Assembly (NCBI RefSeq): GCF_001424485.1
Contig: NZ_LMQC01000023.1
Coordinates: 2,613-66,612 of the forward strand
Reading direction: 5' to 3'
Source of the DNA: Modestobacter sp. Leaf380
Lineage (GTDB): Bacteria; Actinomycetota; Actinomycetes; Mycobacteriales; Geodermatophilaceae
Length of the DNA: 64,000 bases
The stretch's first letter is position 1; each line of letters opens with the position of its first letter. The position numbers and the translations under genes are program-made. Below are positions 1 through 64,000 of the stretch, piece after piece. The notes under the pieces were generated by a model. That model was not told the DNA's origin and did no database searches. It worked only from the letters and a program-made list of their open reading frames with translations.

Positions 1-403
1 GCCGAGATGGCCACCAAGGTCGAGGCCAGCCACCTGATGATGGTCAACGCCGCCAAGCTCAAGGACGCCGGGGCGCGCAACGACGTCGAGGCCGGCATGG
101 CCAAGCTGCTGGCCAGCGAGTACTGCGCCGAGGTCACCACCCAGTCCTTCCGGATCCACGGCGGCTACGGCTACTCCAAGGAGTACGAGATCGAGCGCCT
201 GATGCGCGAGGCGCCGTTCCTGCTCATCGGCGAGGGCACCAGCGAGATCCAGAAGACGATCATCAGCCGGGGTCTGCTGGGAGTACGAGATCGAGCGCCT
301 GATGCGCGAGGCGCCGTTCCTGCTCATCGGCGAGGGCACCAGCGAGATCCAGAAGACGATCATCAGCCGGGGTCTGCTCAAGACCTACGCCAGCAAGCGC
401 TGA
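1..403 (+). pseudogene. Acyl-CoA dehydrogenase C-terminal part, frameshifted by a 100-bp tandem duplication
   Basis: The gene enters from the left edge. The translation shows the C-terminal helical domain of an acyl-CoA dehydrogenase (FAD-dependent alpha,beta-desaturation of an acyl-CoA), with the family motifs HGGYGYSKEYEIER and GEGTSEIQ. At 181-280 a 100-nt block occurs and is repeated at once at 281-380. Because 100 is not a multiple of three, the first copy loses frame and runs on into the downstream gene. Frame 2 of the second copy gives the expected end, GLLKTYASKR, with TGA at 401-403. Either the gene is mutated or the duplication is an assembly artefact; removing one unit restores a normal protein. 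The family call is strong; the pseudogene status depends on the duplication being real. Confidence 0.8.
181..380. repeat. Tandem duplication of a 100-bp unit
   Basis: Positions 181-278 and 281-378 are identical over 98 bases. The last two bases of each unit differ (GG versus CA). The units abut inside the acyl-CoA dehydrogenase coding sequence and cause a frameshift. A unit of exactly 100 bp with no divergence suggests a recent event or an assembly error. Confidence 0.95.
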
Positions 404-480
404 GGGCACCGCACCCAGGGCCACCCGGCCCGCTCCCCCCGAGGGAGGCACGACGACCCGATCAGGACGAGGGGACACCC

Positions 481-2025
481 GTGGCACTGCACGTGAAGCC
501 GGGCACCGAGTGGGCGGCGGTCCTGGGCCGGGCGGCCGACCGGACGCCGGAGGCCTTCGGCACCGAGCGACTGCACAACCTGGTGGACGGCACCTGGCGC
601 CCGATCGGCGACCCGGAGACGCTGGTGTCCCCCGTGGACGGCTCGCGGCTGACCGGGCTGCCGAAGATCTCCGCCGGTGAGGCGCAGCACGCCGTCCTGG
701 CCTCCGCCGCCGCGCACCGGGAGTGGGCGGGCACCCCGGTGGCCGAACGCAAGGCCCGGGTGACCGCGGCCGTCGAGGCGATGGCCGACGCCCGCGACGA
801 CCTGGCGCTGCTGCTGGCCTGGGAGATCGGCAAGCCCTGGAAGCTGGCCTGCGCCGACGTCGACCGCGCCCTGGACGGCGTCCGCTGGTACGTCGAGGAG
901 ATCGACGCGATGCTCGGGGACCGGACCCCGCTGGAGGGCCCGGTCTCCAACATCGCCAGCTGGAACTACCCGATGTCGGTGCTCGTGCACGCCGAGCTGG
1001 TGCAGTTGCTGGCCGGCAACGCCGTCATCGCCAAGACACCGTCCCAGGGCGGGGCGACCTGCTTGACGCTGGCCCATGCACTGATGGCCCGAGAGGGCCT
1101 GCCGGTGACACTGCTGTCCGGCAGCGGCGCGGAGCTGTCCAGCGTGCTGGTCCGCTCCCCCGAGATCGGCGCGCTGGCCTTCGTCGGCGGCCGGTCCAAC
1201 GGCGGCAAGGTGGCGGCCGGACTGCTGGACACCGGCAAGCGCCACATGCTCGAGCAGGAGGGCTTGAACGCCTGGGGCATCTGGGACTTCTCCGACTGGG
1301 ACGACCTCGCCGCACACCTGAGGAAGGGCTTCGAGTACGGCAAGCAGCGGTGCACCGCCTACCCGCGCTACGTCGTCCAACGCGAGCTCGTCGACCAGTT
1401 CCTGGCCACCTACCTGCCCGTCGTGCAGTCGTTGTGCTTCGGCCACCCGCTGGCCGTCGAGCAGGACGACGACGAGCTGCCCACCCTGGACTTCGGTCCG
1501 GTGATCAGCGCCGGCAAGGCCACCGAACTCAGGGACCGGGTCGCCGACGCCATGCACCGCGGCGCCGTCCCACTCTGGCGCGGCTCGCTGAGCGACGGAC
1601 GGTTCATCGCCGGGCAGGACACCTCGGCCTACGTCGCGCCCGCAGCGCTGCTGTCCCCCGGCGGTGCGTCGGCGCTCATGCACTCGGAGCCCTTCGGCCC
1701 GGTGGACACCATCGTCGTGGTCGACAGCGAGGCCGAGCTGCTGGCCCAGATGAACGCCTCCAACGGCGCCCTGGTCGCCTCGATCGCCTGTGACGACGAG
1801 GACCGGGCGCACCGCCTCGCCCGCGAGGTCCAGGCGTTCAAGGTCGGGGTGAACAAGCCCCGCTCCCGGGGAGACCGGTCCGAGCCCTTCGGGGGGCGGG
1901 GCGCGTCCTGGCTGGGCTGCTTCGTCGGCGGCGAGCTCCTGGTCCAGGCGGTCACCCAGGGTCCGGCCGGCGAACTGCTGTACGGCAACTTCCCCGAGCA
2001 CTCGCGGTACCCCGCCGCCCTCTGA
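481..2025 (+). CDS. Aldehyde dehydrogenase family protein
   Basis: This 514-residue protein is an NAD(P)-dependent aldehyde dehydrogenase, oxidising an aldehyde to the acid. Visible motifs are SWNYPMSV in the cofactor-binding region, the general base in EQEGLN (Glu260) and a cysteine in KQRCTAYPR (Cys291). The surroundings of both residues differ from the usual LELGGK and GQxC, so it belongs to a divergent branch. The GTG start at 481 follows an AGGGG ribosome site (ACGAGGGGACACCC). The open frame extends upstream to position 7 only because the acyl-CoA dehydrogenase is frameshifted, so the long fusion is not real. The EIIB-like gene follows 23 bases later, probably in the same operon. The substrate is unknown. 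Confidence 0.85.
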   Translation: MALHVKPGTEWAAVLGRAADRTPEAFGTERLHNLVDGTWRPIGDPETLVSPVDGSRLTGLPKISAGEAQHAVLASAAAHREWAGTPVAERKARVTAAVEAMADARDDLALLLAWEIGKPWKLACADVDRALDGVRWYVEEIDAMLGDRTPLEGPVSNIASWNYPMSVLVHAELVQLLAGNAVIAKTPSQGGATCLTLAHALMAREGLPVTLLSGSGAELSSVLVRSPEIGALAFVGGRSNGGKVAAGLLDTGKRHMLEQEGLNAWGIWDFSDWDDLAAHLRKGFEYGKQRCTAYPRYVVQRELVDQFLATYLPVVQSLCFGHPLAVEQDDDELPTLDFGPVISAGKATELRDRVADAMHRGAVPLWRGSLSDGRFIAGQDTSAYVAPAALLSPGGASALMHSEPFGPVDTIVVVDSEAELLAQMNASNGALVASIACDDEDRAHRLAREVQAFKVGVNKPRSRGDRSEPFGGRGASWLGCFVGGELLVQAVTQGPAGELLYGNFPEHSRYPAAL

Positions 2026-2048
2026 CCACGACACGACCCGAGGGACCC

Positions 2049-2357
2049 ATGCCCGACACCTCCGGACCCGACGTCCGCACCGTGGTGATCGCCTGCGACG
2101 CCGGCCTGTCCACCGACCGGCTCCTCGCGGCCCAGCTCACCCGACGCCTGCCCCGGGACGTCCACGTCGCCCACCACGCAGTCGACGCCATCCCGGCGGC
2201 AGCCAGCGTGGTGCTGGTGCAGCGCAGCCACGAGGGCCGGTTGCGGAGTCACCTGCGCCACGACGTCCCCGTGGTCGCCTACGACAGCGGTGCCAGCGGC
2301 GAAGACCTGCAGCGACTGCTCACGGCGATCCGGGACGGCTCGTCCGTCCTCGGCTGA
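2049..2357 (+). CDS. Orphan PTS EIIB-like domain protein (mannitol/MtlA type)
   Basis: This 102-residue protein is a stand-alone domain resembling the IIB domain of the mannitol phosphotransferase. It keeps the phosphorylatable cysteine loop RTVVIACDAGLSTD (Cys near residue 17) followed by the alternating strand/helix pattern of the family. No EIIA, EIIC, HPr or EI lies nearby, and sugar uptake here is by ABC and MFS systems, so a normal PTS role is unlikely. It lies 23 bases after the aldehyde dehydrogenase. A paralogue at 41314-41619 sits in the second catabolic locus. A regulatory or acyl/phosphate-carrier role is possible but is inference. Confidence 0.75.
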   Translation: MPDTSGPDVRTVVIACDAGLSTDRLLAAQLTRRLPRDVHVAHHAVDAIPAAASVVLVQRSHEGRLRSHLRHDVPVVAYDSGASGEDLQRLLTAIRDGSSVLG

Positions 2358-2382
2358 CGACCGGCTCCGGAGGAGGGCGACG

Positions 2383-2823
2383 ATGACCCACACACCGACC
2401 CCGCAGCCCCACGGGGGCCGCGGTCCCACCGCTGGTGCAGCGCGTGGATCAGCGCGTGCGGCTGGACGCCGATGGACGGCTGCGCTCGAGTGCGGCCGGG
2501 TCTTGGAGTACGACGCGCCCGACCTGGTCCCGGTCGTCGGGGACGTCGTCCCCTGTCGCCGACACGGGCACTGCCCCGTTGCCCAGGCTGTCACCGGACG
2601 GACGACACGGCACGGTCGGCGCCCGGCACCGCGCACGGAGCAGGAGCTCGTCGAGCACCTGGGCACGCGCGGTCACTGCACGGTGGCTGCGCTGCGTCGA
2701 GGTCGCTTCTCGCTGCGACTGGTCGCCGGTGCAGAACGTGCCGGCCTGGTCCACCTGGACCTGCTGACCGGCAGGGTCTGGCTGCCCGAGGCCCACGGCC
2801 CGGGGACGGCGACCGGGGCCTGA
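2383..2823 (+). CDS. Hypothetical protein with a CRRHGHC motif
   Basis: I do not recognise this 146-residue protein. The ATG at 2383 follows a strong ribosome site (GGAGGAGGGCGACG), which decided the start. The middle part (LECGRVLEYDAPDLVPVVGD) and a Cys-x5-Cys stretch (CRRHGHC) read like a real folded segment, possibly metal-binding. The first 40 residues are rich in Ala/Gly/Arg and look less protein-like. A different frame there encodes QRVDQRVRLDADG, so a frameshift near 2470 cannot be excluded. It follows the EIIB-like gene by 25 bases and converges on the universal stress protein gene. Confidence 0.5.
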   Translation: MTHTPTPQPHGGRGPTAGAARGSARAAGRRWTAALECGRVLEYDAPDLVPVVGDVVPCRRHGHCPVAQAVTGRTTRHGRRPAPRTEQELVEHLGTRGHCTVAALRRGRFSLRLVAGAERAGLVHLDLLTGRVWLPEAHGPGTATGA

Positions 2824-2846
2824 GCCGCGAGCCGTGGCGCGAGGTG

Positions 2847-3269
2847 TCAGACGGTGCGGACGATGTAGACGTCGCAGGGCGCGTGTGCAGCGACGGCCGA
2901 GGCCACGCTGCCCAGCACCCGGGTGAGCCCCTGGACCCGGCGGTTGCCCACCACGATGAGGTCGGCCTCCAGGCGGACGGCCTCGTCCACGAGCACGCTC
3001 GCCGGTTTGCCCTGGGCCACCGAACTGGTCACCCGGTCCACGATCGTGCGCATCTCGCGCGCCGCGTCGGAGGCGACGCCCTCGGCGACCTCGCCCGAGG
3101 TGACCTGCACCGTGCCCGGGCGGCCGGCGTACTCCTCGACCCGTCCCTGGTCCACGGCAGTCAGCACGTGCAGTGTCGACCCGCTCTGGGCGGCCAGCTC
3201 GGCAGCCCGGCGGGCAGCCCGCATCGAGGGCTCACCGCCGTCGACACCCACGACGATGATCTTCGCCAT
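2847..3269 (-). CDS. Universal stress protein (UspA family)
   Basis: This 140-residue single-domain protein has the Usp fold. It starts with KIIVVGVDGGEPS and ends with the nucleotide-binding region VVGNRRVQGLTRVLGSVAS and the closing strand APCDVYIVRTV. The binding loop keeps the final GS but has unusual spacing (GNRRVQG), so ATP binding is likely but not certain. Such proteins are cytoplasmic and act in stress adaptation. The gene is monocistronic, converges on the preceding hypothetical gene and diverges from the alcohol dehydrogenase. A remnant of another Usp lies near 58.1 kb. Confidence 0.9.
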   Translation of the reverse strand: MAKIIVVGVDGGEPSMRAARRAAELAAQSGSTLHVLTAVDQGRVEEYAGRPGTVQVTSGEVAEGVASDAAREMRTIVDRVTSSVAQGKPASVLVDEAVRLEADLIVVGNRRVQGLTRVLGSVASAVAAHAPCDVYIVRTV

Positions 3270-3370
3270 CTCACCCTGCTCTGCGTCCGAACCAGCTCGT
3301 CGCGGTGACGACTCCTGGTCATGCTGCTACAACATCGAACCCCTGTCCATCATGTGCGCCGCTGGGTTAA

Positions 3371-3379
3371 TGTCGGACA
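3371..3379. promoter_or_regulatory. TGTCGGACA motif upstream of the Zn-alcohol dehydrogenase
   Basis: This 9-mer lies 25-33 bases before the ATG at 3404. It matches TGTCAGACA at 5450 and related copies at 5480, 14247 and 14832, all in promoter regions of the left catabolic locus. It could be the half-site of a GntR-type repressor. No regulator for it is encoded in this part of the window. Confidence 0.4.
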
Positions 3380-3403
3380 GTCGTCGACGAAGAGGTGAGC
3401 TGG

Positions 3404-4417
3404 ATGCGCGGACTGGTCTTCCACGGAGAGCGGGAACTCGAGCTCACGACGGTGCCCGACCCGACCCCGGGCCCCGGCGAGGTGGTCCTGGCCATCACCG
3501 CGTCCGGGCTGTGCGGCTCGGACCTGCACAAGTACCGGGGTCCGCGAGCGACCGCTCGTCCCGAGATCGGTGGCCACGAACCCGCGGGCACGGTGGTGGC
3601 CGTCGGCGCCGGCGTCGACCCGAGCTGGATGGGCGAGTCCGTCCTGGTCCACCACTACGTCGGCTGCGGTCGGTGCGACCAGTGCCACCAGGGGTGGACC
3701 CAGCTCTGCCGGGAGGGCACGTCCCCCATGGGCAACACCACCGACGGCTCGCACGCCGACCTCATGAGGGCACCGGTCTCCACGATCCTGGCGGCCCCAC
3801 CTGGCCTCACCGACCTGGCGGCCGCCGCGATCAGCTGCGGCACCGGGACGGCGTGGGGCGCCCTGGAGCGACTGTCGCTGACCGGCGCGGACACGATCGC
3901 CGTCTTCGGCCAGGGACCGGTCGGCCTCGCCGCCACGCAGCTCGCCTCGGCGATGGGCGCCCGGGTGATCGCCCTGGACATCGCCCCGGCCCGCCTGGAG
4001 CGGTCCCGGGAGTTCGGCGCCTGGGAGACCGTCGACCCCAGCCAGGTGGACTCCGTCGAGCAGGCCGTCCGGGACCTGACCGGGGGCCGCGGGGTGAGCA
4101 AGAGCCTGGAGACCTCCGGGGCCTCGTCGGCCGCCACCGGCGCCCTGGACGTGCTGGACACCTGGGGCGCCGCCTGCTGGGTCGGCGTCGGGTCCACGGT
4201 GCACTTCGACGTCACCGACCACCTCTACAAGCAGATCACCGCGATGACCTCCTGGACGATGTCGGTCTCGGCGATGGCGCGCTGCGCCCGGTTCGTCGTC
4301 GAACGCGGCATCGACGTCGACGCACTGTTCACCGAGCGGTGGGCCCTGACCGACTACGCGGCGGCCTACGAGCTCTTCGACCGGCAGTCCTCGGGCAAGG
4401 CCGCCTTCGTCCGCTGA
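3404..4417 (+). CDS. Zinc-dependent alcohol dehydrogenase family protein
   Basis: This 337-residue medium-chain dehydrogenase oxidises a secondary alcohol or polyol with NAD(P). The catalytic zinc ligands are seen in SGLCGSDLHK and GGHEPAG, and the structural zinc lobe in GCGRCDQCHQGW-TQLC. The Rossmann motif is VFGQGPVG. The ATG at 3404 is preferred over the GTG at 3395 because AGAGGTGAG is well spaced before it. It is closely similar in layout to the enzyme at 35876-36904, including the HHYxGC and CGTGTA stretches. It converges on the beta-hydroxyacid dehydrogenase gene. The substrate is unknown; sorbitol- or threonine-dehydrogenase-like activity would fit. Confidence 0.85.
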   Translation: MRGLVFHGERELELTTVPDPTPGPGEVVLAITASGLCGSDLHKYRGPRATARPEIGGHEPAGTVVAVGAGVDPSWMGESVLVHHYVGCGRCDQCHQGWTQLCREGTSPMGNTTDGSHADLMRAPVSTILAAPPGLTDLAAAAISCGTGTAWGALERLSLTGADTIAVFGQGPVGLAATQLASAMGARVIALDIAPARLERSREFGAWETVDPSQVDSVEQAVRDLTGGRGVSKSLETSGASSAATGALDVLDTWGAACWVGVGSTVHFDVTDHLYKQITAMTSWTMSVSAMARCARFVVERGIDVDALFTERWALTDYAAAYELFDRQSSGKAAFVR

Positions 4418-4462
4418 CCTGATCCATCGTCCCTCCGGGGGGGGCAGGTGGGGGTCTGGCGT

Positions 4463-5329
4463 TCAGGGCCGGTACCACTCCGCCATCATCTGGCTCTGGT
4501 CGGCTCCCCCACCGAACCGCTGGACCGCCTGCTGCGTCAGGCGCTGCGCCAGGTCGCCGACCGGCGTCTCGTGGTCGAGGGTGTCGGCCAGCTCGAGGGC
4601 CAGCCGGACGTCCTTGAGCATGAGCTCGACCGTGAAGCCCTGGGGCAGGTACGCATCGCCGCTCAACAGCTGCGGGTAGGTGTACTCGGTGGCGTAGTTG
4701 CGGCCGCTGCCCCGGTTCAGCAGGTCGACGACCACGTCCTGGGCCATGCCAGCGGCCACGCCGAGCCGGACGGCCTCGAGCGCGGCGAAGCGGTTGCAGG
4801 CGTTGAGGAGGTTGTTGACCAGCTTCATCGCGTGGCCGGTACCCACCGGGCCGACGTTGACCGCCCCGGCCGTGACCTCCCGCAGCACCGGCTCGACCCG
4901 TGCGAAGACCTCCGGGGTGGCACCCACCATGAGGGTGGCGGTGCCCTCACGAGCCCGGCGGACGCCGCCGGCGATCGGTGCGTCGACGTAGGTGACCGAC
5001 CGAGCCCCGAGCTGGGCCACGACCGACTCGTCCCGTCCCGGCGTGCCGGTGGTGGTGTCGATGACGATCGTTCCAGGGGCCAGCGCACCGGCCAGCGCGG
5101 TCGTGCCGAAGAGCAGGTCCTCCACCTGGTCGGGGCCTGGCAGGCACAGGAAGACCAGTCGGGCCCGATCGGCGATCTCGGCCGGCTCCGCGAACCGGGC
5201 GCCGGCGCGCACGAGTTCCTGGGTCGCGATCGGGTTGCGGTCGTTGACCAACAGCTCGTGCCCGGCCACGAGGCGGGACGCGATCGAGGCGCCCATGGCC
5301 CCCGTGCCGATGAATCCGATGGTGTCCAT
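4463..5329 (-). CDS. NAD(P)-dependent beta-hydroxyacid dehydrogenase (3-hydroxyisobutyrate dehydrogenase family)
   Basis: This 288-residue protein has the N-terminal cofactor motif IGFIGTGAMG, the substrate loop DAPIAGG and the catalytic lysine in GHAMKLVNN, all typical of 3-hydroxyisobutyrate, tartronate semialdehyde and related reductases. The ATG at 5329 begins directly at the Rossmann strand after a GAGGCGG ribosome site. An in-frame ATG at 5368 would add 13 residues of no obvious function. The promoter region holds two copies of the locus motif at 5450-5488. In this context it probably acts on an aldonate or semialdehyde intermediate; the exact substrate is not visible. Confidence 0.88.
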   Translation of the reverse strand: MDTIGFIGTGAMGASIASRLVAGHELLVNDRNPIATQELVRAGARFAEPAEIADRARLVFLCLPGPDQVEDLLFGTTALAGALAPGTIVIDTTTGTPGRDESVVAQLGARSVTYVDAPIAGGVRRAREGTATLMVGATPEVFARVEPVLREVTAGAVNVGPVGTGHAMKLVNNLLNACNRFAALEAVRLGVAAGMAQDVVVDLLNRGSGRNYATEYTYPQLLSGDAYLPQGFTVELMLKDVRLALELADTLDHETPVGDLAQRLTQQAVQRFGGGADQSQMMAEWYRP

Positions 5330-5449
5330 CCGTGCCGCCTCTGCGTGCTGGGGTGCCGTCTCGACCACGGCCCGGGCCGGACGTGGGTGGGGTCGGCCGG
5401 CCCAGGGGCCTCGTCAGGGGATGGACGCCGGACCGACCACGCCCTAGAG

Positions 5450-5488
5450 TGTCAGACAGTTGATCTGCTGTGAAGACCAGATCAGACA
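5450..5488. promoter_or_regulatory. Paired TGTCAGACA / GATCAGACA operator
   Basis: TGTCAGACA (5450-5458) and GATCAGACA (5480-5488) are spaced 30 bases apart start to start, about three helical turns. They lie between the divergent hydroxyacid dehydrogenase and epimerase genes. The second half-site recurs exactly at 14247-14255. The arrangement suggests control of both divergent genes by one dimeric or tetrameric regulator. Confidence 0.45.
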
Positions 5489-5560
5489 GAGCACGGTGGC
5501 GCCACTCCAACCACCCGGCAGCTCGAACCCCCAGCCGCACCCGCGAGAGGACCGACCGCC

Positions 5561-6523
5561 GTGTCGACCGTGCCCCAGGAAGCGCCTCCTCCGATGAACG
5601 TGCTGGTGACGGGCGCCGCCGGGTTCGTCGGGTCCCGCGTCGTCGAGCTGCTCTCGGAGACCACACCGCACACGGTGGTGGCGGTCGACGTCGTCGACGG
5701 GCCTCGAGCGCGGGAGCTGGCCGCGCTGCCCCGCGTGGAGTTCGCCGCACTGGACCTGCGGGACACCGCCGCCACTGCCCTCGCAGTGGCCCGCACCGAC
5801 GCCGTCGTGCACCTGGCCGCCGTCCGCACGCAGGATGCCCGGTCCCGACCCCGAGACGCCCACGACGTCAACGTGGGGACGACGTACGACCTGCTCGCGC
5901 TGGCCACCGAGCACGGCACCGGGCGCTTCGTCTTCGGGTCGACCAACACGGTGTACGGGCCCTACCAGGACCCCCACGCCGAACCCTCCCGTGAGGACCA
6001 GCCCTGGGTCTGCCGCGGCATCAACCTGTACGCGGCCACCAAACTGGCGTGCGAGGGCTACCTGGAGGCCTTCGCCGGCCTCGGTGGCCCCGAGTACCTG
6101 GCCCTGCGGATCGGCCCCGTCTACGGCCCCCGGGTCAGCCCGGGGTCCAACAGCGCGATGGCCCTGGACGTCCTGGAGGCCCTCGACCGCGGCGAGCGGC
6201 CCGTCGTGCGCTGGGCCCGGCACGCCGTGCACTCCTTCGTGCACGTGGACGACGTCGCCCGTGCGGTGATCGCCGCGCTCACGTGCACGACCACCGGGCT
6301 GGCGGTCAACGTCGTGGGGACACCCGCCACGACCGAGCAGCTGTGCTCACGCACCGCCGAGCTCTACGGGTACGACCCTGCGTTGCTGGACTGGACCGAG
6401 GAGCGCAACCGGTACCAGCGGGTCAGCCAGGACCGCATGGTGGAGGTCCTCGGGTTCCTGCCCGCCACCACCCTGGACGAGGGTCTGCAGTCGCTCATCG
6501 ACTGGCACCGGTCCCGCCCCTGA
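5561..6523 (+). CDS. NAD-dependent epimerase/dehydratase (extended SDR)
   Basis: This 320-residue protein shows the extended SDR pattern: TGAAGFVGS for NAD binding, a serine in FVFGSTNTVYG and the catalytic pair in YAATK. Members act on nucleotide sugars, or on uronates as uronate dehydrogenases. In a locus with a lactonase, hexuronate- or aldose-dehydrogenase-like chemistry is attractive but unproven. The GTG start at 5561 is used; an internal ATG at 5594 starts just before the Rossmann strand and is an alternative. It is transcribed away from the hydroxyacid dehydrogenase across the shared operator region and ends at a possible bidirectional terminator. Confidence 0.8.
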   Translation: MSTVPQEAPPPMNVLVTGAAGFVGSRVVELLSETTPHTVVAVDVVDGPRARELAALPRVEFAALDLRDTAATALAVARTDAVVHLAAVRTQDARSRPRDAHDVNVGTTYDLLALATEHGTGRFVFGSTNTVYGPYQDPHAEPSREDQPWVCRGINLYAATKLACEGYLEAFAGLGGPEYLALRIGPVYGPRVSPGSNSAMALDVLEALDRGERPVVRWARHAVHSFVHVDDVARAVIAALTCTTTGLAVNVVGTPATTEQLCSRTAELYGYDPALLDWTEERNRYQRVSQDRMVEVLGFLPATTLDEGLQSLIDWHRSRP

Positions 6524-6529
6524 CCCCGG

Positions 6530-6578
6530 CCCCGGCCGAGCCGGATCGGGGCCCCGTCGACAGGCGCTCGGGCCGGGG
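6530..6578. terminator. Possible bidirectional terminator between convergent genes
   Basis: CCCCGGCCGAG (6530-6540) can pair with CTCGGGCCGGGG (6567-6578) with one bulge. It lies between the convergent epimerase and aldehyde dehydrogenase genes. No T-tract follows, as is usual in very GC-rich genomes. Confidence 0.35.
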
Positions 6579-6626
6579 AGGTCCACCACCCCCGGCCCGG
6601 GCGTCGCCATGCCGTCGCGAACCTGC

Positions 6627-8120
6627 TCAGAGGGTGGGACGGAAGTCCCCCGGCAAGCCGATCGACCGCAGCTCCGTGAAGGCGTCGAGCCCCTCCGGGC
6701 CGTTCTCCCGGCCGAGTCCGCTGTCCTTGAAACCGCCGAAGGGCGCACCCAGTCCTATCGGGGCGCCGTTGAGCTCCACGACCCCGGTCCGCATCCGCCC
6801 GGCGACACGCAGACCGCGCTCGAGGTCGGCCGTGAACACCGCGCCGCTGAGCCCGTACGGGGTGTCGTTGGCCAGCGCGACGGCCTCTGCTTCGTCCCGG
6901 TAGCGGGTCACGGCGACCACGGGGCCGAAGATCTCCTCACGGGAGACCAGCATGTCCGGGGACACGTCGCTGAACACCGTCGGCTCCACGAACCAGCCAC
7001 GGTCCTGGCCTGCGGGTCGCCCGCCTCCGGTCACCAGCGTCGCTCCCTCGTCCCGACCGGAGGCGATGTAGCCCTCGACCCGGGCGCGCTGGTCGGCGCT
7101 CACGACGGGCCCTATGTCCGTGGCGTCCTGGCGTGGGTCGCCGACGGCCAGACCACCGACCATCGCCGCCAACCGCTCCACCAGCTCGGCCTCACGGCGG
7201 GGAGAGACCAGGATCCGGGTCTTGAGGGTGCACACCTGGCCGTTGTTCCGGAACGCACCCATCTGCAGCGCGGCGACCGCCTGCTCCAGGTCGGCGTCGT
7301 CGAGCACCACGGCTGCGGACTTGCCCCCGAGCTCGAGGCTGACCCGGCGGAGGTCGTTGCCGCAGAGGGCGGCGATCCTGCGGCCGGCAGCGGTCGACCC
7401 GGTGAAGGTCACCTTGTCCACGCCCGGGTGTGACACCAGTCTCTCGCTCGCCGCACGATCGGCAGGGACCACGTTCAGCACACCGGGCGGGAACCCGGCC
7501 CGCTCCACCAGCTGGGCCAGCAGGTAGCCCACGAGCGGGGTCTGGGGCGCGGGCTTGAGCACCACCGTGCAGCCAGCGATCAGCGCAGGGACCACCTTCT
7601 GGGTGCTGATGCCCAGGGGCACGTTCCACGGCGTGACGGCGGCGACCACGCCGACCGGCTCCCGGGTGACCAGGGCAGCCCCCGTGCTCGAGCGCCGGAT
7701 CTCCCGGAAGGGGTGCTGTCGGGCGATCTGCAGGTAGGACTCGACCACCCGGACCGGGGTGACCGCCTGGATGGTCCGGGACTGGGTGATGGGGCACCCC
7801 ATCTCGGCGGTGATCAGCTGTGCGATCGCCTCCTGCTCCGCCCGCATGAGCCGGGCCAGCTCGGCGACCAGGGCCAGCCGCTCCGCCAGCTCCAGCTGCG
7901 GCCAGGGGCCGGTGTCCAGGGCATGGCGAGCGGCCTGGACCGCCAGGGCCATGTCCGCGACCGACGCCGAGGGCACCCGTGCGATGACCTGCTCGGTGGT
8001 CGGTGACACCACCTCGATGACCTCGCCGGTTCCCGGGACCCACCGGCCGCCGATGAACAGCCGGTCGTGGGCGACCATCCACGAGGGCACCGCGGTGCCG
8101 GTGGCCTCCGGCGCCTTCAC
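6627..8120 (-). CDS. Aldehyde dehydrogenase (betaine/lactaldehyde-dehydrogenase-like)
   Basis: This 497-residue NAD(P)-dependent aldehyde dehydrogenase has canonical motifs: TPWNVPL in the cofactor site, FTGSTAAG, the general base in LELGGKSA and the nucleophile in GQVCTLK (Cys297). It is the last gene of a leftward operon. Its start overlaps the end of the SMP-30 gene by four bases (8117-8120), which implies translational coupling. After lactone opening and oxidation of a sugar substrate it would oxidise a pathway aldehyde to the acid. The substrate is unknown. Confidence 0.92.
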
Positions 8121-9091
8121 GCCCCATCACCCACGAGGGTGGGCGACGACGCGCCGGCCACGGGCACGGGGACCCGGACGGAGAGGACCTCCGACAGGAG
8201 CCGGCCTCGCCGTTCGAGGTCGTCGAAGTAGGGGGCGGCACAGATGAACATGGTGTGGCCGTCGGCGCCACCGAGCGCAGCGGAGAACGGGGTCATGCCG
8301 GCGTCGACGCTGTCCACGACCCGGCCGCCCTCGAGGACGCGGAGCAGCCGGGCGGAGGCCAGGTCGGCGATCCACAAGGCCCCCTCGGCGTCCATGCACA
8401 TGCCGTCGGGCTCGACGACGAACTCCGACAGCGCCTCGTCCAGGGTCGTGGCGGTGGGCAGCGCGCCCCACGCAGCCCACGTCCGCCGCCCGACGAGGCG
8501 GCCGTCCTCGGTGAGGTCGAAGGCCGACACCCGGTTGCCGAAGGTCTCGGCCACCAGGAAGACCCCGTCCGGGGTGAGCACGCACCCGTTGGGGAACCAG
8601 AGGTCCTCCGCCACCTGGGTGACGGTCCCGTCGAGGTCGACGCGGTGGATCACCGATGGCCCGAGGGGCCCGCGCTGGTCCAGGTCGAAACCGAAGTTGC
8701 CGACGTAGGCCCGTCCCTGCCGGTCGACCAGGACCTCGTTGCAGAAGCCGATCGCGTGCCCCTGCAGGTCACCGTGGACGACCAACGTGCCGTCGTGTTC
8801 CCGACGCATCAGCCTGCGCTCCTGCCGGGACACCACGACCAGACGCCCGTCGGGCAGCCAGTCGATGCCTGCGGGCTCACCCGGGACGGTGGCCTCCAGC
8901 CGGAGGTCCGAACCGTCCTCGGCAGCCGAGAAGACCTGCAGGCTGATCACGTCGGAGAACCACAGGCGGCCCTCGTGCCACCGAGGCGCCTCGGCGAAGG
9001 CCCGCTGGGCGACCAGGGTCGCGGGGGTGTCGGTCACTACCGGCTCGCTCTCTGCAGGGGGCGGGGTCACGGCGGCGTCAGCGGCTGGCAC
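8117..9091 (-). CDS. SMP-30/gluconolactonase/LRE family protein
   Basis: This 324-residue six-bladed beta-propeller belongs to the lactonase family. Visible blocks are APRWHEGRLWFSD, the metal ligand region FCNEVLVDRQGRAYVGNFG and WFPNGCVLTPDG. These supply the Glu/Asn/Asp metal ligands of sugar lactonases. It would hydrolyse a sugar lactone to the aldonate in the cytoplasm. The frame from 9091 overlaps the ABC transporter gene end by 14 bases; a GTG at 9037 is another possible start and would leave a short gap. It lies between the transporter and an aldehyde dehydrogenase in one operon. Confidence 0.88.
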   Translation of the reverse strand: MPAADAAVTPPPAESEPVVTDTPATLVAQRAFAEAPRWHEGRLWFSDVISLQVFSAAEDGSDLRLEATVPGEPAGIDWLPDGRLVVVSRQERRLMRREHDGTLVVHGDLQGHAIGFCNEVLVDRQGRAYVGNFGFDLDQRGPLGPSVIHRVDLDGTVTQVAEDLWFPNGCVLTPDGVFLVAETFGNRVSAFDLTEDGRLVGRRTWAAWGALPTATTLDEALSEFVVEPDGMCMDAEGALWIADLASARLLRVLEGGRVVDSVDAGMTPFSAALGGADGHTMFICAAPYFDDLERRGRLLSEVLSVRVPVPVAGASSPTLVGDGA

Positions 9092-11600
9092 GGACGCGGG
9101 CCAGGGATGCGTAGGCGGCGATGGCGAGCAGGAGGATGCCGCCGTAGATGATCTGGCGCCAGGCGTCGTCGATGTTCAGCAGCGGTGTCACGTTGTCCAG
9201 CAGCGCCAGGAACATCGCACCGAGCATCGCTCCGATGAAGGAGCCCCGACCGCCGGAGAGCACCGCGCCGCCCAGGAAGACCGCGGCGAAGACCGGCAGC
9301 GAGAAGCCGGCTCCGACCGCGTTGGAGCCCATGCCGGTCTGCGAGGCCAGGAAGACCCCGCCGATCACCGCACCCAGGGTGCAGGTGAGCAGCGCTCCGG
9401 TCTGGATCAGCCGCACGCGTTCGCCCACCCGCAGGGCCGACTCGTCGTCGTAGCCCACGGCCCGCAGCGCCAGCCCGCGTCCGCGGCGGTACAGCCAGTA
9501 CTCCATGGCGATGGTCAGCACCACCAGGACGACGAAGGCGTAGGGGACGTACCCGATGCCCTGGGACACCCCGAGGACCCAGTCCGCGGCGATCACACCG
9601 CCGGGCTCGGGGCGCAGCAGGATGGCGATGCCCTGCACGATGCCCAGCGTGGCCACGGTCGCCACGATTGCCGGCACCCGCAGGACGACGATCAACAGGG
9701 CGTTGAACCCCCCGACCGCCAGGACGACCCCCAGCAGGTACAGCAGCGTGGTGGCCACCGAGGTGATGCCGAGATCGGGCAGCGTGAAGGACACCACCAC
9801 GACGGTCAGGCTCATCACCGACCCGATGGACAGGTCGAACAGCCTGGCCACCATGTTGAACTGCTGCCCCAGGGCGACGAAGGCCAGCGGCAGGGTGAGC
9901 ACCAGCCAGTTCGACAGGTTGAACGGGGTCCAGAACACGTCGGACTGGCTGTTGGTGTACAGCGCGACGGCGGCGATCAGGACCAGCAGCACCGCGATCG
10001 GGACGTGCGCGGAGTTCCGGGTCAGCAGGCGTCGCAGGAACCCGCTGGTCCCCTGCCCGGCTGCCTGGGGGTCCTCGACGTCGGCGGCGCTGACGAAGCT
10101 CTTGACGATCTCGCTCTCCGAGGCGCCCCGAGGCAGCTCGGTCACCACCTTGCCGCGTGACATCACGTAGACGCGGTCGCACAGGCCGGCCAGCTCGGCG
10201 GAGTCCGAGGAGTTGACCAGGACGCCCAGCCCCTCGTCGGCGGCGTCGCTGAGCACGCGGTAGATGTCCATCCGGGCGCGGGCGTCGACGCCCTGGGTCG
10301 GCTCGTCGACGATGAGGACCTTGGGCCGCCGCAACGCCGGTCGGGCCAGCACGGCCTTCTGCTGGTTCCCACCCGACAGCGCCCCGATCGGCTGGAACGG
10401 GGAGGCGCTGACGATCCCCAACTCCTTCTTGGCCGCACCGAAGGAGGGCAGCAGACGCCCCAGCAGGGCGGTACCGGCAGGGCCGGAGCGCGATCCCACC
10501 TGGGCGGTGGCGTTGTCCATCACCGACATCGGGGCGAACACCGACTCGGCTGCGCGGTCGCCGCTCTGGAAGCTGATGCCCGAGGAGAGCGCCTTGACCG
10601 GGGTGAGCCGCTGGAGCGTCCGGCCGTCGACGGTGAGCTCGCCGCCCTGCCCGTCGATGCCGATCATGCCGCGCAACAGCGCGCGCTGGCCGTTGCCCTC
10701 GGCACCGGCCACCCCGACGATCTCCCCGGCGCGGACGGTCAAGGAGACCGGTCCGAAGCCGCGCCCGCGCAGCTCGCGGGCCTCCAGGCGCACGGCGCTG
10801 TCCACGGGGGTCGTGCGGGTGGGGAACTCCAGGTCGGTGGGCGCACCCACCATGAGTTCGACGATGTCCTGGACCTGCCAGCTGTCGGAGCTGAAGGTGC
10901 CCTGCACGACACCGTCGCGGATCACGGTCAAGCGGTCGGCCAGGCGCCGGATCTCGGCGAGGCGGTGGCTGACGTAGACGATGGCCATGCCCTCGTCACG
11001 CGCCTTCTTCACCAGGCCCTCGAGGTGGTCGGCGAGGCTGAGGTCCAGGGCCGCGGTGGGCTCGTCGAGCATCAGCACCCGGGGCTTGGTGATCATCGCC
11101 CGCGCCACCTCGAGCAGCTGGCGGGCGCCGGGTCCCAGGCTGGACACCAGGTCGGTCTGACGGAAGGGCAGCCCGAACCCGGCCAGCGTGGCGTTCAGGT
11201 CAGCCGGGCGCTTCATGCCGATCGCGTTGAGGGAGAGGGAGACGTTGTCCCCCACCGTCAGGTCCTGCACCAGGGAGGTGTCCTGGTAGGCGGTGACCAG
11301 GCCGAGCCCGCGGGAGCGCTTGACGCTGGCCTCGGTGAGCAGCCGGCCGCCGATGTGCACGGTGCCCGAGTCTGCGGCCAGGACACCGGAGGCGACCTTG
11401 ATCAAGGTCGACTTCCCCGAGCCGTTCTCACCGACCAGGGCGTGCACCTCCCCCGGGACGCAGTCGAAGTCCACGTCGTCCAGGGCACGGACGCCCGGGA
11501 AGGTCTTGGTGACCCCGCGCAGGCGGACACCGTCGTCGACCGACCGTGCTCCCGCTGCCTCGGGGGTCCTGCTTGCCAGCGACACGTTGGCCTCCGTCAC
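9078..11600 (-). CDS. Sugar ABC transporter: RbsA-like double ATPase fused to an RbsC-like permease
   Basis: This 840-residue protein combines two parts normally made separately. Residues 1-500 are a RbsA-type double nucleotide-binding protein. Domain one has Walker A GENGSGKST and Walker B VLMLDEPTAALD. Domain two has a degenerate Walker A (GAEGNGQ), signature LSGGNQQK and VLIVDEPTQGVD. From about residue 520 to the end it is a multi-helix permease of the ribose/xylose class (QFNMVARLFDLSIG, VFLGGAVLSGGRGS). The GTG start at 11600 is 85 bases after the binding protein gene. A second separate permease is encoded at 13056-14120, so the complex may be a heterodimer of fused and free permeases. 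It imports a sugar or polyol. Confidence 0.92.
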   Translation of the reverse strand: MTEANVSLASRTPEAAGARSVDDGVRLRGVTKTFPGVRALDDVDFDCVPGEVHALVGENGSGKSTLIKVASGVLAADSGTVHIGGRLLTEASVKRSRGLGLVTAYQDTSLVQDLTVGDNVSLSLNAIGMKRPADLNATLAGFGLPFRQTDLVSSLGPGARQLLEVARAMITKPRVLMLDEPTAALDLSLADHLEGLVKKARDEGMAIVYVSHRLAEIRRLADRLTVIRDGVVQGTFSSDSWQVQDIVELMVGAPTDLEFPTRTTPVDSAVRLEARELRGRGFGPVSLTVRAGEIVGVAGAEGNGQRALLRGMIGIDGQGGELTVDGRTLQRLTPVKALSSGISFQSGDRAAESVFAPMSVMDNATAQVGSRSGPAGTALLGRLLPSFGAAKKELGIVSASPFQPIGALSGGNQQKAVLARPALRRPKVLIVDEPTQGVDARARMDIYRVLSDAADEGLGVLVNSSDSAELAGLCDRVYVMSRGKVVTELPRGASESEIVKSFVSAADVEDPQAAGQGTSGFLRRLLTRNSAHVPIAVLLVLIAAVALYTNSQSDVFWTPFNLSNWLVLTLPLAFVALGQQFNMVARLFDLSIGSVMSLTVVVVSFTLPDLGITSVATTLLYLLGVVLAVGGFNALLIVVLRVPAIVATVATLGIVQGIAILLRPEPGGVIAADWVLGVSQGIGYVPYAFVVLVVLTIAMEYWLYRRGRGLALRAVGYDDESALRVGERVRLIQTGALLTCTLGAVIGGVFLASQTGMGSNAVGAGFSLPVFAAVFLGGAVLSGGRGSFIGAMLGAMFLALLDNVTPLLNIDDAWRQIIYGGILLLAIAAYASLARVRASR

Positions 11601-11685
11601 GTCACGTCCAGGGGGATGGGTGGTCCGCCTCCGAGCCCCGGCCCGCCGCGGGTGCGGCGGGCCGGGGCCTGGAGGGCGTGCCGGG

Positions 11686-12957
11686 TCAGGAAGCCAGGAT
11701 CCCGGTCATCTGGTCGGGGGTGAACAGCGTCGGCACCGGGGCGTTCGCCGGCATGGCCGGGTCGAAGACCTCGCTGAGGGTGGCGGCGTCGACCATCGGG
11801 TAGGGGATGTCGATCAGGTGCTCGACGTCTCCACCGAGGGCGAGTTCGATGCCTGCGGTCACGCCGATGCGCCCGTACCAGACACGGCTGTTGGCCACGA
11901 AGGCCCGGGCGTCGATCCCCTGGCTCTGTGCGTCGGCCAGCTGCTGCAGGTAGGAGTAGTTGACGACGTCGGACATCATGATCGGCGGCGTCTGGCCGGC
12001 GTCCAGGAACGGCGCGGCGAAGTCCTCCATCGTGTAGTCGTAGGCCACCAGCGCCGGGTTCGTGCCGGAGGCGAAGAGCGCATTGGCCTCCTGCGCCTGA
12101 CCCTGGGGCGACCACTGGGTGAAGCCCTGGCTGACCTGCTCCCATCCTGCGGACTCGAGCCCGTCGACGAGGCAGGGCTGCCAGTTGGTGGCACTCGCGT
12201 TGCCGGGGATGCCGGTGTAGAGCGCGAAGCCCGCGGGGTCGGGGAGGTCCTCGACGACCTGGTCCACACCCTGGCTGTAGGCACCGCACAGGTCCGACGT
12301 GGCCTGGACGTCGACCAGGGACTCGACCTCGGAGGGCAGCGGCGTCTCGGCCTCCACCACGATGATCCCGGCGGACTTCGCGCGCTGGACGGCCGGGGCG
12401 ATCGCCGAGCCGTAGATCGAGTTCATCACGATCACGTCGGGCTGCTGGGCGACCAGGCTGTTGAAGTTGGCCAGCCAGCTGGTGGTGTCGGTGCCCAGGC
12501 TGTAGATGATCCGGGCGACGTCGGGCGAGGCGATGGCCTGCGCGGTGAGCTCGGCCCGGAAGGTCTGGCGCCACGGGTTGATGTTGTCGTTGGGGAAGGC
12601 GACGGTCAGGGTGCCCCGGCCGGTCTCGCAGACGTTCTCCGCCAGGCAGGTCTCCAGCAGGTCCTGGTTCTCCGGGGTCCACTCCTGGGCGGCGACCTCC
12701 ATCGTCTGGCGGATGGTCGGGTCGAGGTCGTCGGCCGGGATGTCGGTGAGGAATGCGCGGTTGATGACGTCCTGCAGGGCCTCGTCGCTCACCTCGACCG
12801 GTGCCGCGCCGTCCCCGGAACCAGCCCCAGCGGACGTCCCCGTGGGGTCCGAGGCGCACGCTGCCAGCAGGACCGTGGCGGCCACGGCACAGCCCGCGAG
12901 ACGGAGGTCCCGGCTCGCCCTGGCGAAGGGCGGGCGGGACCGCGTGGTGCTTGACAT
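11686..12957 (-). CDS. Sugar ABC transporter substrate-binding lipoprotein
   Basis: This 423-residue protein has a twin-Arg-poor, Ala-rich signal with the lipobox LAAC followed by Ser/Gly-rich linker, so it is a membrane-anchored lipoprotein. The mature part is a periplasmic-binding-protein type I fold (TLTVAFPNDNINPWRQTF, QPDVIVMNSIYGSAI) of the ribose-binding class. The ATG at 12957 follows GGAG at good spacing. The longer open frame to 14037 covers a shadow of the permease gene. It lies between two permease-encoding genes in the leftward transport operon. The ligand cannot be read from the sequence. Confidence 0.9.
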   Translation of the reverse strand: MSSTTRSRPPFARASRDLRLAGCAVAATVLLAACASDPTGTSAGAGSGDGAAPVEVSDEALQDVINRAFLTDIPADDLDPTIRQTMEVAAQEWTPENQDLLETCLAENVCETGRGTLTVAFPNDNINPWRQTFRAELTAQAIASPDVARIIYSLGTDTTSWLANFNSLVAQQPDVIVMNSIYGSAIAPAVQRAKSAGIIVVEAETPLPSEVESLVDVQATSDLCGAYSQGVDQVVEDLPDPAGFALYTGIPGNASATNWQPCLVDGLESAGWEQVSQGFTQWSPQGQAQEANALFASGTNPALVAYDYTMEDFAAPFLDAGQTPPIMMSDVVNYSYLQQLADAQSQGIDARAFVANSRVWYGRIGVTAGIELALGGDVEHLIDIPYPMVDAATLSEVFDPAMPANAPVPTLFTPDQMTGILAS

Positions 12958-13055
12958 GGGTTCTCCAGTTCGGGGAGGGAGGGGTTGTGCGTCCGGCCCG
13001 ACGGTCGGGTCCGGCACTGGTGTGCGCGCCCGTGCGAGCGGCCGCGCAGGTGCTG

Positions 13056-14120
13056 CTACTCCGAGGGGACCGGGGCGCGCCGGCGCAGCCTCGAACCGCG
13101 ACTGAGGCCCGATGCGCTGAAGCGGCCCAACGTGATGGCGCCCACGGCGATGACCAGCACGAAACCCTGGATCATCACGCGGGAGCCGGCACCGAGTCCG
13201 TTGATCGCGAGTGCCTGGTCGAGCAGCTGCAGGAAGACGGCTCCACTGACGACGCTGGCCACGCTGGCCGGACCGCCGCCGAAGGTCACCCCGGCGATGC
13301 CGGCGACGGTGATGGTGGTCAGCTGGAAGACCGCACCGGACTGGACGTCGGGGGTGCCCAGGAAGCCGGCCAGCAGGACCCCGGCCAGGCCGTACAGCAG
13401 CCCGGCGAGCGCGAAGGTGGACAGCTCGGTGCGGGTCACCCCCATGCCCAGCACCCGGGCGGCCCGGCGGTTGGACCCGACGCTGGCGATCTGGCGGCCG
13501 TACCGGGTCTTGCCCAACAGCAGGGCCACCAGGACGGCGATGACCAGCCCGTAGAGGAAGACCGCGCTGATCGCCCCGACGGCGCCCTGGGTGATCGCGC
13601 TCAACGACTCCGGCGCCCGTCCGGTGAGGGACAGCGACACCCCGGTCCACAGCCGGATGCCCCCGGTGATGATGCCGAAGGTGGCCAGCGTGACGATGAG
13701 GGGATTGAGCCGCAGCACGCTGATGAGCACGCCGTTGACCAGGCTGAGCAGGACCGGCACGACTATCGCGGCCAGCACCACCAGGACCGTGTTGGAACCG
13801 TCGGTGCCGTAGTGCACGACCATGCCCGCCGAGACCGAGACGATCGCCCCGATGGACAGGTCCAGGGCGCCGATCATGATGATCAGCGTCTGGCCCAGCG
13901 CGGCGATCGCCAGCACACCGGCCAACGCGGAGACGAGCTCGACGGACGCGCCGCTGTAGGCGCGGGGAGCCAACGGCACCACCACGACGAGCAGGGCGGC
14001 CAGCGCGGCCCAGCTGGCGCGGTACCGAGCGGGCCACCGGTACTTCCAGTCGGTCGTCCGCTGTGCTCGCGTCTTGTGCTGCGCCGGTGCGGTGACGGCC
14101 GTCGTCGTGGACGTGCTCAT
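13056..14120 (-). CDS. Sugar ABC transporter permease (RbsC class)
   Basis: This 354-residue integral membrane protein has about eight to ten hydrophobic segments and the class motif LIIMIGALDLSIGAIVS, then GKTRYGRQIASVGSNRRAA and ITVAGIAGVTFGGG. The ATG at 14120 has an excellent ribosome site (GAGGAGGTGTCTGCG). It is the first gene of the leftward transport and catabolism operon. It would pair with the permease half of the ATPase fusion. The promoter region holds a nested palindrome and a copy of the locus motif. Confidence 0.9.
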   Translation of the reverse strand: MSTSTTTAVTAPAQHKTRAQRTTDWKYRWPARYRASWAALAALLVVVVPLAPRAYSGASVELVSALAGVLAIAALGQTLIIMIGALDLSIGAIVSVSAGMVVHYGTDGSNTVLVVLAAIVVPVLLSLVNGVLISVLRLNPLIVTLATFGIITGGIRLWTGVSLSLTGRAPESLSAITQGAVGAISAVFLYGLVIAVLVALLLGKTRYGRQIASVGSNRRAARVLGMGVTRTELSTFALAGLLYGLAGVLLAGFLGTPDVQSGAVFQLTTITVAGIAGVTFGGGPASVASVVSGAVFLQLLDQALAINGLGAGSRVMIQGFVLVIAVGAITLGRFSASGLSRGSRLRRRAPVPSE

Positions 14121-14193
14121 CGCAGACACCTCCTCGGGACGTCGTTCGACGGTGGTCGCCACGCGCTGCCGGTCGGCCGGCGGGCGGTCATTT

Positions 14194-14255
14194 CGGTCAA
14201 ATGTTTGACTTTTGACCGTGTGATGCGCTGCATTCAACCCAGGCCTGATCAGACA
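14194..14255. promoter_or_regulatory. Nested palindrome and GATCAGACA motif upstream of the transport operon
   Basis: CGGTCAAA (14194-14201) pairs perfectly with TTTGACCG (14211-14218), and inside it GTCAAATGTTTGAC (14196-14209) is itself a perfect palindrome. This gives three overlapping half-sites. GATCAGACA follows at 14247-14255, identical to 5480-5488. The stretch is clearly more AT-rich than its surroundings, as expected for a promoter of the permease gene. Confidence 0.5.
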
Positions 14256-14831
14256 AGTCAAGGGCCTTCGGTGAACTGGCTCACAAGCGTGTCCGAGCAC
14301 CTCGGACGGTGGATCACCGACCGTGCCGTGACCTCCGCCCGCCTGCCCGGAGGTCGCCAGGGCATCCCTGTGAGGCGATGGCTGCACGCGCCCTGGCGGT
14401 CGCGGGAGACGAAGCGATGGGCGCCGTCCCGGGTGGTCGTGGACATCCGCGCCTCCTCGCCGACCGGAGCGCGTCGAGCGCTGGACCGTGGATCGTCGTG
14501 GACGGAGTCCCGCTGGGTGACATCTCGCAATGATGGTGGCAAGGTGCGACGTACGCCGCATCCTGCCTCCGCCCTGGTGGGAGTCAGGTCTGCCCACCGG
14601 GCCACGACGACACCGGCGAGGATCGCGACGACGACGACGACGAGGATGGTGAGGACGCCGATGCCGGTGCCGGTGCCGATGGCGAGGACGCGGGACTCCG
14701 CCGCTGCCACGGGACGACGCGCACGCCACGGACGACGGGCACGGCGCGCCTGACGACCCTGCACGCGGGCGGCCGCTCACCGACACGACCGCGACCCGTG
14801 GCGGCCTTGCGGCACCCTCGGTCCGAGACTT
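14256..14831. other. Intergenic stretch without a supported gene
   Basis: Between the transport operon promoter and the SDR promoter I see no convincing gene. A minus-strand frame at 14258-14764 encodes one hydrophobic run (VLTILVVVVVAILAGVV), but the rest is Arg-rich and low in structure. No good ribosome site supports it. It could hide a small membrane protein; more likely it is leader and promoter DNA. Confidence 0.4.
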
Positions 14832-14859
14832 AGTCTGACAATTGCGCGCTTGTCAGGTC
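14832..14859. promoter_or_regulatory. Divergent motif pair upstream of the SDR-aldehyde dehydrogenase operon
   Basis: AGTCTGACA (14832-14840, reverse complement TGTCAGACT) and TTGTCAGGTC (14850-14859) resemble the TGTCAGACA motif seen at 3371 and 5450. They lie about 140 bases before the SDR start and are probably operator sites. Confidence 0.4.
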
Positions 14860-14995
14860 CGAGAGCACCAGTCCGACGAGACGACCCCCGACAGGCGGTC
14901 CGCGGCCGCGCCGAGGCCCACGGACGCTGCGCAGCCACTGTCGACGCGAGGCCGCTGACCCCCAGCGCCCGCACACCTGGAAGGAAGCAGCTCCC

Positions 14996-15739
14996 ATGCC
15001 GGAACTCGCGGGCAAGAAGGTCCTCATCACCGGGGCCCTGGGCACGATCGGACAGGCGCTGGTCGCCCGGTACGCCGAGGAGGGCGCCAGTGTGATCGCC
15101 CTGGACCTGCCGGACGCACCCAACGCCCAGCAGACCCTGGACGGCATCGCGGACGGCGTCCGCTACGTCGGCTGCGACCTCAACGACCTGGCGGGTCTGG
15201 AGCGACAGGCCACCGACCTCTCCGCCGAGGTGGGCGGCATCGACGTCCTGGTCAACAACGCCGCCCTGGTCATCTTCAAGCCGCACGAGCAGTTCACGAT
15301 CCAGGAGTACGAGGACCAGGTCCGCGTCAACTCCTCCGCGGTCTTCGTGCTGTCGCGGGTCTGCTCGGAGGCGATGAAGGCCAAGAAGCAGGGCAAGATC
15401 GTCAACATCACCTCGCTGACCCTGACCGGGCAGTGGGAGGGCTACGTCCCCTACATCGCCTCCAAGGGGGCGATGTACGGCCTGATCAAGGGCATGGCCC
15501 GCGAGCTCGGCGAGCACCTGATCAACGTCAACGGCATCTCCCCCGGCGCCGTCGTGTCCGAGGCCGAGTTCCGCGACCGCGGCGACGCGCGCGAGGAGTA
15601 CCACCAGTGGGTGCTCAAGCAGCAGAGCATGAAGCGCCGCATCGAGGCCGTGAACATCGCCGACCTCGCGGTCTTCCTGTCCAGTGCCCGGGCCGACCTG
15701 ATCACCGGCCAGAACATCCAGGTCGACGGCGGCTGGTGA
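14996..15739 (+). CDS. SDR family oxidoreductase
   Basis: This 247-residue classical short-chain dehydrogenase has TGALGTIG for NAD(P), NNAA, a serine in NITSLTLTG and the catalytic YIASK. The family reduces or oxidises alcohols and sugar acids. The ATG at 14996 follows AAGGAAGCAG. Its stop is four bases before the GTG of an aldehyde dehydrogenase, so the two are translationally coupled. The same SDR-aldehyde dehydrogenase order recurs at 37118-39459 in the second locus. The product probably feeds the partner aldehyde dehydrogenase. Confidence 0.9.
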   Translation: MPELAGKKVLITGALGTIGQALVARYAEEGASVIALDLPDAPNAQQTLDGIADGVRYVGCDLNDLAGLERQATDLSAEVGGIDVLVNNAALVIFKPHEQFTIQEYEDQVRVNSSAVFVLSRVCSEAMKAKKQGKIVNITSLTLTGQWEGYVPYIASKGAMYGLIKGMARELGEHLINVNGISPGAVVSEAEFRDRGDAREEYHQWVLKQQSMKRRIEAVNIADLAVFLSSARADLITGQNIQVDGGW

Positions 15740-15743
15740 CCAG

Positions 15744-17195
15744 GTGAGGCACTTCGGCGAGCTCTACATCGACGGGCAGTGGGTCGCACCGTCCACGGAG
15801 GGCACCCGCTCGCTGGTCGACCCGACCAGCGAGGAGCCGTGGGCGACGGTGGCCTCCGGTGGAGGGGTGCCCGACGTCGACCGGGCCGTGGCTGCGGCCC
15901 GGCGCGCCTTCGTCACCTTCTCCCGCACCACGGTGCAGGAGCGGATCGCGCTGATCGACCGGGTCATCGCCGCCTACGAACGGCGTGCCCCCGAGCTGTC
16001 CGCCCTCATCGCCCAGGAGGTCGGCGTCCCGGTCTCGTTCTCGGCGCAGGTGACCGGACCCGCCGGCCACATGCGGGTCGCCCGTGACCTCATCGCCGAC
16101 TACGCGTTCGAGCAGCGCATCGGCGACGTGGTCGTGCGGCGGGAACCCATCGGCGTGTGCGCACTCATCTCACCGTGGAACTGGCCGCTCCAGACGTCGG
16201 TGATCAAGGTCGTCTACGGCATCGCAGCCGGCTGCACGATGGTGCTCAAGCCCTCCGACGCCGCCCCCGCCTCGGGGGTGGCGCTCGCCGAGATCATGGA
16301 CGAGGCCGGTGTCCCGCCCGGCGTCGTCAACCTGGTCATCGGTCGCGGCAGCGTGGTCGGTGACGCCCTGTCCTCGCACCCCGGCGTGGACATGGTGTCC
16401 TTCACCGGCTCCACCGGCGCCGGGGTCAAGGTGGGCGAGTCCGCGGCCCGCACGGTCAAGCGGGTCTGCTTGGAACTGGGCGGGAAGTCGGCCAACGTCG
16501 TCCTGCCCGACGGGGACCTGGAGAAGGCGGCTCGCTGGAACGTGCAGCGCGGCTTCTCCAACTCCGGGCAGTCCTGCCACGCCCCGAGCCGGATGCTGGT
16601 CCATGAGTACCAGGTGTCCGACGTGCTGCCCTTCCTGGTCGAGGAGGTCGAGCGGCTGCGGGTGGGCGACCCTCGCGACCCGGCCACCACGCACGGGCCG
16701 CTCATCCACGCCCAGCAGTACGCCAGCGTCCAACGGCACATCGAGATCGGCCTCGCCGAGGGTGGCCAGCTGATCACCGGCGGGCCAGGTCGCATCGAGG
16801 GCTTCGACCGGGGCTTCTTCTGCCGGCCGACCGTCATCGCCGACGTCACTCCGGGGATGACCCTGGCCCAGGAGGAGGTCTTCGGCCCGGTCCTGGTCGT
16901 GATGGCCTACCGGACCGAGGCCGAGGCGTTGGAGATCGCCAACGACTCGGTCTTCGGACTGGGCGGGTACGTGTTCAGCGAGGACCCGGCTCGCGGGTAC
17001 GCGTTCGCGTCCGGGCTGCAGGCGGGGCGGGTCTCCTTCAACGGCGCGGCCACCGACTCGTTCTCGCCGATGGGTGGCTACAAGCAGTCGGGCATCGGTC
17101 GGTCGATGGGGGTGTTCGGCCTGGAGGAGTACCTCGAGGTCAAGTCGGTCTACGGCTTCCCCGACCGGGCGGAGGCGCTCCCCGAACGCCGCTGA
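15744..17195 (+). CDS. Aldehyde dehydrogenase
   Basis: This 483-residue enzyme has SPWNWPLQ, FTGSTGAG, the base in LELGGKSA and the nucleophile in GQSCHAPS (Cys278). Closing motifs are EEVFGPV and MGGYKQSG. It is exactly as long as the paralogue at 38008-39459 and shares long blocks with it, for example FGLEE-LEVKSVYGF near the end. The GTG at 15744 lies four bases after the SDR stop. It is the last gene of this operon, followed by a strong hairpin at 17208-17243. The substrate is probably an aldehyde made by the partner SDR or by an aldolase. Confidence 0.92.
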   Translation: MRHFGELYIDGQWVAPSTEGTRSLVDPTSEEPWATVASGGGVPDVDRAVAAARRAFVTFSRTTVQERIALIDRVIAAYERRAPELSALIAQEVGVPVSFSAQVTGPAGHMRVARDLIADYAFEQRIGDVVVRREPIGVCALISPWNWPLQTSVIKVVYGIAAGCTMVLKPSDAAPASGVALAEIMDEAGVPPGVVNLVIGRGSVVGDALSSHPGVDMVSFTGSTGAGVKVGESAARTVKRVCLELGGKSANVVLPDGDLEKAARWNVQRGFSNSGQSCHAPSRMLVHEYQVSDVLPFLVEEVERLRVGDPRDPATTHGPLIHAQQYASVQRHIEIGLAEGGQLITGGPGRIEGFDRGFFCRPTVIADVTPGMTLAQEEVFGPVLVVMAYRTEAEALEIANDSVFGLGGYVFSEDPARGYAFASGLQAGRVSFNGAATDSFSPMGGYKQSGIGRSMGVFGLEEYLEVKSVYGFPDRAEALPERR

Positions 17196-17725
17196 ACCAC
17201 CCGAGAGGACGAGGGCCCCGCGGTGCACCGTGGGGCCCTCGTCGTCGTGGGGGGGGGGGGGGGCACCCGCCAGCCCTCGCTCGCGTCGACGGGGGTGAGG
17301 ACCAGCTGGTCGTCGGTGACCTCGAAGTTGCGGGTCAGCGTCTGCCCGACCAGGTCGCGGGCCACGGCCGACTCCACCACCACCGAGAAGGTGCCGGCGT
17401 CCTCGTCGACGGTCACGTCGCCGTAGAACGCCTCGTACCCCTGCACGGTGTACGCCGAGTCCGGTGCGGCCGGGTCGGGGTTGCTCGCCTGTACCGAGAC
17501 CACCCCGGCGGAGAAGGCGATCTGTCCGGCGTAGGGGACGGGGTCCCCGGACGCGGTGAGTTCCTGCAGGGACCACACGCCCTCGAGCGGGGACGCCGCG
17601 GTGGACGGAGCGGCGGCGGAGCTGGCTGCGGCGCCCTCGGTGTCCGAGGCGGAGCCACCCGAGCACGCGGTGAGGACGAGGGCGAGCCCGAGGGCGCCGG
17701 GGACGAGGAGCTTCTTCGCGGTCAT
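17150..17725 (-). CDS. Lipocalin-like lipoprotein with a disrupted 3' end
   Basis: The protein begins with a signal and lipobox (VLTACSGG) and then a Ser/Ala linker. A roughly 110-residue domain follows, typical of lipocalin-like secreted proteins (SPLEGVWSLQELTA, YTVQGYEAFYGDV, FEVTDDQLVLTPV). After GWRV the frame enters a 15-nt poly-C run (poly-G on the plus strand, 17249-17263), reads through the terminator hairpin and stops only at 17150, inside the neighbouring aldehyde dehydrogenase. The proline run and the tail after it are probably not native. A slippage mutation or a sequencing error in the homopolymer is likely. The ATG at 17725 follows GGAAGTGAG. Confidence 0.7.
   Translation of the reverse strand: MTAKKLLVPGALGLALVLTACSGGSASDTEGAAASSAAAPSTAASPLEGVWSLQELTASGDPVPYAGQIAFSAGVVSVQASNPDPAAPDSAYTVQGYEAFYGDVTVDEDAGTFSVVVESAVARDLVGQTLTRNFEVTDDQLVLTPVDASEGWRVPPPPPTTTRAPRCTAGPSSSRVVQRRSGSASARSGKP
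17208..17243. terminator. Strong hairpin, bidirectional terminator
   Basis: GACGAGGGCCCC (17208-17219) pairs perfectly with GGGGCCCTCGTC (17232-17243). The loop contains the palindrome CGGTGCACCG. It lies between the convergent aldehyde dehydrogenase and lipoprotein genes and probably stops transcription in both directions. Confidence 0.7.
17249..17263. repeat. Poly-G run of 15 bases
   Basis: Fifteen consecutive G bases on the plus strand form poly-C in the lipoprotein gene. The run abuts the terminator hairpin and sits where the lipoprotein stop codon would be expected. It is a slippage hotspot and a common place for sequencing error. Confidence 0.9.
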
Positions 17726-17864
17726 GGGACTGCTCACTTCCGTGGATCGGTGGATGACGGTCCCGGGGACCCGGGACCGTGCGTCGTGCAGGCCAGCGGC
17801 CCCGGGGGGACCGGGGTCGGCGGACTCGTCTGGAGGGGTGCGGCGCAGCCCCGGCGTCAGCGCC

Positions 17865-18512
17865 TCATCGCGGGGTGACGTCGTGCCGGATGGCGAGGAT
17901 GGCCAGGTGCACCCGGTTGGGGCTGCCGGTGCGGTCCATGAGGTTGGCCACGTGGGTCTTGACCGTGGTGACGCCGATGTGCAGCCGGGTGGCGATCTCC
18001 TGGTTGCTCGCCCCCAGACCCAGGCAGGCCAGCACCTCCCGCTCGCGCTCGCTGAGGTCGGGCAGCGGGACGGCGACGGCACCGGTCGTCCTGGCCCGGA
18101 CGGCGACGCCGACCAGTCGCTGCAGCACGGCGGGGCTGTAGCTGCTGTCGCCGGCCGAGGCGGTGCGCACGGCAGCCAACAACTCACCGGGTGAGCTGTC
18201 CTTGGTCAGGAAGCCGCACGCACCGGCGGCCAGCGCCGGGTACAGGTGGTCGTCGTCGTCGAAGGTGGTGACCACGACGACCCTGGTGCTCGGCCGCAGC
18301 GCCAGGATCCGCTCGGTCGCGGTGATGCCGTCCATGCCCGGCATGCGCAGGTCCATCAGCACCACGTCGGGCCGGTGCTGCTCGGCCAGCCGGACGGCCT
18401 CGGTCCCGGTGCGCGCCTCCCCCACCACGAGGAGGTCGTCCTGGGCGTCGCACAGCATCCGGAGACCGGAGCGGATCAGGTCCTGGTCGTCGACCAGCAG
18501 CACCGTGATCAC
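17865..18512 (-). CDS. LuxR/NarL-family response regulator
   Basis: This 215-residue protein has a receiver domain (LLVDDQDLIRSGLRML, phospho-acceptor in VVLMDLRMPGMDG, the conserved lysine in FLTKDSSP) and a C-terminal LuxR helix-turn-helix (LSEREREVLACLGLGASNQE, then TVKTHVANLM). It is a DNA-binding regulator activated by the adjacent kinase. The GTG start at 18512 overlaps the kinase stop (GTGA), so the two are coupled. Inverted repeats before the kinase gene and before two envelope operons are candidate target sites. Confidence 0.95.
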   Translation of the reverse strand: MITVLLVDDQDLIRSGLRMLCDAQDDLLVVGEARTGTEAVRLAEQHRPDVVLMDLRMPGMDGITATERILALRPSTRVVVVTTFDDDDHLYPALAAGACGFLTKDSSPGELLAAVRTASAGDSSYSPAVLQRLVGVAVRARTTGAVAVPLPDLSEREREVLACLGLGASNQEIATRLHIGVTTVKTHVANLMDRTGSPNRVHLAILAIRHDVTPR

Positions 18513-19753
18513 GGAGCGGTCCCGTCGGCCACGAGGGTCTCCCGGGACTCCGACTGCGGGGCGGTGAGTTCGAGGGGCAGGGTCACGGCAGTCTCCCAGC
18601 CGGCGCCCGCGGGGCCGGCGACGAGCGAGCCGCCCAGGAGCGCGGCCCGCTCGCGCAGGCCGGCCAGCCCCAGTCCGGAGGGTTCGAAGGCGGCCGTGTG
18701 GACTCGCCCGGCGCGGCCCGTCGACGACGGGGTGTCGCGCACCCGGACCCGGACCACGTGGTCGTCGACGTCGACGTGCACGTCGGCGGCGGCGCCCGGC
18801 CCGGCGTGCTTGGCCACGTTGGTCAGGCCCTCCTGCACCACCCGCAGGACGGTGAGGCCGCGGACGGCGTCGAGCCGTCCGGTGTCGGGGCCGGTGTGCG
18901 CCGTCGTCCGCACGCCCGAGGCGTTGGACCGGTCGACCGCGGTCTGCACCAGCGCCGGCAGGTCGGCGGGGTCCACCAGGCCCGGCCCCAACGGCTCCGA
19001 GCCCTGCACGGCGGCCGGGTCCCTCAGTACCGAGACCAGCTGCCGCAGGTCCCCCAACGCCACGATCGCAGCGTCGTGCACCTCGTCGAGGACCGCACGC
19101 ACTCGGGGGTCGGGCACGGTGAGCACCTCGCGGGCGACCGCGGTGCGCAGTGCGATGGACGCGACGTGGTGGGCGACCAGGTCGTGCACCTCCCGGGCGA
19201 TCCCGGTCCGCTCGGCCAACCGGGCCGCGCGCACACCCTCCTGGCGACCCTCCTCGGCCGCCCGGGCCGCGGACCGTGACTGCTCGATCGCATCGGCGGC
19301 CGAGCGGAGCCACAGGCCCAACAGCAGCGGCGCGACCACGGTGAAGGTCGCCCGGTGGGCCAACCCCAGCACGTCGAGCTGGCCGGAGGCGGCCACGAAG
19401 GCGACCACGATGACGCCGGCCAGCAGACCGGCGCAGGTCAGGGCCGACCGCAGCGGGCGACGGACCGCGACGTCGAGCACGGCGATGCTGGCCATCAACT
19501 TGAACATGGGCAGCGCGTCCTGGGCCGCGAACTCGGCGACGACCAGCACCAGCACCTGCGCCACGGCCACCGACACCGGAGCGCGGGCACCGACCAGCGC
19601 CACGCCGCCGACCAGCACCGCCAGCAGGCCGGCGACCAGGCCCGGGCTGCCGCCGGTGAGCAGGAGGAGATAGCCGATCGACACGGCCGGCAGCGCCAGC
19701 CGGACGGCAGCCCACGGACGGGACAGCAGCGCAGCGAGCCGGACGGGATCCAC
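18509..19753 (-). CDS. Sensor histidine kinase (NarL/DesK-like, HisKA_3)
   Basis: This 414-residue membrane kinase has four to five hydrophobic segments in the first 150 residues, a short coiled linker and the dimerisation/phospho-acceptor helix ERTGIAREVHDLVAHH with the histidine in REVHDLV. The ATPase domain follows (VVQEGLTNVAKHAGP, GLGLAGLRERAALLGG). With no large extracellular loop it may sense membrane state. It is upstream of and coupled to the response regulator. A hairpin-forming operator lies 33-54 bases before its start, consistent with autoregulation. Confidence 0.95.
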   Translation of the reverse strand: MDPVRLAALLSRPWAAVRLALPAVSIGYLLLLTGGSPGLVAGLLAVLVGGVALVGARAPVSVAVAQVLVLVVAEFAAQDALPMFKLMASIAVLDVAVRRPLRSALTCAGLLAGVIVVAFVAASGQLDVLGLAHRATFTVVAPLLLGLWLRSAADAIEQSRSAARAAEEGRQEGVRAARLAERTGIAREVHDLVAHHVASIALRTAVAREVLTVPDPRVRAVLDEVHDAAIVALGDLRQLVSVLRDPAAVQGSEPLGPGLVDPADLPALVQTAVDRSNASGVRTTAHTGPDTGRLDAVRGLTVLRVVQEGLTNVAKHAGPGAAADVHVDVDDHVVRVRVRDTPSSTGRAGRVHTAAFEPSGLGLAGLRERAALLGGSLVAGPAGAGWETAVTLPLELTAPQSESRETLVADGTAP

Positions 19754-19785
19754 GACGGTCAGCCTAGGGACGCCGGAGCTCGGCG

Positions 19786-19860
19786 GGCTCCTCCTTCCGG
19801 AGGAGCCGGACCGGCCGTCCGGCCGCGGTCACCGACGGAAGGAGGGAGTACGCGGGCCGG
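19786..19860. promoter_or_regulatory. Candidate response-regulator operators in the divergent promoter
   Basis: GGCTCCTCC (19786-19794) and GGAGGAGCC (19799-19807) form a perfect inverted repeat just before the kinase gene. Further right, GGAAGGAGGGAGTACGCGGG begins at 19838 and precedes the methyltransferase operon. A very similar block occurs at 22311-22330 before the penicillin-binding protein. The pattern fits a NarL-type regulator site. Confidence 0.5.
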
Positions 19861-19961
19861 GTCGAGGGACACGCTGGGGACAGGTCACGCGCCCCGGGCT
19901 GCGGACCTCGACCCACACGTCGCGGCGCTGCCCGGCGCCACCCGAGACGGAGGACCCCACC

Positions 19962-20621
19962 GTGACACCGACCCCTGCCCCCCTGCCGCGACCGGGGCAG
20001 GTCGACGCCCGGATCGCCGAGCTGTCGGTCTTCGTCCGGTCCTTCCTCCGGGACCCGCTGCGGACTGCCTCGCTGGTCCCCAGCTCCCGGCTGCTCGCCG
20101 AGCGCATGGTCCGACCGCTGGCCGCGGCGCACGCGCGGGGCCGCCGCCCGGTGGTCGTCGAGCTGGGCCCCGGGACCGGTGTCGTCACGCAGGCGCTGCT
20201 CACCGCCGGTCCGGAGATCCGCTACCTCGGGCTCGAGCTGGACGGCGCCATGATCGGGCACCTGCACCGCCGGTTCGGCGACCTCGACGTCGTCCAGGCG
20301 CCGGCCAGTGAGCTCGGCGCGGCCCTGGCGGCCCGGGAGCTGGCCGACGCGGACCTGGTGGTGAGCGGGCTGCCCTGGCAGGCGTGGGCCGGGCGGGCCG
20401 GACACGACCTGGTCTCCTCCGTCGCCGCCGCCCTCTCCCCCACCGGGGCGTTCACCCAGTTCACCTACGGCTGGACCCTCTGGGCCCCGCCCGCCCGTCG
20501 TCAGCGCGCCGACCTGGAGGCCGGTTTCGGCCAGGTCGACCGCTCGTCGGTCGTGTGGCGGAACGTCCCCCCGGCCGTGGTCTACACCGCGACACGGCCC
20601 CGCCGTGAGGTGCCGGCGTGA
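19962..20621 (+). CDS. Class I SAM-dependent methyltransferase (phospholipid methyltransferase/KsgA-like fold)
   Basis: This 219-residue cytoplasmic protein carries the SAM-binding motif VVELGPGTGVVTQAL and the acidic strand end GLELDG. The post-motif SGLPWQAW resembles the (N/D)PPF-like site of rRNA and phospholipid N-methyltransferases. The N-terminus (FVRSFLRDPLRTASLVPSS) resembles PmtA-like phosphatidylethanolamine methyltransferases. The GTG start at 19962 gives the full domain. Its stop overlaps the start of the next gene (GTGA at 20618), so it is coupled to the membrane hydrolase. A lipid substrate would fit the envelope context but is inference. Confidence 0.75.
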   Translation: MTPTPAPLPRPGQVDARIAELSVFVRSFLRDPLRTASLVPSSRLLAERMVRPLAAAHARGRRPVVVELGPGTGVVTQALLTAGPEIRYLGLELDGAMIGHLHRRFGDLDVVQAPASELGAALAARELADADLVVSGLPWQAWAGRAGHDLVSSVAAALSPTGAFTQFTYGWTLWAPPARRQRADLEAGFGQVDRSSVVWRNVPPAVVYTATRPRREVPA

Positions 20622-22264
20622 CCGAGGCACTGAGCGCGGCGCTGTCCGCCGCCCCACTGGCCGGCCTGCTGGCGGTGGCCGTCCTGCTGGTCCTGGAGTC
20701 GGGTTCCCGCATCGGGGTGCTGCTCCCGACGGCCACCCCGGTGGTCGGTCTGGGCTGGGTGGCCGGGTCCGGTGCGCTGTCGGTGCCGGTCACCGTCGCC
20801 GTGTGCGTGGCCGCCACCTCCTGCGGGGTGGCGTGGGGCCACCGCCGGGCCCGTCGCGACCCCTTGCGCACGTTGCAGGCGGCCAGCGTCCTGGGCCGGG
20901 TGCCACCCCGCCGGCTCACCGACCTCGTCGACCGGCTGGGCGACAGCTGGTCCGCCCGGCTCGCCCACCGTCCGGTGCTGACGTCCGCGGGTGCGCAGCT
21001 CGTGGCCGGCGGTCGCACCCTGAGCCCGCGCCTGGCCGGCCGGGACGGCATCCCGCTGCGGTCCGTGCTGACCGGGGCGGTGCCCGCCGCGACCGCGTGG
21101 GCCGGAGGGCTCGTGCTCGTCGGTGCCCTCGTGGGTGCTGCCCCCGAGGGGCCGAGGCTGGCGCTCACGCTGCTGGGCCTGCCCCTGTTGCTGGCCGCCG
21201 GCGTCGTCCTGTGGGTGCGCGACCGCCGGCGTCGCCCGGACCGGACCGGGTTCGCCGTCCGGTCACGTCGCAGCGCCCCGGGCTGGGGCCTGCTGTGCTC
21301 CGCCGGGGCAGCCGCGACCGTCGTGACGGTGGCGCTGACCGGGGTCGTCGCGGACACCGGCATCGCGATCGCCTCGGCGACCTCGACCGTCACCGCTCCC
21401 TCGGGCACCCCGACCCCGAACACCCCGACCCCGGACACCCCGACCCCGAGCCCGGTCGTGCCGGAACTGCCCGGGGGCGAGCAGCCCGCTGTGGCCGCCG
21501 CTCCTGCGTGGACACCCCGGGACGCGGTGTCGGCCGCGCGCGAGGCCTTCGGCGCGGCCGGGACGCTCGCCGTCCTCGTCAGCGGCGGCGCTCCCCCGGC
21601 CACCTCCACCACCGCGGACGCCACCGACCGTGGGCAGGCCCGGGCACAGGCCTCCTGGTCACCGACCCGCCCCTTCCACACCGCGTCGCTGGTCAAGCTC
21701 TACCTGGCCGAGGGGGTGCTGCACTCCCACCGGAGCGCCGGCACCCTGCTGCCTGCGGACGACCTCGCCTCCCTGCAGGCGATGCTCAGTGCCTCCGACG
21801 ACGACGCCGCCTCCCGACTGTGGGTCGCCTACGACGGGCCCTCGGTGCTCGCCGACGTCGTCGCCCGGTACGGGCTCACGGGCACCCGCGCCCCGGCGCA
21901 GCCGGGCCAGTGGGGCCAGACGGTCACCACGGCCGACGACCTGGGCCGCTTCCTGGAGCTGGTGCCCACCACCGCGTCCCCCGAGGACACCGCCGTGCTC
22001 ACCGGTGCGCTGTCGGCGATCACCCCCGCGGGCGCCGACGGCTTCGACCAGCGGTTCGGCCTCGCCGTCGACGGGGCCGCGCCGGCGGGTACCGCGGTGA
22101 AGCAGGGCTGGATGTGCTGCGTGCAGGGGATGCGGTCCCTGCACTCCGTCGGGCTGGTCGAGGGCCGGGTCGTCGTGCTGCTGTCCGAGGCGCCGGCCGC
22201 CGCCGACCCGGCCGTGCAGCGCGCCGCCCTGGACGCCGCCGCCCGCGCCCTGGTGGTGGGCTGA
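20618..22264 (+). CDS. DedA-like membrane region fused to a class A beta-lactamase-like serine hydrolase
   Basis: This 548-residue protein has an unusual make-up. Residues 1-130 contain two hydrophobic segments and a DedA/SNARE-associated-like pattern (VLLPTATPVVGLGW, WGHRRARRDP). Two more membrane helices follow near 150-190, another near 225-245, and then a Pro/Thr linker with TPTPNTPTPD repeats. The C-terminal 250 residues form a serine hydrolase with the SxxK motif in TASLVKLY, an SDD in place of SDN, and KQG in place of KTG. The active domain would face outside. The altered motifs suggest a D,D-peptidase-like or non-hydrolytic role rather than beta-lactam resistance. It is coupled to the methyltransferase upstream. 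Confidence 0.7.
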   Translation: MTEALSAALSAAPLAGLLAVAVLLVLESGSRIGVLLPTATPVVGLGWVAGSGALSVPVTVAVCVAATSCGVAWGHRRARRDPLRTLQAASVLGRVPPRRLTDLVDRLGDSWSARLAHRPVLTSAGAQLVAGGRTLSPRLAGRDGIPLRSVLTGAVPAATAWAGGLVLVGALVGAAPEGPRLALTLLGLPLLLAAGVVLWVRDRRRRPDRTGFAVRSRRSAPGWGLLCSAGAAATVVTVALTGVVADTGIAIASATSTVTAPSGTPTPNTPTPDTPTPSPVVPELPGGEQPAVAAAPAWTPRDAVSAAREAFGAAGTLAVLVSGGAPPATSTTADATDRGQARAQASWSPTRPFHTASLVKLYLAEGVLHSHRSAGTLLPADDLASLQAMLSASDDDAASRLWVAYDGPSVLADVVARYGLTGTRAPAQPGQWGQTVTTADDLGRFLELVPTTASPEDTAVLTGALSAITPAGADGFDQRFGLAVDGAAPAGTAVKQGWMCCVQGMRSLHSVGLVEGRVVVLLSEAPAAADPAVQRAALDAAARALVVG

Positions 22265-22294
22265 CCGGTGGGGCGCGCACGGTCCTCCGCACGC

Positions 22295-22330
22295 GGCCCG
22301 CTCTCCTCCCGGAGGAGGAGTGCGCGGGCC
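22295..22330. promoter_or_regulatory. Large inverted repeat before the penicillin-binding protein
   Basis: GGCCCGC (22295-22301) pairs with GCGGGCC (22324-22330), and inside it CTCCTCC (22303-22309) pairs with GGAGGAG (22311-22317). The right half resembles 19838-19860 in the two-component promoter region. It lies 16 bases before the PBP start, so it may act as operator or as a leader structure. Confidence 0.5.
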
Positions 22331-22345
22331 GGGGACCGACCGACC

Positions 22346-24376
22346 ATGGGGCTCATGACCGAACGACGGAGGACCACGCTCGGCACCCTCACCCGGCTCG
22401 CGGCCTCGGTCGTGGTCGCCGGTGCGCTCACCGCAGGCATGCTCCTGCCGGTGGTCGGGGCCACCGGCCTGGCCGCCCGCGAGTCCGCCTCGCTGCTCGA
22501 GGCGCTGCCGGTGGAGCTCACCGACCAGACACCCCACGGGAACACCACCGTGCTGGCCGCCGACGGGTCGGTGATCACCCAGTTCTACGAGGAGAACCGG
22601 ACGCCGGTGACGGCCGAGCAGATCCCCGACGTCGTCCGGCAGGCGTTGATCGCCATCGAGGACAACCGGTTCTACGAGCACGGCGGGGTCGACGCCCAGG
22701 GCACCCTGCGCGCGCTGGCCACCAACCTCGCCGCCGGAGGGGTCGTGGAGGGCGGTTCGACGCTGACCCAGCAGCTGGTCAAGCAGACCCTCCTGCAGAC
22801 CGCCGACACCCCCGAGGAAGCCGCCGCGGCCACCGAGGAGTCCGTCGGGCGCAAGCTCGTGGAGGCACGTCTGGCGTTGGCCCTGGAGGAGACGTACTCC
22901 AAGGAGGAGATCCTCACCCGCTACCTCAACATCGCCTACTTCGGGGCGGGTGCCTACGGCATCCAGGCCGCAGCACAGCGCTACTTCTCCGTGGACGCGG
23001 CCGCTCTCACGCTGCCCCAGGCAGCGACGCTGACCGGCCTCATGCGCAGCCCGGCGGTGGACAGCCCGCTGGCGTCGCCGGAGAACGCACAGGCCCGCCG
23101 CGACCAGGTGCTGCAGCGGATGACCGACCTGGGCACGATCAGCGAGCAGCAACGGGTGGAAGCCACCTCGGCCCCGGTGGTCACCGTGCCCTCCCAGAAC
23201 CCGCCCAACGGCTGCATCGACGCCTCCGTCGGCGGCTTCTTCTGCGCCTACCTGCTCCAGCACCTGACCGAAGAGCTGGGGATGACCCAGCAGCAGCTCG
23301 ACGACGGCGGCTACACGATCCAGACCACGCTGCGCCCGGACGTGCAGACCGCCGGCGACCGGGCGGTGGTCGAGTCCGTGCCGATGGGCGACTCCCTGGC
23401 GGGGATGTTCACCGCCGTCCAGCCCGGGACCGGGCACGTGCTCGCGATGGCCGTGAACCGCACCTACGGCTGCGACGCCGCGGTGGACGCCTCCTGCGAG
23501 TCCGTGGTGCTCAACGACGCCGCCAGCCAGGGGTCGGGGTCCACCTACAAGGTCTTCACCGCCGCGGCAGCACTCGCGCGGGGCTTCTCCCCCCAGCACA
23601 CCATCACCACCACCGACCCCTACGTCTCGCAGGTCTTCCGGGACGGGTCGGGCCGCTACGACGTCGGCAACGCCGGCTCCTACCCCGACACGCTGACCAT
23701 GGCCGACGCGCTCGTCTTCTCCTCCAACACCTACTTCCTGGCCCTGGAGGACGCGCTGGGCAGTGTCGAGGGCCCGGTCGCCGCTGCCGAGGCCATGGGG
23801 ATGGACTTCGACCGGCCCAACCAGACCAGCGCACAGCAGATCGTCGCGGAAGACCGCGGCTCGTTCACCTTCGGCGCCGAGCCCACCAGTCCGCTGGACC
23901 TGGCCGGCGCCTACGCGACGCTGGCCGCGCGGGGCACCCAGTGCGATCCGACACCCGTGGTCTCGGTGGTGGACCGCGAGGGTGTCCCCGCCACCCTCCT
24001 CGACGGGACCCCGGTGGACACCGGCCCCCGCTGCGTCGAGGGGGCGCTGTCCCCCGCGGTGGCCGACACGCTGACCGAGGTCCTGCGGCGAGACGTCGAG
24101 CCGGGCAACCCGGGGCAGACCGGCGCACGGGCCTACGTGCCCGGTCACCAGATCGCCGGCAAGACCGGCACGTCGCAGAACGCCCTCTCCGCCACCTTCG
24201 TGGGATACACGCCGGAGTACGCAGCCAGCGTGATGGTGCTCAACCCCAAGGAGAACGAGGACGTGGGTGGCTACGGGGGCAACCGGCCCGCCGTCATCTG
24301 GAACGACGCCCTGACCCCGGTGCTGGAGGCCGCGCCCGTCGCGCCCTTCCCGGCAGCCGGTGCAGCCGGCCGGTGA
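22346..24376 (+). CDS. Class A penicillin-binding protein (transglycosylase/transpeptidase)
   Basis: This 676-residue bifunctional peptidoglycan synthase has one N-terminal membrane anchor. The glycosyltransferase domain has the catalytic EDNRFYEHGGVD and GGSTLTQQLVKQ. The transpeptidase domain has SxxK in GSTYKVF, SxN in FSSNTYF and GKTGTS. Residues 1-300 are the glycosyltransferase; about 380-650 the transpeptidase. Length and order are normal for PBP1A-like enzymes. ATGs at 22346 and 22355 are both possible; the frame upstream to 22268 runs through the inverted repeat and is unlikely to be translated. It acts outside the membrane in cell-wall synthesis. The shared operator suggests envelope-stress control. 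Confidence 0.93.
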   Translation: MGLMTERRRTTLGTLTRLAASVVVAGALTAGMLLPVVGATGLAARESASLLEALPVELTDQTPHGNTTVLAADGSVITQFYEENRTPVTAEQIPDVVRQALIAIEDNRFYEHGGVDAQGTLRALATNLAAGGVVEGGSTLTQQLVKQTLLQTADTPEEAAAATEESVGRKLVEARLALALEETYSKEEILTRYLNIAYFGAGAYGIQAAAQRYFSVDAAALTLPQAATLTGLMRSPAVDSPLASPENAQARRDQVLQRMTDLGTISEQQRVEATSAPVVTVPSQNPPNGCIDASVGGFFCAYLLQHLTEELGMTQQQLDDGGYTIQTTLRPDVQTAGDRAVVESVPMGDSLAGMFTAVQPGTGHVLAMAVNRTYGCDAAVDASCESVVLNDAASQGSGSTYKVFTAAAALARGFSPQHTITTTDPYVSQVFRDGSGRYDVGNAGSYPDTLTMADALVFSSNTYFLALEDALGSVEGPVAAAEAMGMDFDRPNQTSAQQIVAEDRGSFTFGAEPTSPLDLAGAYATLAARGTQCDPTPVVSVVDREGVPATLLDGTPVDTGPRCVEGALSPAVADTLTEVLRRDVEPGNPGQTGARAYVPGHQIAGKTGTSQNALSATFVGYTPEYAASVMVLNPKENEDVGGYGGNRPAVIWNDALTPVLEAAPVAPFPAAGAAGR

Positions 24377-24410
24377 TCTCCCGGTCAGGAGGACGGGGCG
24401 GGGGGCCCGA

Positions 24411-24434
24411 TGGGGGGGAGCACCCCTCCCCCCA
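24411..24434. terminator. Possible hairpin after the penicillin-binding protein gene
   Basis: TGGGGGGGAG (24411-24420) can pair with CTCCCCCCA (24426-24434) with one unpaired G. It lies 35 bases after the PBP stop. No T-tract follows. Confidence 0.35.
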
Positions 24435-24507
24435 CCACGTCCCCCTCCCCGATCCGACCTCGACCAGGTGCACTGGTCTCGACGCACCCCGACCGAGAGG
24501 CACTCCC

Positions 24508-25095
24508 GTGACCCGCACCGCCCGCCGCCGTCCCCTCCCCGCACGGGCCACCGCACGGGCCGTGTCACTGGTCGCGGCACTGGCGCTCACCGCCTGCTCG
24601 GGCGGCACCACGGACCCACCCGCGGCCTCCCCTGCCCCGCCCTCGGCCCCGACGACCGGTCCCGGCGGGGACGCCGCGGCCGCACCGACGGCGCAGGCCC
24701 CGTCCCCGGTCCCTGCGGCCGGGGACCCGCAGCAACAGGGCACCGTGCAGATCCAGCTCACCGCCGGGGACCTCTCGCTGACCGCCACGCTGGTCGACAG
24801 CCCCACCGCCGACGCCTTCGCCGCGCAGTTGCCGATGACGGTCCCGATCAGCGACCACGCGAGCACCGAGAAGGTCTTCTACCCACCGGCCGAGCTGAGC
24901 ACCCAGGGCGCACCAGAGGGGTACGAGCCCTCGGCCGGCGACCTCGCCTACTACTCCCCGTGGGGGAACGTCGCCGTCTACTACCAGGACTTCGCCTGGT
25001 CCCGCGGGCTGGTGCCGCTGGCCCGCCTGGACGGCGACCCCGCCCCGCTGGCCGACCTGCCCGACGACACCGAGCTGACGATCGCGCTGCGCTGA
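24508..25095 (+). CDS. Cyclophilin-like domain lipoprotein
   Basis: This 195-residue secreted lipoprotein has a basic N-terminus, a hydrophobic run and the lipobox LTAC (LALTACSGG), then a Pro/Ala/Thr linker. From about residue 75 it matches the cyclophilin-like fold domain: VQIQLTAGDLSLTATLVDSP, DAFAAQLPMTVPI, PSAGDLAYYSPWGNVAVYY. The biochemical function of this family is not established. The GTG at 24508 starts directly at the basic region and follows GAGAGG. It lies between a cell-wall synthase and an oxidoreductase, possibly in a loose operon with the latter. Confidence 0.8.
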   Translation: MTRTARRRPLPARATARAVSLVAALALTACSGGTTDPPAASPAPPSAPTTGPGGDAAAAPTAQAPSPVPAAGDPQQQGTVQIQLTAGDLSLTATLVDSPTADAFAAQLPMTVPISDHASTEKVFYPPAELSTQGAPEGYEPSAGDLAYYSPWGNVAVYYQDFAWSRGLVPLARLDGDPAPLADLPDDTELTIALR

Positions 25096-25153
25096 GTCCC
25101 GCCCCGCCCCACACCTCCCAGCACCGTCCCCCTCTGCCGAAGGACTGCCTCCC

Positions 25154-26110
25154 GTGACCGACATGAACGCCTACCTCGCCCAGCCGGGCACCGACCAGCC
25201 GACCCTGGTCCGCCGGCCGGTCCCGACCGCCGGGGAGGGCGAGCTCCTCGTCCGGGTGCAGGCGGTGGCCCTGAACAACGGCGACCTGGCCCCGGTGAAC
25301 GCGCCCCAGGTGCCCGGCTTCGAGTTCTGCGGCGAGGTGACCGACGTCGGGGCCGACGTGGACCCGGCGTGGCGTGGCCGGTTGGTCACGGGCATCGCCG
25401 CCGGGTCCTTCGCCGAGCACGTCGTGGCCCACCACCGGCACGTCCTGGACGTGCCGGCGGGTGTGGACCCGGCGGCAGCGGCGACCCTGCCGACCGCGCT
25501 GAGCACCGAGTACGGCGCCGTCCGCCGATCCGGCATGGCCGCGGGCGACGCGGTGCTGGTCACCGCGGCCGGGTCCGGCATCGCGCTGATCGGCGCCCAG
25601 GTCGCCCGGGTCCTGGGTGCTGGGCTGGTCATCGGGACCACCCGTTCCGCGCAGCGCCGGCCGTTCCTGCTCGGCACGGGCCTGGACCACGTCGTGGTGA
25701 CCGACGAGCAGGACCTGGCCGAGGCCACCCGGTCGGTGACGGCGGGCGCGGGTGCCGACGTGGTGCTCGACCACATCGGCGGCGCCGTCCTGGACGCAGC
25801 GGTGGCCGCGGCACGCACGGGCGGGTCGGTGGTGAGCGTCGGGCGCCTGGCGGGCGGCCGGGCCGACCTGGACCTGTTCGCCCTGGCCCGGCGACGAGTG
25901 GTCCTGCAGTCGGTCTCCTACGGCCTCACCCCGCCGGCGGTGATCGGTGACCTGATGGACGGGGTGCGCACCGAGCTGCTGCCCGCCGTCGCCGACGGGC
26001 GGTTGTCCCCGGTCGTGGACAGCACCCACCCCTTCAGCCGGTTGGGCGACGCACTGGACCGCTTGCGCAGCGGCGACGCCCAGGGGAAGGTCGCCCTGGT
26101 CCTGAGCTGA
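25154..26110 (+). CDS. NADP-dependent medium-chain oxidoreductase (quinone-oxidoreductase-like, zinc-free)
   Basis: This 318-residue protein has the MDR fold without zinc ligands. The N-terminal GroES-like part includes VQAVALNNGD and PGFEFCGEV. The nucleotide-binding part has VLVTAAGSGIALIGAQVA. The catalytic role is probably reduction of a quinone or enone with NADPH. The GTG at 25154 lies 58 bases after the lipoprotein gene. It converges on the acyl-CoA ligase gene. Confidence 0.85.
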   Translation: MTDMNAYLAQPGTDQPTLVRRPVPTAGEGELLVRVQAVALNNGDLAPVNAPQVPGFEFCGEVTDVGADVDPAWRGRLVTGIAAGSFAEHVVAHHRHVLDVPAGVDPAAAATLPTALSTEYGAVRRSGMAAGDAVLVTAAGSGIALIGAQVARVLGAGLVIGTTRSAQRRPFLLGTGLDHVVVTDEQDLAEATRSVTAGAGADVVLDHIGGAVLDAAVAAARTGGSVVSVGRLAGGRADLDLFALARRRVVLQSVSYGLTPPAVIGDLMDGVRTELLPAVADGRLSPVVDSTHPFSRLGDALDRLRSGDAQGKVALVLS

Positions 26111-26143
26111 CGGTCGGACGCGCCTCCCGGCGCCGTCGACCGG

Positions 26144-27736
26144 TCAACCGGGCACGCCGGGGGGCGCAACCCTCCGGAGGGCGAACTTCTGGATCTTGCC
26201 GCTGGGCGTCCGGGGCAGCTCGTCGAGCACACGCAGCGACTCCGGCCAGAACTGGACGGCGACGCCCTCGCCGGCCAGGAACGCCCCCAGCTCGGCGACA
26301 GTCGGGGCTGCCGTCCCGGGGACCAGGACCAGGCAGGCGCACGCGGTCTCGCCCAGTCGCTCGTGCGGGACCGGCACGAGGGCGACCTCCCGCACCGCGG
26401 GGTGGGTGAGCAGGACGTTCTCGACGTCGACGACCGGGATGTTCTCCCCGCCCCGGATGATGATGTCCTTGGTCCGTCCGCTGATCCGGATGTGCCCACG
26501 CGCGTCGACGACCTTCGCCCGGTCACCGGTCATCAGGAACCCGTCGACGGTGCGGGCGGCGGCATCGAGGTCGGGTCGTTCGTAGTAGCCGATGGTCAGG
26601 CCCGGGCCCCGGATCTGCAGGTCCCCCTCGGCGCCGACGGCCACCGGGTCGCCGTGCTCGTCGACCACGCGGACCTGGGCGGGCCCAGCCGGGCGGCCGT
26701 CGCTGGTGCCGGCCAGCGACGGGTCGTCGCCCACGGCGGTCGACGTCCCGATGGGGTACTCGCTCATCCCCCAGCCGGCGACCACCCGACAGCCGTGCCG
26801 AGCCACCGCCCGCTCGACGAGCACCGGGGGGATGGGAGCCCCTGCGCAGACGAACACCGCGGGCAGTCGGGCACCGGGTCGCCCCGCTGCGGCGAGCAGG
26901 TCGGTGAGGAACGGGGTGGCGCCCATCGAGAACGACACGTCGTACCGCGCGGTGAGGTCCAGGGCCTCCTCGGCGTCCCAGGACTCCTGCAGCACGACCT
27001 CCCCGCCACCCCGCAGCGGCATCACGATGCCCCACGTGAAGCCGGTGAGGTGACCGAAGGGGGAGACGACCAACGACCGCAGGCCCTCCCCGAAGCCGGC
27101 ATGTCCGACGAAGCCGTCGACGGCAGCGTGCATGGAGGCCGCGGAGTGCATGACGCCCTTGGGCTCACCCGTGGTGCCCGAGGTGAACGCGAGGACCGCG
27201 GGGTCGTCGAGGCCGGTCGGCGTGACCGGGGTCGGGGCCCCGCTCAGCGGCTCGCGCAGCACCGCGCTGCCCAGCAGACCGGCGTGCGCCGTCTCGCCCA
27301 CGCAGATCACGTGCTGGAGGGTCGACACCTCCCCGAGCAACGTCGCGGCGAGACCTGCGTGGTCGAAGCGCCGGTGCCGGGAGGGCACCACCAGGATCGT
27401 GCACCGGGTGCGCCGCAGGACGTGGCCGAGTTCCCGGCGCCGGTAGATCGTGGTGAGCGGGCACACCACGGCTCCGATCCGAGCCGCCGCGTACGTGTAG
27501 ACGACCGCCTCGAGCCCGTTGGGCAACTGCAGGCACAGCACGTCACCGGCGCGGAGGCCCAGCTCTGCCAGCCGGGTGCTCACCGCCGCGACCTCCGCCA
27601 GCAGCTGTGCGCCGGTGAGCTCGACCCAGTCGACGCCCTCACGTCGTCCGGCCAGGGCACGACGGTCGAGCCCCCTGCTCTGCAGCCCGGAGGTGAGGCC
27701 TCCGAAGAGGGTGTCCGCTGATGTCTCTGGTGCCAC
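26144..27736 (-). CDS. AMP-dependent acyl-CoA synthetase/ligase
   Basis: This 530-residue adenylate-forming enzyme activates a carboxylic acid to its CoA thioester. Motifs are the P-loop-like FTSGTTGEPKG, the A5 region GWGMSEYPIGTS, TGDRAKVVDARGHIRISGR-TKD and the catalytic lysine in RTPSGKIQK. It resembles cyclohexanecarboxylate/short-chain acyl ligases. The GTG at 27736 follows GAGAGGG; the frame extending to 28195 is a shadow of the SDR gene. It is downstream of the SDR and sugar porter genes in one direction. The acid substrate is unknown. Confidence 0.92.
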   Translation of the reverse strand: MAPETSADTLFGGLTSGLQSRGLDRRALAGRREGVDWVELTGAQLLAEVAAVSTRLAELGLRAGDVLCLQLPNGLEAVVYTYAAARIGAVVCPLTTIYRRRELGHVLRRTRCTILVVPSRHRRFDHAGLAATLLGEVSTLQHVICVGETAHAGLLGSAVLREPLSGAPTPVTPTGLDDPAVLAFTSGTTGEPKGVMHSAASMHAAVDGFVGHAGFGEGLRSLVVSPFGHLTGFTWGIVMPLRGGGEVVLQESWDAEEALDLTARYDVSFSMGATPFLTDLLAAAGRPGARLPAVFVCAGAPIPPVLVERAVARHGCRVVAGWGMSEYPIGTSTAVGDDPSLAGTSDGRPAGPAQVRVVDEHGDPVAVGAEGDLQIRGPGLTIGYYERPDLDAAARTVDGFLMTGDRAKVVDARGHIRISGRTKDIIIRGGENIPVVDVENVLLTHPAVREVALVPVPHERLGETACACLVLVPGTAAPTVAELGAFLAGEGVAVQFWPESLRVLDELPRTPSGKIQKFALRRVAPPGVPG

Positions 27737-27795
27737 GTGCGGTTCCCTCTCGTCGACGACCCCTCCGGGCGGGTCACGGACCTGCTGCGGTGGGC

Positions 27796-28563
27796 TCAGA
27801 GACCCACGGTCTGCCCGCCGTCCACGACCATCGCCATGCCGGTCGCGAACGCGCCGAGGTCGGAGGACAACCACAGGACGGCGGAGGCTATCTCCTCCGG
27901 CCGGCCCATCCGACCGACGGGCTCCTGGCCGATCACCCGGGCGCGGCCCTCGTCGGTGCCACCGGAGAACCGGTTCATCATCGGGGTCTCGATGATGCCG
28001 GGACAGACGGCGTTGACCCGGATGCCCTGGGCTGCGTAGTCCAGCGCAGCGGACTTGGTCAGGCCGATCAGCCCGTGCTTGGCCGCGACGTAGGCCGCCT
28101 GTCCGGCGATGCCGACGACCCCGGCACCGGAGGAGGTGTTCACGATCGAGCCCCCGCCGTTCGCCAGCATCGCCGGGATCTGGTGCTTCATGCACAGGAA
28201 CGCGCTGGTCAGGTCGACGGCGATCAACCGGGCCCAGGCGTCCTCCTCGATGTCGGTGAGCGGCGCCGCGGGCTGCTCGATGCCGGCGTTGTTGAAGGCG
28301 GCGTCCAGCCGACCGAACCGCTCCACCGTGCCGGCGACGGCGGCGGCGACGTCTCGGGAGGAGGTGACGTCGCAGGTGAGGGCGAGGACCTCACCCCCGT
28401 GCTCGGCCACCAGGCGGGCGGTCTCCTCGTTGGCCGCGGCGTCGACGTCGAGCACGGCGAGCCGGGCACCCTCCGCGGCGAAGGCGACGGCGGTGGCGCG
28501 GCCGATGCCGCTGCCGGCACCGGTGACGAACGCGACCTTGCCGGTGAACCTGGGCTGGGTCAT
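27796..28563 (-). CDS. SDR family oxidoreductase
   Basis: This 255-residue classical short-chain dehydrogenase has TGAGSGIG, the NNAG motif, the serine in NTSSGAGV and the catalytic YVAAK. It matches the glucose-1-dehydrogenase/cyclopentanol-type group. The ATG at 28563 follows GAGCGTCAG. It sits between the sugar porter and the acyl-CoA ligase, 60 bases from either, so the three probably form one operon under the operator at 30159. Confidence 0.9.
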
Positions 28564-28623
28564 CTGACGCTCCTGCTCTCTGTGGATCGGGTGGTCCAGG
28601 TGGTGGTCACGTGGTGGTGTCGC

Positions 28624-30069
28624 TCAGCCGACGGGGCGGGTCGCCGAGGGGGCGCTGTAGCGCTCGCGCAGGTCGACCTCGAGTTCCTCGAGGGTGCGGC
28701 CCTTGGTCTCGGGGATGTACCGGAAGGCGAACAGCGCAGCCAGCACGTTGAGCACCATGAACCCGCCGAAGACGGTGACCGACCCCAGCGACTCCGCCAG
28801 GATCGGGAACAGGAAGGAGATCAGGGCGTTGGCGACCCAGAGCCCACCCAGGGAAGCGCCCATGGCGAAGCCGCGGATGGGCAGCGGGAAGAGCTCGGAC
28901 AAGACGATGAAGCCGGTCGTGCCCAGGAAGGTCACCATGAACGCGGTGACCAGCAGCATGAAGACCAGGATCAGCGAGGACCGCAGCGTCGAGGACGGCA
29001 GCAGGTAGACGGCCAGCAGGCCCAGGTGCGAGGCTGCCACGCCGCCGAAGCCCAGCAGCATCATCCGGCGCCGCCCCATGAGCCCGAGGATCCACATCCC
29101 CAGCACGGTGAAGACGATCATCGCGATCCCGACGGTGACCGAGGCCAGCAGGGATGCCGACCGGGTGAAGCCCGAGGTCTCCAGCACGGTCGGGGCGTAG
29201 TACATGACCACGTTGATGCCGGTGGTCTGCTGGGCCACGGCCAGCACGATGCCGACCAGGATCAGCCGCTTCATCCAGGGCGAGCTCTTCAGCACGGCCA
29301 GCACCGAGGTCTTGGGCTGCTTGCTGTCGGCCTGCACGAGCTCGGTGATCTGGCGGTACTCCTGCGCGGCCTGCTCGGCGGGGTGGGCGCGCTCCAGGGT
29401 CTCCCGCGCCTCGGCCCAGCGCTGCTTGCTGGCGTACCAGCGCGGGGTGTCGGGCAGGCTCATCATGCCCAGCAGGAAGGCGACCGCCGGGATGACGGCG
29501 ATGCCGAGCATGAAGCGCCACACGCCCTGGCTGTCGATCAGGTTGGCGAGCACCGCGTTCATCACGAAGGCCAGGAAGAGCCCGATGACCAGCATCAGCT
29601 GGTTGACCGTGACGATGCGGCCGCGCTGGGAGGCGGGCGCCATCTCCGCGAGGTACAGCGGCACGACGACGGAGGCAGCGCCGACCGCGTAGCCCAGGGC
29701 GACGCGGGAGAGGACCAGGGTCGGCACGTCCGGCGCCAGCGCACACGCCGCGGTGCTGACCACGAAGACGACGCCGGAGATCACCAGCGAGCGCTTGCGG
29801 CCCAGCCGGTCGGCGATGGGTCCACCCAGCAGCGCCCCCGCCGTGGCGCCGGGGAACAACAGCGAGGTCACCAGCAGGCCCTCGGTGAGGGTGGTCAGCG
29901 CCAGGTCCTCCCGCAGGTAGACCAGCGCACCGGCGATGACGCCGGTGTCGAAGCCGAAGAGCAGGCCACCGAGGCTGGCGATGGCGGTGAGCCGGAAGAG
30001 GAACGTGCGGGAGTCCTCGTGGCCACCGGAGGGGGCCGGGGCACGCGTGGGTGCGTCGATCTGGGTCAC
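28624..30069 (-). CDS. MFS sugar porter
   Basis: This 481-residue transporter has twelve hydrophobic segments and the sugar-porter signatures FGFDTGVIAGAL, ADRLGRKR, QQTTGINVVMYY and PETKGRTLEELE. It probably imports a sugar, polyol or sugar acid with protons. The GTG at 30069 is preferred because AAGAGG lies six bases before it; ATGs at 30075 and 30114 are in frame. The promoter carries an IclR-type operator at 30159-30177, shared with the divergent SnoaL-like gene. Confidence 0.92.
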   Translation of the reverse strand: MTQIDAPTRAPAPSGGHEDSRTFLFRLTAIASLGGLLFGFDTGVIAGALVYLREDLALTTLTEGLLVTSLLFPGATAGALLGGPIADRLGRKRSLVISGVVFVVSTAACALAPDVPTLVLSRVALGYAVGAASVVVPLYLAEMAPASQRGRIVTVNQLMLVIGLFLAFVMNAVLANLIDSQGVWRFMLGIAVIPAVAFLLGMMSLPDTPRWYASKQRWAEARETLERAHPAEQAAQEYRQITELVQADSKQPKTSVLAVLKSSPWMKRLILVGIVLAVAQQTTGINVVMYYAPTVLETSGFTRSASLLASVTVGIAMIVFTVLGMWILGLMGRRRMMLLGFGGVAASHLGLLAVYLLPSSTLRSSLILVFMLLVTAFMVTFLGTTGFIVLSELFPLPIRGFAMGASLGGLWVANALISFLFPILAESLGSVTVFGGFMVLNVLAALFAFRYIPETKGRTLEELEVDLRERYSAPSATRPVG

Positions 30070-30158
30070 GATCATCCTCTTCGCCGGTCGACGTCGACCG
30101 CGGTCGTGGGACAAGGGAGCGCCTGGCCGGTATGGCCTGAGACACAGTGCCGGAAAGA

Positions 30159-30177
30159 TATCCTGTACTGTGGGACA
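30159..30177. promoter_or_regulatory. IclR-type operator, site 1
   Basis: TATCCTGTACTGTGGGACA matches TATCC[CT]-N7-GGGA, the arrangement found at 33430, 36992 and 42655. It lies between the divergent MFS porter and SnoaL-like genes, so it can control both. Confidence 0.65.
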
Positions 30178-30273
30178 TCGTCAACAAACCGGCCGGGCAT
30201 CGACACCAGCCGGGCCACCCGACGGCCGCCACCCCCGGGGTCCGGCCGCCCACGCTCCCGAGAGGCCGATCCC

Positions 30274-30669
30274 ATGCGCGCGAGCACCCAGACCACGGAG
30301 TTGCTGACCGCCTACTACGCCGCGATGGAGGCCAACCGCCGCGACCTCCTCGCCGGCTACTACGCCCAGGACATGACCCTGACCTTCGGGAACGCCGCAC
30401 CGATCCAGGGCCGAGAAGCGGTCGTCGAGGCCTTCGGCGACGTGCTCGACCGGGTCCGGTCCCTGGCCCACGACCTCGTCCGGGTCTGGGAGGAGGAGGA
30501 CGGTGTCGTCGTCCTGGAGTCCCTCGGCCGGTGGACCACCCGGGCGGGCACGGTCCTGGAGATCCCTGCCGCCACGGCGATCACCGTCGTCGACGGCGTC
30601 TTCACCGACCAGCGCATCTGGGTCGACAACGCCCCGGTCTTCGCCGCCCTGGAGCGCGAGGGCGCGTGA
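30274..30669 (+). CDS. SnoaL-like / nuclear transport factor 2 fold protein
   Basis: This 131-residue protein has the cone-shaped NTF2-like pattern: a long first helix (ELLTAYYAAMEANRRDLLAGYYAQDM), then the sheet with FGNAAPIQGREAVVEAF and ITVVDGVFTDQRIWVD. Family members are small isomerases, hydrolases or binding proteins. The ATG at 30274 follows GAGAGGC. It is followed by a cupin gene 68 bases on and is expressed divergently from the porter. Its reaction is unknown. Confidence 0.75.
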   Translation: MRASTQTTELLTAYYAAMEANRRDLLAGYYAQDMTLTFGNAAPIQGREAVVEAFGDVLDRVRSLAHDLVRVWEEEDGVVVLESLGRWTTRAGTVLEIPAATAITVVDGVFTDQRIWVDNAPVFAALEREGA

Positions 30670-30737
30670 CCCCCTGACCGCCTGACCGCTGACCCGCTGA
30701 ACACCCACCCCACCCACCGCACAGCGAAGGACCTCTG

Positions 30738-31265
30738 ATGCCCGGAGCACACCGCGACGTCCAGTCACGCCTGATCGTCACCGGCCTGGACGAGGACGGG
30801 AGGTCGACGTTCGTCAGCGACGGCCCCACGACCGACCGCCTGGTCGCCGACGGCTACACCCGCAACCACCTGTGGCAGGCCGTCGAGGTGCCGACCCCGA
30901 CGACGGCGCCCACCGGACCGGGGGGCGCCGACGTCATCCCGCCGCCGCCCGCGGGTCTCAACTACGTGATCACCGCGTTCGCCCCGGACAGCGAGTGGGA
31001 CTACGAGGGTGGCTACGCGCGCATCCTGGCCGAGTCCGGGGCCGGTGGCGCCGTCGACCCCGACGACGCCCCGGGCATGCACACCACCGACACCATCGAC
31101 ATCGTGACGGTGATCTCCGGTGAGGCCTGCGTGCTGCTCGACACCGGCGAGACCACGATGCGGGTGGGCGACACGATCATCCAGCGCGGCACCAAGCACG
31201 CCTGGCGCAACCGCACCACCGAGCCCTGCGTGGTCTCCGCGGTGCACGTGAGCGCCCGGCGCTGA
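30738..31265 (+). CDS. Cupin domain protein
   Basis: This 175-residue protein has a single C-terminal cupin barrel, with MHTTDTIDIVTVISGEACVLLDTGE and a second motif GDTIIQRGTKHAWRNR. The metal ligands are reduced: one His in MHTTD and one in KHAW. This type is often seen with sugar-acid or aromatic catabolism. The ATG at 30738 follows GAAGGACCTCTG. It ends before a strong hairpin, facing the kinase gene. Confidence 0.8.
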   Translation: MPGAHRDVQSRLIVTGLDEDGRSTFVSDGPTTDRLVADGYTRNHLWQAVEVPTPTTAPTGPGGADVIPPPPAGLNYVITAFAPDSEWDYEGGYARILAESGAGGAVDPDDAPGMHTTDTIDIVTVISGEACVLLDTGETTMRVGDTIIQRGTKHAWRNRTTEPCVVSAVHVSARR

Positions 31266-31291
31266 GCCACCGGTCACACCGACGAGCAGGC

Positions 31292-31335
31292 CCGGGCCCG
31301 GGACGGCGAGGAGGTCCTCGTCGTCCCGGGCCCGG
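31292..31335. terminator. Strong bidirectional hairpin
   Basis: CCGGGCCCGGGACG (31292-31305) pairs with CGTCCCGGGCCCGG (31322-31335). After a G/T mismatch the stem continues with CGAGGA/TCCTCG. It lies between the convergent cupin and kinase genes. Confidence 0.7.
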
Positions 31336-31357
31336 GGCGTGCGTCAGCCGGTCGGGC

Positions 31358-32611
31358 TCACACCGGCACCCGGGTGTCCACGGCGTCCAGCACGCGCGTG
31401 AGGGTGTCGGGTCCACCCACGTTGCCGGGGACGACGACGTAGAGCAGGTCCCGGCCGTCGGCAGCGGTCAGCTGCCAGACCGACACCCCGGGCAGGACCT
31501 GGCCCAGGACGAGGGCGGACGTGGCCCCGATCCCGGTGCTGGCGACCTCCGCGGAGGTGATGCCGCCCTTGGCGACGACCACGTCCACCTCGGGGAGCAG
31601 GTCCGTCACCGCCGTGGTGAGCGCCCGCATGACCCGCTCGCCGTGGTCGAGGGTGTTGTGCTCCGGGGACCGCGACCGGTCCGTGGCCAGGAGCACGACC
31701 GGCGCCCCGGCGAAGGCCTGCCGGGCTGCCGCTGCCGTCGCGAGCCCGGCGGCGACCGGGTCGGCCAGCGCCGCGATGGTGTCGATGACGGCCGGGTCGC
31801 CCCACGCCGCGGCGATCGGGGAGAGCTGGGCACCGGCGCCCTGAGTGTGCGAACCGCACACCAGCAGCACCCGGCCGGGCGCCTGCACCACCGGGGTGGC
31901 CAGCAGTCCCGTGCTCGGCACGCCGGCGAGGGCGGCCGCCAGCGGGGCGGCACAGCGGACCACGACCCGACGACCCGCGGCGGTCGCGTCCTCCACGGCC
32001 CGGGCGATCAGGTCGACGTCACCGGCCTCGACGGCGTCGGGGAGCACCACGGCCCCACCTGGTGCGTCCCGGAGGACGGCAGCCAGCCCCCCGGCCCGGA
32101 CCCGGTCCAGGGGCACCGCGACCGCGTGGCGGGCGGACTTCTCGGCGACGTAGTCGACCAGCACGCCGGTACCGAAGGGGAACACCGGGTCCTGGGCGTA
32201 CTCGGTCTCGTGGGCCGGCAGGTCCTGGTCCCCGACCCGGACCCGGTGCACGCCGTCGCGGGTGGTGCGCCCGCCGTCGGGGAAGGCCGGCACGAAGAGC
32301 AGGACGGCGTCCCCGTCGAGGAAGACCTCGGACTCGGCGAACACGTGGCCGCGCAGCGTGGAGTCCCCGCGCAGGACGAACCTGACCGGCTCCCCCAGCT
32401 CCGCTGCGGCCGCCTCGCCGTCGGCCCGGACCCGGCGGACCAGGGCGACGGCCTGCTCCTCGTCCAGCGCCCTGCTGTTGGTCTGCACGTAGACGGAGTC
32501 CGTCGCGCGCAGGGCGGCGAGCAGTCGCTCCCCGGTGCTGCCCAGCAGCACCGTGACACCGGTCGCCGACTGGGTGCCGGTCGGGTCGTCGTCCAGGACG
32601 ACGGTCTTCAT
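31358..32611 (-). CDS. Four-carbon acid sugar kinase family protein (DUF1537)
   Basis: This 417-residue protein begins with the family hallmark LDDDPTGTQ and holds RGDSTLRGH in the N-terminal substrate-binding domain. The C-terminal nucleotide-binding domain has VVAKGGITSAEVAS. Characterised relatives (OtnK/DtnK/YgbK) phosphorylate 3- or 4-carbon sugar acids such as D-threonate, L-threonate or 2-oxo-tetronates. The ATG at 32611 starts directly at the first strand after AGGGG. It lies 25 bases after the racemase-like gene in the same operon, under the operator at 33430. It suggests the pathway makes a phosphorylated acid that an aldolase or dehydrogenase can split. Confidence 0.9.
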   Translation of the reverse strand: MKTVVLDDDPTGTQSATGVTVLLGSTGERLLAALRATDSVYVQTNSRALDEEQAVALVRRVRADGEAAAAELGEPVRFVLRGDSTLRGHVFAESEVFLDGDAVLLFVPAFPDGGRTTRDGVHRVRVGDQDLPAHETEYAQDPVFPFGTGVLVDYVAEKSARHAVAVPLDRVRAGGLAAVLRDAPGGAVVLPDAVEAGDVDLIARAVEDATAAGRRVVVRCAAPLAAALAGVPSTGLLATPVVQAPGRVLLVCGSHTQGAGAQLSPIAAAWGDPAVIDTIAALADPVAAGLATAAAARQAFAGAPVVLLATDRSRSPEHNTLDHGERVMRALTTAVTDLLPEVDVVVAKGGITSAEVASTGIGATSALVLGQVLPGVSVWQLTAADGRDLLYVVVPGNVGGPDTLTRVLDAVDTRVPV

Positions 32612-32636
32612 CGGGTCCCCTGTCCTGGGCGCGCGG

Positions 32637-33314
32637 TCAGGCGGGCAGGGCGGCGACGCGGGAGGCGAGCAGGTCGACACCCATCCGCGGGCTGGTGAGC
32701 ACCGTGAGCCCGGTGGTGTCGGCCAGCGTGCCGGCCAGGCGCGACATCGACGCCTGCGCCAGCACGATCAGGTCGACCTCGCGGGCCAGGTCGACCGCCT
32801 GCTCGGCGATCATCGCGTCGTGCCGCTCGCGGTCACCGGACATCAGCACGTCGAAGGCACCCGGGCACAGCCGCTGCTGCAGGGACACCTCGCGGCCCTG
32901 CGCCCGGGCCTGGGCCGCGATGAGGTCGGAGGTGGGGCCCAGGGTGGTGGGGACGGTGGCCAGCACCCCGATGCGGCTGCCCTCCCCGGCGGCGCGGATC
33001 GCCATCGCCTCGTCGATCTTGAGCACCGGGGTGGAGACGTGGGTGGCGGCGACGTCGAGCGCGGGCCCCAGCGAGGAGCACGCGGAGAAGATGATGTCGG
33101 CACCGGCGGCCTCGGCGGCCTGGGCCAGGTGGGTCATCCGCTCCTCGCTCCGGGTGGAGATGCCCTGCTCGCGGACCACCGTGGCCAGCACGTCGGAGTC
33201 CACGAAGTGCAGGACCTCGGCATCGGGGATGAGCTCGGCGATGAGGTCGTTGATCGCGGGTTCGACGGAGACGAACACGAAGCTCGTGTGCAGGATGGCG
33301 ATCTTCTTCGGCAC
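32637..33314 (-). CDS. Aspartate/glutamate racemase family protein
   Basis: This 225-residue protein matches the Asp/Glu/hydantoin racemase superfamily. The two catalytic cysteine regions would be IIFSACSSLGPAL and near the C-terminus. The first cysteine (SACSS) is present, but the second region (IVLAQASMSRLAG) has alanine, not cysteine. It is therefore likely an isomerase, decarboxylase or lyase relative rather than a two-base racemase. The GTG at 33314 follows GAGGGAGTG. It is first in the operon with the DUF1537 kinase and lies 116 bases after the operator at 33430. Confidence 0.75.
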   Translation of the reverse strand: MPKKIAILHTSFVFVSVEPAINDLIAELIPDAEVLHFVDSDVLATVVREQGISTRSEERMTHLAQAAEAAGADIIFSACSSLGPALDVAATHVSTPVLKIDEAMAIRAAGEGSRIGVLATVPTTLGPTSDLIAAQARAQGREVSLQQRLCPGAFDVLMSGDRERHDAMIAEQAVDLAREVDLIVLAQASMSRLAGTLADTTGLTVLTSPRMGVDLLASRVAALPA

Positions 33315-33429
33315 GGGGCACTCCCTCATCTGGCGTCGTCGTGGACGCCGTGCACCCGGTGTCCACCAGGGGGCGGGGCGACCGGGACGTCGATGTCCGC
33401 TGCCGGTCGAGACAGGAACCCCTGCACGA

Positions 33430-33448
33430 TATCCCGGCATGTGGGACT
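33430..33448. promoter_or_regulatory. IclR-type operator, site 2
   Basis: TATCCCGGCATGTGGGACT has the same TATCCC-N7-GGGA geometry as sites at 30159, 36992 and 42655. It lies between the IclR gene stop and the start of the racemase-kinase operon, which it probably controls. Confidence 0.7.
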
Positions 33449-33469
33449 ACACAACAGGCAGAGGGGCGT

Positions 33470-34297
33470 TCAGTCGGTCTGGCGCTCCTGGAGGCGCGCC
33501 GAGATGGTGGCCGCGGCCTCCGTGACGGCCCGCACCGCCTGCTCGAGTTCCACATCGCGCCGTTCGACCTCGTCCCAGGCGACCCCGACGCTGCCCAGCG
33601 CCGTGCGCTGCGGGGTGAGCACCGGTGCGGCCACGCCGTACACCCCGGGGTTGAACTCCCCCAGCGTCACCAGGTGCCCGTCGCGCTTGATGGTGCCCAG
33701 GGCCGCCCGGAACTCGGCCCAGTCGCGCCCGAGCCCGGCATCGGCGATGGCCTGCTCGTGCTGGGCGTAGATGGCCTTGAGCCGGTAGTGCGGGAGGTGG
33801 GCCAGGATCACCTTGGACACCGCCCCCTGGAAGAGCGGACGCCGCTGCCCCCGGCGGAACCGGTTGGTCGGACTGGACGGCGCCCGGTACTCCCCGATGC
33901 ACAGCACGGACTCCCGGAACGCCGTGCACAGCAGCGCGGAGTGGCCGATGGTGTCCACCAGACCCTCCAGCACGCCGTCGCTGGCCAACAGCAACGGGTC
34001 GGTGAGCCGGATCTGCAGGTCCATCTCGATGATCCGCGGACCCAGGCTGTAGTAGCCGTTGCGAACGGAGGTCAGCAGCCCCGCGTCGTGCAGGGTCTTG
34101 ATGTAGCGGTACCCGGTCGACCGGGAGGCCTGGACGGCGTCGATGATCGACGCCGTCGACCACACGGGCCGCTCGGCGCTGAAGAGGTCCAGGATCTGGA
34201 AGGTCTTGGCCGGGCTGCCGGCGGCGTCGTCGGCACCACCGCCCACGGACTCCCGGTCCTCGGGGTCCGGACCGTCCGGTGACTCGGGTGCAGGCAC
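33470..34297 (-). CDS. IclR family transcriptional regulator
   Basis: This 275-residue regulator has an N-terminal winged helix-turn-helix (KTFQILDLFSAERPVW, then ASRSTGYRYIKTLHDAGLL) and a C-terminal effector-binding domain of the IclR type (GHSALLCTAFRESVLCIGEY, GVYGVAAPVLTPQ). It probably binds a pathway metabolite and controls the catabolic operons around it. The GTG at 34297 is chosen; upstream codons run into the neighbour's 3' region. It lies 32 bases after the aldehyde dehydrogenase stop, so it may be cotranscribed from the operator-containing promoter at 36992. A weak operator-like site lies at 34308-34326. Confidence 0.9.
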   Translation of the reverse strand: MPAPESPDGPDPEDRESVGGGADDAAGSPAKTFQILDLFSAERPVWSTASIIDAVQASRSTGYRYIKTLHDAGLLTSVRNGYYSLGPRIIEMDLQIRLTDPLLLASDGVLEGLVDTIGHSALLCTAFRESVLCIGEYRAPSSPTNRFRRGQRRPLFQGAVSKVILAHLPHYRLKAIYAQHEQAIADAGLGRDWAEFRAALGTIKRDGHLVTLGEFNPGVYGVAAPVLTPQRTALGSVGVAWDEVERRDVELEQAVRAVTEAAATISARLQERQTD

Positions 34298-34307
34298 CCC
34301 CGCACGA

Positions 34308-34326
34308 TATCGGTCCCCACGGGCTC
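34308..34326. promoter_or_regulatory. Degenerate IclR-type operator before the IclR gene
   Basis: TATCGGTCCCCACGGGCTC keeps TATC and GGG at the same spacing but loses two positions. It shares the flanking GCACGATATC with site 2. It may allow weak autoregulation. Confidence 0.3.
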
Positions 34327-34329
34327 CGC

Positions 34330-35838
34330 TCACAGCTGCAGGTACACGCTCTTGGTGTAGAGGTACGTGTCCATGTGCGCAGCCGTCCCCTTGGCGCCGT
34401 AGCCGCTCAGCTTGGTCCCGCTGAAGCCGACCAGGGGGTCGATGAGCCCGTAGCAGTTGACCCACATGGTGCCGGTGTGCACACCGCGCACGACCTGCAG
34501 CGCGGTGGACAGGCTCTGCGACCACACCGCGCCGGCCAGGCCGTAGTCGCTGTCGTTGGCGATCGTGATGGCCTCCTCGACGTCGTCGAAGGGCAGGATC
34601 GACAGCACCGGTCCGAAGACCTCCTCCCGGGCGATGCGCATGGAGTTGGTGACCTCACCGAACACGCACGGCTCCACGAAGTAGCCGTTCTCCAGGTCCC
34701 CGCCCACCCGACCTCCCCCGCGCAGCAGCTGCGCGCCCTCGGCCCGGCCGATCCGGACGTAGTCCAGCACCCGGTCCAGCTGCGTCCGGGACACCACCGG
34801 GCCCAGGTCGACCCCGGCGTCCAGGCCCCGGCCGACGCGCAGCCCGTCCACGTAGGCGAGCAGGCGCTCGGTGAACTCCTCGACGACCGGCCGCTGCACC
34901 AGCACCCGGGTGCCGGCGAAGCAGATCTGCCCGGAGTTGGCGAACACGCCCATCGCCGCGCCGGGCACGGCCCGGTCCAGGTCGGCGTCGGCGCACACGA
35001 TGTCCGCGGACTTGCCGCCCAGCTCCAGCTGCAGCTTCTTGATGTTGCCGGTGGAGGACCGGATGATCGAGCGCCCGGTCTCGGTGGAACCGGTGAAGGC
35101 GATCCGGTCCACGTCGGGGTGGTCGGCGAGGGCCTGACCGGCCTGCGCGCCCCACCCGGTCACCACGTTCACCACGCCGGCGGGGACGCCGGCCTCCAGC
35201 AGCAGCTCGGCCACGCGCAGCACGGTCAGGGAGGCCTCCTCGGAGGGCTTGAGGACGGCGGTGCACCCGCTGGCCAGCACCGCCCCGACGATCCAGAACT
35301 GGCCGTTGAGCGGTCCGTTCCACGGGATGATCCCCCCGACGACGCCCACCGGGGCCTTGAGGGTCATCGTCGCGACGTCCCCGGGCACCCCGTTGAGCAG
35401 CGTCTCGCCGCTGATGGTCAGCGCCTGGGCGGCGAAGAAGGCCAGCATCTTCTGCAGCGCCGGCCGACTGCCCAGCAGCCGGGCCACCGGGGCCCCCATG
35501 TCCAGGGACTCCAGCTCGACGAGCTCGTCGAAGTGCTCGTCGAGCACCCGGCCGACCCGGTTCAGCAGTGCCTGGCGCTCGTAGGGGGACCAGGTCCGCC
35601 AGGGCCCCTCGAAGGCGGCCCGGGCCGCGGCGACGGCGAGGTCGACGTCGACCCGGTCGCCGGCCGCCAGTTCGGCGAGGACCTCCCCGGTCGAGGGGTC
35701 CCGCGTGGGGAGCGTGGCACCCGACGACGCCGGGCGGTGCACGCCGTCGATGAGCAGCTGCAGCGGCCCCCGGGACAGGAAGGCCCGGGCTGCCGCGCCC
35801 GGCTCGGTGGGGGTGCTGGGGGTCGGTGACGTCGTCAC
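34330..35838 (-). CDS. Aldehyde dehydrogenase
   Basis: This 502-residue enzyme has [25 protein letters not shown] for the general base and GQICFAG for the nucleophile (Cys306). EEVFGPV follows. It is a canonical NAD(P) aldehyde dehydrogenase of the phenylacetaldehyde/betaine-aldehyde group. The GTG at 35838 follows AGAGGCACC. It is downstream of the Zn-alcohol dehydrogenase by 37 bases, so alcohol and aldehyde oxidation are probably consecutive. The substrate is unknown. Confidence 0.92.
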   Translation of the reverse strand: MTTSPTPSTPTEPGAAARAFLSRGPLQLLIDGVHRPASSGATLPTRDPSTGEVLAELAAGDRVDVDLAVAAARAAFEGPWRTWSPYERQALLNRVGRVLDEHFDELVELESLDMGAPVARLLGSRPALQKMLAFFAAQALTISGETLLNGVPGDVATMTLKAPVGVVGGIIPWNGPLNGQFWIVGAVLASGCTAVLKPSEEASLTVLRVAELLLEAGVPAGVVNVVTGWGAQAGQALADHPDVDRIAFTGSTETGRSIIRSSTGNIKKLQLELGGKSADIVCADADLDRAVPGAAMGVFANSGQICFAGTRVLVQRPVVEEFTERLLAYVDGLRVGRGLDAGVDLGPVVSRTQLDRVLDYVRIGRAEGAQLLRGGGRVGGDLENGYFVEPCVFGEVTNSMRIAREEVFGPVLSILPFDDVEEAITIANDSDYGLAGAVWSQSLSTALQVVRGVHTGTMWVNCYGLIDPLVGFSGTKLSGYGAKGTAAHMDTYLYTKSVYLQL

Positions 35839-35875
35839 GGGGGTGCCTCTCGTCGGGTCGGTCGGGACGGTGTCG

Positions 35876-36904
35876 TCAGTCGTTGAGCAGGACGCCCTTG
35901 CCGATCTCCTGCCGCTGGAAGAGGCGGTACGCCCGCTCGGCGGCGGCGAGGGGGAACCGGTGGGTGATGAGGGACTCGACGTCCAGCCCGCGGTCGACCA
36001 CGAACCGGGCACAGTCCTGGAGCTGGTTCTTGCTGGCGGTCAGCGACCCCACGATGGTCTTGCGGTGGTGGATGAGCTCGTTGCTGTCCACCTCCAGGGG
36101 GCCGAAGACCCCGACCATGCAGGCGGTGCCCCAGGGGCGGAGGGCCTCGACGGCCTGCCGCCGGACGACGGGGACCGCACTGCACTCCAGGGACTTGTCC
36201 ACGCCCTCGCCGTCCCGGGTCAGCGCCCGGACCGCGGCGACCGGGTCCCCCTCGCGCGCGTCCACGACGTGGTCGGCGCCGGTCCGCCGGGCCATCGCCA
36301 GTCGGGCGGGGTCGACGTCGACGGCGATCACCCGGGCGCCGAAGGCCTTGGCCAGCAGGGTGGCACTGAGGCCGACCGGGCCCTGGCCGAAGACCGCCAC
36401 CGTCTCGTCGGCGGTCAGCGCGACGCGCTCGATGGCGGCGAAGGCGGTCCCGGTGCCACAGGAGAGGGCCGCCCCGGTGCTGAAGGACAGCTCGTCGGGC
36501 AGCGCGATCAGCGCGTGCGCCGGGACGGCCATCAGGTCCGCGTGCCCGCCGTCGCCGTCGAGCCCACCGAAGACCACCCGCCCCCGGGTGCAGTACTGGG
36601 TCCAGCCCGACCGGCAGTGCCGACAGGTGCGACAGCCGTCGTAGTGGTGCACCATCACGCGATCGCCCACCCGGGCCTCTCCGGGCCGCACGGCCGCGCC
36701 GACGGACTCGACCACGCCGCAGGGTTCGTGCCCCTCGACCACCTGCTCGTCGGGGGTGCGGCGGGGGCCGTCGAGGTGGTGCAGGTCGCTGCCGCACATC
36801 CCCGAGGCCCGGATCCGGACGACGACCCCGTCGAGGGCGGGCCGGGGGTCGGGTCGCTGCTGCAGCTCGATCTCACCTGCACCGAGGAAGACCACGGCTC
36901 TCAT
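35876..36904 (-). CDS. Zinc-dependent alcohol dehydrogenase family protein
   Basis: This 342-residue medium-chain dehydrogenase shows SGMCGSDLHH and EGHEPCG for catalytic zinc, a CRTCRHC-SGWTQYC structural-zinc lobe and VFGQGPVG for NAD(P). It is a clear paralogue of the enzyme at 3404-4417 with the same length and motif order. The ATG at 36904 follows GGAG; the frame to 37015 crosses the operator and is not used. It is first in the leftward operon ADH-ALDH-IclR. The operator at 36992-37010 is shared with the divergent SDR operon. Confidence 0.9.
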   Translation of the reverse strand: MRAVVFLGAGEIELQQRPDPRPALDGVVVRIRASGMCGSDLHHLDGPRRTPDEQVVEGHEPCGVVESVGAAVRPGEARVGDRVMVHHYDGCRTCRHCRSGWTQYCTRGRVVFGGLDGDGGHADLMAVPAHALIALPDELSFSTGAALSCGTGTAFAAIERVALTADETVAVFGQGPVGLSATLLAKAFGARVIAVDVDPARLAMARRTGADHVVDAREGDPVAAVRALTRDGEGVDKSLECSAVPVVRRQAVEALRPWGTACMVGVFGPLEVDSNELIHHRKTIVGSLTASKNQLQDCARFVVDRGLDVESLITHRFPLAAAERAYRLFQRQEIGKGVLLND

Positions 36905-36991
36905 GTCGTACTCCAGGGTCGGCAGCTCATGGTCACGGCGCGCGACGACAGCGGCGGCGGAGACCCACCGGTGACGTCCGTGCGTTGACAT

Positions 36992-37010
36992 TATCCCATG
37001 AAATGGGATA
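36992..37010. promoter_or_regulatory. IclR-type operator, site 3 (perfect palindrome)
   Basis: TATCCCATGAAATGGGATA has perfect 8-base arms around GAA. It is the best copy of the motif and lies between the divergent ADH-ALDH-IclR and SDR-ALDH-aldolase-reductase operons. Control of both, including the regulator itself, is likely. Confidence 0.8.
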
Positions 37011-37117
37011 TTCACTACCCGAGACGATCTCCGGTGCCGGCGGTCCGATCATCCGACGGACCGCGCCCCGCGCGTGGTCCCCCCGTCCGCCACGATGCAC
37101 CGCTGCGAGGACCCCCG

Positions 37118-37972
37118 ATGAGCACTGCACCGTCGAGCACTGCACCGACGAGCCCCACACTCCCCACCCACGCCCCGTCGGACTCCGGGGTCCCGGCGTC
37201 GGCCCGGGACTTCGCCGTCGCCGGGCTCGTCGTCATCGTGACCGGGTCGGGACAGGGCATCGGCCGGGAACTCGCACGGCAGTTCGCCGCCGCCGGGGCG
37301 ACCGCCGTCGTCGCCGACCTGGACCTGGGCAAGGCCCAGGGCGTGGTCACCGAGATCACCGACGCCGGCGGGCGTGGCTTGGCCGTACGGGTCGACGTGG
37401 GCGAGGAGACGTCGGTGCAGGCCATGGTCGACACGGTCGTGGCCGAGCTCGGCCGGGTGGACGTCCTGATCAACAACGCCTCGGTCTTCGCCACCCTGGA
37501 GAAGCTGCCCTTCGACGAGATCCCGCTGGCCCGCTGGGAGCAGGTCATGCGCGTGAACATCACCGGCGCCTACCTGTGCGCCCGGGCCGTGGCGCCGCAC
37601 ATGCGCGCCGCGGGCTCCGGGCGCATCGTCAACGTCTCCTCCGACGCCGTCACCCGCGGCACGGTGGACTACCTGCACTACGTGACGTCGAAGTCCGCGG
37701 TGATCGGCATGACCAACTCACTCGCCCGCGAGCTGGGGCGGCACGGGATCACCGTCAACTGCATCCGGCCCGGCAGCGTGGCCACCGAGGTCGACCGTGC
37801 CGTCAACCCCACCACCGCGGTGCGCGAGCGCGCAGCCTCCCTGCAGTGCATCCCGCGGGGCATGGTGCCCACCGACCTGGTCGGGATCATGCTCTTCCTG
37901 GCCTCCCCGGCCTCGGCGTTCATCACCGGTCAGACCATCGCCTGCGACGGCGGCTACACGCACAGCAGCTGA
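37118..37972 (+). CDS. SDR family oxidoreductase
   Basis: This 284-residue short-chain dehydrogenase has TGSGQGIG, NNAS, a serine in NVSSDAVT and the catalytic YVTSK. The first 30 residues are a Ser/Thr/Pro-rich extension. The ATG at 37118 follows GAGGA and excludes the operator region. It is first in the rightward operon SDR-ALDH-aldolase-ketopantoate-reductase-like. Together with the next gene it repeats the pair at 14996-17195. Confidence 0.88.
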   Translation: MSTAPSSTAPTSPTLPTHAPSDSGVPASARDFAVAGLVVIVTGSGQGIGRELARQFAAAGATAVVADLDLGKAQGVVTEITDAGGRGLAVRVDVGEETSVQAMVDTVVAELGRVDVLINNASVFATLEKLPFDEIPLARWEQVMRVNITGAYLCARAVAPHMRAAGSGRIVNVSSDAVTRGTVDYLHYVTSKSAVIGMTNSLARELGRHGITVNCIRPGSVATEVDRAVNPTTAVRERAASLQCIPRGMVPTDLVGIMLFLASPASAFITGQTIACDGGYTHSS

Positions 37973-38007
37973 CCCACACCGCCACCGGCAGCCCGAGGAG
38001 CCCCGTC

Positions 38008-39459
38008 ATGCAGCAGTTCCCGCACCTCTACGTCGAGGGCCGGTGGGTCGAACCGGTCCAGCCACGCACCGTCGACCTGCTCGACCCCACCCGCGAGGAG
38101 CCCTTCGCCCGGGTGGCGATGGGCAGCTCCGCCGACGTCGACCTCGCCGTGGCCGCGGCCCGGCGCGCGTTCCCGGCGTTCGCGGCCACCACGGTCGCAG
38201 AGCGGGTCGCGATGATCGACCGGGTCGTCGCGGCCTACGAGGCCCGACTCGAGGAGTTCGCCGAGCTGATCGCCCACGAGGTGGGCATCCCGGTCAGCAA
38301 CCGGGCCCAGGTCACCGGTCCGGCCCAGCACATGCGGGTGGCGCGCGACCTGTTGCGCGACCACCCCTTCGAGTCCAGCATCGGCGATGCGATCGTCCGG
38401 CGGGAGCCGATCGGGGTCGTCGCGGTCATCTCGCCGTGGAACTGGCCGGTCCAGACCGGGGTGATCAAGACCGTCTACGCCCTGGCGGCCGGGTGCACCG
38501 TCGTCGCCAAGCCCAGTGTCGAGTCCGCGGCCAGCGGCGCCCTGCTGGCCCAGGTGCTGCACGAGGCCCAGCTGCCGCCCGGGGTGTTCAACCTGGTGAA
38601 CGGGGCCGGCCGGGACGTCGGTGAGGCCCTGACCCGCCACCCCGGCGTCGACATGGTCTCCTTCACCGGGTCGACCGCAGCGGGCCGCGCGGTGGGTGCC
38701 GCCGCGGCGCAGACGGTGAAGCGCACCAGCCTGGAGCTGGGTGGGAAGTCGGCCAGCATCGTGCTCCCCGACGCCGACCTGGAGCGGGCGGCCCGGTGGA
38801 ACGTCGGACGTTGCTTCGTCAACACCGGGCAGTCCTGCCACGCACCCAGTCGGCTGCTGGTGCACGAGAGCCAGCTCGCCGAGGTCACCGACGTGCTCGT
38901 CGAGGAGGCCGGCCGGTTCCGGCTGGGCGACCCGATGGACCCCGGGACCACCATGGGGCCACTGGTCAGCGCCGCCCAGTACGCCTCCGTGCGGTCCCAC
39001 GTGCAGACCGCACTGGACGAGGGCGCGGTCCTGGTGACCGGCGGCCTGGAGCGGCCGGCCGGGCTGGACCGGGGCTGGTTCGTGCAGCCCACCGTGTTCA
39101 CCGGCGTCACGCCGGACATGACGGTCGCCCGCGAGGAGGTCTTCGGCCCGGTGCTGGCCGTGCTGTCCTACCGGGACGAGGCCGAGGCCCTGCAGATCGC
39201 CAACGACTCGCCCTACGGGCTGGGTGGCTACGTGTGGGGCGGCTCCCGGGAGACCGCCCGCCGGGTGGTGAACGGCCTGCGGGCCGGTCGGGTCAGCTAC
39301 AACGGCGCCGCCACCGACTCCCACACCCCGATGGGCGGTTACAAGCAGTCCGGCACCGGCCGGTCGATGGGGCGCTTCGGGCTGGAGGAGCACCTGGAGG
39401 TCAAGTCGGTCTACGGGTTCCAGGACGAGGCCCGCGCACTGCCCAGCACGTTCCCGTGA
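38008..39459 (+). CDS. Aldehyde dehydrogenase
   Basis: This 483-residue enzyme has [24 protein letters not shown] and GQSCHAPS (Cys277). Its length and long blocks match the enzyme at 15744-17195, so both descend from one duplication of an SDR-aldehyde dehydrogenase pair. The ATG at 38008 follows GAGGAGCCCC. It lies 35 bases after the SDR and 34 before the aldolase. It may oxidise a semialdehyde released by that aldolase; this is inference. Confidence 0.92.
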   Translation: MQQFPHLYVEGRWVEPVQPRTVDLLDPTREEPFARVAMGSSADVDLAVAAARRAFPAFAATTVAERVAMIDRVVAAYEARLEEFAELIAHEVGIPVSNRAQVTGPAQHMRVARDLLRDHPFESSIGDAIVRREPIGVVAVISPWNWPVQTGVIKTVYALAAGCTVVAKPSVESAASGALLAQVLHEAQLPPGVFNLVNGAGRDVGEALTRHPGVDMVSFTGSTAAGRAVGAAAAQTVKRTSLELGGKSASIVLPDADLERAARWNVGRCFVNTGQSCHAPSRLLVHESQLAEVTDVLVEEAGRFRLGDPMDPGTTMGPLVSAAQYASVRSHVQTALDEGAVLVTGGLERPAGLDRGWFVQPTVFTGVTPDMTVAREEVFGPVLAVLSYRDEAEALQIANDSPYGLGGYVWGGSRETARRVVNGLRAGRVSYNGAATDSHTPMGGYKQSGTGRSMGRFGLEEHLEVKSVYGFQDEARALPSTFP

Positions 39460-39493
39460 CGACCCGCCCCCGACCCGACCAGGAGACCCGCCC

Positions 39494-40285
39494 ATGAGCC
39501 CCGACACCACTCCCCTGCTGCGCAACCACGCCAAGGAGAAGCTGTCCCGTGGCGAGACCGTCTACTCGATGACCGTCCGGCTGGTCCGGACGGTGGACAT
39601 CGCCTCCATCGCCTACGCCGCGGGCTTCGACTCGATCTACATCGACCTGGAGCACAGCAGCTTCCCGCTGGAGGCCGCCAGCCAGATCTGCCTGGCGTGC
39701 AACCACCTCGGGGTGACCCCGCTGGTCCGCGTGCCCGGACCCGACCCCGCCTTCATCGCCCGCGTCATGGACGTCGGCGCGATGGGGATCATCGTCCCCG
39801 ACGTCGAGTCCGCGGACGCCGCGCGGGCCGCGGTGGCAGCGGTGAAGCACGCCCCGCTCGGCGAGCGTTCGCTGGCCGGTGCACCGCCCCAGCTGCACTA
39901 CCGCTCCCACCCCGCCGACCACGTCGTCCAGGCACTGGACTCGACGTCGATGGTCGTCCCGATGATCGAGTCGCAGGCCGGCCTGGACGCCGCCCACGCC
40001 ATCGCCGCCGTCGAGGGCGTGGACATGGTGCTGGTCGGGGCCAACGACCTCAGCGTCGGGCTGGGCATCGCCGGCCAGATGGACCACCCCCAGGTGCACG
40101 AGGCGTTCCTGCACGTCCTGGATGCCGGCCGCACGCACGGCACCGCGGTCGGCATCGGCGGCCTGGGCGGGCGTCCGGACCTGATCGGCCAGTACCTGGC
40201 GCTCGGAGCGCGCTACGTGTCCACGGGCAACGACATCTCCTTCCTCAGCGCGGCCGCCACCGCCAAGCGCGCCCAGTTCGACTGA
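39494..40285 (+). CDS. HpcH/HpaI family aldolase (class II pyruvate-type aldolase)
   Basis: This 263-residue protein shows the metal- and substrate-binding blocks of the 2-keto-3-deoxy-acid aldolase family: FDSIYIDLEHSSF, VRVPGPDP, VVPMIESQAGLD and GANDLSVGLG. Relatives cleave 2-keto-3-deoxy sugar acids or hydroxy-keto-diacids to pyruvate plus an aldehyde. A tight spacing to both neighbours places it inside the operon. It would generate an aldehyde for the adjacent aldehyde dehydrogenases. The chain length of the substrate cannot be read. Confidence 0.9.
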   Translation: MSPDTTPLLRNHAKEKLSRGETVYSMTVRLVRTVDIASIAYAAGFDSIYIDLEHSSFPLEAASQICLACNHLGVTPLVRVPGPDPAFIARVMDVGAMGIIVPDVESADAARAAVAAVKHAPLGERSLAGAPPQLHYRSHPADHVVQALDSTSMVVPMIESQAGLDAAHAIAAVEGVDMVLVGANDLSVGLGIAGQMDHPQVHEAFLHVLDAGRTHGTAVGIGGLGGRPDLIGQYLALGARYVSTGNDISFLSAAATAKRAQFD

Positions 40286-40313
40286 TGCCCCCAGCACAGG
40301 GAGACAGCACACC

Positions 40314-41291
40314 GTGAAGATCTGCGTGTTCGGGGCCGGCGCTGTCGGCGGTCACCTCGCCGGCCGTCTGGCCGCCGCCGGGACCGACGTCTCGCTCATC
40401 GCCCGCAACGACCACCTGGCCGCCGTCCGGGAACGCGGACTGCGGGTGGAGACCCGGGACGGCGTGCTCGTCTCCCACCCCACCGTCACCGACCGCCCCG
40501 GCGACCTGGGCCCGCAGGACGTCGTCCTGGTCGCGGTCAAGGCACCCGCGCTCCCGGCGATCGCCGAGCCGGTGTCCACGCTGCTGGGTCCCGACAGCCA
40601 GGTCGTCTTCGTCACCAACGGCGTCCCGTGGTGGTACTTCCACGCCCACGGTGGGCCCCTGCAGGACACCCGGCTGCCGCGCCTGGACCCCGACGACGCG
40701 CTCTGGCGCCACGTGCACCCGGACCGGGCCGTCGGCGCGGTGGCCTACACGGCCGGCTCCGTCGTGGCGCCCGGCGTCATCCGGGCCGAGAACGCCCGCA
40801 ACCGACTGGTCCTGGGTCGGCCGGACGGCGCCCCGGACGGGCGACTGGACGCACTCGCCGACCTGCTGCGCCCCGGCGGGGTGCAGGTCGACGTGACGTC
40901 GACCGTCCGCGACGCGGTGTGGGCCAAGCTGGTCATGAACCTCGTGGGCGGCTCGCTGGGCGCGCTCACCGGCTCGGCGATGGGCGCGGTCATGGCCGAC
41001 CCGGTCCTCGCCGACCTGGCCGGCACCCTGGCCCGCGAGGGCGCCGCCATCGCCCGCGCCCTGGGGTGCGACCCCGGTGACACCGACGCCGGCCTCGCCC
41101 GACTGGGCGGCTCCAGCCACGTCCAGAGCATCGCCCAGGACCTGCTGGCCGGGCGGCCCATGGAGATCGACGCGCTCTTCCGGACCCCGCTGGACCTGGC
41201 CCGGATGGCCGACGTCGACACCCCCGGCCTCGACGCGGTGGTCGCGATGGCCACGCAGCGGGCCCGGGTGGCCGGCTCCTACCGGGACTGA
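40314..41291 (+). CDS. Ketopantoate reductase family protein (PanE/ApbA-like)
   Basis: This 325-residue protein has the N-terminal FGAGAVGGHLAGRLA cofactor motif, VKAPALPA and, in the C-terminal helical domain, the catalytic lysine in AVWAKLVMN. Pantothenate synthesis would normally not be embedded in a catabolic operon, so it more likely reduces or oxidises a branched 2-keto acid in this pathway. The GTG at 40314 follows 28 bases after the aldolase. It is last in the operon and converges on the EIIB-like gene. Confidence 0.88.
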   Translation: MKICVFGAGAVGGHLAGRLAAAGTDVSLIARNDHLAAVRERGLRVETRDGVLVSHPTVTDRPGDLGPQDVVLVAVKAPALPAIAEPVSTLLGPDSQVVFVTNGVPWWYFHAHGGPLQDTRLPRLDPDDALWRHVHPDRAVGAVAYTAGSVVAPGVIRAENARNRLVLGRPDGAPDGRLDALADLLRPGGVQVDVTSTVRDAVWAKLVMNLVGGSLGALTGSAMGAVMADPVLADLAGTLAREGAAIARALGCDPGDTDAGLARLGGSSHVQSIAQDLLAGRPMEIDALFRTPLDLARMADVDTPGLDAVVAMATQRARVAGSYRD

Positions 41292-41313
41292 CCGGCGGGG
41301 CCGGCAGCCCGGC

Positions 41314-41619
41314 TCAGGCGGTGATCTGCCCGCCTTGGCGGATCGCGTGCACGAGCCCGGCGACCGCCGGGTCCCCCACCAGCTGGGTGTAGGCGACGAC
41401 CGGCCGGTCGCCGGCGAGCGACCGCGCGCGCCCCGCGAGCTTGTCGTGGGTGAGGACGACGTCGGCCTCGGCCGGCAGTGCGTCCACCGGGCTGTGCCGG
41501 ACGACGACCCGCGGGGCCAGCTGCTTGCGCAGCTGGGCGCTCATCAGCACGCTGCTGGCCATCCCCGCGTCACAGGCGATCACGATCGTGCGGACGGCGG
41601 CGCCGTCGATGCTGGGCAC
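41314..41619 (-). CDS. Orphan PTS EIIB-like domain protein (mannitol/MtlA type)
   Basis: This 101-residue protein is a free IIB domain with the phosphocysteine loop RTIVIACDAGMASSVLM and downstream VDALPAEADVVLTHDKLAGRA, close to MtlA IIB. It is a paralogue of the protein at 2049-2357, with the same length and the same DIP/DALPA-like central turn. No PTS partner genes are nearby. It follows the bicupin gene by about 100 bases in the same direction, so both probably depend on the operator at 42655. The function is unknown. Confidence 0.78.
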   Translation of the reverse strand: MPSIDGAAVRTIVIACDAGMASSVLMSAQLRKQLAPRVVVRHSPVDALPAEADVVLTHDKLAGRARSLAGDRPVVAYTQLVGDPAVAGLVHAIRQGGQITA

Positions 41620-41723
41620 AGCGGACTCCAGTCGGGGAACGGACCGACCGACCGGTGGCGGTGCGCACGCAGCACACCGGCACCGTTCGGCAGGGCGGGT
41701 CAGGGTCGGTCGGTCGGTCGGGG

Positions 41724-42563
41724 TCAGAAGGTGTGCAGCACCGTGCGGAGGAAGGTGGTCTGCTCGATGGCCTCGACGGGGACGGGCCCCTCGCCGGCCA
41801 GGAACTCGTACCCGGTCTCCGGGCCGTACTTGCCGTCACCGGCCTGCACCTGCCCGTCGATCTGGAACAGGATCTCGATGGAGGGGTGCTGGCCGGCCTG
41901 GTAGACCGCGCCGGCCTGCAGCCGCAGGAAACCGATGCGCAGGTTGCGCTCGGTGAAGGACCCCAGCCACTTCTCCTCCACGCCGAGGTCGGCGGAGGGC
42001 AGCCAGGCGTAGGCCTCGGGGTCCATCGCGATGACGTCGGTGTAACGGGGCGGCGCGAACTGGAGCTCGTGGCCCATCGCCTTCTCGAAGATCGCCTGCG
42101 ACCCGTCGAGGGTGTGCGTCTGCCCCTCGGCGTCGGTGTAGGTGTACATGCCCTTGGCGAACTCACCGGTCATGGCCAGCTCGGCGTTGACGGCCTCGCG
42201 CTGGGCCACGCTGAGGTAGCCACCGCCGCTGGCCCCCCCGCACTGCAGGACCATCGTCCGCAGGCCCTCGGCCCGCTCCTGGGGTCCGTAGTGGACGCTC
42301 TCGGGGAAGTAGCCGACCCACCCCTCCTGCAGGACGTCGGTCTCGGTGTAGGGCAACGTGCCCGCGATGACGTAGCGGATCTGGTCGAAGGTGTGCCGGT
42401 GCCGCGGGGTCCGCCAGCCACCGCCTCCGGTGAGGCCCATGTTGAGGTCGAAGTTGTTCGGCGAGCCGTCCTCGCCGAACAACAGGTGCTTCTGGTCGAG
42501 CTTGCCGTCTCGCATGCTCCCGACCTGCTCGGTACCGGTCTCGGCTGCCCTGCTCACGCGCAT
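41724..42563 (-). CDS. Bicupin-type cupin domain protein
   Basis: This 279-residue protein seems to contain two barrels. The first has PRHRHTFDQIRYVIAGTLPYTE and FPESVHYGP, a full metal site. The second has LQAGAVYQAGQHPSIEILFQIDG. Such proteins are often dioxygenases or isomerases of catabolic pathways. The start at 42563 follows GAAGGAGATCG. It lies 92 bases after the operator at 42655, so IclR control is likely. I do not know the substrate. Confidence 0.78.
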   Translation of the reverse strand: MRVSRAAETGTEQVGSMRDGKLDQKHLLFGEDGSPNNFDLNMGLTGGGGWRTPRHRHTFDQIRYVIAGTLPYTETDVLQEGWVGYFPESVHYGPQERAEGLRTMVLQCGGASGGGYLSVAQREAVNAELAMTGEFAKGMYTYTDAEGQTHTLDGSQAIFEKAMGHELQFAPPRYTDVIAMDPEAYAWLPSADLGVEEKWLGSFTERNLRIGFLRLQAGAVYQAGQHPSIEILFQIDGQVQAGDGKYGPETGYEFLAGEGPVPVEAIEQTTFLRTVLHTF

Positions 42564-42654
42564 CGCGATCTCCTTCGACGAGGTTGACCCACCCGGGACG
42601 GGCTGAGGACCCGATTGGCTCCTGTTGCGGCCGGTCCTGGGTCAGTCTCCACGG

Positions 42655-42673
42655 TATCCCACATGGCGGGATC
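42655..42673. promoter_or_regulatory. IclR-type operator, site 4
   Basis: TATCCCACATGGCGGGATC fits TATCCC-N7-GGGA. It lies before the bicupin gene and after the MmgE/PrpD stop. Confidence 0.7.
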
Positions 42674-42720
42674 TTTTCAACAGTCTTGACCTGCGCGTCG
42701 GCGAGCGCACGTCGGTGGGG

Positions 42721-44106
42721 TCAGCCGAGGGCCCGCACGACGGCTGCCACGTCGGAGACCTCCTCCAGATGCCGGACCATGTCCACCACGCGATCGACGG
42801 CCAGGGCACCGGGCGGGGTGGCCGCGACCCGCGCGCAACCGGCGAACTTCTCGCCCAGGTCCGCCCAGGACAACGGCGCATCTGTGTTCCCCGGTACGCC
42901 GGTGCCCGTCCGCGTGTGCCGCCTCCCGTCGTGCCCGACCAGCTCGACGCGGCCCGGTGGGAGCTCGAGGTGCCAGTCGGCGGCGGCGTCGGGCACCGGG
43001 ACGACCTTCTGCGCCGCGGCCAGCACCGCCGGGTCCCGCAGCGCTCCTCCCGTGAGGTGCTGCAGCCCGATGTCGCCGTGCACCGCGGCGACGGCCACCA
43101 GCCAGGGCAGGCTGAACTTGGCGTCCACGAGGGTGCTCGGGGCCCGCCGGGTGTCCAGCGGCTCGCACATCAGGGCGTGGTAGTCGCCGACGAAGACGCG
43201 GATCTGGGCCACGTCGTCGACGCCGAGACCACCCTCCCGCATCGCCTCGATCGTGGCGTGCACGTGGCTGTGCGCGGTGCCGACGGCCGGCCACCTCTTG
43301 TACAGGGTGCCGGCGCCGCGGAAGTCCACGCCCAGGTCCTCCAGCATCGCCGCCCGGTCGTACCGGCCCCCGAAGTAGGTCGCGAAGACCCCGTACTCGC
43401 CCTCCATGAGGGTGCCGACCGCCGTGGTGCCCTTCTGCGCCATCAGCGCCGCGGTGACGGCGCCTCGGGCCGAGAAGCCGGCGTACATGCCGCGCAGGTC
43501 ACCGCCGGTGCCGCAGACGACCTCCATGACCCCGCTGGACTGTTGACTCGCGATGCCCAGCGCGTCGGCCATCGACGCGGCGGACAGACCCAGCACCCGT
43601 CCGGCCGCGACCGTGCCGGCGTAGACCCCCAGCACCGTGGAGAGGTTCCAGTCCTTGCGCCAGCCCACGGTGCAGCGCAGTCGGGCGAAGAGGTCCTGGC
43701 CGGCGGCCACGGCTGCGACGAGGTCCGCACCGGACACCCCTCCGCGCCGTTCGGCGACGGCGAACGCGGCCGGGACGACGGTGCTGGAGGCGTGCTGACC
43801 CCACGGTGTCTGGTCGTCGAAGTCCAGGCTGTGGGCCAGCGCCCCGTTGGCGAAGGCCGCGGCCACCGCCGACGTGCGGTGCCCGAAGGCGACGACCGAG
43901 GCCTCCGGGTTGCCGCCGGACTCCACGACCAGGTCGACGGCGGAGCGGACCGCGGGCTCGGTCCCGCTGGCGGCCAGCATCACCCCCAGGGTGTCCAGCA
44001 CGCTCTTCTTCGCAGCGTCGCGAGCCGGTGGCGGGACGTCGTCCAGGTGCACCCCCGCGGCCGCGGCCGCGAAGTGGTGGACGACGTCGTCGGTGGTCGT
44101 GGGCAT
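42721..44106 (-). CDS. MmgE/PrpD family protein
   Basis: This 461-residue protein matches the family of 2-methylcitrate dehydratase, cis-aconitate decarboxylase and related lyases. Blocks are VLDTLGVMLAASGTEPA, FANGALAHSLDFDDQTPWGQHASS, and GMYAGFSARGAVTAALMAQKG. The ATG at 44106 follows GAGGA; the longer frame from 44445 is not supported. It is transcribed away from the hydrolase gene and toward the bicupin, possibly with read-through. It would dehydrate or decarboxylate a hydroxy-di/tricarboxylate. Which one is not visible. Confidence 0.9.
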   Translation of the reverse strand: MPTTTDDVVHHFAAAAAGVHLDDVPPPARDAAKKSVLDTLGVMLAASGTEPAVRSAVDLVVESGGNPEASVVAFGHRTSAVAAAFANGALAHSLDFDDQTPWGQHASSTVVPAAFAVAERRGGVSGADLVAAVAAGQDLFARLRCTVGWRKDWNLSTVLGVYAGTVAAGRVLGLSAASMADALGIASQQSSGVMEVVCGTGGDLRGMYAGFSARGAVTAALMAQKGTTAVGTLMEGEYGVFATYFGGRYDRAAMLEDLGVDFRGAGTLYKRWPAVGTAHSHVHATIEAMREGGLGVDDVAQIRVFVGDYHALMCEPLDTRRAPSTLVDAKFSLPWLVAVAAVHGDIGLQHLTGGALRDPAVLAAAQKVVPVPDAAADWHLELPPGRVELVGHDGRRHTRTGTGVPGNTDAPLSWADLGEKFAGCARVAATPPGALAVDRVVDMVRHLEEVSDVAAVVRALG

Positions 44107-44411
44107 CGGACGGTCCTCGTCGGGAGTGGGGGCTCGAGGACGGGATCGACCACCGAGTGCGAGCGAAGTCCCACCAGGTGACACTCCAGACCGGAGGATC
44201 ACACGCAGCGACCTCCGCCACAAGCCACCCGCCCCGACCCCCGCAGCACCGCGGTCCTGCTCCTCCCGCGCCGCGGGCAGCGGGAGAGGGGGGACAAACG
44301 GTCCCTGCCTCGTCGTCCCCCGGGCTCCTACCGTCGAGACGTCCACCCGTCCGGTGGACGGACGACGCCGGTCCCCCGGGACCGGTCCGGCAACGACGAG
44401 GAGCCCCACCC
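44107..44411. other. Divergent intergenic region
   Basis: About 300 bases between the MmgE/PrpD and hydrolase starts. I see no gene and no copy of the TATCCC-N7-GGGA operator. It must hold two divergent promoters. Confidence 0.4.
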
Positions 44412-45368
44412 GTGTCACAGGAGAACGACGGCTACACCTTCGCACTGAGCCCGCAGGTGACCCGGACCCCGGTGCGGTACGCCAACCGCTTCGGCATCGA
44501 GATCGCGGCCGACCTCTACGCCCCCGCCGGGCTGACGGACGCCAGCACCCTCCCCGCCCTGGTGGTCGGTCCCCCGCACGGCGGGGTCAAGGAGCAGGGC
44601 CCCGGGGTGTACGGCAACGCGCTTGCCCAGCGCGGCTTCCTGGTCCTGGCCTTCGACCCCTCCTACAACGGGGAGAGCACCGGGACCCCCCGCCACCTCA
44701 CCTCCCCCGAGGTCTTCGCCGAGGACTTCAGTGCCGGCGTGGACTTCCTCGGCACCCTGCCCTCGGTCGACCGGTCCCACATCGGCGCCATCGGCATCTG
44801 CGGCAGCGGCGGGTTCGCACTCAACGCCGCCCAGGTCGACACCCGCATCCAGGCCGTGGCCACCGCCGCCATGTACGACATCAGCCGGATCGTCCGCGAC
44901 GGGTGGCAGGACTCCACCACCGACGAGCAGCGCCGGGGGGCGCTCGCAGCCCTGGCCACCCAGCGGTGGGCCGATGTCGACGCGGGCGAGCCTGCGCTGA
45001 GCCCGACCTTCCCCGCCGAGTTCCGCCCCGAGGACCTGGACCCGATCACCGCCGAGTTCCACGAGTACTACACCACCGACCGCGGCCGGCACCCCCGGTC
45101 CATCGGGGGGTTCACCATCACCAGCAACGCCGCGCACACCAACCACGGCGCCCTCGCCCACCTGCCCGACATCGCCCCGCGTCCGGTCCTGCTGGTGACC
45201 GGGGACCAGGCCCACTCCCGCTGGTTCTCCGACACGGTGCTCGAGCAGGCCGCTGAGCCCGTCGAGCTCCTCGTGGTCCCCGGCGCCCGGCACATCGACC
45301 TGTACGACCGGACCGACCTCATCCCCTTCGACGAGCTGGCCACGTTCTTCACACGCGCCCTGAGCTGA
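44412..45368 (+). CDS. Alpha/beta hydrolase (dienelactone hydrolase/YcjY-like)
   Basis: This 318-residue hydrolase has the oxyanion-region VVGPPHGGVKEQ and the nucleophile elbow GAIGICGSGGFA, where cysteine takes the position of the usual serine. The later part has DQAHSRWFS and the catalytic histidine in PGARHIDLYD. The start is the GTG at 44412 after GAGGAGCCCC; the frame to 43806 is a shadow. It is the last gene before the tRNA fragment that marks the island border. It may open a lactone or cleave an ester; the substrate is unknown. Confidence 0.85.
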   Translation: MSQENDGYTFALSPQVTRTPVRYANRFGIEIAADLYAPAGLTDASTLPALVVGPPHGGVKEQGPGVYGNALAQRGFLVLAFDPSYNGESTGTPRHLTSPEVFAEDFSAGVDFLGTLPSVDRSHIGAIGICGSGGFALNAAQVDTRIQAVATAAMYDISRIVRDGWQDSTTDEQRRGALAALATQRWADVDAGEPALSPTFPAEFRPEDLDPITAEFHEYYTTDRGRHPRSIGGFTITSNAAHTNHGALAHLPDIAPRPVLLVTGDQAHSRWFSDTVLEQAAEPVELLVVPGARHIDLYDRTDLIPFDELATFFTRALS

Positions 45369-46296
45369 CGTCGACCCACGGCGCCACGCGGCCAGGCAGT
45401 CCCACCGGGCCTGCGACGACCTCGCTACGGCGAGCGGCTCGCGCCGGTGCCCTCGCCTCCCCACCGACGAGGCGGGACCCCACCGCCCCCGACTCACAGC
45501 GGTGTCCGGTCGGCCTGGGGCGGGCCCGTGGAGCCGCGGCTGTACCGCGCCGCGCCACGGAGAACGGCGCGCCACCGTGACCGTCACGGGTGTCGACGCG
45601 CGGAGGCGGACGGTCCGCGACGCCGGTCGGTGGGGAACCTGGCCACCGACGCGGGACGCACGGCACGCACGGCACGCTCGGTCGCCTGTGCTGACGCCGG
45701 TCGATCTGCAACGACCCCGCCGGCCCGGACGTCGGTGACCGTGCGCCGCACCCGCCCTCAGGGGCCGAGCGGCACCTCGCGGCTGTACTCACGCCAGAGG
45801 CGGGCCGCCCCGTTGGGACGACCCGCCTCTGGCCTGCACTGTCGGGCTGACAGGATTTGAACCTGCGACCCCTTGACCCCCAGCCAGCAGCGGGGGGTCC
45901 ACAGCGGTCCACACACGTCCTGTTTCCGCAGGTCAGACAGGTTCGGCGTCCGGGGCCGTCCGTCGCTGTGCAGGCTCGTCCAGACCGCGTTGCTGTACCG
46001 GTTGCTGTACTCGGCCCGCTGCCGGAGGCGAGCGCCTTGCGGTCGTTTACCTCCCGGCGGTGTCCAGCACGGACGACCGTCACGACCAGCGCGTCGTCGA
46101 GGACGTCGTAGATGACGCGGTGGTCCCCCACCCGGATGCGCCAAGCGGTCTGCTCCCCCACCAGCTTCGTGGCACCCGACGGCCGCGGCTCATCAGCCAA
46201 GTCGCCGATGGCAGCGACCAGCCGCGCGCGCACCGGCCGGTCGAGCTTGCGCACCTGCCGGGCCGCCGCGGCGGTGAACTCGACGGAGTACGTCAC
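45349..46296 (-). CDS. RelE/ParE-type toxin with a read-through C-terminal extension
   Basis: The first 88 residues are a RelE-family toxin, an mRNA interferase acting at the ribosome: YSVEFTAAAARQVRKLD, the basic core WRIRVGDHRVIYDV and VVRAGHRREV. A normal toxin would stop here, near 46030. Instead the frame stays open through 45349 and crosses the tRNA fragment, giving a tail with no recognisable domain. Only the first 264 bases can be trusted as the toxin. The tail probably arose when the island's integration joined the gene to new sequence. The GTG at 46296 overlaps the antitoxin stop by four bases (GTGA). Confidence 0.6.
   Translation of the reverse strand: MTYSVEFTAAAARQVRKLDRPVRARLVAAIGDLADEPRPSGATKLVGEQTAWRIRVGDHRVIYDVLDDALVVTVVRAGHRREVNDRKALASGSGPSTATGTATRSGRACTATDGPGRRTCLTCGNRTCVDRCGPPAAGWGSRGRRFKSCQPDSAGQRRVVPTGRPASGVSTAARCRSAPEGGCGARSPTSGPAGSLQIDRRQHRRPSVPCVPCVPRRWPGSPPTGVADRPPPRVDTRDGHGGAPFSVARRGTAAAPRARPRPTGHRCESGAVGSRLVGGEARAPARAARRSEVVAGPVGLPGRVAPWVDVSSGRV
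45369..45793. other. Gene-poor stretch before the island border
   Basis: About 425 bases without a convincing gene. Codon patterns are poor in every frame. It is the chromosomal flank between the hydrolase gene and the tRNA terminator. Confidence 0.5.
45794..45832. terminator. Hairpin downstream of the tRNA-Pro fragment
   Basis: CCAGAGGCGGG (45794-45804) pairs perfectly with CCCGCCTCTGG (45822-45832). On the minus strand it lies just after the tRNA 3' end, where a tRNA terminator belongs. It indicates that the chromosomal flank starts here. Confidence 0.65.
45842..45883 (-). other. tRNA-Pro(GGG) 3' fragment, attachment-site remnant (attR-like)
   Basis: On the minus strand the 42 nt give an anticodon loop CTGGGGG, anticodon-stem half TCAAG, variable loop GGGTC, T-arm GCAGG-TTCAAAT-CCTGT and acceptor strand CAGCCCG plus A. 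This matches the 3' half of tRNA-Pro(GGG). The bases before it (plus-strand 45884 upward) do not fit the tRNA 5' half, so the gene is not intact. This is the usual scar of an element integrated at a tRNA 3' end. The element lies on the high-coordinate side. Confidence 0.8.
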
Positions 46297-46556
46297 CCAG
46301 CGAGCTCGTCACGCACCGCGGCCAACGACACCCGCTCCCCGTCGTCCTCGGCCTTGGCCGACCGGTAAGCCGCCACGTCCTGAGCCATCTCCAGCGCCTC
46401 CAGTGCCTCGAGGTCGGCGACCCCGACCACCACCGCGGCCAACTTGCCGTTGCGGGTCACCCCGATGCGCTCCCCGCCGTACATCGCCCGACCCAAAACA
46501 TCGGACAGCTGACCGCGCAGCTCGCGAGTGGTTACCTCGCCGGAGATGGTGTCCAT
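46293..46556 (-). CDS. RelB/Phd-type antitoxin
   Basis: This 87-residue protein has the Phd/YefM-like pattern TTRELRGQLSDVLGRAMYGGERIGVTRNGKLAAVVVGVADLEALE. The N-terminal part binds DNA and the C-terminal tail wraps the toxin. The ATG at 46556 is chosen over the earlier frame start at 46592, which adds a non-conserved segment. The stop overlaps the toxin start. The pair would autoregulate and may stabilise the island. Confidence 0.88.
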   Translation of the reverse strand: MDTISGEVTTRELRGQLSDVLGRAMYGGERIGVTRNGKLAAVVVGVADLEALEALEMAQDVAAYRSAKAEDDGERVSLAAVRDELAG

Positions 46557-46946
46557 GCTCCCACCGTACGCCGCACATTCAACTGTGTACACAGACTGGA
46601 AGCGGTGCTGCGTCGGCCCCTTGGTCGAGAGTCGGCCCGGACTTCACGCCGAAGGGCCGCGACCCAGTGGCGCCCGAACGCTCACGCTGCACCCGACGAA
46701 GCCGGTGCCGTCCCGCCGTCGATCCAGAATCTGCGGGGTGGGGGCTTGCGGTCCGTTCTTTCCGGAACGAGTTTCGGTCCGCGTTCGCAGACCTCGACCT
46801 GCGGGTTTGTGTGACTGCTCGAACGTCCGTCCAGCGGCTCACAAACCGGCGGTTGTGGAACGCAGTTGCGGCACCCGTTCTTGGTCACGCAGTGTCACGA
46901 TGCCGAGAGCCGCTACGTCCAGGTCTGCGGACGCCGGCTGAGATGG
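46557..46946. other. Intergenic region with a repeat
   Basis: About 390 bases with lower GC than elsewhere and no supported gene. It contains the 32-base repeat at 46815-46846. The antitoxin promoter lies at its left edge. Confidence 0.4.
46815..46846 (-). repeat. 32-bp repeat, copy A
   Basis: On the minus strand this begins GTTTGTGAGCCGCTGG and continues for 16 bases. It matches copy B at 61511-61542 at 27 of 32 positions, in inverted orientation. The nature of the element is uncertain. Confidence 0.7.
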
Positions 46947-47723
46947 TCAGCGGACGAGGCTCACGACGACTTGGCCGAGCACCAGGACCGCTACGGCGAA
47001 GACCAGCCAGGCGAACCAGCGCTTGAGTCGTGCTGTGTCCAGGCCGGCGCCCAGTCGTCCGGCGACGAGTGCGGCGATTACGGCGGCGGCGGTGAAGCCG
47101 ACGGTGATGGGCACGTCGATGGGGGCCTCGCCGGCGTGGGCGGCGAACCCGGCGGCGCTGTTGACGGCCACGATGACCAGTGAGGTGCCGATCGCGGTGG
47201 TCATCGGGAGGCCGAGCACGATGACCAGCACGGGGATGATGAGGAACCCACCCCCGACGCCGAGCAGGCCGGTGAGGAACCCGACGACGAGACCACCGGC
47301 GATGGTGCGGGGCAGGCAGCGCCGCCAGTTGACGGTCCCGTGGTCGGTGGCGCACGCGGCCCCGGTAGCGGGCTTGTCCTGCAGCATCCGCACGCCTGCG
47401 GCGATCATCAGGGCCGCGAACAAGGTCAGGACGACGTCGTCGGGCAGCAGCCGGTTGACCGCCGCTCCGGCGAAGGCCGTCGCCGCCCCGGCTGCTCCGA
47501 ACACGATGGCGATGCGCCACGCGATCTGGCGGGCGCGCAGTCGGGGCAGTAGGGCGACGACGGCGGTGATGCCGACGACCAGCAGCGACGTGGCTACGGC
47601 CTGGGGCAGCGGTTGTCCGACGACGTAGACCAGGGCGGGCACGGCCAGGATCGACCCGCCCCCGCCGAGGAGTCCGACGAGGGCGCCGATGACCAGGCCG
47701 AGGCCGATCGCTGCGGCGATCAC
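46947..47723 (-). CDS. TauE/SafE family sulfite exporter-like permease
   Basis: This 258-residue membrane protein has eight hydrophobic segments arranged as two repeats. Each begins with a glycine-rich turn: GALVGLLGGGGSILAVPAL and FLTGLLGVGGGFLIIPVL. The family exports sulfite, thiosulfate or other sulfur species, or takes some of them up. The GTG at 47723 overlaps the stop of the rhodanese gene (GTGA). It is the last gene of the CstR-headed operon, and export of sulfite made by the dioxygenase fits. Confidence 0.9.
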   Translation of the reverse strand: MIAAAIGLGLVIGALVGLLGGGGSILAVPALVYVVGQPLPQAVATSLLVVGITAVVALLPRLRARQIAWRIAIVFGAAGAATAFAGAAVNRLLPDDVVLTLFAALMIAAGVRMLQDKPATGAACATDHGTVNWRRCLPRTIAGGLVVGFLTGLLGVGGGFLIIPVLVIVLGLPMTTAIGTSLVIVAVNSAAGFAAHAGEAPIDVPITVGFTAAAVIAALVAGRLGAGLDTARLKRWFAWLVFAVAVLVLGQVVVSLVR

Positions 47724-48286
47724 CGGGTGGTGGCGGTGCGCAGCACCTGCAGCACGTCGTCGAGGTGCACCGGGGTCCCGCCGCGGTTGTAGGGCAGCGC
47801 GGACAGGGCGGCACCCATGGCGCAAGTGTCGGTGACCGCAGCCCCGGCCAGGCCGGCCCCGATGCCGCCGGCGAGGAAGCGGGCCCGGGGAAACCGGATC
47901 GAGGCCAGCACGCTGCCGGCGACGATGGTGCCGGCGACCAGGCGGACCTGACGCTCCAGAGCCCAGCGCTGCTTCCCCCGGCGAACGGTGTGGCCGTCGG
48001 CGGTGTGGGCGTTCGTGCCGCCCTCGAGCACGGCCAGCTGCTCAGCGCCGGCCGAGGCCAGCGCGTCGTGCGCGGTGCGGGCCCTCGATCCGGCCTGGCA
48101 CACCAGCACGACCGGGCCCTCCAGGGCGTCGGCCAGGGTGTCGGCGTGGGCCTGCACCAGGGGCAGGGGCACGTTGACTGCGCCGGGGATGTGGGCGGTC
48201 TCGAACTCCGCCGGGGTGCGGACGTCGACCACGGTGGCCGTGGTGGCGGCGACCTCGGTAGGGGCGATCAGGGTGGGGCTGGTCAT
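47720..48286 (-). CDS. Rhodanese with DUF2892 membrane domain
   Basis: This 188-residue protein has an N-terminal rhodanese domain (VVDVRTPAEFETAHIPGAVNVP, active cysteine in LVCQAGSRA) and a C-terminal two-helix DUF2892 domain (IRFPRARFLAGGIGAGLAG) as in YgaP. It transfers sulfane sulfur at the membrane. The ATG at 48286 follows AGAGGAC. It is coupled to the TauE gene. The role is probably to pass persulfide sulfur to thiol acceptors. Confidence 0.9.
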   Translation of the reverse strand: MTSPTLIAPTEVAATTATVVDVRTPAEFETAHIPGAVNVPLPLVQAHADTLADALEGPVVLVCQAGSRARTAHDALASAGAEQLAVLEGGTNAHTADGHTVRRGKQRWALERQVRLVAGTIVAGSVLASIRFPRARFLAGGIGAGLAGAAVTDTCAMGAALSALPYNRGGTPVHLDDVLQVLRTATTR

Positions 48287-48318
48287 GGGGCGTTTGTCCT
48301 CTCGGCAGTGGGTGTGGA

Positions 48319-48486
48319 TCAGGAGCGGCTGAGGAGTCGGCGCAGGCGCCCGGGCTCACGGGGCTCGGCGGCGTGGCCGGGGCAGCGCTGTCCGGTGGGC
48401 ACCCCGCGCATGACCTGGTCGACGTGCTGGCCGCAACCGGCCCAGGTGGTCTTCCCGCAGGTGCGACACGTGGTCGCGCGGCACAT
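48319..48486 (-). CDS. Small Cys-rich protein (55 residues)
   Basis: This is a short gene many callers would miss. It reads MCRATTCRTCGKTTWAGCGQ, then HVDQVMRGV and QRCPGHA. Four to five cysteines are arranged as CxxxxCxxC...C, a likely zinc ribbon or metal site. I recognise it as a recurrent small actinobacterial protein beside sulfur and metal genes, but its function is not known to me. The ATG at 48486 comes directly before the end of the dioxygenase gene, 32 bases before the next rhodanese gene. Confidence 0.7.
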   Translation of the reverse strand: MCRATTCRTCGKTTWAGCGQHVDQVMRGVPTGQRCPGHAAEPREPGRLRRLLSRS

Positions 48487-48487
48487 C

Positions 48488-49864
48488 TCAGACCGCCACG
48501 GACTCGGTGTGCAGGCCCGCAGCGGCCGATCCGGTCTCGGGGTCGCCGTAGCCGCCGTCGACCAGCACCGGACGACGTCCGGCCCGGGCCAGCAGCGACG
48601 CGGCGATCGAGGCGCGGTAGCCCGAGCCGCAATAGACCCAGACCTCCCCGCCGGGGATCTCGCCCATCCGGTCACGCAGCTCGTGGATGGGCACATGCAC
48701 CGATCCCCGGACCCCACCACTGGCCCGCTCGTCGTCCCGGCGGGCGTCGAGGACGACGGTGTCGGGGTGCTCGGCCAACTGGGCGGCCAGGCCGGCGAAG
48801 TCGCTGACCGGGTAGGACCCCAGGTCGGCATCAGCGGCGAGGTCCTCGGGCGTGCCCACAGCGGCACCGGCGATCCGGTCGACCCCGATGCGGACCAGCT
48901 CCCGGCGGGCGGTGGCGACCTGCTCCGCGCTGTCCCCGATCAGGGTCAGCGGGGCGTCCCAGTCGTAGAGCCAGCCCAGGTAGGTGAGGAAGTTGTCGCC
49001 CAGCTCGAAGTTCAGCGCCCCGGGCAGGTGCCCCGCGGCGAAGGCGGTGCGGGTGCGCAGGTCGACAACCCACTCCCCCGCCGCCAGCCGGCCGGCCAGC
49101 TCCTCGGCGTCGACCACCCGGGGGGTCGACAGATCCACCGGCGCGGGGCCAGCGGCATTGATCGGGCCCATGTGGGCGTAGTAGGCCGGGTAGGCACCCA
49201 GCCCGGCGATCAGCTCGTCGACGAAGGTCTGCTCGTCCTGGGTCAGCGCCGGGTTCACCGATCGCTGCTCCTCGATCGTGGACGACGTGCCGCTGGTCGG
49301 GGTCGCGGCGCAGAAGCTGCCGAACCCGTGACTGGGGAACACCGCGGTGCCTGCCGGCAGCTCGGCGGCCAGGCGCCGCACCGAGTGGAACTGGGCATGG
49401 GTGAGGGTGCCGGTGTGCTCGGCCCCCAGCAGGTCGGTGCGCCCGGTCGAGCCGTAGAGCATGGAACCGCCGGTGAAGACCGCCTGCACCTCACCATCGG
49501 CGCCGGACAGGGCGTAGGAGACGTGGTGGTGGGTGTGCCCGGGGGTGTGCACAACGGTGATCTGCAGGTCACCGGCCCTGTGCACGTCACCGTCGGCCGC
49601 AGGGACCCGCTCGTAGGCGACGTCGTCGCCAGCCGGGACGAGATAGGCCGCCCCAGTGACCCGGGCCAGCTCGAGGCCACCGGTCACGTAGTCGTTGTGC
49701 ACGTGGGTCTCCAGCACGTGGGTGAGGGTCACCCCGCGTCGGGCGACCAGGTCCTGGACGCGGTCGATGTCGCGCTGGGGGTCGATGACGATGCCGGTGC
49801 CGGCCTCGCTGACCAGGTAGCTGCGGTCGCCCAGGCTGGTGGTCTCGATGACGTCGATCTGCAC
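48488..49864 (-). CDS. MBL-fold persulfide dioxygenase fused to two rhodanese domains (ETHE1/CstB-like)
   Basis: This 458-residue protein has a metallo-beta-lactamase domain with HVHND (His54, His56, Asp58), TPGHTHHH and FTGGSMLYG, as in persulfide dioxygenases. Two rhodanese domains follow. The second has the active cysteine in VYCGSGYRAS. The first (VVDLRTRTAFAAGHLPGAL) has LIGDSAEQ at the active loop and lacks the cysteine, so it is probably structural. The enzyme would oxidise a persulfide to sulfite or thiosulfate with oxygen and iron. The ATG at 49864 follows AAGGAGAC. It is central to the sulfide detoxification operon. Confidence 0.93.
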   Translation of the reverse strand: MQIDVIETTSLGDRSYLVSEAGTGIVIDPQRDIDRVQDLVARRGVTLTHVLETHVHNDYVTGGLELARVTGAAYLVPAGDDVAYERVPAADGDVHRAGDLQITVVHTPGHTHHHVSYALSGADGEVQAVFTGGSMLYGSTGRTDLLGAEHTGTLTHAQFHSVRRLAAELPAGTAVFPSHGFGSFCAATPTSGTSSTIEEQRSVNPALTQDEQTFVDELIAGLGAYPAYYAHMGPINAAGPAPVDLSTPRVVDAEELAGRLAAGEWVVDLRTRTAFAAGHLPGALNFELGDNFLTYLGWLYDWDAPLTLIGDSAEQVATARRELVRIGVDRIAGAAVGTPEDLAADADLGSYPVSDFAGLAAQLAEHPDTVVLDARRDDERASGGVRGSVHVPIHELRDRMGEIPGGEVWVYCGSGYRASIAASLLARAGRRPVLVDGGYGDPETGSAAAGLHTESVAV

Positions 49865-49945
49865 GGCTGTCTCCTTGCATACGGTACGGGGTAGGGGTAT
49901 CTGACGGTTCTGCTGAGGAACTGTTGGCGACGAGCGGGAGGCGCC

Positions 49946-50245
49946 TCAGGCGGTGGGGAGGCCGGCGTCTCGCCAGGCGTTCATGCCGCCGGCCATGTTG
50001 CTCACGCGGAGACCGGCCGCAGCCAGGGCCTCGGCGGCCTGCTGGCTGCGCCGCCCGCTCTGGCACACGGTGATGACCGGGGCGGTCGGGTCGAGCTCGC
50101 CGACCCGGGCGGCCAGCTGTCCCAGCGGGATCGCGGTGCTGCCGGCGATCGCGCCGGTGGCGACCTCGTCGGGTTCACGGACGTCGACCACGGTGCTGCC
50201 GGTATCAGCAGCGACCTGGGCGGGGGTGAGCTGGGCGATCTGCAC
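49946..50245 (-). CDS. Single-domain rhodanese
   Basis: This 99-residue protein is a stand-alone rhodanese: VVDVREPDEVATGAIAGSTAIP and the active loop TVCQSGRRSQ, then GGMNAWRDAGLP. It transfers sulfur to or from small thiols. The ATG at 50245 follows GAGGAGGCAC. It is the second gene after the CstR-like repressor, 24 bases away. Confidence 0.92.
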   Translation of the reverse strand: MQIAQLTPAQVAADTGSTVVDVREPDEVATGAIAGSTAIPLGQLAARVGELDPTAPVITVCQSGRRSQQAAEALAAAGLRVSNMAGGMNAWRDAGLPTA

Positions 50246-50269
50246 GGTGCCTCCTCGTTGTGGGGTGGT

Positions 50270-50536
50270 TCAGGCCAGGGACAGCAGCAGCTTCTCCAGC
50301 TGCGCCAGGTCGACCTCGCGCTCGTCGGGGGCCGAGTTGACCGAGCAGTACCGCATGCCGGTGCTGACGACGGCGAAGCTCGCCTTGTTCAGCGCCTTCG
50401 AAGCCGCCGCCAGCTGAGTCACCACGGCAGCGCAGTCGCGGCCGTCCTCGATCATCTTCACGATGCCGCCGATCTGGCCCTGGATGCGGTTCAGGCGCTT
50501 CACGACGTCGGCGAGCTCGCCCTGGGGGATGTTCAC
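50270..50536 (-). CDS. CsoR/DUF156-family repressor, persulfide-sensing (CstR-like) type
   Basis: This 88-residue all-helical repressor belongs to the CsoR/RcnR family. The first ligand cysteine (GRDCAAVV) and the third (GMRYC) are kept at CsoR spacing (C36...C65 in the CsoR numbering). The middle histidine is glycine (STGMRYC), so the copper site is broken. That pattern is typical of CstR, which senses persulfides through two cysteines. The operon of rhodaneses and a persulfide dioxygenase supports this. The operator TACCCCCGGGGGTA lies 16 bases before the start. Confidence 0.85.
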   Translation of the reverse strand: MNIPQGELADVVKRLNRIQGQIGGIVKMIEDGRDCAAVVTQLAAASKALNKASFAVVSTGMRYCSVNSAPDEREVDLAQLEKLLLSLA

Positions 50537-50551
50537 GCCTCAGACTGTAGA

Positions 50552-50565
50552 TACCCCCGGGGGTA
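50552..50565. promoter_or_regulatory. CstR/CsoR-type operator
   Basis: TACCCCCGGGGGTA is a perfect 14-base palindrome before the CstR-like gene, and an identical copy lies at 54169-54182. G-tracts between TA steps are typical of CsoR-family operators. Confidence 0.75.
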
Positions 50566-50787
50566 CCTAGCAACCCAGCTCGTCGTGCAGTGGGTCACGA
50601 CTGCACAGGACCACACACGACTTGCCACGGACCGTCCGAGAACGGAGTTTCGTGGTCACCCCGGAGCGTGCTGTCCGACGGTGGCTGTGTCCGGCCGCCG
50701 CCTCACCCGCAGCCTCGGTGATGTTGTTCGACGAGCCAGGGCGCCTCCTGGTGCGTGAGCACCGCACGGCCCGCGTGTCACCGTGGG

Positions 50788-50801
50788 TACCCGCTGGGGT
50801 A
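50788..50801. promoter_or_regulatory. Operator-like site before the decayed DUF6153 copy
   Basis: TACCCGCTGGGGTA is related to TACCCTGGTGGGGTA at 54305 and 63877. All three lie about 24 bases before a DUF6153 start, so they are homologous. Confidence 0.5.
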
Positions 50802-50824
50802 TCCGGTCCGGTGGTGGAGGTGTC

Positions 50825-50953
50825 GTGCGGGCTCGCCTGCTGTGGACGCTGCTGCTGCTGGCCGCTGTGTTCTCTGTGCACGGCCTCGTGCCGTCGTCGA
50901 CCGCGTTACAGCCTGCGCACCTACCCCTGAGCTCAACCGACTGTGCGTGTTGA
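50825..50953 (+). pseudogene. DUF6153 gene copy 1 with an internal deletion
   Basis: The first 20 codons (VRARLLWTLLLLAAVFSVHG) match the intact DUF6153 protein at 54343-54783. About 310 bases are then missing. The sequence rejoins near the end of the intact copy (CGACCGCG...TGCGCACC) in a different frame and stops after 42 residues. Flanking DNA on both sides is homologous to the second copy. It is a degenerate duplicate. Confidence 0.8.
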
Positions 50954-50980
50954 GGGTTTGAGCCGAACCACCTGACACCC

Positions 50981-51478
50981 GTGCCCTGTCCGGGGCCCGG
51001 CGTCGCGTGTTCGACCTGCCCTCACCCTTCACGCCCAGGCCCTGTCCTGCACCACGAGCAGGCCGTGGAGATGGCCGACCTGGTCGCCGACCGCTCCACC
51101 GACCCTGACGTCCAGGACCTCGCAGCCCGCATCCTGGCTGCTCAGGAACCCGAGATCGACACCCTCAACGGGTGGCTGGAGGCCTGGGGCGCCGACCGCG
51201 CCGAGAGCGAGATGTCCGGCATGGACGCTTCGGCCATGGGCGGGATGATGAGCGAGGAGGACGTGTTCCCCCTCGAAGCGGCCAGCGGTGTGCAGTTCGA
51301 CCGCATGTGGCTGCAGATGACGCTCGAGCACCACACCGGCGCACTGGGCATGGCCCAAACCGAGATCTCCGAGGGTGAAGACCCGCAGGCCATCGCGCTC
51401 GCCCAGGACAGCACGGCGTCTCAGGGTGCTGAGATCACCGAGATGGAACAGCTGCTGGAAGGCCTGTCCACTCAGTAG
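50981..51478 (+). pseudogene. DUF305 gene copy 1 lacking its 5' part
   Basis: Codons from HHEQAVEMADLVAD onward match the intact DUF305 protein at 54897-55526 almost to the end (EITEMEQLLEGLSTQ). The first 60 codons, with signal peptide and lipobox, are missing and replaced by noncoding-like sequence (MPCPGPGVACSTCPHPS). The open frame is 165 codons, but without a signal the product would not be exported. It could be a cytoplasmic relic; I call it decayed. Confidence 0.7.
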
Positions 51479-52198
51479 CTGACCCGGGCGGGGGCTGCGT
51501 CCAGCTCGGTGCAGCCCCCGTCACACCAGCCACCCATGGCACCGTGCTGCAGTCATCGCGGCCGCGTCCTCAGGGCCACAACTCCTGGCGCTTCGACATC
51601 CGCAGTCACGGAAGCGGCCATCCAGTGGACAGCCCGATGAGCGCCCACCGAGTTCTCAACGGCGCGTTCTCCCGGCGAAGCGCGAGAGGGGACTCGCGGT
51701 CAGCGTGCCGCCCTGAAGGCAGCTGCCAGGTTCGTCGGTGCTCGGCGAGCTGCTCGAGCACCGCCGAGCCCAGGTACAGCCGTCAGGCCAACCCGACGGG
51801 GGCCGTGGGGTCGGCGCACGGGTCCACGCTGCCGATCAGGATCGTCGGGAAGCCGCGGGAAGCACAAGGGGCAGCCTGCTCGGGGGTGGTCACCTGCTGC
51901 AGGTGTGAGGAGGTTGCCTCGTCCCCGGCCTCGTGAGGGCTTCCCTGGTCCGCTGGAGAACCAGCTGCCAGTTGGGACAGCCGTCGAAGGAGGGGAAGGT
52001 GACGATCACAACAACACCGTCGTCGCAGTCGAGACAGAGTTCATCGCCTGGGTTCTGAGGGGGCTCCTCGATCGCGAGGTGATCCGGCAGGCACTGACAC
52101 GGAATTGGTCTGGGCCGAGGGTGAACCAGGAGGCGGGATCTGTCGTGCACCTGAGAGTGACCGGCGGATCAGCCGCCGGACGAGCATGAGGAGACCCC
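51479..52198. other. 720-base stretch without a supported gene
   Basis: Several open frames cross it, but none has a good ribosome site, family motif or normal composition. It may hold a decayed gene. The last 30 bases contain the ribosome site of the secreted protein gene. Confidence 0.45.
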
Positions 52199-52888
52199 GT
52201 GAAGATCCGCCCCTCCCGAACGACGGCTGTCGTCGCCTTGACCGTGTCGGCGCTGGCGGTTTCAGCGGTCAGTGGCCTGACCGCGGCGTCGGCAGACGGC
52301 AACGGCAACGGCAACGGTCCGCGTGAGGTGCGCCTGACCGTCGAGTCCCCGACCAACCGGGACAACGTGGGGGTCGCCGGGGCCGGCTGGATGGTCGACC
52401 TCGGATTGGACTACGACGGCGGTCTGGCCCAGGCCGGCTACACCGGCGCTCAGCTCACGGGCCCAGCCGGGCACAACAACATCCCGCCGTTCCCGGGCAC
52501 CTTCTCCACGGGCAAGGACGATCGGCTGCCGGGCCTGGTCGTGCTCGTGTCCACGACCAATGGCACCCTCCCAGGCTTCTCCGGTCCCGGGACCAACCTG
52601 GCCAACCTGTTCAACCTGACCGGTGTGACCGACCGCGACACCGACGGCAGTGCCCAGATCCGGGACACCTGGATCGTGGGTGCCCCGATCGCCGGCCAGA
52701 ACGTGGATGCGATCCTCACGGTCGCCGTGGTCGGGGACCTCAACGGCAACGGGATTCTCGATGACGCCCCCGGCGTCGTCCAGGACGCCGACGGGGATGG
52801 GGACGTCGACCGTCGGGACCTGGAGGCCATCGGCTTGGCTTCCAACGTCGAGCGCGTGCAGTTCCGGATCAACGGTGCTCCCGCCTGA
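52199..52888 (+). CDS. Secreted protein with C-terminal Ca-binding dockerin-like repeat
   Basis: This 229-residue protein has a signal peptide (TTAVVALTVSALAVSAVSGL, cleavage near ASA-DG). The body is a beta-rich domain resembling spondin-like or secreted DUF domains (VRLTVESPTNRDNVG, GTFSTGKDDRLPGLVVLVST). Near the end DLNGNGILDD and DADGDGDVDRRDL give two EF-hand-like calcium loops. The GTG at 52199 follows AGGAGACCCC. It precedes the sigma factor gene by 60 bases and may be a target of that sigma factor. Confidence 0.75.
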   Translation: MKIRPSRTTAVVALTVSALAVSAVSGLTAASADGNGNGNGPREVRLTVESPTNRDNVGVAGAGWMVDLGLDYDGGLAQAGYTGAQLTGPAGHNNIPPFPGTFSTGKDDRLPGLVVLVSTTNGTLPGFSGPGTNLANLFNLTGVTDRDTDGSAQIRDTWIVGAPIAGQNVDAILTVAVVGDLNGNGILDDAPGVVQDADGDGDVDRRDLEAIGLASNVERVQFRINGAPA

Positions 52889-52948
52889 CTCCCCCTCAGG
52901 CCCTTCGGTGGTCCGGCCGCCCACTCCGGCGACCGGATCACCGAGACC

Positions 52949-53488
52949 GTGAGAGACCGTGACGTCCAGCGGGGTGCCGAACCCGAACGGCAGCTGATGA
53001 GCGCTCTCTACCGGGATCACGCTGCTGCGATCCACCGGTTCGTGATGCGCTACGTCGACGGCGATGAACAGCGAGCCGAGGACGTCGTGCAGGAGACCCT
53101 GCTGCGGGCTTGGCGGCACATGGACGCATTGACCGTGGGGCGCGGGGATCCTCGGCCCTACCTGCTCACTGTGGCTCGTAACGTGCTCACCGACCAGTGG
53201 CGTGCGGCCTCGCGCCGCCCGCGGCTGGTCGACGATGCCGAGTTCCTGGCAGCCGTCCCCTCAGCCGAGGACATCGATGCCGCCGTCGATGGGTGGCTGG
53301 TCGCGGCCGCGCTGACGAAGTTGACCCCTGAACACCGGGACGTCGTCCGCGCGCTGCACTACGAGGGGCGCACCGTGGCTGAGACCGCCCTGCTGTTCGG
53401 TGTTCCCGAGGGCACCGTCAAGTCCCGCAGCTACTACGCCGTCCGGGCTCTGCGCACGGTGTTCGAAGAGATGGGAGTCGTCCGGTGA
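52949..53488 (+). CDS. ECF-type RNA polymerase sigma factor
   Basis: This 179-residue protein has sigma region 2 (LYRDHAAAIHRFVMRYV, AEDVVQETLLRAWRHMD) and region 4 (LTPEHRDVVRALHYEGRTVAETA, VPEGTVKSRSYYAVRALR). It is of the SigK/SigL-like ECF group. The GTG at 52949 gives a normal length. It overlaps the anti-sigma gene start (GTGA at 53485), the usual control unit. Confidence 0.93.
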   Translation: MRDRDVQRGAEPERQLMSALYRDHAAAIHRFVMRYVDGDEQRAEDVVQETLLRAWRHMDALTVGRGDPRPYLLTVARNVLTDQWRAASRRPRLVDDAEFLAAVPSAEDIDAAVDGWLVAAALTKLTPEHRDVVRALHYEGRTVAETALLFGVPEGTVKSRSYYAVRALRTVFEEMGVVR

Positions 53489-54153
53489 CCGACCGCCATG
53501 AGGAATTGCGGCTGCTGCTGGGGGCCTACGTTCTGGGTGGTCTCGGCACCGGCGACCGCCGCGATCTCGAGGACCACCTGAGCCGTTGCGAGACCTGCCG
53601 TGAAGAGCTGAGTCGATCCGCGCCCCTGCCCGGCCTCCTCCGCCGCCTTCCCGCAGGAAGCGCGCCGTGGGACGACGGTGCGCCCAGCACCCCGCCCGGT
53701 GAGGGACTGGAAGGGCTGCTCCCCCGGTTGCTCGACGGTGTCGGGCAGGACCGGCGGCGCCGCCGTCGCAGCAGCATGGTGCGTACGGGGGTCATCGCCG
53801 CGACGGTGGCTGCCCTGGCCGCGGTGGGGACCGCCGCCGTCCGGGAGACCCCGGCACCGGCCTCCATCGTGTCGTTGAGCGCAACAGGGCTCTCGGAGGC
53901 GGATGGCGATGTGTCACTGGTCGACATGCCCTGGGGCACTGCCCTCACCGTGAGGGTGTCTGGACTCCCCGACGGTGGGCCGTTCGTGCTGGAAGTGACC
54001 AGATCGGGAGGCGGAGTACCTGAGCAGGCGGCCACCTGGTCGGCCACCCCGGCCAGAGCAATCGAAGTCCGCGGCGCCTCATCGATTCCCTACACAGAGA
54101 TCGACACGATCAGCGTGGTGGGCCCAGAGGGTCGAGTTCTCACCTCCCGCTGA
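53485..54153 (+). CDS. Anti-sigma factor with zinc-finger domain
   Basis: This 222-residue membrane protein has an N-terminal zinc-binding anti-sigma domain (LGAYVLGGL, HLSRCETCREEL) that holds the sigma factor. One transmembrane helix is near residue 100 (TGVIAATVAALAAVGTAAV). An extracellular RskA-like domain follows (MPWGTALTVRVSGLPDGGPFVLEV). It would release the sigma factor after regulated proteolysis. It is coupled to the sigma gene. Confidence 0.9.
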   Translation: MTDRHEELRLLLGAYVLGGLGTGDRRDLEDHLSRCETCREELSRSAPLPGLLRRLPAGSAPWDDGAPSTPPGEGLEGLLPRLLDGVGQDRRRRRRSSMVRTGVIAATVAALAAVGTAAVRETPAPASIVSLSATGLSEADGDVSLVDMPWGTALTVRVSGLPDGGPFVLEVTRSGGGVPEQAATWSATPARAIEVRGASSIPYTEIDTISVVGPEGRVLTSR

Positions 54154-54168
54154 CGCCTCAGACCTAAT

Positions 54169-54182
54169 TACCCCCGGGGGTA
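54169..54182. promoter_or_regulatory. CstR/CsoR-type operator copy
   Basis: TACCCCCGGGGGTA is identical to 50552-50565. It lies at the left edge of the second DUF6153-DUF305 module, and the following 50 bases match the DNA after the first operator. Confidence 0.65.
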
Positions 54183-54304
54183 TCTGACAACCCAGCTCAT
54201 CGCGCACTGCGTCACGACTGCACAGGACCGAGAACAGCTCGATGCGGACCGTCCGAAACGGGCGGCAACTGATGGTCGTGACGCGGGTAGGGCGATCGTC
54301 TGCC

Positions 54305-54319
54305 TACCCTGGTGGGGTA
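54305..54319. promoter_or_regulatory. Operator-like site before DUF6153
   Basis: TACCCTGGTGGGGTA is identical to 63877-63891 and lies 24 bases before the DUF6153 ATG. It is probably bound by a CsoR-family repressor. Confidence 0.55.
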
Positions 54320-54342
54320 TCCGGTCTAGTGGTGGAGGTGTC

Positions 54343-54783
54343 ATGCGGGCTCGCCTGCTGTGGACGCTGCTGCTGCTGGTCGCGGTGTTCACCATGCACG
54401 GCCTCAGTTGCGCTGCTGCTGACTCGGCCATGACCGGTGCGTCTACCCACACGTCGGCGGCCACCGCTCACTCGCCCACCGCGGCTGCCGGCTCCGTCGT
54501 GGGGCTGGTCGTCGCGGGTGCGGCGATGCCGGACGTGGATGCCGGTCACTCCACCGATCAGCCCGATGGGCACAGCTCCGCAGCGCATGCGCTGATGGTG
54601 TGCCTGGCGGTGCTGGCCGGCGGTGTCGGTGCCGTGCTGGCCGCCTTGGCCGCGTGGCTGGCCCACCGTCGACTCGGGACGATCTACACCCGCGCAGCTG
54701 GGCACGTGCGGGTCGTCGTCGACCGCGCTGCAGCCTGCGCACCAGCCCCTGAACTCAGTCGCCTGTGCGTGCTGAGGGTCTAG
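54343..54783 (+). CDS. DUF6153 family membrane protein
   Basis: This 146-residue protein has an N-terminal membrane segment (RARLLWTLLLLVAVFTMHGLSC), a Thr/Ala/His-rich middle and a second hydrophobic helix (ALMVCLAVLAGGVGAVLAAL). The family has no assigned function. Its company here (DUF305, P-type ATPase, CsoR-like operator) suggests metal handling. The ATG at 54343 follows GGTGGAGGTGTC. A decayed copy lies at 50825 and a third begins at 63916. Confidence 0.8.
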   Translation: MRARLLWTLLLLVAVFTMHGLSCAAADSAMTGASTHTSAATAHSPTAAAGSVVGLVVAGAAMPDVDAGHSTDQPDGHSSAAHALMVCLAVLAGGVGAVLAALAAWLAHRRLGTIYTRAAGHVRVVVDRAAACAPAPELSRLCVLRV

Positions 54784-54896
54784 GCCGAACCACCTGACGC
54801 CGGTGCCCTTGTCGGGGCCCCACGTCGCGTGCTCGACCTGCCCTCATCCTCTCGCGCCCTGGCCACGCCCGGGCGTCGCACCCTTCAGGAGTTCCT

Positions 54897-55526
54897 GTGT
54901 TCAACGACCCCGCGTTCCTCCGCTCGACCCGTAGCGCGGCACTCGTCGGTGCCCTCATCGCCGGCTCGGTGGCCCTGTCGGCCTGCTCCGGTGGCACGAA
55001 CACTGCTACGTCGGAGTCCTCGACGTCGGTCCCGGCCGACGCGCCGTTCAACGACGCCGACGTCGAGTTCGCCCAGATGATGATCCCGCACCACGAGCAG
55101 GCGGTGGAGATGGCCGACCTGGTCGCCGACCGCTCCACCGACCCCGACGTCCTGGACTTGGCCGCCCGCATCCAGGCCGCCCAGGGGCCGGAGATCGACA
55201 CCCTCAACGGCTGGCTGGAGACCTGGGGCGCCGACAGCGCCGACAGCGCCGACAGCGAGATGTCCGGCATGGACCACTCGGCCATGGGCGGGATGATGAC
55301 TGAGGAGGACATGTCCTCCCTCGAGGCCGCCAGCGGCGTGCAGTTCGACCGCATGTGGCTGCAGATGATGCTCGAGCACCACACCGGCGCCGTGGGCATG
55401 GCCCAGACCGAGATCGACAACGGCGAGGACCCCGAGGCGATCGCCTTGGCCCAGGACATCAAGTCCTCCCAGGGCGCCGAGATCACCGAGATGGAACAGC
55501 TCCTGGAGAGCCTGGCGACCCAGTAA
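54897..55526 (+). CDS. DUF305 (CopM-like) lipoprotein
   Basis: This 209-residue lipoprotein has a signal and lipobox (VALSACSGG). It has two ferritin-like copper-binding repeats with HH motifs: FAQMMIPHHEQAVEMADL and MWLQMMLEHHTGAVGMAQTE. A Met/His loop (MSGMDHSAMGGMM) lies between. DUF305 proteins such as CopM bind copper outside the membrane. The GTG at 54897 follows AGGAG. It lies 113 bases after DUF6153 and before the P-ATPase, a likely copper-defence unit. Confidence 0.9.
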   Translation: MFNDPAFLRSTRSAALVGALIAGSVALSACSGGTNTATSESSTSVPADAPFNDADVEFAQMMIPHHEQAVEMADLVADRSTDPDVLDLAARIQAAQGPEIDTLNGWLETWGADSADSADSEMSGMDHSAMGGMMTEEDMSSLEAASGVQFDRMWLQMMLEHHTGAVGMAQTEIDNGEDPEAIALAQDIKSSQGAEITEMEQLLESLATQ

Positions 55527-55660
55527 CACCCAGCCGGCGGGGAGGCGCAGGCGTTGCACCGGCGCCTCCCCGCCGGGCCCAGGTCGATCCCGGGCGCGTG
55601 CCGCCGCAACCACCGGGCCCAGTTGGCTCGACCTTCTCGACGTCATCCCTTGGCCACCGG

Positions 55661-55709
55661 TACCCCCCGGTGGTATGAAGGGCTTCTACTTGGGTACCCC
55701 CCGGGGGTA
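55661..55709. promoter_or_regulatory. Two CsoR-type operators before the P-type ATPase
   Basis: TACCCCCCGGTGGTA (55661-55675) and TACCCCCCGGGGGTA (55695-55709) lie 34 bases apart, just before the ATG at 55720. The second leaves space only for the GGAGG ribosome site. They suggest repression by a CsoR-family protein. Confidence 0.7.
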
Positions 55710-55719
55710 TGGAGGCATC

Positions 55720-57888
55720 ATGTCGCACAGCCAGCACCACCCACCGGCCACCCAGGCCGACCACACCTCCCCACAGCAGGCCGACGACCACCCGACTGCC
55801 GCGCCCGCCGGCGGGCGCGAGGACCACGGCGGGCACGGCGGGCACGTGGCGGTGTTCCGGCGGCTGTTCTGGTGGAACCTGCTGCTGGCGGTGCCGACGG
55901 TGGCCGCCTCGGGCATGTTCGCCTCGATCCTGGGCTACCCGTTGCCCGACGTCGCCGGCCTGTCGTGGGTGTCCCCGGTGCTGGGGACGGTCATCTACCT
56001 GTGGGGCGGTCGGCCGTTCCTCACCGGCGCCGTGGACGAGATCGGCTCCCGCAAGCCCGGGATGATGCTGCTGGTCGCGCTGGCGATCACGGTGGCGTTC
56101 GCGTCGTCGTGGGCCTCGACGCTGGGGCTGGTGCCCCACGGGCTGGACTTCTGGTGGGAGCTGGCCCTGCTGGTGGTCATCATGCTGCTGGGCCACTGGG
56201 TCGAGATGCGGTCCCTGGCCCAGACGTCCTCGGCGCTGGACTCCCTGGCAGCACTGCTGCCCGATGAGGCCCAACGCGTCCAGGACGGCCAGATCGTTCC
56301 CGTGGCACCGGCCGACCTGCAGGTCGGAGATGTCGTCGTCGTGCGGCCCGGTGGCCGGATCCCGGCAGACGGGCGGGTCACCGACGGCTCGGCCGCGGTG
56401 GACGAGTCGATGATCACCGGTGAGTCCCCGACCGTCACCCGCGGCGTCGGGGACCCGGTGGTCGCCGGCACCGTGGCCACCGACTCCGGCATCCGCGTCC
56501 AGGTGACCGCCACCGGGGAGGACACCACCCTGGCCGGGATCGGCAAGCTCGTCGCCGACGCCCAGGCCTCCGGGTCCCGGGCGCAGCGGCTGGCCGACAC
56601 CGCGGCCGGCTGGCTGTTCTGGTTCGCCCTGGGCGCCGGGATCCTCACCGCCATCGTGTGGTCGACCATCGGCGCACCGGAGGACGCGGTCATCCGGACC
56701 ATCACCGTGCTGGTCATCGCCTGCCCGCACGCCCTGGGACTGGCGATCCCGCTGGTCATCTCCATCGGCACCGAACGCGCCGCCCGCGCCGGGGTCCTGA
56801 TCAAGGACCGGGTGCAGATGGAGGCCATGCGCACCGTGGACACCGTGCTGTTCGACAAGACCGGCACCCTCACCGTCGGCCGACCCACCCTCACCGACAT
56901 CCGCACCGCCGACCACCCCACCGCCGACCCCGGCCAGATCTTCGACGCCGACCGCGTACTCGCGTTGGCCGCGGCCGCCGAGACCGACTCCGAGCACCCC
57001 CTGGCCCAAGCCATCGTCCGGGCCGCCGCCGATCGCGGCCTGACAAACCCCACCGCCGCGGACTTCACCTCCTCCCCCGCCATCGGCGTGCAAGCCACCG
57101 TGGAAGGCCGCGCCGTCGCCGTCGGCGGACCCGGCCTGCTCGCCCAGGCCGGCGCCGCCGAGCTCCCGGTCGCCGACCAATGGCGCAAGCAGGGGTCGAT
57201 CATCTTGCACGTCCTGGCCGACGGGGTCGTGATCGGCGCCCTCGCCCTGGCCGACGAGATCCGACCCGAATCCCGGGCCGCGGTCGACCAGCTCCGCGAC
57301 CGCGGCGCCCAGGTCGTCATGATCACCGGCGACGCCGAAGCCGTCGCCGGCACCGTGGCCGCTCAGCTGGGCATCGACCGGTACTTCGCCGGCGTCCGTC
57401 CCGAGGACAAGTCCGCCACCGTCGCCGACCTCCAGGCCGAAGGACGACGCGTCGCCATGGTCGGCGACGGCGTCAACGACGCCCCCGCCCTGGCCCAGGC
57501 AGACGTCGGCATCGCCATCGGCGCCGGCACCGACGTCGCGATCGCGTCCGCCGGCATCGTGCTGGCCTCAGCGGACCCCCGCTCGGTCGTCTCGGTGATC
57601 GACCTGTCGGCCGCGACCTACCGCAAGAGCGTGCAGAACCTGGCCTGGGGCGCCAGCTACAACCTGATCTCCGTGCCCCTGGCCGCCGGGGTCTTGGCCC
57701 CGATCGGATTCGTCATGCCCATGTCCATCGGCGCGCTGCTCATGTCCGCATCCACGATCGTCGTCGCCCTCAACGCCCAACTGCTGCGACGCCTCGACCT
57801 CCGACCCGGGCCCACAGGGCCAGACCACCACCGCCCAGATCCCGGCGCCTCCGCGGCGTCGACCCACCGGATCGAGGTCGAGGCGTGA
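55720..57888 (+). CDS. CopB-type heavy-metal P1B-ATPase
   Basis: This 722-residue pump lacks N-terminal HMA domains and instead begins with a His-rich tail (HSQHHPP, HGGHGGH). It has eight membrane helices, the intramembrane CPH motif in VIACPHALGLAIP (copper/silver P1B-3 type), TGES, the phosphorylated Asp in FDKTGTLTVG, SEHPL and GDGVNDAPAL. It exports copper or silver. The ATG at 55720 follows GGAGG. The operators before it and the DUF305 neighbour support copper control. Confidence 0.95.
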   Translation: MSHSQHHPPATQADHTSPQQADDHPTAAPAGGREDHGGHGGHVAVFRRLFWWNLLLAVPTVAASGMFASILGYPLPDVAGLSWVSPVLGTVIYLWGGRPFLTGAVDEIGSRKPGMMLLVALAITVAFASSWASTLGLVPHGLDFWWELALLVVIMLLGHWVEMRSLAQTSSALDSLAALLPDEAQRVQDGQIVPVAPADLQVGDVVVVRPGGRIPADGRVTDGSAAVDESMITGESPTVTRGVGDPVVAGTVATDSGIRVQVTATGEDTTLAGIGKLVADAQASGSRAQRLADTAAGWLFWFALGAGILTAIVWSTIGAPEDAVIRTITVLVIACPHALGLAIPLVISIGTERAARAGVLIKDRVQMEAMRTVDTVLFDKTGTLTVGRPTLTDIRTADHPTADPGQIFDADRVLALAAAAETDSEHPLAQAIVRAAADRGLTNPTAADFTSSPAIGVQATVEGRAVAVGGPGLLAQAGAAELPVADQWRKQGSIILHVLADGVVIGALALADEIRPESRAAVDQLRDRGAQVVMITGDAEAVAGTVAAQLGIDRYFAGVRPEDKSATVADLQAEGRRVAMVGDGVNDAPALAQADVGIAIGAGTDVAIASAGIVLASADPRSVVSVIDLSAATYRKSVQNLAWGASYNLISVPLAAGVLAPIGFVMPMSIGALLMSASTIVVALNAQLLRRLDLRPGPTGPDHHRPDPGASAASTHRIEVEA

Positions 57889-58086
57889 CCACTCCCCGAC
57901 GCTCGGCTCGGATCGTTCCTCCGGTGGCGTTGCGCACTCGAGCTGTGGGCCCTGCCATCACACAAGCCGGCCGCCCGTCCTCTTCCGGGACGAGTTGCGC
58001 AGCGAGATCCGTCGATCCGTACACAGGGTCTTGTCGTCCGCACTGGATGCACTGCGACACGGGTTGCGGTGTGCGCTCCGGGAAGG
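57889..58086. other. Intergenic region with direct-repeat copy 1
   Basis: No gene is visible. The stretch ATCCGTCGATCC at 58007 is the start of a 22-base repeat found again at 61489. Confidence 0.4.
58007..58028. repeat. Direct repeat flanking the LysR-UDG-TDT block, copy 1
   Basis: The 22 bases starting ATCCGTCGATCCGTACAC match 61489-61510 at 19 positions in the same orientation. Together they bracket about 3.5 kb. Confidence 0.6.
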
Positions 58087-58295
58087 TCAGTGGGGCGGGA
58101 CGACGAGCACCGGGGTGACCCTGGTGTCCAGGAGTCGTCGACCAGGGCAGGCAATGGGCTGTCCCGGTCTCGGGGGTGGGTGCCCACGACGATCATGCAA
58201 GCGTGCCGATCGTGACGGGGCCGGCAACGCCGGATGCAAGGTGCGCCGCCCCCGGCGCACCGCCGTCCCGGCACCGGTGCGTCGGGGTCGAACAC
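58087..58295 (-). pseudogene. Universal stress protein remnant
   Basis: On the minus strand one frame carries ACMIVVGTHPR and another ends with RVTPVLVVPPH, both Usp C-terminal features. They are separated by a frameshift, so only a broken 3' part remains. No start is visible. Confidence 0.55.
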
Positions 58296-58415
58296 CAGCG
58301 CTGGGCACTGGTCGGGTGATCCGTGGTCGAGCGGTCCTCTCCCGTTGTCCGGGGGTCCATCAGGCCTGAAGCACGGTTCAGGCGTCGCGAGCTCGGCGGC
58401 GTTCCATCGCCGGGC

Positions 58416-59390
58416 TCAGCGGTGGTCCTGCCGACTGGCGTCTGTCACCCCGCCCGCGCCACTCTTCCTCCGCGGTTCGGGCGGGGGGACTCGTGCCGTC
58501 GCCGTGGCCACCAGGTCGCGGGCCGGGCCGGCGGGGGGTCGGTCGGTGGGCCCCACCCACACGGCCCGCAACCGCCGGCCCAGGTCCACCCCGGTGAGGC
58601 CGACTGCGACCAACCGGCCGTCGCGCAGGTCACCGGCCACCGCCAGTCGGGGCAGGACGGCCGGGCCGAGCCCGGCCCGGACGGACTCCCGGACGGCGGT
58701 CGCCGTGCTGAGCTCGAGCACCGGCGCCGGGCCCGGGGCGCCCAGGGCCTGCTCGAGAGCGGTGCGGGTGCCCGAGCCGACCTCCCGGGTGACCAGCGGG
58801 GTGCGGGCCAGCAGGGCGGCGCCCACCGGCCGTCGTCGACGGGCCCAGGGGTGGTCCGCAGCGACGACGAGCACCAGGTCGTCGGTGCCCACCACGACCT
58901 GCGAGAGGTCGGACAGGGGATCCGGTCCCTCGACGAGCCCCAGGTCCACGGCGCCGGCGCGCACCAGGTCGGCCACGGCGGCGCTGTTGGTGGCCGTCAA
59001 CGTGATCTGCTCGACGCCCCCGTGCGCCCGCAGGGCAGCCAACCACCCCGGGACCAGGTGCTCGGCCACGGTCATGCTCGCCGCCAAACGCAACCGCGCC
59101 GATCCCCGGTGACGCAGTGCGGTCAGGCCGGCGTCCAGGTCGGTGGCTGCCTCCACCACGCGAGCCGCCCAGGCGGCGAAGGCGGTCCCCTCCTCGGTCA
59201 GCCGGGTGCCGCGGGCCCGCCGCTCCAGGACGGCGACGCCCACCTGCCGCTCGAGGGTGCGCAGCCGGGCCGAGGCGGCCTGCTGGCTGACACCGTGCCG
59301 GCGCCCGGCGGCACCGATGCTGCCGGTGGCCACCACGTCCAACAACAGCTCCAACGCCCCCAGCTCGGGCACGTGCGGACTCAGCGGCAC
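58416..59390 (-). CDS. LysR family transcriptional regulator
   Basis: This 324-residue regulator has an N-terminal helix-turn-helix (LELLLDVVATGSIGAAGRRHGVSQQAASARLRTLERQ) and a substrate-binding domain (SMTVAEHLVPGWLAAL, LVLVVAADHPWARR, VREVGSGTRTALEQAL). The GTG at 59390 is chosen because GGAG precedes it by eight bases; an ATG at 59411 is in frame. It overlaps the end of the UDG gene. It probably controls the divergent TDT transporter, CysL/CbbR-like relatives being common. Confidence 0.9.
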   Translation of the reverse strand: MPLSPHVPELGALELLLDVVATGSIGAAGRRHGVSQQAASARLRTLERQVGVAVLERRARGTRLTEEGTAFAAWAARVVEAATDLDAGLTALRHRGSARLRLAASMTVAEHLVPGWLAALRAHGGVEQITLTATNSAAVADLVRAGAVDLGLVEGPDPLSDLSQVVVGTDDLVLVVAADHPWARRRRPVGAALLARTPLVTREVGSGTRTALEQALGAPGPAPVLELSTATAVRESVRAGLGPAVLPRLAVAGDLRDGRLVAVGLTGVDLGRRLRAVWVGPTDRPPAGPARDLVATATARVPPPEPRRKSGAGGVTDASRQDHR

Positions 59391-59995
59391 GCCGTCAGCT
59401 CCGGCAGCCATGCTGCTGCGGCGTCCAGGGCGTGCTGCAACCGCTGGTCGGCCTCGGTCCGGGCGTGGGTGTTGCGCTGGGAGGGGTGCGGCACCGCCAG
59501 GGTCGCCACCGGGTGCACGGGTGGGTGCATCGTCAGGTACCGCATCCAGCCGGCCAGTGCCGCCGTCCCCAGCGGGACGACGACCCGCAACCGCGGGACC
59601 AGCTCGAGGACCTCGGCCAGAGCTGGACCGGCCTCCACCAGGTCGGCCGCCCGTGGGTTGCGCCAGGCCTCGGGGGTGCCCAGCGCCCACGGGACGACGT
59701 TCCACCGCAGGCAGTCCACGGCCCCCAGCGGGGACGCTTCCCGCGCGGCCCGCAGCACCCGCGCCGTGGGGTCCGGGTTGTCCTCGGAGGAGAACCCGCG
59801 CTCCCCCAGCGCCATCGTCGCCGGACCCGGGCTCTCCAGGAGCAGCAGCACCCGCGCACCGGTGCCCCCGCCGTCCGGGTCGAACCACGGCACCGCCCGA
59901 CCTCGGCCCCGCCACCGCCGGACCAGCGCGTTCAGCGGCGCGACGTGCGGGGCGTCCACCCGGGCGAGCTTGAGCTCTCGCAGTGTCTCCTGCAC
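59381..59995 (-). CDS. Uracil-DNA glycosylase family protein
   Basis: This 204-residue protein resembles small UDG-fold proteins. ARVLLLLESPGPATM and WNVVPWALG correspond to the conserved loops, then VVVPLGTAAL and VATLAVPHPSQRN. The catalytic residues are not the classical GQDPYH, so activity is uncertain. GTG at 59995 is preferred; ATGs at 60049 and 60082 would extend it through the palindrome at 60039. It lies upstream of LysR and overlaps it by ten bases. Confidence 0.7.
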   Translation of the reverse strand: MQETLRELKLARVDAPHVAPLNALVRRWRGRGRAVPWFDPDGGGTGARVLLLLESPGPATMALGERGFSSEDNPDPTARVLRAAREASPLGAVDCLRWNVVPWALGTPEAWRNPRAADLVEAGPALAEVLELVPRLRVVVPLGTAALAGWMRYLTMHPPVHPVATLAVPHPSQRNTHARTEADQRLQHALDAAAAWLPELTACR

Positions 59996-60038
59996 CGGTG
60001 CGACGCTAGGCCCTGTCGCCGAGCCCCACAACCCGAAC

Positions 60039-60052
60039 TTGTGCATGCACAA
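60039..60052. promoter_or_regulatory. Palindrome in the divergent UDG-LysR / TDT promoter
   Basis: TTGTGCATGCACAA is a perfect 14-base palindrome 48 bases before the transporter ATG. It is a candidate LysR site and marks the divergent promoter. Confidence 0.5.
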
Positions 60053-60099
60053 CGACGTGGCGGCTACCGGCAGGGTCTGCACCGGCGCAGGATGGGCCC

Positions 60100-61218
60100 A
60101 TGACCAGCACGGCGATCCAGCCCACCCCCCAACCGGGCCTGTTCGGCAGCGCCGACGACAGGCGACTGGCCGTGGCCACCATCGGCCCCAACTGGTTCGC
60201 CTCGGTCATGGGCACCTCCATCGTGGCCACCGCTGCAGCCACCCTGCCCGTCACCGTCCCGGGCCTGCAGGTCCTGGCACAGGTGGTGTGGGTGATGGCC
60301 GGGGTGCTGCTGCTGGCCGTCTCGGCCGCCACCCTCGCGCACTGGCATTACCACCCCGACACCGCCCGTGGGCACGCCGACAACCCGGTCATGGCGCACT
60401 TCTACGGCGCCCCACCGATGGGCCTGCTGGCCTTCGGCGTCGCCACCCACCTCGTCGGCGCCGACCTCATCGGCGCCACCGCAGCACTGTGGGTGTTCGC
60501 CGTCCTGTGGGTCGCCGGCACCGTCTACGGCCTGGTCACCGCCGTCGGCCTCCCGTACCTGGTCTTCACCCGCCACGACGTCGCAGAGGACGCCGCGTTC
60601 GGTGGGTGGCTGATGCCCGTCGTCCCGCCCATGGTGTCCGCGGCCACCGGCGCCCTGCTGGTCCCCGAACTGCCCGCCGGACAGCTGCGCACCACCCTGT
60701 TCACCCTGTGCTGGTCGATGTTCGGGCTCTCGCTGCTGGCCAGCCTCGTGGTGATCACCTTGGTGTGGGGCCGACTGGCCCGGCACAAGATCGGCGCCGC
60801 CGCCATGGTGCCCACGCTGTGGATCGTGCTCGGCCCGTTGGGCCAGTCGATCACCGCCGCGAACAACCTGGGCAGCCAGGCCCACCTCGCCGTCCCCGAG
60901 CCCTACGCCACCGCCTTCCAGGCCATGGGGCTGGTCTACGGGCTCCCGGTGTGGGGGTTCGCGCTGATGTGGGCCGGCATCGCCCTCGCCGTCACCGTCC
61001 GCACTGCCCGGGCGCACCTGCCCTTCACCCTCACCTGGTGGTCCTTCACCTTCCCCGTCGGCACCGTCGTCACCGGCACGTCCGGGCTCGCCCTGCACAC
61101 CGGCGAGACCTTCCTGCAGGTCGCGGCCGTCATGCTCTTCGCCGCGCTGCTGGGGGCCTGGGCGACAGTCGCCCTGCGCACGGCGCGCGGGGTCCTCACC
61201 GGGGCCCTGCTGCGCTGA
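60100..61218 (+). CDS. TDT family transporter (SSU1/TehA-like, sulfite or C4-dicarboxylate exporter)
   Basis: This 372-residue protein has ten membrane helices with GPNWFASVMGTSIVATAA at the start, HWHYHPDTARGHADNPVMAHFYGAPP and the internal FTRHDVAEDA. These match the SLAC1/TehA/Mae1/SSU1 family. Beside a sulfur oxidation operon, sulfite export is attractive. The ATG at 60100 is used. It diverges from the UDG-LysR genes and is probably regulated by the LysR. Confidence 0.85.
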   Translation: MTSTAIQPTPQPGLFGSADDRRLAVATIGPNWFASVMGTSIVATAAATLPVTVPGLQVLAQVVWVMAGVLLLAVSAATLAHWHYHPDTARGHADNPVMAHFYGAPPMGLLAFGVATHLVGADLIGATAALWVFAVLWVAGTVYGLVTAVGLPYLVFTRHDVAEDAAFGGWLMPVVPPMVSAATGALLVPELPAGQLRTTLFTLCWSMFGLSLLASLVVITLVWGRLARHKIGAAAMVPTLWIVLGPLGQSITAANNLGSQAHLAVPEPYATAFQAMGLVYGLPVWGFALMWAGIALAVTVRTARAHLPFTLTWWSFTFPVGTVVTGTSGLALHTGETFLQVAAVMLFAALLGAWATVALRTARGVLTGALLR

Positions 61219-61605
61219 CCGTCGACCCCCGGGACATGCCAGGCACCCGACTGGGCCGGACCCGGGCGTCGCCTGGCAGGACAGCCAGTTCCGGCCCACA
61301 GAATGGGCCTCGGACGCGCAGCGGAGCTCTATCCACGGTTCCCGCAGTCACATCCGACCAGCCCGCTCCTGACACCACTGCACCACGGACGATCCATGCA
61401 CATCGGGGACGACGACCGTCGGAGCCGAGCACTGCATCGACCCCGCAGACCAGGGCCCTAGCGGTTTCGGACCTAGTTGTGACACGGAATCCGTCGATCC
61501 ATATACGGGGGTTTGTGAGCCGCTGGGCGATCGCTCGTGCAGGGCGATCTCGACTTGACCCTTCGTAGAAGACCTAGTTGCAGCCTGTTGGTCTACTCTC
61601 TGCGT
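61219..61605. other. Intergenic region with repeats
   Basis: About 390 bases with no gene. It contains direct-repeat copy 2 (61489-61510), 32-bp repeat copy B (61511-61542) and two copies of GACCTAGTTG at 61470 and 61571. The ArsR promoter lies at its right end. Confidence 0.5.
61489..61542. repeat. Composite repeat: direct-repeat copy 2 followed by 32-bp repeat copy B
   Basis: 61489-61510 matches 58007-58028 (19 of 22). 61511-61542 matches the reverse complement of 46815-46846 (27 of 32). The two repeat types abut here. Confidence 0.65.
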
Positions 61606-61995
61606 ATGGATGCGGAAAGCAGATCAGTGCAGCCGGTCCTGCCCGCCGATCAGGTGGACCTGGCCGTCGAGGTGTTCCGGATGCTGTCCGATGCGACCCG
61701 TATCCAGCTGTTGTGGGCCCTCATCGGCCAGGAGCTCTCGGTCAACGAGCTCGCCGACCACGTCGGCAAGACCCCGGCCTCGGTCTCCCAGCACCTGGCC
61801 AAGCTGCGCATGACCCGTCTGGTGCACACCCGCCGGGAGGGAACCTCGGTGTTCTACCGGCTAGAGAACCACCACATTGCCCAGCTGGTGACCGACGCCG
61901 TCTACAACGCCGACCACGCCACCGCCGCCATCCCAGACCACCACCGCGCAGAGGTCACAACCCTCCCGCCCCGCACCGAGAAGGCCCCCTCGTGA
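61606..61995 (+). CDS. ArsR/SmtB-family metal-responsive repressor
   Basis: This 129-residue winged-helix regulator has VEVFRMLSDATRIQLLWAL, the recognition helix VGKTPASVSQHLAKLRMT and the wing HTRREGTSVFYRL. C-terminal histidines (ENHHIAQLV, ADHATAAI, DHHRAE) suggest an alpha-5 zinc, nickel or cobalt site, with no cysteine-rich arsenic site. The ATG at 61606 is chosen over the frame from 61537. It overlaps the CDF gene by four bases (GTGA). Confidence 0.92.
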   Translation: MDAESRSVQPVLPADQVDLAVEVFRMLSDATRIQLLWALIGQELSVNELADHVGKTPASVSQHLAKLRMTRLVHTRREGTSVFYRLENHHIAQLVTDAVYNADHATAAIPDHHRAEVTTLPPRTEKAPS

Positions 61996-63077
61996 GCACC
62001 CACCCTGAACCCCACGACCACCCGCACACCGGCGACGACCACGACCACGACGACCACAGCGACCACGCCCGCGGCGAGCACGGCCACGACCACCCGACCG
62101 GCCTGAAGGGGTTCGTGCTGGGGATCTTCCGGCCACACAGCCACGACTCGGCCGACTCCATCGACTCCGCCCTGGAGTCCAGCACCGAGGGCATCCGCGC
62201 CCTAAAGATCAGCCTGGTCGTGCTGCTGCTGACCGCGGTCGCCCAAGCCATCGTCGTCTGGTTCACCGGCTCGGTCGCGCTCCTGGCCGACACCGTGCAC
62301 AACTTCTCCGACGCACTGACCGCCGTCCCGCTGTGGATCGCGTTCCTGCTCGGCCGCCGCGCCGCCTCCCGCCGCTACACCTACGGCTACGACCGGGCCG
62401 AGGACCTCGCCGGGGTCTTCATCGTCGCGATGATCGCCCTGTCGGCGGTGCTGGCCGGCTACGAGTCCATCCGTCGCCTGCTGGACCCCCAGCCCATCAA
62501 CAACGTCGGCGTCGTCATCGCCGCCGGCCTCATCGGCGCAGCCGGCAATGAACTCGTCGCCCTCTACCGCATCCGGGTCGGGCGCCGCATCGGCTCCGCC
62601 GCCCTCGTCGCCGACGGCCTGCACGCCCGCACCGACGGCTTCACCTCACTGGCCGTCGTCGCCGGGGCTCTCGGGGTGCTCGCCGGATTCCCGCTTGCCG
62701 ACCCACTGGTCGGTCTGGCCATCACCATTGCCATCCTGTTCGTCCTCAAGAGCGCAGCCCGCGACATCTACCGGCGCCTCATGGACGCCGTCGAACCCGA
62801 CGTCCTCGACACCGCCGAGGCCAGCATCCGCGCCACCCCAGGCGTACTGGACGTCGAACGGCTCCGCGTCCGCTGGACCGGCCACCGCATCCGCGCCGAG
62901 ACCGCCATCACCGTCGACCCCACCCTGACCATCACCGCCGGGCACGACATCGCCGTCGACGTCCACCACCGGCTGCTGCACGACGTCCCCAAGCTCGTCG
63001 ACGCCACCGTCCACGTCAGCCCCGCCACCGCCGACCACGACCCGCACCACGCACTCGCCCACCACAGTACCACCTAG
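61992..63077 (+). CDS. Cation diffusion facilitator (CDF) metal efflux protein
   Basis: This 361-residue exporter has a His/Asp-rich N-terminal tail (HDHPHTGDDHDHDDHSDH), six membrane helices and the metal site in LLADTVHNFSDALTAVPLW and ADGLHARTDGFTS. The C-terminal cytoplasmic domain is present. HNFSD and HARTD fit zinc-, cobalt- or nickel-exporting members. The GTG at 61992 overlaps the ArsR stop. Together they form a metal-inducible efflux operon. Confidence 0.93.
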   Translation: MSTHPEPHDHPHTGDDHDHDDHSDHARGEHGHDHPTGLKGFVLGIFRPHSHDSADSIDSALESSTEGIRALKISLVVLLLTAVAQAIVVWFTGSVALLADTVHNFSDALTAVPLWIAFLLGRRAASRRYTYGYDRAEDLAGVFIVAMIALSAVLAGYESIRRLLDPQPINNVGVVIAAGLIGAAGNELVALYRIRVGRRIGSAALVADGLHARTDGFTSLAVVAGALGVLAGFPLADPLVGLAITIAILFVLKSAARDIYRRLMDAVEPDVLDTAEASIRATPGVLDVERLRVRWTGHRIRAETAITVDPTLTITAGHDIAVDVHHRLLHDVPKLVDATVHVSPATADHDPHHALAHHSTT

Positions 63078-63304
63078 AGGTCATCTGTTGACCGCCGCGG
63101 TTCGCGTCAAATGCAACAGGTAACTAGCGCCGCCATCGTCGACCGGCGGCATCATCGTCGAGACCGGCGCCACCAGCCACCGGCTGGATGACGCCCCGAT
63201 GCGCCGAGCCGCACTCGACGAGCGGTGGCCGCCAGTCCTGCCCAGTGGCTGCGTAATGTCTTGGTCCGGCCAGGGCCCGCGAAAGCAACCGTCGAGGAGC
63301 GCAG
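63078..63304. other. Short intergenic stretch
   Basis: I see no gene or strong hairpin here. The right end contains the GAGGAGCGCAG ribosome site of the next gene. Confidence 0.4.
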
Positions 63305-63724
63305 GTGAGGTGGTGGCAGGCTGCTCTCGGTGCGATGGCGGGGTTCGTACTTGTCTACCTGTTCCTGCTGGGCCTGCTCTGGCGGTATTCCCGGACGCAT
63401 CCTGAGTCGGTCTCGATGCGGGAGGCCATGCGGCTGCTGCCGGATGTGCTGCGCCTGGTCAAGCGACTCGCGGCAGACCGCTCCCTGCCGCGCACGATCC
63501 GCTTCCGCCTCTTGGCCCTGCTCGGCTATCTCGCGATGCCGTTCGATGTGGTCCCGGACTTCATCCCGGTGCTCGGGTACGCCGACGACGCGCTCGTGGT
63601 CGCTCTGGTGTTGCGCTCGGTCGTTCGGCGGGCGGGACCGGACACCCTCGACCGGCACTGGCCGGGCACCTCGCAGGGACTTGGCTTGGTCAAGCAGCTC
63701 GCGCGCGTCAGGGCAAGCCGGTAA
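63305..63724 (+). CDS. DUF1232 (YkvA-like) membrane protein
   Basis: This 139-residue protein has an N-terminal hydrophobic helix (GAMAGFVLVYLFLLGLLWRY) and the DUF1232 core RLLALLGYLAMPFDVVPDFIPVLGYADDALVVALVLRSV. DUF1232 has no settled function. The GTG at 63305 follows GAGGAGCGCAG. It lies between the metal efflux operon and the third DUF6153 copy. Confidence 0.85.
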   Translation: MRWWQAALGAMAGFVLVYLFLLGLLWRYSRTHPESVSMREAMRLLPDVLRLVKRLAADRSLPRTIRFRLLALLGYLAMPFDVVPDFIPVLGYADDALVVALVLRSVVRRAGPDTLDRHWPGTSQGLGLVKQLARVRASR

Positions 63725-63876
63725 TGCCGGACCAGTAGTGCCCGTTCCGGCCAGCGCTCCGGTCCTGTAACCGTTGATGTGCAGATCCAAATTCTGTACG
63801 GGCCGGACTGATCCGACCAGCCCACGCACTGGACGTCTCGCGATGGTGATGGATGCTCTGCACGGCGGCGACTGCT

Positions 63877-63891
63877 TACCCTGGTGGGGTA
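63877..63891. promoter_or_regulatory. Operator-like site before the third DUF6153 copy
   Basis: TACCCTGGTGGGGTA is identical to 54305-54319 and lies 24 bases before the ATG at 63916. Confidence 0.55.
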
Positions 63892-63915
63892 CCCGGTCCT
63901 GAGCCAGGAGGTGTG

Positions 63916-64000
63916 ATGCGGTCGCGGCTGATGTGGGCGCTGCTCCTGCTGGCGGCTGTCTTTAGCATGCACGGACTCAGCTGCGCCGCCGCGGACCAGG
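63916..64000 (+). CDS. DUF6153 family protein, copy 3, cut by the window end
   Basis: The first 28 codons read MRSRLMWALLLLAAVFSMHG then LSCAAADQ, closely matching the protein at 54343-54783. The upstream operator and the GGAGGTGTG ribosome site are also conserved. The gene continues beyond position 64000. Confidence 0.8.
   Translation, partial: MRSRLMWALLLLAAVFSMHGLSCAAADQ

Follow-up and report, generated by a model that had tools for sequence, protein, structure and literature searches.

The locus analysed here raises the question of whether a set of identically spaced palindromes, lying in front of several catabolic gene groups, are the operators of an IclR-family regulator encoded in their midst. 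The window, i.e. the whole stretch of DNA under analysis, comprises 64,000 nt of contig NZ_LMQC01000023.1 from Modestobacter sp. Leaf380. A preliminary description had proposed a probable IclR regulon, and we consider it very probable, on comparative grounds, that the four palindromes are operators at which the IclR protein encoded at 33470–34297 would block promoters until released by an effector. The operator assignment is well supported because the palindrome keeps company with the regulator in other bacteria, whereas plasmids sampled for related genes without this regulator did not show it.

The locus and its probable regulator

The genes and candidate operators are collected in Table 1, where the operon structures implied are predictions. 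The most likely substrate would be a C4–C6 sugar acid or a similar hydroxy acid. The kinase remained below the NCBIfam equivalog cut-offs for D-threonate kinase (79.2 of 450 bits) and 3-oxo-tetronate kinase (40.7 of 350 bits). The regulator gene does lie among the sites, as first described; it is on the minus strand, and its product belongs to the IclR family by both PF09339 (30 bits, cut-off 22) and PF01614 (52.9 bits, cut-off 24). Its best NCBIfam model is TIGR02431 (PcaR/PcaU/PobR), yet at 70.4 bits it stays far below the cut-off of 284.75, and no beta-ketoadipate genes were recognised among the 18 annotated genes of the locus. A recognition stretch, R59-S60-T61-Y63-R64-Y65-I66, is invariant in an alignment of 12 orthologues; the helix was placed using the TtgV/PobR table in PMC8222616 together with our reading of the alignment.

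Table 1. Genes and candidate operators of the locus (window positions; bits from the cross-trained matrix)
Feature	Position	Strand	Remarks
AMP-binding acyl-CoA ligase	26144..27736	-	PF00501, PF13193
Short-chain dehydrogenase SDR1	27796..28563	-	PF13561
Sugar-porter family MFS transporter	28624..30075	-	PF00083; TIGR00879 above cut-off
Operator 1 (candidate) TATCCTGTACTGTGGGACA	30159..30177	.	divergent promoter region MFS(-)/SnoaL(+); 23.1 bits
SnoaL-like protein	30274..30669	+	PF12680
Cupin protein	30738..31265	+	PF07883
Four-carbon acid-sugar kinase (DUF1537 type)	31358..32611	-	PF07005, PF17042
Asp/Glu/hydantoin racemase family protein	32637..33329	-	PF01177
Operator 2 (candidate) TATCCCGGCATGTGGGACT	33430..33448	.	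upstream of racemase-kinase (-); 15.0 bits
IclR-family regulator	33470..34297	-	PF09339, PF01614; last gene of ADH-ALDH1-IclR; GTG start not certain
Aldehyde dehydrogenase ALDH1	34330..35838	-	PF00171
Zinc alcohol dehydrogenase ADH	35876..36904	-	PF08240, PF00107
Operator 3 (candidate) TATCCCATGAAATGGGATA	36992..37010	.	divergent promoter region ADH(-)/SDR2(+); 29.6 bits
Short-chain dehydrogenase SDR2	37118..37972	+	PF13561
Aldehyde dehydrogenase ALDH2	38008..39459	+	PF00171
HpcH/HpaI-type aldolase	39494..40285	+	PF03328
Ketopantoate-reductase-like ApbA protein	40314..41291	+	PF02558, PF08546
Lone PTS EIIB domain protein	41314..41619	-	PF02302
Two-cupin protein (bicupin)	41724..42563	-	PF12973 above cut-off; Cupin_2 below cut-off
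Operator 4 (candidate) TATCCCACATGGCGGGATC	42655..42673	.	upstream of bicupin-EIIB (-); 22.5 bits

Four exact sites in the promoter regions

An exact search of the window for TATCCY-N7-GGGA returned the four places originally reported, at 30159, 33430, 36992 and 42655, the third of which also matches when read in mirror image, against a mean of 0.05 and a maximum of 1 in 100 shuffled windows. The copy at 36992 is indeed a perfect palindrome, TATCCCAT-GAA-ATGGGATA. The restriction of the sites to promoter regions also held, as all four fall between genes, with centres 93 bp (MFS), 106 bp (SnoaL), 110 bp (racemase), 97 bp (ADH), 117 bp (SDR2) and 101 bp (bicupin) from the six start codons. To the left of each site lies a minus-strand gene, which probably explains why the consensus is lopsided, with TATCC on the left and GGGA on the right; the core is the symmetric NTCCC-N7-GGGAN. 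Operator 2 lies directly beyond the IclR stop codon, and one of its arms is weak. None of the four sites lies before the start of the MmgE/PrpD gene (42721–44106), whose relatives recur in other loci.

Throughout the 4.76-Mb genome, TATCCY-N7-GGGA occurs at these four places only. The preliminary description had named many unrelated copies of TATCCN(8)GGGA in the genome as evidence against a regulon; the scan yielded one place beyond the four (C9:1468, with TATCCG), and none with the reversed-pattern control. With one mismatch, TATCC-N8-GGGA showed no excess in the window (9 matches versus 7.5 by chance), so that the signal resides in the exact sites. Looser patterns exceeded their controls in the genome (262 versus 127 matches per strand at up to three mismatches; 58 versus 43 for the W/RY pattern with one mismatch), although the matches listed are mostly GC-rich palindromes, which speak neither for nor against regulon members outside this locus.

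The palindrome accompanies the regulator in other bacteria

Orthologues of this IclR at 69–74% were found in Streptomyces, Pseudarthrobacter, Sinomonas, Arthrobacter and Microbacterium by a search that requires exact peptide matches, its absences being lower bounds on presence. There the site is present beside orthologous genes, with gene orders rearranged. At four loci of Proteobacteria, where orthologues stand at 46–57%, the palindrome is relaxed and its spacing unchanged. Plasmid records with an IclR relative numbered 39, the best four of which were used.

An unbiased dyad scan of eight IclR-linked actinobacterial loci ranked TATCC-N9-GGATA first among 5-mers (n=6, expected 0.02). When the window locus was scanned alone the motif did not come first: ATCCC-N7-GGGAT ranked 6th and TATCC-N9-GGATA 8th among 5-mers, and TATCCC-N7-GGGATA 2nd, in one copy, among 6-mers. 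When a matrix was built from 11 sites located next to orthologues in other genera, the four window sites took ranks 1–4 (29.6, 23.1, 22.5 and 15.0 bits), the next place scoring 5.7 bits; the training sites had been chosen with the window's own pattern at up to two mismatches, so this test is not fully independent of that pattern. A degenerate site reported earlier at 34308 is not supported, as it does not figure among the 15 top-scoring places for this matrix in the window, the 15th of which scores 0.4 bits.

When each locus was left out in turn, the matrix gave 23 sites with more than 8 bits across the eight loci, at least one in each, and a single one in reversed sequence. Sites in other loci also stand in places that match those of the window: a 17.2-bit site occupies the orthologous MFS/SnoaL gap (L010 at 13627), another the IclR-racemase gap, as operator 2 does (L015 at 2812), and three loci (L009, L012, L013) carry sites upstream of the bicupin, as operator 4. 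One site, L012 at 10101, scores 17.4 bits within the IclR coding sequence, showing that coding DNA can yield high scores; it is included in the 16-site table and the count of 23, and excluded from the training set and the 15-site spacer count. L010 and L012 come from one genome, as do L013 and L014, and two plasmid loci considered below, L058 and L059, are near copies, so that the members of these pairs are not independent.

In a motif-first scan of 395 Micrococcaceae-group genomes, the strict site was present in all four known holders of this IclR versus 28 of the 391 others.

A spacer of the IclR type

Group-1 operators of the IclR family are described by Suvorova and Gelfand (2021; PMC8222616) as odd-length palindromes with a central CRY-W3-RYG core. 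The present sites share this core, the odd length and the 11-type spacing. RY was found in 27 of 30 spacer half-sites versus 66 of 290 chance half-sites (P=3e-13, the half-sites being not fully independent) and RYW in 24 of 30 versus 27 of 290; the sites were picked by the window pattern at up to two mismatches and the chance matches by TATCCY-N7-GGGA, which are similar but not identical selections. Spacer bases played no part in the choice of sites. The window sites alone have RY in 7 of 8 half-sites (P=3e-4).

The outer letters, ATC/GAT, differ from those of the four subgroups named in the main text of PMC8222616 (TGT-11-ACA, GTT-11-AAC, WTT-11-AAW and NGT-12-ACN), and such a group may already be listed in its supplement. 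The proposed regulon is of an ordinary bacterial kind, with a regulator from a known family and an operator of the ATC-11-GAT type. In the same source, GenR of Corynebacterium glutamicum, which controls 3-hydroxybenzoate/gentisate genes, is given the operator ATTCC-N7(5)-GGAAT. Both are actinobacterial IclR-family systems whose half-sites are equally long and may be spaced by N7, whereas the third position is T in GenR and C here; no 3-hydroxybenzoate/gentisate genes were recognised among the 18 annotated genes.

It is very unlikely that a regulator encoded elsewhere binds the palindromes and that the IclR gene is a mere neighbour. The 28 genomes with a strict match in which the IclR was undetected would fit such a case, and IclR binding is so far a prediction. 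Nevertheless, the motif accompanies this IclR in the eight actinobacterial and, relaxed, the four proteobacterial loci, the spacer is of IclR type, no further regulator was recognised among the 18 annotated genes (26.1–45.4 kb), and the genome holds no second relative of this IclR at E<=1e-20.

Predicted overlap with promoter elements and the likely mode of action

TANNNT occupies the predicted -10 in 8 of the 11 active orientations and in 2 of the 11 inactive ones (P=0.015, the -10 position having been picked after looking), and TA alone in 8 proximal versus 4 distal halves of 11 (P=0.10); the SnoaL and SDR2 directions in the window lack the full TANNNT. The TA of TATCC is probably the -10 element. 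The outer TTGAC arm averages 4.36 matches on the promoter side versus 4.09 on the other. The idea that it is simply a -35 box is not supported, the arm being equally good on the geneless side, and a -35 role is putative.

TA..T could be a -10 by its position, as could the TTGAC-like arms a -35, and the repeats could then be read as shared promoter elements rather than operators. We find this extremely unlikely, since the most conserved letters, TCCC and GGGA, are part of neither box, the spacer conforms to the IclR consensus, the exact pattern occurs nowhere else in the genome, and the dyad is absent from four loci that have related genes and lack this IclR.

If TA is the -10, the operator would lie within the promoter, and repression appears the likeliest mode. 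An IclR dimer (or a dimer of dimers) would bind the core NTCCC-RYNNNRY-GGGAN within promoters of the sigma-A type, where the outer TA of each half-site would also serve as the -10 of the promoter that points outwards from it. In this bound state IclR would keep RNA polymerase out, in both directions simultaneously at the two divergent gaps, until a pathway intermediate or the substrate releases it. Release would turn on MFS uptake together with the dehydrogenases, aldolase, kinase, racemase and cupin proteins, and also the ADH-ALDH1-IclR unit, i.e. autoregulation. The family includes activators and dual regulators, according to PMC8222616, and IclR could bind as described and act in one of these ways. 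This is rather unlikely, as repression fits better with a site that is placed between divergent genes and shares sequence with the presumed -35 to -10 region.

Related plasmid modules and distribution

Four plasmid loci with related genes and without a match to this IclR were compared (L057 from Cupriavidus, L058 and L059 from Rhizobium, and the unannotated L060), out of 29 plasmid records with a bicupin relative; two of them were picked for being annotated, and none of the 15 plasmid records with an ApbA relative was included. TATCC-N9-GGATA is absent from all four, and the matrix found one site above 8 bits versus two in the control; three matches at two mismatches occur in L058, L059 and L060 versus none in the control. 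L057, L058 and L059 share relatives of the bicupin, aldolase, SDR2 and ALDH2 with the window (47–65%), yet they carry an annotated LysR and ATAAC-N5-GTTAT in place of IclR and TATCC-N9-GGATA. L060 has neither dyad and is unannotated, so that the contrast with LysR depends on L057 together with the L058/L059 pair.

Perhaps TTGAC-NA-TATCCC-N7-GGGATA-TN-GTCAA, 33 bp in length, forms a two-way promoter-operator that can be transplanted as a whole and has been swapped in other bacteria for a LysR-type control region around a conserved module, a possibility we hold to be doubtful. If this is true, each half-site would supply the -10 of one direction, a single IclR dimer would switch a pseudo-symmetric bidirectional promoter, and regulator and operators would have been replaced together around the conserved catabolic module.

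Neither operator nor module is mentioned in the titles and abstract openings of the open-access literature searched. The IclR orthologous group, for which no description was found, gains a gene list and an operator precise enough to be tested, which offer a handle on an unassigned catabolic pathway scattered sporadically among soil bacteria. Neither regulator nor bicupin was detected in the sampled relatives, which suggests that the locus was horizontally acquired; some genome searches scored at most six candidates per genome and so give presence as a minimum. The LysR-linked copies of related genes provide a natural case for studying the joint exchange of a regulator and its full set of operators.

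The predicted operators in the window and in its genome

The pattern TATCCY-N7-GGGA stands at all four of the places where it had been claimed, whereas shuffled sequence (n=100) averaged 0.05 matches and never had more than 1; the one extra match in the window comes from reading the perfect palindrome on its other strand. All four sites fall between genes, and the distance from their centres to six start codons is 93-117 bp. In a genome-wide scan, the pattern was confined to these four places (4,764,686 bases, 25 contigs); the looser TATCC-N8-GGGA gave one additional match (contig C9, position 1468), with 0 for the reversed-pattern control. Eight same-genus genomes held 1 match to TATCCY-N7-GGGA in total. 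With one mismatch, the looser pattern hit the window about as often as chance would give (9 vs 7.5), and a dyad scan of the window locus alone did not rank the motif first. An IclR-family gene does lie among the sites, with IclR_C and HTH_IclR domains (Pfam), and the degenerate site described at 34308 found no support in a matrix scan. That the four sites are a specific predicted operator set, in a regulon of an already known kind, is well supported, and the probable IclR regulon of the preliminary description is right in the main.

Coordinates of the features and placement of sites in related loci
Feature	Sequence	Position
Predicted operator	window	30159
Predicted operator	window	33430
Predicted operator, perfect palindrome	window	36992
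Predicted operator	window	42655
IclR-family gene	window	33470-34297 (-)
Lone PTS EIIB domain protein	window	41314-41619
Region right of the locus	window	46947-57888
P450-reductase domain fusion	L009, Streptomyces carpinensis	16469-18655
Recognition-helix stretch	L012	10101-10119
Plasmid pBEN locus	L049, Paracoccus versutus	141559-172353
Site in bicupin/SDR2 gap	L009, L013	
Site upstream of IclR	L009, L010, L011, L013	
Site in IclR/racemase gap	L015, same as window	
Site in MFS/SnoaL gap	L010	

The motif accompanies the regulator

Eight actinobacterial loci with IclR orthologues at 69-74% came from a single scan of genome contigs, by a method that detects close relatives only. With no prior choice of motif, their top over-represented 5-mer dyad was TATCC-N9-GGATA (n=6, expected 0.02) and their top 6-mer dyad TATCCC-N7-GGGATA (n=4), as ranked by P values uncorrected for how many dyads were compared. 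In four proteobacterial plasmid loci with IclR orthologues at 46-57%, the top 6-mer dyad was AATCCT-N7-AGGATT (n=2), and ATCCT-N7-AGGAT, with the same spacing as the eight-locus dyad, ranked second of the 5-mers. A matrix from 11 sites outside the window, chosen by the window pattern with up to 2 mismatches, ranked the four window sites 1-4, and scores dropped from 15.0 to 5.7 bits after the fourth. When the scanned locus was excluded from training, sites above 8 bits numbered 23 vs 1 in reversed sequence for the eight loci and 26 vs 5 for the four proteobacterial ones; four plasmid loci with related genes and no window-IclR match at E<=1e-12 gave 1 vs 2. Sites precede orthologous genes in differing gene arrangements among the eight loci. 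As far as sequence can tell, the palindrome follows the window IclR across loci.

Fourteen of the 26 proteobacterial sites lie in the 30.8 kb of the pBEN locus, with 1 in its reversed sequence, perhaps as a larger regulon of a 48% IclR relative. The recognition-helix codons of IclR, in L012 and at the matching position of other IclR genes, resemble one operator arm (CGGGATACCGCTA), and the L012 stretch scores 17.4 bits with the matrix; this likeness is probably a codon coincidence.

The seven spacer bases played no part in site selection. Over 15 sites, RY was found in 27/30 half-sites and RYW in 24/30, vs 66/290 and 27/290 in a chance set of the 145 matches listed for relatives, half-sites and related loci being partly interdependent; the window sites alone gave RY in 7/8 (P=3e-4) and RYW in 5/8 half-sites (P=5e-4). 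The published IclR group-1 consensus is GKTYC-RY-W3-RY-GRAMC (PMC8222616), and judged by its spacer the palindrome is an IclR-type motif. Its ATC/GAT outer letters fall outside the four subgroups named in the main text of that source. The predicted operator of the window IclR is somewhat unusual, and the regulator swap described below is instructive.

Loci with a LysR gene as a natural control

Plasmids of Cupriavidus (L057) and Rhizobium (L058, L059) carry relatives (47-65%) of the bicupin, aldolase, SDR2 and ALDH2 alongside an annotated LysR gene instead. Neither TATCC-N9-GGATA nor ATCCC-N7-GGGAT occurs in these three loci. ATAAC-N5-GTTAT occurs once in L057 and three times each in L058 and L059, with a copy in the aldolase/bicupin gap of each, and in 0/13 IclR stretches tested. 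LysR proteins bind T-N11-A sites, and this dyad includes one. A fourth, unannotated locus (L060) is without either dyad. As counter-evidence, TATCCC-N7-GGGATA at 2 mismatches has one match each in L058, L059 and L060 vs 0 in controls.

Distribution and origin

The strict pattern TATCCYRYNNNRYRGGAT was found in 32/395 Micrococcaceae-group genomes: four with a known IclR (G098, G099, G100 and G102, the last counted through its truncated copy) and 28/391 others, five of which (G106, G303, G318, G465, G468) hold it at two or more separate places, on different contigs or >100 kb apart. With at most six candidates per genome scored, the IclR was present in at least 3/395 Micrococcaceae-group genomes (E<=1e-60), at least 1/396 of a phylum sample (its own genome) and at least 1/392 Streptomyces-group genomes (one already known). 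Among 97 genomes, its own and relatives, one other had a match at E<=1e-20 (30% identity), and the bicupin was found in 1/60, its own, at E<=1e-40. Because the locus occurs sporadically and yet is highly similar between families, it was probably acquired horizontally. The check for mobile elements covered a tRNA scan, which found no tRNA, and Pfam annotation of ten proteins on the right-hand side.

Promoter overlap and possible mechanism

At 11 sites with a one-sided gene, TANNNT stood at the expected -10 in 8 active vs 2 inactive orientations (P=0.015), with gene sides assigned by us and the -10 position chosen after inspection; at nine two-sided sites it was seen in 12/18 orientations. In the window, the full TANNNT is missing for the SnoaL and SDR2 directions. 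The TTGAC-like outer arm showed no side difference (4.36 vs 4.09 of 6), and since it is equal on both sides it could serve as operator, as -35 box or in both roles. IclR would repress by occupying the promoter, and could regulate itself through the ADH-ALDH1-IclR unit; the family includes activators too (PMC8222616). If both directions fire, the operator unit would be similar to the pseudo-symmetrical bidirectional promoters of E. coli (PMC12825309).

Genes of the locus and candidate substrate

Neighbours of the IclR gene code for a sugar-porter MFS, two short-chain dehydrogenases and an acyl-CoA ligase; SnoaL-like and cupin proteins; a DUF1537-type kinase and an Asp/Glu racemase family protein; ALDH1, zinc ADH, ALDH2, an HpcH/HpaI aldolase and an ApbA-like reductase; and a lone EIIB, a two-cupin protein (bicupin), an MmgE/PrpD protein and an alpha/beta-hydrolase-like protein. 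A tentative candidate for the pathway substrate is a sugar acid or related hydroxy acid, because the dehydrogenase mix is joined by the HpaI-type aldolase and DUF1537-type kinase, and because tartrate-dehydrogenase and four-carbon-kinase annotations accompany related genes in Rhizobium. The kinase scored far under the cut-offs of D-threonate and 3-oxo-tetronate kinase models, and sequence searches of solved structures gave no match for the bicupin at E<=0.01 or the racemase at E<=0.001. Uptake systems differ among loci (MFS, sugar-type ABC, NMT1-type ABC). The EIIB gene comes after the bicupin, and the 18 annotated genes at 26.1-45.4 kb include no recognisable EIIA or EIIC.

In Streptomyces carpinensis, the cytochrome P450-reductase domain fusion adjoins ADH-ALDH1. 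The region to the right of the window locus encodes a TauE/SafE exporter, rhodanese, metallo-hydrolase proteins, a metal-sensitive repressor (PF02583), a DUF305 protein and a P-type ATPase, and perhaps serves sulfur/persulfide and copper handling.
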